DNA of 26,980 nt from Ectocarpus siliculosus (taxonomy: Eukaryota > Sar > Phaeophyceae > Ectocarpales > Ectocarpaceae). The notes beneath the pieces were generated by a model that was given only the letters and a program-made list of their open reading frames with translations, did not search any database and was not told the origin of the DNA. The stretch covers positions 46,851-73,830 of the forward strand of contig FN648038.1 of the NCBI GenBank assembly GCA_000310025.1, read 5' to 3'. Both the position numbers and the translations under genes were made by a program. Positions 1 to 26,980 of the stretch are shown here, piece after piece (the first letter of the stretch is position 1; each line of letters begins with the position of its first letter).

Positions 1-744
1 CGACCGAACATCAGATAATGAGGAGTTTCCTCAAGAGTTTGGTTGTACGCGGTGTTATGGACGAGTTGCACAAACGGTAAAAGCTCAGCCCAATTATCAA
101 ACCGAACGTTTGCATACATTGCGAGCATGCCATGCATTGTGTTGTGCACGCGCTCTAATACAGAGTTACCTTGCGGCCGATACGCGGACGTCCGAGATTT
201 TTTGAAACCAAACACGGCCTGCAACTCTTTAACCAAAGTGCCCTGATCACTGTGTAACGTTTCAGGGGGAGAGAAAATGGAAAAGACACGCTCTACGAGA
301 GCCTGTGCAATTGTTGTTGCTTTGTTATCACGAATAGCAATCAACACGAGAAAACGGGTCAGGTGATCGATGACCGACAAGACGTACTTGCAACCCTGTG
401 ATACGGAATTATATTCAACGAGGTCGATCGCGACACACTGAAACGGACGGGTAACGGGACGGTGACCCACAGGTAATAACGGTCGTCTGTGGGACGTTTT
501 TCGGTGTTGGCACGACGAACAATGCTGGGTGTGTTTGGACGCATCTCGAGACATGGCCGGCCACCAAAAACGATCTCTGAGTCTATCGTACGTGGCTTTG
601 AACGCTAGATGACCCCCTGACGCAGGAGCATCATGACAAGAATCCAAAACAAACGCACGCAAAACGGTGGGAACGACAAGTTGATCACGGAACGAACTGC
701 GTTTACGAAGATACCCGGGTAAATACGACCTGAAGAGCACGTTT
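1..744 (-). pseudogene. Integrase of the outer Ty3/gypsy element, partial (C-terminus off window)
   Basis: The minus strand from about 744 to 1 is open without a stop and runs off the window. It encodes an H2C2 zinc-binding region (histidines in SCHDAPASGGHL, cysteines in HCSSC, about 520-655) and then the integrase core. The three acidic residues are visible: D in VAIDLVEY (about 420-440), D in LHSDQGT (about 240-260) and E in SVLERVHNT (about 150-170). Integrase inserts the cDNA into the genome. Its frame is one base off that of the RT/RNase H ORF ending at 703. The change maps to the TTT run near 724, which fits a one-base insertion there. Any chromodomain would be outside the window. Confidence 0.9.
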
Positions 745-2394
745 GTTTTCATTCAAGAAGTAACTACTCATGGTGCCTTTATTTTCGCTAGACGGCAACG
801 GTGCTGTTTTGGGTTTCTTGACGTAGTCGATATACGGACCGAACTCTTTGTACTGCTCTCTTCGCAATTTAGCGGGATCCAGCACAGGAACTAACGATAC
901 AGCACTAGCGAACAGTTCATTGTCATTCTGGACAATATCAACATCGTTCAACGAATCGGCAGAAATTTCGTAGTCACGAGGGCCAGGTGGATGGTACGGA
1001 CGATCACTCGGCACATTCCTACAAATCGACGCCAGGGCCGGTTTGTGCGATACGGACTCGGACTCAATTTCGCCAAATAAACGAGATAACGCATCGGGTA
1101 CGACGTTTAGTTTTCCCGCTACGTGTTTGACGGTAAAATCATCATTTTGAAGAGCGACAGCCCAACGAGTGAGCATGTTGCTGGTGTCTTGCATATAAAA
1201 AAGATGAGTCAACGCTTGATGATCAGTAATCACCGTAAAGTGTTTCCCAAATAAATACGGTCGCCAATGCGAAATTGCAAGAACCACACCGCAACACTCT
1301 TTCATAGACGCAGAGTAATGACGCTGTCCATGTTTGAATCGATGACTATAATACGCAATTATGTCAAGAGACTCCGGATCAGACTTGGACGGCTGGGCAA
1401 GAAACGCGCCACACCCATGTTCGGATGCATCCACATGAACTACGAATTCCCGATCGAAGTCCGGGAAATGTAAAACGGGCGCTGAAGTTAATGACCGCTT
1501 AAGATGAGCGAACGATGCGTCGTGCGATTTTTTCCAAGCTTTTTCGAAACGCGATTTTGTGGCGTACTCTTTGCGAGTTAACTCCACTAACGGATTGGTT
1601 ATTTCTGCGTAATCCGGTATAAACCGGCGCACAAAATTAACCACCCCGAGTACTGAGCGAAGATCTTTCAGGCAACGAGGTGTAGGAAGGTTTTGGACGG
1701 CTTCAATACGATCCTTCCCGACAGAAATACCTTCAGCCGAAATAATATGTCCCAAATACTCGATGGATTTGGGGCCAAACGAAATCTTCGAAGGTTTCAA
1801 TGTCAGACCTGCTGCTTGGAGAGCTACGAACATGCTCTCTAAAGACTTCATATGATTCTCGAAGGTTGCGGAAAGCACACAGAAATCATCCATGTAAATC
1901 AACAATTCGGGAATTTGGCCTAACGTTTTATGGGCCATCTCAGCAAAAATCCACGGGGCATTACAAACACCAAACGGCATCCGCTTGTAACAGTACTTGC
2001 CAGAGTTGGTGACAAAGGCTGTCCTTTCGACGTGGTCAGGATGAACAGGAATCTGCCAGTACGCTGACTAGACGTCTGCAACGCTGATGAACTTGGCGCT
2101 GCCGACAGAGTCAAGGTTGGACTCCATGTTCGCTAGAGGCCAGGTCTTGCGAATGATGTGCTAGTTGACGGTGCTTCGGAAATCGACGCAAAAACGAGGT
2201 TTACCATCTTTACGCGCGACGAGAGTAACGGGGGAACCCCACTGACTAGGCAGCTCTTTGATGATATCATCGTCAAGCATGTCCTTGACGCACGTTTGGA
2301 TAACGGCTTCAGTGCGAGGGTTAGCGCGGTAGGGACGACGGTTAACCGGCTTCGTGTTGGCGGCATAGGAAACGTGGCTTGAGCAGTCTTGCAT
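703..2394 (-). pseudogene. Reverse transcriptase and RNase H of the outer Ty3/gypsy element, with two in-frame TAG codons
   Basis: The fingers/palm part lies at 2394-2164 (PVTLVARKDGKPRFCVDFR). A TAG follows at 2161-2163 and another at 2068-2070, exactly at the first catalytic motif (VADV, stop, SAYWQI). From 1980 down to 703 the frame is open for 425 codons. There, YMDD (residues 29-32) is the RT active site, and D184, E228, D253 and D296 match the RNase H catalytic set. The enzyme would copy element RNA into DNA and remove the RNA strand. The first catalytic Asp (in VADV) is present, but the two stops would truncate the protein unless suppressed. The ORF ends at 703 because of the frame change near 724. 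Confidence 0.92.
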
Positions 2395-2754
2395 TTACCA
2401 AGCTCTTTACGATTCAGCGAAAAAACGGGACGATATTTGGCACACAGGTCCAAAAAACGAGTTTGCTGTTCCTTAGAGAACGTGGAATTTGTGAACGCTT
2501 TCGACAGCGGTTCTACCAGCTCTGCTTTAGCAGCAGCAATTTCGCTCGCGGTTTTCGGAGACGAAGCAACAGCATGGACGTGAAGCTGTTCCTGTGCTAC
2601 CATAGTAACCGGCGATAAAGTTCCAATCTCCAATCCAACATGTACGGCGAGATACTCAGATGATGGATTCGCAATTTGGACCACTACGGAACCATCAACA
2701 GCACTCCATGTTGAGACGGTACGAGCCACGATTAAACGTTCAAATTCGGGCGGA
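2395..2754 (-). pseudogene. Protease-to-RT linker of the outer element's pol, interrupted by the inner element
   Basis: This minus-strand segment begins at the target duplication (2751-2754), continues the reading frame of the protease ORF on the far side of the inner element, and leads into the RT. It encodes the region up to RKELGKCKTAQ. At about 2360-2395 the sensible reading moves into the frame of the RT ORF, a one-base backward shift. The ORF nominally runs to 2133, but its last 85 or so residues are out of frame with respect to RT homology. The start at 2729 is a GTG that merely opens the ORF; it is not a true start codon. Confidence 0.75.
2751..2754. repeat. Left target-site duplication (cgga) of the inner element
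   Basis: The bases cgga immediately precede the first LTR base (tttaaagg). The same four bases follow the last LTR base (ttaaca) at 16607-16610. Adjacent bases on both sides differ, so the duplication is exactly 4 bp. One copy plus the element is 13,856 bp, and removing this restores the outer frame. Confidence 0.9.
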
Positions 2755-3050
2755 TTTAAAGGAGGGGAAGCCGTGGGCGGTAGCTTGCTCCTAGAGATAG
2801 ATGAAGGTAGGTTCTGTCGTTGACACGCTTGTCCACGATCACGTTGAGATGAGAAAGTTGCTTGTTATTGCTGAGAGACGATCAGCAAGGGTCTGAGGTG
2901 AAGTGGGGATCCAACTTCACCTCAGGGGGTACGCAGACTAGACAAATCCTAAGAAGGTAGGTGTCTGAAGGGTATACCTCCTGGGACCGACCCACATCCT
3001 ATCAACAATAAGATGTACCCTATTTAAGCTAGCAGCCACACTCCTTAACA
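2755..3050 (-). repeat. 3' LTR of the inner element (296 bp)
   Basis: This sequence is repeated at 16311-16606 with only two differences, both transitions (2841 a versus 16397 g; 2955 a versus 16511 g). On the minus strand it begins TGTTAAGG and ends CCTTTAAA, so the 5' end is a normal TG but the 3' end is not the usual CA. A TATA-like TTAAATA lies at 3021-3027 on the minus strand, about 24 bases into the LTR, implying a very short U3. Two hairpins are encoded: 2893-2925 (12-bp perfect stem, 9-base loop) and 2868-2888 (7-bp stem). Confidence 0.95.
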
Positions 3051-3051
3051 C

Positions 3052-3062
3052 TAGCCCACCCT
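3052..3062 (-). other. Possible polypurine tract before the 3' LTR
   Basis: The minus strand just before the LTR start TGTTAAGG reads AGGGTGGGCTAG. Ty3/gypsy elements use a purine-rich primer at this position for plus-strand synthesis. The run is short and broken by T and CT, so the call rests mainly on position. Confidence 0.3.
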
Positions 3063-4060
3063 GAATATCATATATGCAGATTCTATACTCAAATCAATGC
3101 TCAAATCCTAAAAGCTACAACGAAGATTTTAGCTGACGATTGATGCTCATGAATCGAAGATATGACTCTTCACAAAACATCCAAAAAGGAGGGTGAGTTG
3201 TAGAATCATCCCGAATCACCCCCCACACCATCAATGAGACGAAAGATGGATGCGAACGGCCACGAGACAACACCTCGACATCTCAATGACAACGCTCCTA
3301 CCAATGAAGGGATAAGGCCAAGAAAAATATGTAGTGCTGCACAGCACGCTATCCGCAACAGACGACGGCAAGAGAAATAAAGTCAAAACCTAAACGCCAC
3401 ACACCACTCTTTTACGCGCACCCGCGCGTATGACAATGGGAGGAATGAGGGCGACTACCCGAGAGAGCCCCAAAATACGGCAACAAAACTCAAAACCCAA
3501 GCAAATTTCCGAACGAATACGGCCTTTGATACTGGACGCGACGTAAAGGGGAAGATATCAACGCAACCAATCTAGGCAAGCGTCAAAGAAGGGCAGGAGA
3601 AATGAATGACAGGCGAACACACTGACAACAATTTCCAGCGTGTCAGAGAACTCAAACCGTATAGAGAGGCGGCCACGGCAAGACCTAAAGAAAACCAAGA
3701 ATGCAAAGCATGAATGATCAACGTCGGAGAAGCGATCTGACGAACTTGCCCTGGCTCGCTGGCAACGCACAACACAGAAAGACTCAAACAACACAGAAAA
3801 GTCGCAGAGATACACACAACAACACAACGACTCAAGGGCTCGACGATGATGAAGGCGTCGCCTGCAGGTAGCGATGACGGAGACGAAGTAGAACGAAGTG
3901 TGGATGACGACGAATGTCCACGGGAGAAGACGACGCCACGGGATGGAAGCCCGAAGTAACAGGCCTAGATGACACTTCGGCGACACGGTGGAGCTAAAAC
4001 AAAAATGAGTTGGCAAAAGGCGAACCAAGGGAAACACGAGAAACTCGGAGTTTGCCTGGT

Positions 4061-4177
4061 CAGAGGCGAACATACCGACGAAACTTGGGGAACGCGTTGT
4101 TTAAGTGTCCAGAGGCAAAGAACACCGACGAAACTTGGGGAACTCTTTTTCCAAGTGTTCAGAGGCAAACCACACGG
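4061..4177. repeat. 50-bp imperfect tandem repeat in the inner element's 3' region
   Basis: Two units start cagaggc at 4061 and 4110 and share the core ccgacgaaacttggggaac at a spacing of 50 bp. A third partial unit begins at 4160. A more diverged unit may precede them at about 4013-4060. Confidence 0.75.
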
Positions 4178-4198
4178 AGAAAACAAAAACAAAAAGAA

Positions 4199-4271
4199 TA
4201 AACAAACAAACGAACAAACAAATAAACAAACAAACAAACAAACAAACAAACAAACAAACAAACAAACAAAA
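4199..4271. repeat. (CAAA)n microsatellite, 3' of the integrase gene
   Basis: About 18 tandem tetranucleotides aaac, with occasional g and t substitutions, end 35 bp before the integrase stop codon. On the element strand this is a (TTTG)n tract just downstream of pol. Confidence 0.95.
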
Positions 4272-4306
4272 TCCAAGATAGACCAACTCGAACCTAAAAC
4301 GCGACG

Positions 4307-7006
4307 CTAGGAAGAGATATTGGGAACAGCCGACGGTAAGGAGTCAGTAATGGGAGGAGTGCGATCCCGGGCGTCGCCCAAAGGGCGCGAGCGATGTTTT
4401 TCTAAACACCACGATCCACAGACGGCGTCCAAGGCGGTGGAGTAGAGGTGCGCAGGCAGAGGGAGAACGCGGGGGCCCGGGTCATCCAGAAATCGAACGA
4501 TGTACGAGCCGTCCTGATGAGCACCAATACGTCCTGTCCACCATAATCCGTCGCGGGCCTTGTACCACAGCCGCGCTCCCACTGGAAGGGGCGAAATGCT
4601 GAAGCGACGGAGCCAAGTCGCGTGAAGCACAAGGTCAGCCCCAGGAGGCAAATAGCGTTCGCCACGATTCCGGGCTAGCTCCCGTTGTGCCGCGCGTGTC
4701 CGAGCCACTCGATACGTGCGGTTACCCTGCTTGCTTTGGCAGACCTCTCGAGGCCAGTACAAGAGGATGTGTTGACGGAATTGATCGAGGTCGGACTCCC
4801 GTTCCCAAGAAGGAGTAGTCAGGCCTAGCCAATGCGTCTGGTACAGGACAGCGAGAACGCCGCTACGGCCCCGCACCAATTGGTGTCCCGAAATGTAGTC
4901 GACCTCGAGGCGCCCGACAGGCGCCGACACATCATCTGCGGTGACGTGAAACGGTGGACATTTATCGCCGAAAGAGTGCAGGACATAACGCGAAAGCTCA
5001 GCGGGTAGAGATTGGGGCAGGTCGTCCGTCTCGTATGGATTGCGACAGGGCTTGCAACGAAGGACAGATACGCGACATCGAGCTGCTGGGCCGGAAAGAT
5101 CAGAAGGCAGGTCCAGGTAGAGGAGTTTACGCGCCAACGGGCTTCCATCTGGGGTGGCGTCGGCCGAAGCGGGACCCACCGCAAGAACTTTGTAAGGCCC
5201 CGTCCAGGAAAGCGCGAATTTGGCCTTGAGCACCTGTTGATCCGTGTCCTTCCGCACACCCTGTCGAATTGTTGCAGCCGTGTTGTAGACCCAAGCCCAC
5301 CCGCCAACGGTAAATTGCGGGAGCTTGTGGATGGCGTCCAGCAGGGATGAATTACGGCGTTCGACTCGCGAGATCTTCAGGGCGTTGTACTCACGGACCA
5401 GGTCGTAGGCCCGGCGCTGACGATCGACAGCCAAGTTGCAGTACTCGAGTTGGTCACGGGCTAAGCTTTGATGACCACCTACCGTTGGATGATCGAAGAC
5501 CGAAAGCGGAAGCCGCGGAATGCGTCCGATATGGATCTCGTTCGGCGCCAATCCAGTCGACTGGTTCACGGAATTGTTGTAGGCAAATTCAACGTGCGGG
5601 AGATGTACGTCCCAATCGTTTTGCTGTTCGTTGACGACTACCGCAAGCATCTGAGCCATCGTGTGATTGACGCGTTCCGTGCCGCCGTTGGTTTGCGGGT
5701 GGTAGGAGCTGGTGGTGACTTTCTTGATTTTCATCACCTCGTAGATCGCCATGGAGAGCTTCGAGCAGAAATGCAGTCCGTTGTCCGACAATAACGTAGT
5801 CGGACATCCCCACTTGGTCATGTACTGGTTGACGAAGATGTGAGCCGTCCCTTTCGCCGTAAATTCCGCCGCTGTAACCGCGAACATGTCGGCTCTCCGG
5901 CTGAAACGGTCTGTGAACAACAAAATGTAGGAGTTGCCCTTGGCAGTCACGGGCAGGGGTCCGAAGAAGTCGACGCCGACGACCGTACCAGGCCCCTGTG
6001 GCAATGGCATAGCGATGACGGGCCACCGAGCGGTTTGACGCGAAGTCTTGCGAGCTTGACACACCAAACACGCTCGAAGCCACCAGCGCACGGAACGATC
6101 CAGACCAATCCACCAGTAGAAACGCTCAAGCAGACGTTGTGTACGATGAACCCCGAGATGGAAGGACGCGGCGGTATGGCAGGCATGAAGGGCCCACGGA
6201 CGCATCAGCATGGGCACGTAGACACGGGGCACACCAGTATCCGGTAGACGAGTGGTCCTGCCGCCAGAGCGCCCGATCGGCGATGGCGCCGATTTATGTA
6301 CGAGGAGGGTGACGTTATCATCGGTCGTGTGCAGCCTGGTTTTCGCCGCCAACCCAAGGACATCGTCTAACCGAGGGGAGCGGAGCGGGGTACTAAGGGT
6401 GAGCAAGTCAGAAGGGGGTGGGGAGGGAGAGCCACGAGACAGAAAACGCATAGCCACCACGCATTCGCTCTCCCGCTGTTGTTCCCTAGCCCAGTCCACA
6501 GTGCCGAAGCTCTGAACGCAAGCTCGCAAATGTGAGGGGTCCAAGTCAGTCGGCTCCAACCCAGAGTCAAGCGATCCCACGGAAGAGGCTGTAGAACGAG
6601 GAGCCTCAACGACTGGTGAAGTTGCAGACAGCGGTGTCACCCTAGGAGGAGGCATCGGGAGGGGCGAAGTCCCAGGCGAAACCTGGATAGAGGGCAAAAC
6701 CGAGGATGCAGCGCGCGCCGATGCCGGCGAAGGCACCGGTGGCGCAGAGGCAGTCGACGAAAACGCCAACATTGGCTTCGCAGATGACGGCAGGGGACGC
6801 GTGCCGGTCCGGATGGTCTTGTTTGTCGAGCGGGACCTGCTAGGACGACGGGCAGTGGACGATGCCCGAGGGACGATGGTAGCCCGCGGCTGGCATCCGA
6901 AAGAGGTGGGACAGGTGACGGTGCCTCCAGAAGCAGCGGTGGTCTTGGCCCGAGTTCGTAAAGAAATGAGCGGTCCCCGCTCCGGAAGCGAAGACAGGAC
7001 GTGCAC
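4307..7006 (-). CDS. Integrase region of inner-element pol, with chromodomain-like and Tudor-like tail
   Basis: The 899-codon ORF starts at a GTG (7006), but the frame is open back to a TAG near 7125. It continues the polyprotein rather than starting a gene. Residues 1-250 are Pro/Ser-rich. An H2C2 zinc finger follows (H277, H283, C313, C316), then the catalytic core with D346, D408 and E444, giving the D,D(35)E spacing of retroviral-type integrases. A GPY module (WTGPYKVL) is at 601-608. Residues 697-750 resemble a chromodomain (EVDYISGHQ ... WERESDL ... ILLYW). Residues 805-872 resemble a Tudor/SH3-like fold (LWYKARDGLWWTGRI ... YIVRFLDDPGP). Such tails guide insertion by reading chromatin. 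The ORF ends at a TAG at 4307-4309, so TAG appears to be a normal stop here. It overlaps the RT ORF by 370 bp in another frame. Confidence 0.93.
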   Translation of the reverse strand: MHVLSSLPERGPLISLRTRAKTTAASGGTVTCPTSFGCQPRATIVPRASSTARRPSRSRSTNKTIRTGTRPLPSSAKPMLAFSSTASAPPVPSPASARAASSVLPSIQVSPGTSPLPMPPPRVTPLSATSPVVEAPRSTASSVGSLDSGLEPTDLDPSHLRACVQSFGTVDWAREQQRESECVVAMRFLSRGSPSPPPSDLLTLSTPLRSPRLDDVLGLAAKTRLHTTDDNVTLLVHKSAPSPIGRSGGRTTRLPDTGVPRVYVPMLMRPWALHACHTAASFHLGVHRTQRLLERFYWWIGLDRSVRWWLRACLVCQARKTSRQTARWPVIAMPLPQGPGTVVGVDFFGPLPVTAKGNSYILLFTDRFSRRADMFAVTAAEFTAKGTAHIFVNQYMTKWGCPTTLLSDNGLHFCSKLSMAIYEVMKIKKVTTSSYHPQTNGGTERVNHTMAQMLAVVVNEQQNDWDVHLPHVEFAYNNSVNQSTGLAPNEIHIGRIPRLPLSVFDHPTVGGHQSLARDQLEYCNLAVDRQRRAYDLVREYNALKISRVERRNSSLLDAIHKLPQFTVGGWAWVYNTAATIRQGVRKDTDQQVLKAKFALSWTGPYKVLAVGPASADATPDGSPLARKLLYLDLPSDLSGPAARCRVSVLRCKPCRNPYETDDLPQSLPAELSRYVLHSFGDKCPPFHVTADDVSAPVGRLEVDYISGHQLVRGRSGVLAVLYQTHWLGLTTPSWERESDLDQFRQHILLYWPREVCQSKQGNRTYRVARTRAAQRELARNRGERYLPPGADLVLHATWLRRFSISPLPVGARLWYKARDGLWWTGRIGAHQDGSYIVRFLDDPGPRVLPLPAHLYSTALDAVCGSWCLEKHRSRPLGDARDRTPPITDSLPSAVPNISS

Positions 7007-9585
7007 ATATCTATCGCCAGAGACGCGGCCGGAGACATTCCGCGGGACGTAGCCGGAGCCAAAGAGGAAACAGGCACCGGAGACGCGGAAACATGTGAGA
7101 CCACGAAGACTCCCGAAGACCTCCTAAAATCTTGATAATCAATCGGTGAGTTCGATCGAACATCCAGCCGGCGCGGGTGATGACGGCGAAAATCCCCAAA
7201 ATCGGATGGCTGTAGCGCTGGGGGTGAAAAGACTCCCGCCGAGCAGGGAGGGCGGAGCCCACCCAAACCGACCTCCGGCGTAGACGACGAGTGATAGTTG
7301 AGTCCACAAGCCCGAATGAGGAAGACACCAGCGTGATCGACACCATCAATGCAATCGGGGCCGGTTGTGTCCGTGTCTCGTGCTGGTAAAGGCAGCCGCG
7401 AAAGGAAATCCGCGTTGCCGTTTGCCGAACCTTTCCGATATTTCAGGGTGTAGGTGAAGTTGGACAGGAATTCGAGCCATCGTTGTACCCTGGCGTTGTG
7501 TTCTCCAACCTTGCCAATGCTCTCTAAGGCTTTGTGATCTGAATAGATGATGAACTTGGTTGACCACAAATAGCCCCGAAGGCGCTTAATGGCCCAAACA
7601 ATGCCACCAGCTTCCAGATCCAGAACGGTCCAGTTCCGCTCCGCCGGAAGAGTAGCGCGGCTGATGTACACAATGGGTCTTACCGAGCCATCGAGTTGTT
7701 CCTGTTCCAGGGAGGCTCCAAAGCCGTCGATGCACGCGTCGGAGCACAAACGGAGAGGGCGGCTGTTGTCCTCGACCGCAGCCCAATCCGGGAAGACCAA
7801 AATCGGGGGTCGCGCGAGTTCGCTCAACAACGTTTTGACAACCTTGACCATGCCCGGGGTGTACTTGAAGGGGACGCCTTGTTTGAGAAGAGAGTTGAGA
7901 GGCTGCACCTTGGTGGCGAGATTCTGAAGGAATTTCCGGTAGTAGCTGAGGCCACCGAGAAGGCTCCTAAGCTGCTTAACATTCGTCGGCGGCGGCATGT
8001 GCGTGAGCGCACGAACCTTAACGCCATCAGGGCTAACACCGGCCGGGGAGATGGTGTGACCGAGGAAATTGGCGTGGGTGGCGCCGACACGAGCCTTCCC
8101 CGGAGACAGCTTGAGGTTGTACTGGCGCAGCCGTTTGAAAAACTCTATCATGTTGAGCACGTGTCCCAGAGGTTCCTCATCGCAACAGATAACATCATCC
8201 AGGTATGCAAGCACACGCTCCAGACCGTGCACCACTCTGTTGATGACCTTGACGAACCAAGACGGGCTCGCGTTGGCTCCTTGCGGCATCCGAAGCCATT
8301 CGAACAACTGCGTGGGAGTGCAAAAGGCGGTGAGCGGGACAGTGTCTTCGTCACAAACGATCTGGTGGAAGGCCGAGTTGAGGTCGAAGATGGAGAACAC
8401 TTTCCCGGTGTACAGAGAATCCAAGATACCGTCCACCCGAGGGAGAGGTTGTCCATCCAAGTCCACCAGGGCGTTGAGACGCTTGTAGTTGACGGTGATT
8501 CGAACCGACCCGTCCTTCTTGGGGATGACGACCAGAGGAGAAGCCCAGGGAGAAGTGGAATGCTGGATGAGCCCTGCCGCCAAATACTGGTCCAACACGG
8601 CATCCACTTTAATCTGCATTAACGGGTTAATACGATACGGGCGTGATGCGACGGGCTTCTTCCCGGCGGGGACAGAAAGAGTGAATGGCATGACGGTGCA
8701 GGAACCAAAATCGGTTTTCGAAGTAGAGAACACGTCGGAATACTCAACAAGGGCGTCGGCCAAGCGATCAATGGCCTCCGGCGTCCATCCCGGGTTGTGT
8801 AGATCGAAAGCGATGTCATGCATATGTGCGGGCAGCCTAGCCCACAAGAGCAGGAAGCTGGAGCGCTGGGCCTCGGAGAAACGGTCAAGTAGTTCTTGTG
8901 GAGGCGGCTTCGGAGGAGGCGGGGCGGAGGCTGGGTCCGGAGAGCGGCGAGTCCCTGACTTGGGGCCAACGGCGTTGACCCGATGTGGTGATGTGGAGGA
9001 CGTGGGGCCGGTAGGAATCGAAGATGGCGCCGTCTTCAGGGTTTCTACCGGCACTCGTAATAGCGGCGCAGCGGACACTCCAAGAACGTCTCCCGGCTCC
9101 AATTCGGCACAACCTGCAAGGGGAATACGCTGGAGACCATTGGTAACAAATGCATCGGGGGACGAAAGCGCAGCCACTTCGGGTCGGAACGATACGAGAT
9201 ATTCGCCGATCAGCGCAGGCATGCCAGAAGAACGGACGAGGTCCACCTCAACCAGAGCAGGCTCCGGTCCCAAGGAAATGCCCGAGCTCCCTGCATATTT
9301 TAGGTGAAACGAAGAGGCAGGAGCGTCGTCGTGTGTAGCGTAAACACAAGCGCCAGCGGCGAAACGTGGAGAGAGCGTGAGCTCGCCCATAACCCGGCCC
9401 GTCGGTCCAGGGTGGGGGAGGGTGGTGAACACGCGAGAGTTGAACCGCATCCAGCTATCACGACCCAAAAGCACGGCGTGCCCCATGGCGGCATCTGGAA
9501 CAACGCAGGCCCAGACCGCCAAAGAAGCGGTAGCTCGAGCTCCATGAAGAAAATTAACGGTGAGACGAACTGACCGAGTGGTCAC
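6637..9585 (-). CDS. Protease C-terminal half, reverse transcriptase and RNase H of inner-element pol
   Basis: This 982-codon ORF opens at a GTG in the middle of the protease domain. Residues 1-50 hold its second half, with the conserved AVLLGRDSW. RT spans about 318-510, with D401 (FDLNSAF) and YLDD (461-464). RNase H spans about 595-735, with D616, E658, D683 and D726 all present. Residues 180-230 form a proline-rich spacer. After about residue 735 the protein is low complexity. Past residue 850 it overlaps the integrase ORF and probably no longer represents the true reading. Relative to the NADAR/protease ORF this frame is one base ahead. Relative to the integrase ORF a one-base backward shift is needed. 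The protein would be cut from a polyprotein by its own protease. Confidence 0.93.
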   Translation of the reverse strand: MTTRSVRLTVNFLHGARATASLAVWACVVPDAAMGHAVLLGRDSWMRFNSRVFTTLPHPGPTGRVMGELTLSPRFAAGACVYATHDDAPASSFHLKYAGSSGISLGPEPALVEVDLVRSSGMPALIGEYLVSFRPEVAALSSPDAFVTNGLQRIPLAGCAELEPGDVLGVSAAPLLRVPVETLKTAPSSIPTGPTSSTSPHRVNAVGPKSGTRRSPDPASAPPPPKPPPQELLDRFSEAQRSSFLLLWARLPAHMHDIAFDLHNPGWTPEAIDRLADALVEYSDVFSTSKTDFGSCTVMPFTLSVPAGKKPVASRPYRINPLMQIKVDAVLDQYLAAGLIQHSTSPWASPLVVIPKKDGSVRITVNYKRLNALVDLDGQPLPRVDGILDSLYTGKVFSIFDLNSAFHQIVCDEDTVPLTAFCTPTQLFEWLRMPQGANASPSWFVKVINRVVHGLERVLAYLDDVICCDEEPLGHVLNMIEFFKRLRQYNLKLSPGKARVGATHANFLGHTISPAGVSPDGVKVRALTHMPPPTNVKQLRSLLGGLSYYRKFLQNLATKVQPLNSLLKQGVPFKYTPGMVKVVKTLLSELARPPILVFPDWAAVEDNSRPLRLCSDACIDGFGASLEQEQLDGSVRPIVYISRATLPAERNWTVLDLEAGGIVWAIKRLRGYLWSTKFIIYSDHKALESIGKVGEHNARVQRWLEFLSNFTYTLKYRKGSANGNADFLSRLPLPARDTDTTGPDCIDGVDHAGVFLIRACGLNYHSSSTPEVGLGGLRPPCSAGVFSPPALQPSDFGDFRRHHPRRLDVRSNSPIDYQDFRRSSGVFVVSHVSASPVPVSSLAPATSRGMSPAASLAIDMCTSCLRFRSGDRSFLYELGPRPPLLLEAPSPVPPLSDASRGLPSSLGHRPLPVVLAGPARQTRPSGPARVPCRHLRSQCWRFRRLPLRHRCLRRHRRALHPRFCPLSRFRLGLRPSRCLLLG

Positions 9586-9598
9586 AAGGGCGGGTCCA

Positions 9599-11386
9599 TC
9601 ACCAAACCCACCCCAACGACGAGAGGGCGAAACACGAGCTGCCAGCTGTTAAGGCTCCAGCGGCGATCATGGCGGTGACCACGGAGTCGGACACAAAAGA
9701 CGCAGGAGACCCAGAGTCCAGCAGTGCCACTCGCGCGAGTTGAGAAGTGGCTGTAGGTCCTCCATGCAGCAGAACCCGGGTGGTGTAAGAGTCCGAGTCC
9801 AACAGGAGCGTGCCGCCGACCAGATCGGGCCCGTGTTCCAGAAGAGGAGGTTGGTCTGCACAAGCGGAGGTCGAGGCCACCAGATGAACACCAGGAGCAT
9901 GGTCCCCCGGAGCGTCCAAACGGAGACAAGCTGGGTCTTCACCCCGGTCCTCCCGTGACGACGAACCGGCCGCGGTAGCAACCTCGTGGATGCGTCTACG
10001 GCCATGGGGAAGAGGCTGCGAAATGGGGGGGGTGGGGGAAGTGGAGGCGGGGAGAGCTTCGCCAGACAGGGGATGATCCCGCAAAAGGCGCCGAACTTCC
10101 ATCAAAGCTTTTCCCAACAAGTTTTTACCGCTAGACGCCCACTTGGATGAAATGCTAGCCTCCGGAAAGCATGCAGACATGCCGATACCCCAAACACGAT
10201 CAAAGGGGCTGGCTTCCGCAAGGAGGCGGGTACCCGTCTCCAGTAAATGTTGTTTCATGTCGTGGTTCTGAGCGAATTTGGCATACGACCCCGTAAGCAC
10301 GATCTCTTCTCGACGACGCTCCCATTCGGCATAGTCAAAAGGACGTACGTTACGACCTAAGTATTTGTGTGTCTTAGGATCGGTTGCAGCCATGATTTTG
10401 TCATACGACGTCATATCCCCAAACAACTTCGCTTTTTCAGACATCATAAATTGCTCACCACATGAAAAACGTACCCCCAGTACGTCAAAAGCCGAGGGAG
10501 TCCATTGCGAGAACACAGACGGAGGTTTCCAGAAGAGGAGGACGTCATCCGAAGCGTACTCGCATTTGTCATCAAACGGCGGAGCCGGTGCAGGGTGGAG
10601 GGGCAAAGAGCGGGCACCAGGCACGGGCGGGGGTGGGCCAAGCGGACGGGTCCTCATCTCCGACGGGGAGGACCCAGAAAGCGAGGGAGGAGCGGGCGAA
10701 GTCGTTCCGGTCCATGGTCCGGAGGGCGGCCTACGAGCGGCGGCTCCGGCGAGGTCAATGTTAGCAGAGGCCATGCGGCTATGAGAGACCCGTTCGTTAG
10801 GAGAAGTCTTTCCTGCGGCAGACGGATGTGTATGAATGGACGCAGGGCGCTCTGGACTACTCCCCCGTGACAAAGGAGCCGAACCTTCCACAGAATGGTG
10901 GGCACTACCATCCGATCCCGATGGCAGTGGTGCAGTCAGCACGTTGTGGGCAGCAGAGGAAGACGCATTCGTATCAGGTGCTGTCACACGGGGGCAGCGG
11001 ACGGTCGAAGACAACGAAAGCTGCGAAAGAGAAGGAGAATCGACGGGATCCCCGGCGAATGTAGAAGAAGGCTCGTGTGCTATCCGAGAAGAGGCCCGGC
11101 TGACAACACCAAAAGAGTCTTGGCGAACAGTAGTAGACGAGGTTCTTGTTCCTTCTGTAACCCGAGACGACGAGGTGAGCAGGGGTGAACCGCTCGACAT
11201 CTTACCTCCCTGTCGCCCACACCACAAAGGTTGTGCCGGAGTGGGTTTGTCATGTCCAATACCAGCAGACGATGAGGCGGGCGACGAGGAGGCGGGCCGA
11301 GAAACTAAACGTGATTTGGGGACATCGGGAGTATCCAAAGAAGTAGGCTGTACACGAACATCTTGGGAGACTCCAAAAGGGTGCAC
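9599..11386 (-). CDS. NADAR domain plus protease N-terminal half of inner-element pol
   Basis: The 595-codon ORF starts at a GTG but is in the same frame as gag. Only the TGA at 11435-11437 and 16 further codons separate them. Residues 1-280 are Ser/Pro-rich and disordered-looking. Residues 280-440 form a full NADAR domain: FW at 285-286, FSQW at 292-295, EQF at 311-313, KF at 370-371, DRVWGIGM at 396-403 and NLLGKALMEVR at 422-432. NADAR proteins include hydrolases that remove ADP-ribose from guanine. A linker leads to the protease, whose active-site loop is LLDSGSPASF (DSG at 557-559). The frame fails at residue 595 inside the protease, where one extra base in a G-rich run (near 9612-9622) explains the switch to the next ORF. 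Placement between gag and protease is unusual for Ty3/gypsy. Confidence 0.9.
   Translation of the reverse strand: MHPFGVSQDVRVQPTSLDTPDVPKSRLVSRPASSSPASSSAGIGHDKPTPAQPLWCGRQGGKMSSGSPLLTSSSRVTEGTRTSSTTVRQDSFGVVSRASSRIAHEPSSTFAGDPVDSPSLSQLSLSSTVRCPRVTAPDTNASSSAAHNVLTAPLPSGSDGSAHHSVEGSAPLSRGSSPERPASIHTHPSAAGKTSPNERVSHSRMASANIDLAGAAARRPPSGPWTGTTSPAPPSLSGSSPSEMRTRPLGPPPPVPGARSLPLHPAPAPPFDDKCEYASDDVLLFWKPPSVFSQWTPSAFDVLGVRFSCGEQFMMSEKAKLFGDMTSYDKIMAATDPKTHKYLGRNVRPFDYAEWERRREEIVLTGSYAKFAQNHDMKQHLLETGTRLLAEASPFDRVWGIGMSACFPEASISSKWASSGKNLLGKALMEVRRLLRDHPLSGEALPASTSPTPPISQPLPHGRRRIHEVATAAGSSSREDRGEDPACLRLDAPGDHAPGVHLVASTSACADQPPLLEHGPDLVGGTLLLDSDSYTTRVLLHGGPTATSQLARVALLDSGSPASFVSDSVVTAMIAAGALTAGSSCFALSSLGWVW
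10067..10549 (-). other. NADAR domain (ADP-ribose/guanine glycohydrolase fold) inside pol
   Basis: The segment matches the NADAR/YbiA-like pattern along about 160 residues: aromatic FW start, FSQW, the E of GEQFMMSEKAKLFGD, the charged WERRREEIV helix, KFAQN, HLLETG, EASPFDRVWGIGM and NLLGKALMEVR. The spacing is normal, there is no internal stop, and no obvious key residue is lost. This implies purifying selection until recently. The family assignment is from memory of its conserved motifs. The role in the element is inference. Confidence 0.9.
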
Positions 11387-11434
11387 GGTGGTTGCTGTTG
11401 ACGGTAGTACCGGCTGAACTCCGCCATCGGCAAG

Positions 11435-11437
11435 TCA
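11435..11437 (-). promoter_or_regulatory. In-frame UGA between gag and pol, candidate readthrough site
   Basis: Gag ends AAG AAA TGA CTT GCC, and the same frame is then open through the NADAR/protease ORF. A UGA followed by C is among the leakiest stop contexts in eukaryotes. Low-level readthrough would give a gag-pol fusion without frameshifting. I see no obvious strong downstream RNA structure. Confidence 0.5.
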
Positions 11438-14400
11438 TTTCTTACCCTTCCAGCCCCTCTTAGCCGAAGTGGAAGTCTCCGACGAGGATTCTGTGTGTGA
11501 GGACTGTTTCATGTCCGATGTGTCAAATGAGCGGCGGGCTCGTCCGGAGGAGTGATTACGGGGTGGGTTGCGTCCTGTAGGGCGTCTATACGAGGTCATG
11601 CGCTTTTTCCACCGACTCCAAAGTGCGGGATCTTTTTCCATGCAGCGCTTGATGTCATTGTTAAGCAGGCCTGTGGCGTTAATGAAACCACGAGTACAGG
11701 ATTTGAAGGAGTGATCTTCGCCTAAGCAGTTGAGGCACTTGCCCTTGTACAGCCGAAGCGCGTTGCGGCGGTCTTCAGCTGAGACCAAGGGGGTGAACAA
11801 TGGCGGATGATTCTTGGTTAGAGCCATCTCACTAGCGACATTGTACACCTCTTGAAAGTGTCCTTGCAACGGCCAGTCGCTGTAGTGCAACAGAAAAGGG
11901 TCCCGATCATCATTAGGCAGAGGGTCAACACTCATCACCGCAGCCGAAGAACCTCGGCTCCACGAAGGGGTCACCGACGAATGGAACGCCGAAGAAGCTA
12001 CAGCACGCGAAACAGCAGACGAACTCCTAGCATTCGTGGAAGACACCGAAAAAAAATCGTCCCCATGTACCGCCGGCGTGTGCGCGAATGCACGCTTGTC
12101 CAACACATCCCACATATCGTCCAAGCACGAAGCATGTCGCCCAAAAGGGGCTTCCATGGAGAGCTGCTCATCCTTGTACACCTGTCCAGACACTACGGGA
12201 AACTGCTTCAACATGGAGTCTCGAACAGCTATCTGCACTTGCGCATCCGAAGGCTTGAACGCGTGGTGAGAAACCATGACGGTCATGGCCAGAGCCTTAT
12301 AGCGACGAATGTATTCTCCGTAAGTCTCGCCGGTGGACACGCCAAAACTACGAAGACGATCAATCCCCGAGCTCTTGTCTTGAGTGTCCCAGGCAGCCGC
12401 CAATTTCTGGATGAAGAACGCGTACGTCGAGGGCCCGGCCGGTTCCTTGCGCAGATGGTTTTCTACCTGTTGGAAAGTGGCATCAAGAAATTCCAGCGTG
12501 GCACGGTTGGTGGTTTGACCGTCAACGACAGCAGCACGAACACGTTTGCGCAACAACGGAAGCCATCCTGCGACCCAGGTGGAGGAAGTGAAAGTCTGCT
12601 TGCGTTTGACGTCGCTTTTGTTGAGGATCTCGGTGACCACGCCCTTGCAGCTAGACGCGAAACGAGCAAATTCATCGGGATCAGAACCAAGGGGCAAGCG
12701 TGTGACACTATCAAGTTGTTCCGGCTTCAGTTTGTCCATCTTGTCTTGAATGCGAATGGTGTCGGCCTCCGCTGCAGCGGCGTCCGCGGCGTCCAACGCC
12801 TCCTGCCGCGCTCTCGCCCCCGTGGAAGACAAAGGCAAGCTAGCATCATCCGGAGGCAACGGCGATGTCGCGTGGGCCGGTGACGCGATGACGTGTCCGG
12901 TCGCCAAGCAAGGATCGAGCAGGATAGACGGACGCGGGAGGGGGGGGGGCACCACCAAAGGCTGTTGTGGCAGAGCTGAGGCGGTCGACGCTGATGGCAC
13001 CACCAAAGGCTGTTGCGGCAGAGCTGGGGCGGTCGGCGCTGATGACGATGACACTGCCGTGGCCCTGGCAGCCGCCTCTTCATGAACCTCGTGCCCTGGA
13101 CGAACTCCCGAGGAACTCGAAGCGTGGTCTTGCAGTGGTGCCAAATGCGCTCGTGACGAAAAAGGTGGGGCAGAAAATGGTATGCTAGGGGCGTTCGAGG
13201 GCACAGAAGGTGGTACATTCGAGTCGGCAGCAGCATCCACAACTTGGCCAGGCGTTTGCGCGCGCAGGAGAGTGAGCACTTGTTCCAACAGCATTTCAGT
13301 ACGGGAAGCCGAAGTCGAGGCGTGTGATGCAGCATTGTGCGGTGGACCAACCCGTTCGTCCAAAGGCAAGGAAGATGTGGGCGGATCTACCACGGTGTGT
13401 GTAGGGGCATGGCTTTTAACCGCGGCGGAATGTTCACGAAGTTGCATGTTGGCAAGTTTGAACGCCAAGGTAGACACGGGCGGCGGTCCTACATCAGCGG
13501 GGGGGCGCAAAACCCGTGGCGAAGAACAGAGAGAACCATCTTCTGAGGCATTCTTGCGTTCCCCCAACAGCCCAGAACTACGAAAATCACACCGATCATA
13601 CTGCACTTGCCTGCGACCCCGACCTGACTTCCGTCGCCCTTTGCCCCCTCGACCGCTGTCCGAGCTGGTCGCCCTGCTGTTGCCCCCGCTCCTCGTCGGG
13701 CTCCGGCTGCGGCTACGCCTACGCGAAGGCGTGTTGCTCCCGCGACGGTCGCTGCTCCGGCTGCGACCACGCCGAGACGAAGGCGCGTGACGTTGCTGTC
13801 GGTCGGTGCTCCGGCTCCGGCTCCGGCTCCGGCTCTCGCGGTGTCGACGCTTGGACGAAGATCTGGGAGGTTGGGTTCCCGCGTACCCCCGCCCGCCATC
13901 TTCGACACCCGGCCCCCGCGAAGTGCGCTCGGCCGTCCCGCTCTTGTCCGTGGGGGCTTGATCACCCCAACGGCTCCTCCGGCTGGTGGAGGCAGGAGCC
14001 GCCGACAGACTGTAGTCCTTGGTCCCTCCGGAAGCATGGACACGACTTGCAGAATCCTGCTGAGGGAGCTGCAGAGCATGCTGAAAATCTTCGTTAGTTG
14101 CAGTACGAGCTAGCGGCAACCGAATTCCCCCATTGTGCACCACCACCGCTGTTCCCTGGGGACCCTCGGTGAAAGCAGCCCTACGGAGAGCAGACACTAA
14201 CCGAAACACACTCTGTCGTAAGGACGATTCAAGCTGGTCGAGGAATGGACTCGATACAAGATGTGCAAAACCAAGGTCTGTATAAGAATCGGGACAGCGG
14301 TCACGCACAATTTGTTGGAGGACAGCCCACGCAAAAAGGGCACTAGTTCGATCAGCATCATGGAAGGTGATCACGTGTGTGGGCGTGGAAAGGGGACGGG

Positions 14401-15970
14401 ACAGGAACGCTGTGTCTTCCGGGTGAAACCTGTACTCCTCGGCTTCGTCGTCCGACGCGCCGTCGGCATCCCCGGCCGGCCTACCCAGCGTCACAGAAAA
14501 CTGGGGAGCAGCAGCCACTTCCGGAGCCGCCTGGGGCGTGGGAGGGGGCACGACACGACGATGGGCGGGTCGCGAAAGCAAAGTTGAAGCTTGCGGCCGG
14601 TGCTCGAGGTCCTCCAGCCGTGATCGGAGCGCCCCCTGCTTCGCCCTAGCAGCCCGGACATACTCCTCGCGCGCCGCTAGTTCCGCTTTCTTCTGCGCAG
14701 CAGCCCGAGCAGCCTCGCGCTCCTCCTCCTGCTTCCTCGCAGCCTCCGCCAGAGCAGCCTGACGCTCCTCCTCCTGCTTCCTCGCAGCTTCCGCCAGAGC
14801 AGCCTCACGCTCCTTCGCCTGCTTCCTCGCAGCCTCCGCCAGAGCAGCCTGACGCTCCTCCTCCTGCTTCCTCGCATCATCCGCCAGAGCAGCCTCACGT
14901 TCCTCCAGCAGCTTCCGCTCTTCCGCCGCCGCTACCTTGCTAGCCGGGATCGAGAAAGGGCGAGCGCAAATGGGGGAACCAGGAGACAAACGAGCTGCCC
15001 TGACCACGTCGCGCAGGGAGATCCGTCCAGCGGTGTACGCCTGTTCCAGGTCCGCCGGATTCGCCGTGGCGATGTTGTACCTCAGGTCATCAGCTGTGGA
15101 CGCGCCTGGAGTGGACTCGCTCTCGTCGCCCGTCCCGGCCCCTGCAATCAGCTCCGCGGTGGACGGCTCGCCCTCGGCCTCGTAATCGAGGATTTCCTCA
15201 TTGCCGTCCATCATTTCCACATAGCCGCTGGACATGGTGTTCTCTTTTTTCAAAAAGACAGGGCCAGAGGAAGGGCAGCTACTATCGATTTTTACAAGTG
15301 CAGAACGGCCAGCAACAGCAGATGTGTCACCCCCAACCGCTGTTGCGATAGCAGAACCGATTGCAGCGGAAACAGTAAAGCGGGGCGTAATCGCGGTAGA
15401 AGCAAGCCGAGGTCCATGCGAAAAACGGAGATACCCACAGGATAGCATACGCCCGGTGATAAAAGCTTGATGCACACGAGGTTGAAGCGGATCCAACCAA
15501 GCAGAAAAGGCGTCCAAAAGCACACCAGGCCACGCATACACAGCAGTGGAAGCTAGCACAAAAGGACCGGTATTAAATGGAGACACGAGATTGTCCGACC
15601 AAAACACACACAGAGCAGCACGGCGTTCCTCCGCAACGGGTGCCGAAGTGCGAGCAAAGACCGCTGTGGGTTTGCGCTGTTGAAAGGTTTCCAATTCAAA
15701 TGCCTTGAGGGTGAATGATGCTCCAAAAACAATTTCCATGTGATTGCGAAAAATGGAGGGAAGGCTGGTGGGGCGGCTGACACCCAATTTGTGTGCACAC
15801 AATGCTCTCCACGTCGAAACAAGCGGAGTCAAATCGGAGACCACCACAGGGAAATCCGCGGACATCGGCCGGTACGCCGGCATGAATGCAGTAGAGGTGG
15901 TAGCGGACGCGGGAAGCATGCTATCATCTCGAGTCCCACTACACAAAGGCAACAACTCCGGTTGCTGCAT
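11435..15970 (-). CDS. Gag polyprotein of the inner element (long, multi-domain)
   Basis: The open frame begins at a GTG at 15988. The first ATG is at 15970, and a later ATG at 15235 (MSSGYVEMMDG) is an alternative start. Numbering from 15988: residues 1-250 are compact, not low complexity, and unrecognised. Residues 352-450 are an Ala/Glu/Lys/Arg coiled coil of 15-residue repeats. Residues 535-645 form an unrecognised globular module. Residues 708-793 are an RS domain rich in SRSRS and RRRSRSRS. Residues 1080-1310 are capsid-like. Residues 1418-1431 are a CCHC knuckle with perfect C-x2-C-x4-H-x4-C spacing. The last 60 residues are basic. Gag coats the element RNA and forms the particle. At about 1,500 residues it is several times longer than typical Ty3/gypsy gag. 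A UGA ends it in the pol frame. Confidence 0.9.
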   Translation of the reverse strand: MQQPELLPLCSGTRDDSMLPASATTSTAFMPAYRPMSADFPVVVSDLTPLVSTWRALCAHKLGVSRPTSLPSIFRNHMEIVFGASFTLKAFELETFQQRKPTAVFARTSAPVAEERRAALCVFWSDNLVSPFNTGPFVLASTAVYAWPGVLLDAFSAWLDPLQPRVHQAFITGRMLSCGYLRFSHGPRLASTAITPRFTVSAAIGSAIATAVGGDTSAVAGRSALVKIDSSCPSSGPVFLKKENTMSSGYVEMMDGNEEILDYEAEGEPSTAELIAGAGTGDESESTPGASTADDLRYNIATANPADLEQAYTAGRISLRDVVRAARLSPGSPICARPFSIPASKVAAAEERKLLEEREAALADDARKQEEERQAALAEAARKQAKEREAALAEAARKQEEERQAALAEAARKQEEEREAARAAAQKKAELAAREEYVRAARAKQGALRSRLEDLEHRPQASTLLSRPAHRRVVPPPTPQAAPEVAAAPQFSVTLGRPAGDADGASDDEAEEYRFHPEDTAFLSRPLSTPTHVITFHDADRTSALFAWAVLQQIVRDRCPDSYTDLGFAHLVSSPFLDQLESSLRQSVFRLVSALRRAAFTEGPQGTAVVVHNGGIRLPLARTATNEDFQHALQLPQQDSASRVHASGGTKDYSLSAAPASTSRRSRWGDQAPTDKSGTAERTSRGPGVEDGGRGYAGTQPPRSSSKRRHRESRSRSRSRSTDRQQRHAPSSRRGRSRSSDRRGSNTPSRRRSRSRSPTRSGGNSRATSSDSGRGGKGRRKSGRGRRQVQYDRCDFRSSGLLGERKNASEDGSLCSSPRVLRPPADVGPPPVSTLAFKLANMQLREHSAAVKSHAPTHTVVDPPTSSLPLDERVGPPHNAASHASTSASRTEMLLEQVLTLLRAQTPGQVVDAAADSNVPPSVPSNAPSIPFSAPPFSSRAHLAPLQDHASSSSGVRPGHEVHEEAAARATAVSSSSAPTAPALPQQPLVVPSASTASALPQQPLVVPPPLPRPSILLDPCLATGHVIASPAHATSPLPPDDASLPLSSTGARARQEALDAADAAAAEADTIRIQDKMDKLKPEQLDSVTRLPLGSDPDEFARFASSCKGVVTEILNKSDVKRKQTFTSSTWVAGWLPLLRKRVRAAVVDGQTTNRATLEFLDATFQQVENHLRKEPAGPSTYAFFIQKLAAAWDTQDKSSGIDRLRSFGVSTGETYGEYIRRYKALAMTVMVSHHAFKPSDAQVQIAVRDSMLKQFPVVSGQVYKDEQLSMEAPFGRHASCLDDMWDVLDKRAFAHTPAVHGDDFFSVSSTNARSSSAVSRAVASSAFHSSVTPSWSRGSSAAVMSVDPLPNDDRDPFLLHYSDWPLQGHFQEVYNVASEMALTKNHPPLFTPLVSAEDRRNALRLYKGKCLNCLGEDHSFKSCTRGFINATGLLNNDIKRCMEKDPALWSRWKKRMTSYRRPTGRNPPRNHSSGRARRSFDTSDMKQSSHTESSSETSTSAKRGWKGKK
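12948..13043. repeat. 48-bp tandem duplication within gag
   Basis: Two 48-bp units (12948-12995 and 12996-13043), each beginning ggcaccaccaaaggctgttg, encode duplicated ALPQQPLVVP segments in the Pro-rich linker of gag. They differ at only a few bases, so the duplication is recent. The number is a multiple of three, and the frame is kept. Confidence 0.9.
14720..14899. repeat. 45-bp tandem repeats encoding the gag coiled coil
   Basis: About four units of 45 bp encode variants of EAALAEAARKQEEER. Units differ by a few substitutions (for example ADDARKQ, KQAKE) and all keep the frame. The 15-residue period with alternating Ala and charged residues predicts a long helix. Confidence 0.92.
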
Positions 15971-15988
15971 GCAAAGCGTGTCCGCCAC

Positions 15989-16310
15989 CGAAATAACTTC
16001 ATGGACGCCGATGCAGACTAAATAGCTCGGGAGGGGTGGCGAACGTAGGAAAAATCACCTACAACATCGCGATGACCGCCGAGGCGCGTATCCTTCGCAA
16101 GGTCCCAGTCCCGCGGACGCTTAGCAAACGCATCGCAAGCCAGCATCTCGACAGGAGAAGAAGCAGAGAAGGTTAAGTCTAGATTCTCGTGGGGGGTGAG
16201 ACCAAATAACCAACAACCCAGTGGTTATGAAGAAAGCGTGACAACAACACACAGCAGTGTGGAGGCCGCGTCCAGCACCCGCTTACCGTGTAATGCCAGC
16301 TGACGCCAAG
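15989..16310 (-). other. 5' leader of the inner element, with primer-binding-site-like sequence
   Basis: This is the untranslated stretch between the 5' LTR and gag. On the minus strand, two bases after the LTR, it reads TGGCGTCAGCTGG (16296-16308). It starts with the TGG that pairs with a tRNA CCA end. The primer tRNA would end in CCAGCTGACGCCA. I cannot name the tRNA from this window. The outer element has a similar site at 19539-19551. Confidence 0.6.
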
Positions 16311-16606
16311 TTTAAAGGAGGGGAAGCCGTGGGCGGTAGCTTGCTCCTAGAGATAGATGAAGGTAGGTTCTGTCGTTGACACGCTTGTCCACGATCGCGT
16401 TGAGATGAGAAAGTTGCTTGTTATTGCTGAGAGACGATCAGCAAGGGTCTGAGGTGAAGTGGGGATCCAACTTCACCTCAGGGGGTACGCAGACTAGACA
16501 AATCCTAAGAGGGTAGGTGTCTGAAGGGTATACCTCCTGGGACCGACCCACATCCTATCAACAATAAGATGTACCCTATTTAAGCTAGCAGCCACACTCC
16601 TTAACA
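16311..16606 (-). repeat. 5' LTR of the inner element (296 bp)
   Basis: This is the partner of 2755-3050 at a constant offset of 13,556 bp, with 294 of 296 positions identical and no indel. It would drive transcription on the minus strand from a TATA-like element at 16577-16583. The two hairpins recur at 16449-16481 and 16424-16444. Confidence 0.95.
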
Positions 16607-16610
16607 CGGA
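16607..16610. repeat. Right target-site duplication (cgga) of the inner element
   Basis: This is the partner of the cgga at 2751-2754. It lies directly after the right LTR, inside the protease-RT coding region of the outer element. Confidence 0.9.
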
Positions 16611-17674
16611 ACAGTATCTAACGAAAGTTCATCTGCCGACAAAATACGCGGCTCGACTACTACGGCGGTTTCAACGGACGGTATGCATTCAGTGAATGCT
16701 TTTACGATCATCGCATGACGAGGGCAAATATTATAACGGTGACGTAATTTGACTGAGTGTTCTTCCGCATTTCTGTGAACGGCTGCAACACGGGGGGACG
16801 GCGATGGATCAACACCGTGTTGAGAATGTTTACGATGAATAGCGGGGACAATGGTGTCACTACACTCAAAAGTCAAACGTTCATTTTTCCAGTCAAGTAC
16901 TGCCGCAAACCGGGTCATTGCCTCGTTGTCGAGGAGTATTTGATCAGGACCGAGCGATGGTACGACCAACGCATCGATTCGGCGGGACACGTCTCCGAAC
17001 CGAACAACGAACGAAATAAATCCTAAAACTTTGACGGGTGCTCCATTTGCGGCACTAAGTGTTAGGGACGGAGACGGTATGGGCTCTAAATGAGCAAACG
17101 ATAACGATGGGTGCTGTTTCAAAAACGACAGTGAAACGCACGTGACGTCACTTGCAGTATCAATGGTGATTTGAGGGAGAAATTGGCCATCGATATGTCC
17201 AGGAGCGCGAACGCGTTTGGATGAAAAAGACAGAGACAAAGACGGTTTTTTCCGCGCCAGCGCTGAGCTGTACCACGAAACACGTTTTTTAAATCCCTCG
17301 GAATTCCTCTTCCTCTTCTTACGCTCCGATACATTCTTCGGTACGGCAACAATCCTGTCGGCCCTTGTTTTATTGGCACTCTTACGAAAACGCGATGCCT
17401 CAAGGGACGCTCTATCAACCACGTCTAAATCGGCTGCGACAATTGAACGCTCTAACCTTCTATGTGATTGTTCTACGACAGGGGACGCATGCGCCTTATT
17501 TACAAGTCGTTTGGTACTCTTCGAACTCGATCTATCACTCCGAGCACTAGACGATATGGACGAACGCGCAAGTGACGCAACACGGTCAAAAGATCTTTTC
17601 ACGCCCTTACTGCTAATTGCTACGGCAACCGCAGATTTCTTCCCAAGTATTGTGGGCACAACACCTGGGCACCC
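16607..17674 (-). pseudogene. Protease region of the outer element's pol, cut by the inner element
   Basis: This frame continues directly from the outer gag after a TAG. Residues are numbered from the GTG at 17659. The first 150 are basic and Ser-rich. A retropepsin-like domain follows: ITIDTASDVTCVS with the catalytic D167, a hydrophobic flap region near 200-220, and ILLDNEAM near 241-248 in the place of the usual ILG-D. The active-site triad is Asp-Thr-Ala rather than Asp-Thr/Ser-Gly, which may impair activity. The ORF ends at a stop supplied by the inner LTR (TGTTAA, 16601-16606 on the plus strand), not by the outer gene itself. Confidence 0.82.
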
Positions 17675-17677
17675 CTA
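17675..17677 (-). promoter_or_regulatory. In-frame UAG between outer gag and pol, candidate readthrough site
   Basis: Gag ends GAC CCC GAA TAG GGG TGC CCA, and the same frame continues into protease. A UAG followed by GG at a gag-pol border in the same frame resembles the arrangement used by gammaretroviruses. Because this copy has three other TAGs elsewhere, decay is a competing explanation. Confidence 0.4.
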
Positions 17678-18689
17678 TTCGGGGTCCGGCCAATCGTCCT
17701 TCCTCTTCGGGCGACGATTTTTCCTGGACCGCTTGGACGCAGGACGACGTTGACGCTCCTCTTCCTCTGCAAGCCGCACCCAGCAACGCTCGATGGGATG
17801 GGTCTTGTGGGAACGGCAGGTGGGGTGGGTGCAGGGGTCAAAGGAAGGACGACGCTGACCTCCTCCCCCACCCGAACCTCGACCACGAGCGGAGGGCGTT
17901 CCACGGCGAGTTGTCGACGGACGCGGGGCAGGTGACTTCTTAAAAGTCACCGTTTGAGTAGGCCTCGCCTGAAACAAAGCCGTGGGGCGAGCGGTGGCAG
18001 ACGGTACGGAGTGAGTTGCCGAAACAGTTAAAACGGGTTCCGACTCCTCCAGACGACGCGCTCGGTCTATGGCTTCTTTGAGCGACTTTACGGGAGTGTA
18101 CCTCCGTTGAAGTTTACGAACTTCAGGCGTCAACCCATTTTGCCACAGAGCCACTGTCATGCAGTTCCAAGCAGTACGACTACCATCACGACCGACGGCA
18201 GCTTGGAGCCGTGCCATGACAGTACGGAAACGAAGAGCATACGAGGAAACAGATTCCTGCGGCCCTTGGACGAACGTTGCAAGATTGTGTGCCTCCTCTT
18301 CAACGGAATTTGCGGGAAGGAGGGAATCAAGCAACACGAAACACATGGCATCCCACGTGGTCGGAGAGGGAAACGACCCTTTTTCCTCCGGTTCCGTGAA
18401 CGTGCTTGCCTTAGAACAGTCTATCTGTCCAGACAAGATCTGCTGAATCAGAGTCAACACCTCTCCTGTTCCCACAAGGGCAACGTGTTTCAGTGCAACT
18501 CCATCGGCAAACGACGAATCCGGGTTGATGGCTGCAGCTTTCAACCCAACCACCGTACGAAAATGGTTCAAAATTTCGATGACATTTTCGGTGCCGTCTC
18601 CTGTGAGTTTAGGAACGCTGCGGAGATCAGCCGCGGATATGGAAACGGTAGCTGCTTGTAGAAACGTACGAACGGGGGGTTCAGTTGCT

Positions 18690-18839
18690 ACAGCAGTAGG
18701 CGCCACCTGTGACATTGAAGTAACAGGCGGTGCTACGACGGACGATTGCGCATTCGTAGGTGCAACCTGTGCTGTTGAAGTAACAGGTGACGCTACGACG
18801 GACGATTGCGCACTAGCAGGTGCAACCTGTGATGTTGAA
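18690..18839. repeat. 60-bp tandem repeat in outer gag
   Basis: Units at 18720-18779 and 18780-18839 match at most positions (shared tacgacggacgattgcgca), and a half unit precedes them at 18690-18719. They encode repeated QVAPxxAQSSVVAxPVTS segments. The period is divisible by three, so the frame is unaffected. Confidence 0.92.
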
Positions 18840-19538
18840 CTATCGGTGGTTGCACTACCAGACGTACACGACACCGAAGTAGACGTGTTTACGGGCACAG
18901 TGAGCGACGGACTCGACGAGGGATTTGATCCACTCGTTGCCTGTGCGGACGGAACGAACGATGGTGCTCCGAGGGACAACGGTGTCTGCCCGGGCAACGA
19001 CGGAGCCAAAAACGGAACGCTTGAACTTACCACTGAATGTGCAGTTGCACCCGCTCCACGAGACGAGGCTCCACGAGACGACGACGACGATGACGCGGAG
19101 GCGACCGACGATGAGCTTCCCACCGACTCCGTCAGGAGACGCTATTGCCACGCGATGGTCGCTGGCGAAAGCTCCGGCGGCGTCCGCCTCTGCTTCAACG
19201 CGCGGAGGTAAATTTTCACCTCCGCCTTGCAAGTTGCCTCGAGCAACTGCAACGACGACAGCATCTCCAACCCATCATCATCACCCGATGACTGGTCGGA
19301 CCGGTGCCCCTCGTCGTCCGACGACGGGGACGACGACGACGATGGAGACGGCGACGGCGGGCCGGCGGGCGACGCCAGATCTTGTTCGTCGGCGGTCGGC
19401 TCGAAATCTACCAGTTGTTGACCATTTTCCCACTCGTCAGAATATTGGACCTCCTCTTTTTTCTTCTTTTTTCTGTTTCCCATGGTAGTGACAAGGTAGT
19501 GCCACCACCGCACCAGGAACTCTACTAACACACGTAAC

Positions 19539-19551
19539 GCCGCAGACGCCA
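19539..19551 (-). other. Primer-binding-site-like sequence of the outer element
   Basis: The minus strand reads TGGCGTCTGCGGC, followed by GTTACG. The inner element has TGGCGTCAGCTGGCATTAC in the equivalent place. The shared TGGCGTC and similar continuation suggest the same or a related primer tRNA. Confidence 0.5.
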
Positions 19552-19553
19552 CT

Positions 19554-19844
19554 ATGAGACGGTTTTCTCCAGGTTCGCGTGTGAGCAAGTTCCCGTTGGG
19601 ATGTGTGGTGTGGATACACACCGGTTCAACCTCTGGTGGAGAGGCTGACGAGTGCGGATAGTTGTGTTGTGAGTCAAGGGGGGGAGCAACCTTGTGTTGA
19701 AGCAAGGTTCAGCATGCATCCGACACTGACTCTATCTGTGGCAACACCCCGAAGGTAGATCTCCGACAGGTCATCTGACGTCACAATCTACTACAGTCTG
19801 AGGTGGCATTCACAGATCTCCCGTTAAATAAGACACGCAGGCCA
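19554..19844 (-). repeat. Probable 5' LTR of the outer element (boundaries estimated)
   Basis: The right end is placed at a TGGCC on the minus strand, 14 or so bases before a TATA-like TTATTTAA (about 19824-19831). The left end is placed two bases from the PBS-like site. The resulting length (about 291 bp) is close to the inner LTR. It contains two hairpins: 19688-19709 (aaccttg/caaggtt) and 19607-19622 (ggtgtg/cacacc). The other LTR is outside the window, so this is inference from layout. Confidence 0.35.
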
Positions 19845-21249
19845 TTTCTGTCCGGATTTGGGTAGATCCGACTCTTGTATTCTTATCATCAAATTCGAAA
19901 TCGAGAACCGATTCCTTCGTTAAGACCGGCCCTAACAGGCTCAGCAAGACAGTTTGGTACCTGTCTTGTGTGTCTCGCAATATTTAATTGACAAGTAGTC
20001 GGTGGAATTTTGGAAAATTTTCGCCGCACCGCACGCCCGAAATTTCGAATCAATTTTCAGCCGGGCATGGTCGATCGTCGTAGGTATCATGAACAGGATT
20101 CGGGCCCACCGAGCGGTGAGATGGCTTTCATTGAAAAAATACGCTTTACCCCAGAGAGGGCGTTCGGATTCATGGCCTTTGACACGCCTAGAAAATAACT
20201 TTATCCCATCAGTGTGCGCAGAACGGATAAGGCTCTTGAACGATCAGTCAGTTCGGTGTCTATGTAGTAGAATTGATTTCGGCTGGTCTGAAGTCTGAAG
20301 GCCTGGACCAGCTAGCTGCAGGATCTCTCACGATTTTCGACGACGCGATCTCATACCAATTTCGACAACAACCAAGACCACGGCGGCGGTGGGTCGGATT
20401 CAAACCCACCACGCTCGCTGTTCTCTCTCCGACTTGATCGAACTGGGCAAGGGGGCACGGGAAAACACGCAGCAGTGCAGAGAGGGACGACGCATGTGTC
20501 ACGGTAGCATGAACGGGCGCTAAATACTGAGAATCATTCCATTTCACGATGGTTTGAGGAGGGCTAGGGTATACCCCAGGGTGTACCTGAATCATTGGCG
20601 GAGCCCCTCTAGAGCTCCGCCTCAACACGTGTTTTGGGTGATCGCTCACTGTTAACACGGCCAATCTCGGAAGAGGAACTTTGACCCACCCGCTAAGAAG
20701 CAACCAGTCTGTGAGTCAAAGCATGAGAGGTAGATCTGGATAGATCTTGCCTAGACCCCTCTTGCTAATCCCACCATGATTAGACCCACAGGGCTAGACC
20801 CACCGGGATGGTATCCCTTTTGCTAGCCCCCAACTTGAATCCAATGGTAAGATACCATGAAACTGACCATGAAATGGATGAGACTAATTGAACCCTAGCC
20901 AGTGCTTGTTACGCTAACACATGAGTGAGCTACCCTAAGCGATAGCGTTATAACCACTGTGACACATGTGGGATTGCTACTTCCCATCTCGATGCAATCT
21001 CCATAGAGCGTGACATGTAGACTACGCCAACAAAGTCTCCATCAACGACACCCCGTCAGCTCCCTACCCGGGCCTGCCCCCCCCGTCCCTGGGGTATGCC
21101 GAGGCTCCGCAAGTGGATCAAGACCTCGAAAGACCACCCAGCAAAGACGGATATACGGTCCCTAGCACTGTTGAGAGAGGCGGATCCTAAGTTTGGCGGT
21201 TGGGCGTTACTGCTGTCGTGAGATCGGGGTAGCTCGTGAATCGCCAGCT
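19845..21249. other. Stretch without recognisable genes, rich in small hairpins
   Basis: I see no convincing ORF; the longest (20260-20703, minus, 147 codons) has no family resemblance. Clear hairpins lie at 19945-19968 (caagacag/ctgtcttg) and 20597-20621 (ggcggagc/gctccgcc). A short tRNA-like box pair lies on the minus strand at 20396-20450. The right part may belong to the 5' end of the LINE. Confidence 0.6.
20396..20450 (-). other. tRNA-like A-box and B-box pair, possible SINE or tRNA relic
   Basis: The minus strand has GGTTTGAATCC (20396-20406), 10 of 11 matching the Pol III B box. TTGCCCAGTTCG (20439-20450) resembles an A box, about 44 bases upstream as in a tRNA. The T-arm pairs at four of five positions. 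The acceptor and D stems do not pair, so this is not a functional tRNA. Confidence 0.3.
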
Positions 21250-21541
21250 TTTGGTATAGCTGCAAAATGAGACTGGACCCTAACGCCCCGGCTTGGACAC
21301 CGGGGCTATGCAGCAGCAGAGAGCACGGTGAGGGTGGCGGAGTGACCGCACGCCGTGGGGGTATGCCTCAGAGGGAGGAAAGGAGAGAGTCCAGAGATGG
21401 AGGGCCACACCGTTCCGGGACAAGAAGACAACTCTATGGGAAACAATAAGGCAAGAACCGGGGTAACTATCACGTTAGCCCGAGTGTTCGCAAGAAAAAA
21501 GGGGAAGATGGAGGAAAAGGAGGGGTCGGGCGGTGCGTAGG

Positions 21542-22437
21542 CTAGCTAAGAGAGCAGCGCGCGCCGCGCGAAAGAGACAGCAGGGTCAACTTCTCAGGGT
21601 AGTAACCTGAAATGTGCGGACTTTGGCTGTAAACGGGGCCAATGGATACGGGCGCGCCTACAGCGTTCTACACGAGGCAGCGAGACAAGACGTATCGGTG
21701 GTAGGAATGCAGGAGACACGGAGGGCAGGTCGAACGGAAGTTGCACCACGGGTTTCCGGGCGTTCTGCTGTGGCACGGAGACTGGTGGAGTCCATGGTGT
21801 GGGGAAAGCCGTCAAAGAGTCACTGTGCAAGACATCCACGTTCGTTCACTACGGAGTTTGTCGACGAACGCCTTAATGGCCATGAGGTTTCTGTTGGCAG
21901 GCCAACGTGGAGCGGTCAACTTAGCTTCGTAGCCGCGTATGCTCCAACCGAACCTTCAACCGCCGACAGCAAGCGCGTGTTCTGGGGAAAACTTGACAGT
22001 CTCGTGCGGAGGATCCCTTCCAAAGAATGTGTGTACTGTATGTATGTCCTAATGGACGCCAATGCGCGGACGGGAGAAAGGTTGGACGGAGGGGACGGAA
22101 GGGTAATAGGAATGTACGGGCGTGATGAGCTCAACGACAACGGCATGCTACTACTGCTGTTGAATTCCGCAACGGAAAACAGGCTAGCTCTCTCACGAGC
22201 ACGTTCTTCGAGACACGCAAGGGAGGAATATGGCACACAGACAACGGTGTGTCGGGAAACGATTGCAAGCGCCTTGACTACATCCTGACAAGGCAGGCAC
22301 ATCACGGCCGACTATCTAACGTGGTTGTCATCCCCCAGCCGGTTCGCCCAGTCAAAGCATACCCAGACCACAAAATGGTAGTAGCCACTGTCAACCTCGG
22401 TGGCAGGCTTTGCCCACAACCGTGCAGTCCGGACTAA
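21542..22437 (+). pseudogene. LINE endonuclease domain (APE-like), frameshifted
   Basis: The domain opens with LLRVVT, then a TGA (21608-21610) where the family has Trp, then NVRTLAVNGANGYG. Motifs follow in order: MQETRR with the catalytic Glu, a GVG-type strand read in a second frame near 21770-21830, FVAAYAPTE, MDANARTG with the Asp-x-Asn pair, and KRLDYILTR and DHKMV near the C-terminus. The domain nicks target DNA to prime reverse transcription. At least two frame changes fall inside it (about 21750-21920 and near 22190). A basic leader (RRLAKRAARAARKRQQ) precedes it. Several separate mutations show the copy is dead. Confidence 0.85.
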
Positions 22438-24987
22438 ACCGAAACAGAAGCAATTCAACCGACGGGAATTGCAGTTCGAAGCCGCACGGTGTGCGGTGAC
22501 TAATTGGTTCCTCCTCAACCTCGACATACGACTGGGCGAGCGAACAACCACCGCCGCGGAATTGGCGACCGACTTTACCAATGCTCTCCTCGAAGCAACG
22601 CGGACGACCCCTAGGGAGGAACCGCGGAGACGCCGCACGCAGGAGTGGTGTGGGACCCCAGAGACGAGAGCACCGCTGGAGCAGGCCCTTACCAAACGGC
22701 GGGAAGCGCGCCGGGTGATGGGGGGCAACTGGAACTCAGCAACGTGGAGGGTTCTCAAAGCAGCGTGCAAGGGAGTGGCTACAGCAGTCGAAACGGGCAT
22801 TTGTGCCCACCTGGACGGATATGTGACTGAACTCGAAGCAATCTACAAGGATCGCGACATGCGAGGACTGTACCAACACCTCAAGAGATCAGTGGGCCTC
22901 AGCGGGAGACAAGCGGGGGGACAGCAGTTCGTCGCGGATGAGAACGGCGTGTTGCTCCGGAACAGGGACGACATCCTCCAGCGGTGGGCGAGATTCTTCA
23001 GCACCCTACCTACTCAACACCAAACCCCCCACCCTGAACCCAGACATCATCGAACGAGTGACGCAGCGGCCAGCGACACGTGACACTCAACGGTTGGGAG
23101 AGGTGCCAGAACTCGAGGAGGTGGCACGGGCAACGGAAGGCCTCACGAACTGGAAGGCACCCGGCCATGACTCCGTCCCTGCCGAGTTGCTCAAGATCGA
23201 TGACGACCAACCCTTTGTCCTGGGACGCCTCCATACCATCCTCGTCAAGGTGTGGAACGGAGGAGATATCCCGCGAGAGTGGAAGGATGCAACGATCAAG
23301 GTGCTGTACAAGAAGGGTGACCGGTCCAACTGTAACAACTACAGGGGGATTCGCTACTATCTCACGTAGGCAAGGTCCCCATCAAGATCATCACCAACCG
23401 TCTAAGTGCCTTCTGCGAAGCCAACAACATCCTCCCGGAGGAACAGTGCGGATTTCGACCCGGGCGATCCACCGTCGACATGCTGTTCGTCGTGCGCCGC
23501 CTCCAGGAGCTGGGGCGGAGAAAGAAAATACCGCTCTACATGTGCTTCGTCGACTTGAAGAAGGCGCATGATTCGGTGGACCGAGAGATGATATGGAAGG
23601 TGCTGGCGAGGGCCGGGATTCCCGCGAAGCTGATCAACGTCATCAGCCAATTCCACGATGGAATGCGGGCCCGGGTGCGCATGGACGACGGAGAACTATC
23701 GGACTGGTTCTCCGTTACACAGGGCGTGCGACAAGGATGTGTGCTATCCCCACTGCTGTTCAACATCTTCTTCCCCGAGGTCCTCGAGGTCGTCGTCATC
23801 CGATTCAGCGAGAATGATGTTGTTCTACGGGGCCTGGTGTGCTTGGAGGAGGGGAAGACGGAAGCGGGGGGGGGGGAGGAGACACCCCTTGACCGAGTAC
23901 GGAGGGATGTATGGGGGATGCTGTATGCCGATGATGCCGGCGTCGTGTCGAGGTCTGCAGAAGAACTGACGAGAATGATGACCATCATCGTTGAGGTGTT
24001 CGGGGAGTTCGGGCTAACGGTGTCGGAGAAGAAGACGGAGACGCTTCTGATACGCGCGAAGGACAAGCCGACTACAACAGCACAGCCCCCCCCGCCTCCA
24101 CCGCTGACCATCGAAGCCGCGGGACAGAAATACGCCCAGGCGACCGAGTTCCGGTACCTCGGTGGCCTCGTCAACGAACATGGCGACCTCACCCGGGAGA
24201 TCAACTACAGGAGCAGAGGAGCGTGGGCGTTCCTCAGGCGATATGGCCGGGAGCTCTTCGACAGACCGAAGCGCCATTCCGACTCAAGATCCACCTGCTC
24301 CAGGCGGAGGCGATGGAGGCACTGCTGTACGGCTGCATGACATGGTCACCACTCAGCGGCCACTATCAGACGCTGCGGTCGACACACCACCGACTGCTCC
24401 TTCGAGTTATCGGGTACAAAAGCGCAAGAAAGACACCAACCGGCAGCTCTCTTACGCCCAGACGCTGAAGAGGGTCGAATGCCAGAGCGTTGAAGCCACG
24501 ATCCGACAACGACGCCTACTGTTCGCGGGAGCATTGGCAAGGCAGCCGGACGGGCGACTCCCCAAACGACTGATGCTCGGCGAACTGGCGGGGGGGGAGA
24601 AGCCACGTAGGGGGGGACAGGAACAGAACTGGCCGAAGTGTGTGCTCGACGACCTGAAGGCATTCGGTGCCGACCACGGATCTACGAAAACCGATCCATT
24701 GTCTCGGAATTCCCGTACCGAAAGAGACGGCACCGAAGTTAAGGTGGACGGAAGCCGCGAAGGTGGAGGGGGGAGTACCCTGGCATGCGGCGGTGCTGCA
24801 GGGAGCTGAAAGGTTCATGACCTCCTGACACGAGAAGGAAGAAGAGGCCAGCCGACAACGAGCGCTCAAACGAAACCACAAGCCAACAACCAATGGGGCG
24901 GGAGGGGGGCAGGAGACGGACGACACGGCGAGGGAAAAGAGCAAACGAGAAGAGACGGACCGAGTGGCGCGATACGTACCGGATTGA
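22400..24987 (+). pseudogene. LINE reverse transcriptase and C-terminal region, frameshifted
   Basis: Reading moves through at least five frame segments: 22400-23000, 23000-23345, 23345-24250, 24250-24440, 24440-24760 and then on to 24987. RT motifs are clear: [55 protein letters not shown] (catalytic Asp at about 23552), QGVRQGCVLSPLLFN and LYADDAG (about 23921-23938). The region after RT carries the RTE-type sequence RLLFAGALARQPDGRLPKRL. A TGA at 24826-24828 again replaces an expected Trp. The terminal stop is at 24985-24987. One frame change near 23345 fits loss of a T in the motif after NYRGI. Confidence 0.88.
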
Positions 24988-25023
24988 ATTTCTTTTAGCC
25001 AATTCCCCTCCACCATTCATTGC

Positions 25024-25068
25024 ACCAACCCCTCACTAGCGATGACAATCAATGTATCGCTGGTTGGT
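25024..25068 (+). other. Hairpin just after the LINE coding end
   Basis: The stems accaacc (25024-25030) with ggttggt (25062-25068) and agcgat (25038-25043) with atcgct (25056-25061) form a two-part hairpin with a 7-base bulge and a 12-base loop. It starts 37 bp after the LINE stop. Some LINEs use a 3' RNA structure for recognition by their own RT. Confidence 0.45.
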
Positions 25069-25119
25069 GGCCATGTTTTTTGCGTGTTTGCTTGTTCGTT
25101 AGTGGTCTCTTCACCGTGT

Positions 25120-25300
25120 GCCTTTTTCTGTCTCTCATTTCTTGCTTTTTCGGCCTGGTCCCTTTTTGTCCTCGCTCTTTTTCATTTTATTATGTTCTCT
25201 TTCCTTTATACTACTACTGTTGTTTCCTTTTAATTTTTTTCTTTCTTTTTTTCTCTCTTTTCTTGTCTCTTTTTTTCTCTCTTCTTCTGTGCCAGATGGC
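25120..25300. repeat. Pyrimidine-rich low-complexity tract
   Basis: A T-rich run with interspersed C covers this stretch and produces a hydrophobic-looking ORF (25020-25394, 124 codons) by composition alone. It could be part of the LINE 3' region or host DNA. Confidence 0.7.
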
Positions 25301-26958
25301 CTTCCTTGTCTCTGCTTGCGTTGTGAAGTACAAGATTAAGATTGAACCAAGGGGGTGTACCTCTTTCTCTCCGGCCCGTGATAGTGACTCCTAGTCTCAG
25401 TTGATACCTCGACTAGCGCGCGGAGAGAGTGGAGGACTCTCCAGAATATCCATCTGTCGTTGATTTCTATTGACGTGCGGGTCCCTCGGGGCCAGGTTAT
25501 TTGAGTGTACCTTTGTAGGGTAAGTTAACCTGTGACCACGGGAATCGACCGCGTCGAGTGTTCGATCAGTACGGACATATGAAGGTACTGAGTAGAGAGT
25601 AGGGAGAGAGATCGGAACGGTTTTATATGTGAAGACAACAACAAGGCGATTTTTTTTGTCGCGGGACAGCTTCCACGAGAGGTTTAATTACGCGGCCGAA
25701 GGCCGCGAAAACCATTTGAAACCCATTTTTTTTTTATTAACGGCCGAGAAGAAGAACGGCTCCCAGATATCTTTGTTGGACGTGCTACTGATGCATGCGT
25801 AGTGTACTTCGAAGTGTGCACATACTCCTGACAGCCGTTGCACGCCTTGTGTTGCACTCGTCGATGGGCACATAATTGTGTTTCGAATGCACAACTACAA
25901 CAACAACTATGTAACTCTGGTTGGTGCCATCTGGCCTACTTTTTCGTTGTTTCCGGGCATGGTTGCGAGTGCACGTGTTTCCTCTACAGTTTGAACTGCG
26001 CAGCAGTAAACATGATGCACATAAAGTACACTACTTGACGGCGACCTCGGAACCCGCCTAATACAGGTATTAGTCTATGCGTTGTGTGCGTACATGCAAG
26101 CACAACCGAACAAACTGTGGTTGTTGCTGTTTTTTTGCTTTGCTCATCATATTTGTACTTCTTGGCAAAAATCATGTTGTCTCTTTTTTCTTTTTTCAAT
26201 GAACGTGCAACAGCCAGGCTATCGGTGCGAAATACGATCGGTCCAAAAGGTTTCGATCAACACACCCAGCAAGAGGCGGGTGTGCATCTCCCACGCCACA
26301 GAAAGTTGAAAGCTCACAGATGCTGTATACGTCGCTCTAGGCTCGATCGCAATGAATGGAGTTATTCAATTTTCATCTGGATGCTGCGTGGTTTGGACAA
26401 GACAAGGTGTTTTGTACTACGCGTATTGCATGCTTGGTAAGCCTATCTCACATCGGCCATGGGGCGTTGTCCATGCCACCTCTCCTCCTCGTTGCATCAA
26501 TTCCTCGAAGAAAACATGATACCTCACCAAGTTTAATAACGTGTTGCTGGTTAACGGACGCTCCAACCATCTCCATCCAAAACAACGCAAAGAAACACCA
26601 CTTTGGGCACATTTCTTATGCTCGAATGCTCGAACGTGGTTTCGTATGCCACCTTTCGCCACTGCCAGAACCCCCCCCTTGACGTGTCTACTCCCATTCT
26701 CAGAAAGCTCCGGCATGTTTGGTTGGTACAACAACCCTGCCCTATAGCAAGGTCAACGGTAACTCAAACGACAGCCACAAGCACCTGTTGGCGATGTCTT
26801 CAACAGACAACAAACCCCACCCATCCCCCGCGTTCTTTCTTTGCATATTCCCTCCGCGGGGCACCGCACACGGGCTGTGGTAAAAAGGCATGCCGAGAAT
26901 CTGTGCACGCAAAAAATGCGCTGGTTTCCGTTCGCCTCGGAGAGCAGGTATCGTGATT
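25301..26958. other. Right-end stretch without recognisable genes
   Basis: Base composition is more AT-rich than the element coding. ORFs up to 118 codons (for example 26084-26440 plus and 26417-26734 minus) have no family resemblance. A perfect hairpin, cgcggcc/ggccgcg with a 3-base loop, lies at 25691-25707, followed closely by a T tract at about 25726-25736. This is the only part of the window likely to be ordinary host sequence. Confidence 0.5.
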
Positions 26959-26959
26959 T

Positions 26960-26980
26960 CCCCCCCCCCCCCCCACCCCC
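26960..26980 (+). repeat. C homopolymer at the window end
   Basis: Fifteen C residues (26960-26974), one A, then five C end the window. Such runs often mark a sequence or assembly boundary. Confidence 0.9.

What the first reader, a model, noticed from the sequence alone, without database searches (positions are those of the whole stretch)
10067..10549. A NADAR domain captured in a Ty3/gypsy retrotransposon, between gag and protease
The domain has all the main NADAR motifs and no internal stop, and lies in the gag/pol frame. NADAR enzymes can remove ADP-ribose from guanine bases, and cells and phages use nucleic-acid ADP-ribosylation in defence. A retroelement encoding the eraser in its polyprotein could protect its RNA or cDNA from such marking, or process NAD-derived signals inside the particle. 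I do not know of a described Ty3/gypsy element with this layout, but cannot rule out earlier reports.
Basis: partly seen in the sequence, partly recalled or inferred. Interest (0 to 1): 0.9.

Follow-up and report, generated by a model that had tools for sequence, protein, structure and literature searches.

The report
ADP-ribose-clipping enzyme inside algal retrotransposon
A mobile DNA element of a brown alga carries, near the start of its replication polyprotein, a well-preserved copy of an enzyme that elsewhere strips ADP-ribose off DNA bases; the arrangement was published in 2025, but what the element uses it for is still unknown and can now be tested.

Summary

What I add: the gag stop before NADAR-Pol is an in-frame UGA followed by C in 36 of 36 alignable copies of five sub-families, so NADAR is probably made by stop readthrough. 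NADAR is under purifying selection (pN/pS 0.20; RT 0.31; adjacent linker 0.73). The ADP-ribose-contacting residues are nearly invariant. Among sampled sequences, its nearest kin outside retroelements is the alga's own NADAR gene (clade support 96/86), not bacteria, as the paper had suggested. Best explanation: a working N-glycosyl hydrolase carried with Pol that removes ADP-ribose from element nucleic acid or related substrates. Substrate and writer are unproven; no DarT match was found.

The parts
16311..16606 (-). 5' LTR, 296 nt, TGTTAAGG...CCTTTAAA
   Evidence: near-identical copies elsewhere in the genome (40 listed, 40 of 193 candidates scored)
2755..3050 (-). 3' LTR, 296 nt, 2 differences from the 5' LTR
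16607..16610 (-). target-site duplication TCCG, upstream copy
   Evidence: one frame is open across the joined empty site
2751..2754 (-). target-site duplication TCCG, downstream copy
11435..15988 (-). gag ORF (1517 aa by the tool's start), no Pfam match at E 0.1, ends in the UGA
11696..11737 (-). CCHC zinc knuckle of gag (CLNCLGEDHSFKSC)
   Evidence: motif recognised from recall
11435..11437 (-). UGA between gag and NADAR-Pol, same frame, followed by C
   Evidence: UGA+C in 36 of 36 alignable copies of 41, five sub-families
10079..10534 (-). NADAR domain (PF08719), first recognisable domain of Pol
9695..9727 (-). aspartic protease motif (ALLDSGSPASF); the second half of the protease lies in another frame in this copy
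   Evidence: motif recognised from recall
8050..8526 (-). reverse transcriptase (PF00078)
   Evidence: E 2.3e-25
7456..7770 (-). RNase H (PF17917)
   Evidence: E 3.5e-28
6044..6214 (-). integrase zinc-binding domain (PF17921)
   Evidence: E 1.7e-13
5696..5995 (-). integrase core (PF00665), just below the Pfam cut-off
   Evidence: 29.7 bits against 32.6
4760..4906 (-). chromodomain-like stretch behind integrase, weak
   Evidence: 13.0 bits against cut-off 25.1; pLDDT low there
4385..4600 (-). Tudor-like five-strand barrel at the Pol C terminus, suggestive only

Best explanation
The domain is a working YbiA-type NADAR N-glycosyl hydrolase that a brown-algal Ty3/gypsy lineage has kept, from what looks like one acquisition, as the first recognisable domain of Pol. 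Shown from sequence: the fixed place in the lineage, the intact predicted fold and ADP-ribose pocket, purifying selection comparable to that on reverse transcriptase, the in-frame UGA-C stop between gag and NADAR-Pol in five sub-families, and a clade shared with the host's own NADAR gene. Inferred: ribosomes read through the UGA at low rate, so NADAR enters the particle with protease, RT and integrase at Pol stoichiometry and is cut out by the protease. Inferred with less certainty: there it takes ADP-ribose off the element's RNA or cDNA (N-glycosidic adducts, guanine being the known substrate of the nearest solved relative) or off linked substrates placed by host ADP-ribosyltransferases, and so keeps the template copyable.
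Against: No biochemistry. No DarT match (the control search rang in 1 of 14 genomes) and no Tpt1/KptA match; PARP-type catalytic exons were found (4 exon-sized hits) but say nothing of nucleic acid targets. 3 of 24 copies in the RT-ranked set have a changed key residue or a stop in the active site, and 3 have a stop in the domain. 3 of the 27 were dropped because their NADAR is split, truncated or not listed, so that ratio is mildly favoured. The 40 fetched copies were chosen by NADAR score, and the pN/pS rests on 18 of them. In sub-family B NADAR (0.41) is not tighter than RT (0.32), and at saturated distances NADAR is 0.36 and RT 0.31. The 36 junctions are near-copies within sub-families (96-100% identity), so they amount to about five independent observations. 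No RNA structure beyond z -1.4 was found in the 100 nt 3' of the stop. NCBIfam places the domain in the riboflavin N-glycosidase model.
Confidence: 0.45

Rival explanations
1. The domain acts on soluble NAD- or ADP-ribose-derived signals of the host rather than on nucleic acid, damping a defence or stress signal.
For: A survey of viral proteomes proposes this for many viral NADARs (PMC9503650, passages). ADP-ribose pocket conserved.
Against: [quoted passage not shown] I know of no such signal in brown algae (recall, not searched).
Confidence: 0.2
2. The domain serves RNA handling, such as recognition or processing of the element RNA, with catalysis secondary; this is close to the reading of Dinatale et al.
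For: NADAR domains are needed in nematode SNA-3 for spliced-leader trans-splicing, and mutating N-glycosidase residues impairs it (PMC9303266, passages). Dinatale et al. propose processing of the RNA intermediates.
Against: Catalytic and ADP-ribose contacts are kept here, which binding alone would not need.
Confidence: 0.2
3. It is a metabolic N-glycosidase (riboflavin intermediates) carried along and useful to the host cell or the element under stress.
For: TIGR02464 riboflavin biosynthesis intermediates N-glycosidase 145.1 bits against 73.7. An annotated Ectocarpus NADAR protein, Esi0017_0056, improved stress tolerance in Arabidopsis (PMC7922944, title, passages and section 2.1).
Against: A Pol domain made in low amount is a poor place for a metabolic enzyme (inference); the name of a model is not a tested function.
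Confidence: 0.08
4. Passenger domain without function, still intact only because copies are young.
For: LTRs differ at 2 of 296 sites, so this copy is young. Three of 24 RT-ranked copies have lost a key residue.
Against: NADAR pN/pS 0.20 against linker 0.73 in the same copies; the same pocket residues in sub-families 32-45% apart in protein.
Confidence: 0.05

Closest known systems
NADAR-carrying Gypsy lineage of Ectocarpus (Gypsy-12_Ec32 and relatives; Dinatale et al. 2025, PMC12477816)
   Same: [quoted passage not shown] the paper also reports a C-terminal chromodomain in Gypsy-12_Ec32.
   Different: Its sequence was not held, so identity was not measured. The words readthrough, stop codon and synonymous do not occur in its main text, and purifying occurs once on another matter; it suggests horizontal transfer, with almost only bacterial blastp hits, as the origin.
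Phytophthora nicotianae NADAR (PDB 8BAU)
   Different: Stand-alone protein; Tyr84 is Phe in all 41 element copies and Asp86 is variable; 35% identity.
Brown-algal stand-alone NADAR gene (own genome L057; P0148, P0149, P0152, P0154)
   Same: Element and host rows form one side of a branch, 96/86 with bacterial and phage-contig rows on the other.
   Different: The host gene matches in four separate blocks, so introns lie inside the domain (no transcript evidence), and it has an N-terminal Cys/His-rich stretch; no retroelement domain in P0148.
NADAR in ORF1 of Tx1 LINEs of Crassostrea gigas
   Same: NADAR in a retrotransposon protein, per PMC12477816.
   Different: Non-LTR element, divergent domain, in an animal; not examined here.
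Tca2 of Candida albicans (PMC2194720)
   Same: [quoted passage not shown]
   Different: Potential 3' pseudoknot there; no marked structure found here, pseudoknots not modelled. In Tca2 the flanking sequence alone did not direct readthrough in yeast.

Membership tests
NADAR / YbiA superfamily (PF08719) | profile match over the curated cut-off | tested here: met
   156.4 bits against 35.1, profile 2-163 of 163
NADAR / YbiA superfamily (PF08719) | YbiA fold | tested here: met
   [not shown]
NADAR / YbiA superfamily (PF08719) | YbiA-subfamily catalytic Glu (E125 of 8BAU) plus E43 and K50 | tested here: met
   41 of 41 copies, chosen by NADAR score; 22 of 24 in the RT-ranked set
NADAR / YbiA superfamily (PF08719) | hydrolysis of guanine-linked ADP-ribose | not testable with these tools
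   needs purified protein
DarT1-linked NADAR antitoxin (BC4488 type) | Asp instead of the YbiA Glu | tested here: not met
   Glu in 41 of 41 at the E125 position
DarT1-linked NADAR antitoxin (BC4488 type) | DarT toxin partner | tested here: not met
   no PF14487 match in the genome at E 0.001, six frames without splicing, so an exon-split gene could be missed
Ty3/gypsy LTR retrotransposon | LTR pair and target-site duplication | tested here: met
   296-nt LTRs, 2 differences, TCCG
Ty3/gypsy LTR retrotransposon | gag, then protease-RT-RNase H-integrase in that order | tested here: met
   RT, RNase H and integrase zinc domain over cut-off, integrase core 29.7 against 32.6 bits; knuckle and protease by motif only
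Ty3/gypsy LTR retrotransposon | place in an RT phylogeny of LTR elements | not tested
   no RT tree with reference elements was built; Dinatale et al. place their NADAR families in Gypsy
[quoted passage not shown]
Published NADAR Gypsy lineage of Ectocarpus | C-terminal chromodomain behind integrase | tested here: inconclusive
   Chromo 13.0 bits against 25.1; model low in confidence there, while a Tudor-like barrel follows
Published NADAR Gypsy lineage of Ectocarpus | sequence identity to Gypsy-12_Ec32 | not testable with these tools
   Repbase is not held and no look-ups in supplements are allowed
gag-pol stop-codon readthrough | conserved in-frame stop between gag and pol | tested here: met
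   UGA+C in 36 of 36 alignable junctions of 41 copies, five sub-families
gag-pol stop-codon readthrough | stimulating RNA structure 3' of the stop | tested here: inconclusive
   z from 0.42 to -1.39 in five exemplars, pseudoknots not modelled
gag-pol stop-codon readthrough | measured readthrough product | not testable with these tools
   needs a reporter or ribosome profiling

The most novel reading that the evidence does not exclude
A brown-algal retrotransposon lineage took the NADAR gene of its own host, placed it behind a leaky UGA so that it is packaged with Pol, and has kept it as a counter-defence that cleans ADP-ribose off its template: a eukaryotic retroelement engaged in an ADP-ribosylation arms race, with a host gene of the same clade on the other side or co-opted back from an element.
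Probability: 0.25. Interest if true: 0.85.

Novelty: already known. Interest (0 to 1): 0.5.

Why it matters
Besides these Gypsy elements the only retrotransposon NADAR that I met in the papers read is in oyster Tx1 LINEs (PMC12477816), and I know of no proof that eukaryotes use nucleic-acid ADP-ribosylation against mobile DNA (recall). The published report left the role open. The selection test, the intact pocket and the UGA-C junction make the domain a functional part of the element and not debris. The kinship with the host gene changes the proposed origin. Both give direct tests: an enzyme assay, and a search for the ADP-ribosyltransferase that would write the mark in brown algae.

Tried and rejected
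Direct capture from bacteria, as suggested in PMC12477816 from blastp: the tree joins element and brown-algal host NADARs to the exclusion of the other rows (93/92 against 26 bacterial or unnamed rows; 96/86 with 17 phage-contig rows added, bootstrap not fully settled). Rows were retrieved by similarity to the element, and I chose 55 rows for the careful tree after a quick tree of 98, leaving out near-duplicates, the partial Pylaiella protein, and P0157 and P0160, which are unnamed but fall among the elements and P0157 of which carries the protease motif. Of the viral loci 18 of 80 were tried and L079 was dropped for a stop. Few other eukaryotes are in, and the oomycete protein is not. The direction between host and element is open: the element row P0009 groups with the host genes (86/75, long branch), and element monophyly without the host is not rejected (AU p 0.33).

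Congruence of NADAR and RT: with seven representatives, one of them a degenerate RT (L020), r was 0.33, p 0.15; with five own-genome sub-families and L013 in its place, r 0.68, 5 of 120 permutations as high. Nearest NADAR in the same RT group: 26 of 30, 30 of 30 with the L013 and L020 groups joined, which the shared junction type of L013, L024 and L041 supports.

IQ-TREE codon models ran but no omega was printed, so only NG86-type pN/pS is used; pairs are not independent. In one search gag tails of sub-families B and C have no synonymous differences, so the gag figure rests on A and D. RNA structure as readthrough stimulator: none found. Tpt1/KptA: no match; Macro: one exon-sized hit. Foldseek searches in 'pdb' and 'viral' never ran; only the pdb_via second look did.

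Chromodomain: below cut-off and no solved sequence relative of the integrase C terminus.

Literature: six searches bear on whether the layout was in print: NADAR with retrotransposon (104 papers, 30 listed), the NADAR/DUF1768/YbiA set (16), Esi0017_0056 (1), NADAR with brown algae (65, 10 listed), NADAR domain with reverse transcriptase (6), DUF1768 with transposable (0). Only PMC12477816 was seen to describe NADAR in an LTR element; most others were judged by title and abstract start. Two with many 'nadar' hits proved to be an author's name.

Full report
What is there. The window is a nest of retroelements. On the minus strand lies an element between 296-nt LTRs at 16311-16606 and 2755-3050, which differ at 2 sites and are flanked by TCCG. 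Joined without the insert, one flanking frame is open across the site: the element sits inside another element whose gag (17675-19123, PF03732, E 1e-5) and RT/RNase H (703-1980) are on the same strand. The LTR has near-identical copies elsewhere (40 listed, 40 of 193 candidates scored).

The domain. Behind gag comes one UGA (11435-11437), and in the same frame an ORF with a full-length NADAR domain at 10079-10534 (E 1e-45). A protease motif follows at 9695-9727, then RT, RNase H and integrase. In this copy the second half of the protease and RT lie in another frame than gag, NADAR and the integrase ORF. Other copies have open frames of 2,000-2,580 aa with NADAR. So the copy in the window is damaged and the lineage is not.

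Source. The genome has 189 Mb in 492 contigs. Nearest named proteins are from Ectocarpus species, and the host NADAR gene is nearest to that of Ectocarpus sp. 13 AM-2016.

More than one copy. NADAR family and protein searches each scored 150 of 230-266 candidates. Of 99 scored RTs of this lineage (99 of 639 candidates), 88 have a NADAR hit upstream on the same strand within 6 kb, 76 of them at 1,389-1,506 nt. Eleven have none listed; one lies near a contig start. In the protein database, 24 of the 120 listed RT relatives (of 707) also carry PF08719 by my count, 12 named Ectocarpus sp. CCAP 1310/34 and 12 unnamed; many of the other 96 are fragments, so their lack of NADAR says little.

Selection. 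In 18 copies of four sub-families, pooled pN/pS is 0.20 for NADAR, 0.31 for RT (14 of the 18, three sub-families), 0.40 for the gag tail and 0.73 for the linker between the gag stop and NADAR. By sub-family NADAR is 0.14, 0.41, 0.07 and 0.12, RT 0.20, 0.32 and 0.50, the linker 0.67-1.25. Over 30 copies, pairs under dS 0.1 give 0.22 for NADAR (81 pairs) and 0.28 for RT (72 pairs); saturated pairs give 0.36 and 0.31. In the RT-ranked set the ratio is 0.28 (30 synonymous, 30 nonsynonymous, 3 stop variants). The domain is therefore maintained in transposing lineages, and its immediate neighbour is not held to the same degree.

Expression. In all 36 alignable junctions of 41 copies, in five sub-families, the gag stop is UGA followed by C, while the next bases are CTT or CAT, CAG, CTC, CAC and CTC. 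Copies within a sub-family are near-identical there, so this is about five observations. First methionines after the stop lie at unlike places in five exemplars and are absent from the first 300 residues in that of sub-family C. I infer stop-codon readthrough, so NADAR is made as part of Gag-NADAR-Pol. No stimulating structure was found. That UGA-C is a weak terminator is recalled, not from a call.

Origin. The own genome holds a stand-alone NADAR gene in which P0149 matches four separate blocks on C24. Its orthologues and the element domains form one side of a branch against bacterial or unnamed rows (93/92) and against these and phage-contig rows (96/86). Dinatale et al. suggested horizontal transfer, having met almost only bacterial blastp hits. 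The tree supports an exchange between host and element, direction open: the element domains are uninterrupted and the host gene is not, as capture of a spliced transcript would give, but domestication of an element domain followed by intron gain is not excluded. An annotated Ectocarpus NADAR protein, Esi0017_0056, is described as having two predicted introns (PMC7922944, section 2.1); I could not test whether it is this gene.

What it does. A hydrolase with an intact ADP-ribose pocket, carried with Pol, most plausibly acts on ADP-ribosylated element nucleic acid or linked adducts. The 8BAU protein does so on guanine in vitro. No DarT or Tpt1 match was found in the genome; PARP-type exons were. 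These searches ignore splicing and can miss exon-split genes. Rivals are soluble ADP-ribose signals, an RNA-handling role as in SNA-3, and a riboflavin N-glycosidase role.

Known or new. The layout is published (PMC12477816, September 2025; abstract, passages and section 5 read), including that NADAR is in all families of one Gypsy lineage, with a suggested role in processing RNA intermediates. Words for a readthrough junction or synonymous sites are absent from its main text. Its supplements, which hold an alignment of the domain, were not read. New here, as far as those readings go, are the UGA-C junction, the selection test against the linker, the residue-level comparison with 8BAU and the host-gene kinship.

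Noticed in passing
window 703-2750 and 16607-19123, minus strand: The NADAR element is inserted in another Ty3/gypsy-like element (gag PF03732 at 17675-19123, RT/RNase H at 703-1980); one joined frame is open across the empty site.
   Followed up: yes
window 21611-24340, plus strand: ORFs of what looks like a non-LTR retrotransposon with RT (PF00078, E 1.1e-21) on the other strand.
   Followed up: no
[not shown]
   Followed up: partly
window 14688-14930, minus strand: 45-nt tandem repeat inside gag encoding a charged, coiled-coil-like repeat by eye.
   Followed up: no
L057 (G000:C24:2124900-2127300): Host NADAR gene in four blocks with apparent introns inside the domain and an N-terminal Cys/His-rich stretch.
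   Followed up: yes
L058 and L059: Two copies whose NADAR has an internal stretch that no longer matches in frame although the long frame stays open (C89 copy: 2346 aa), so some long frames hold a scrambled NADAR.
   Followed up: partly
L060, L061, L062: Diverged NADAR-like stretches (about 40% to the host gene), with stops or frame changes, possibly an older NADAR-bearing lineage.
   Followed up: partly
G000:C3:3913787-3914242 and C489:435177-435536: NADAR hits inside reported open frames of 10,887 and 6,365 aa, far longer than any Pol here; unexplained.
   Followed up: no
P0014, P0016-P0019, P0021, P0024: Database proteins joining NADAR to a Macro domain (P0014), to C-terminal parts that look like sigma factors by eye (P0016-P0019), or to PF10021 plus PF03747 (P0021, P0024).
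   Followed up: no
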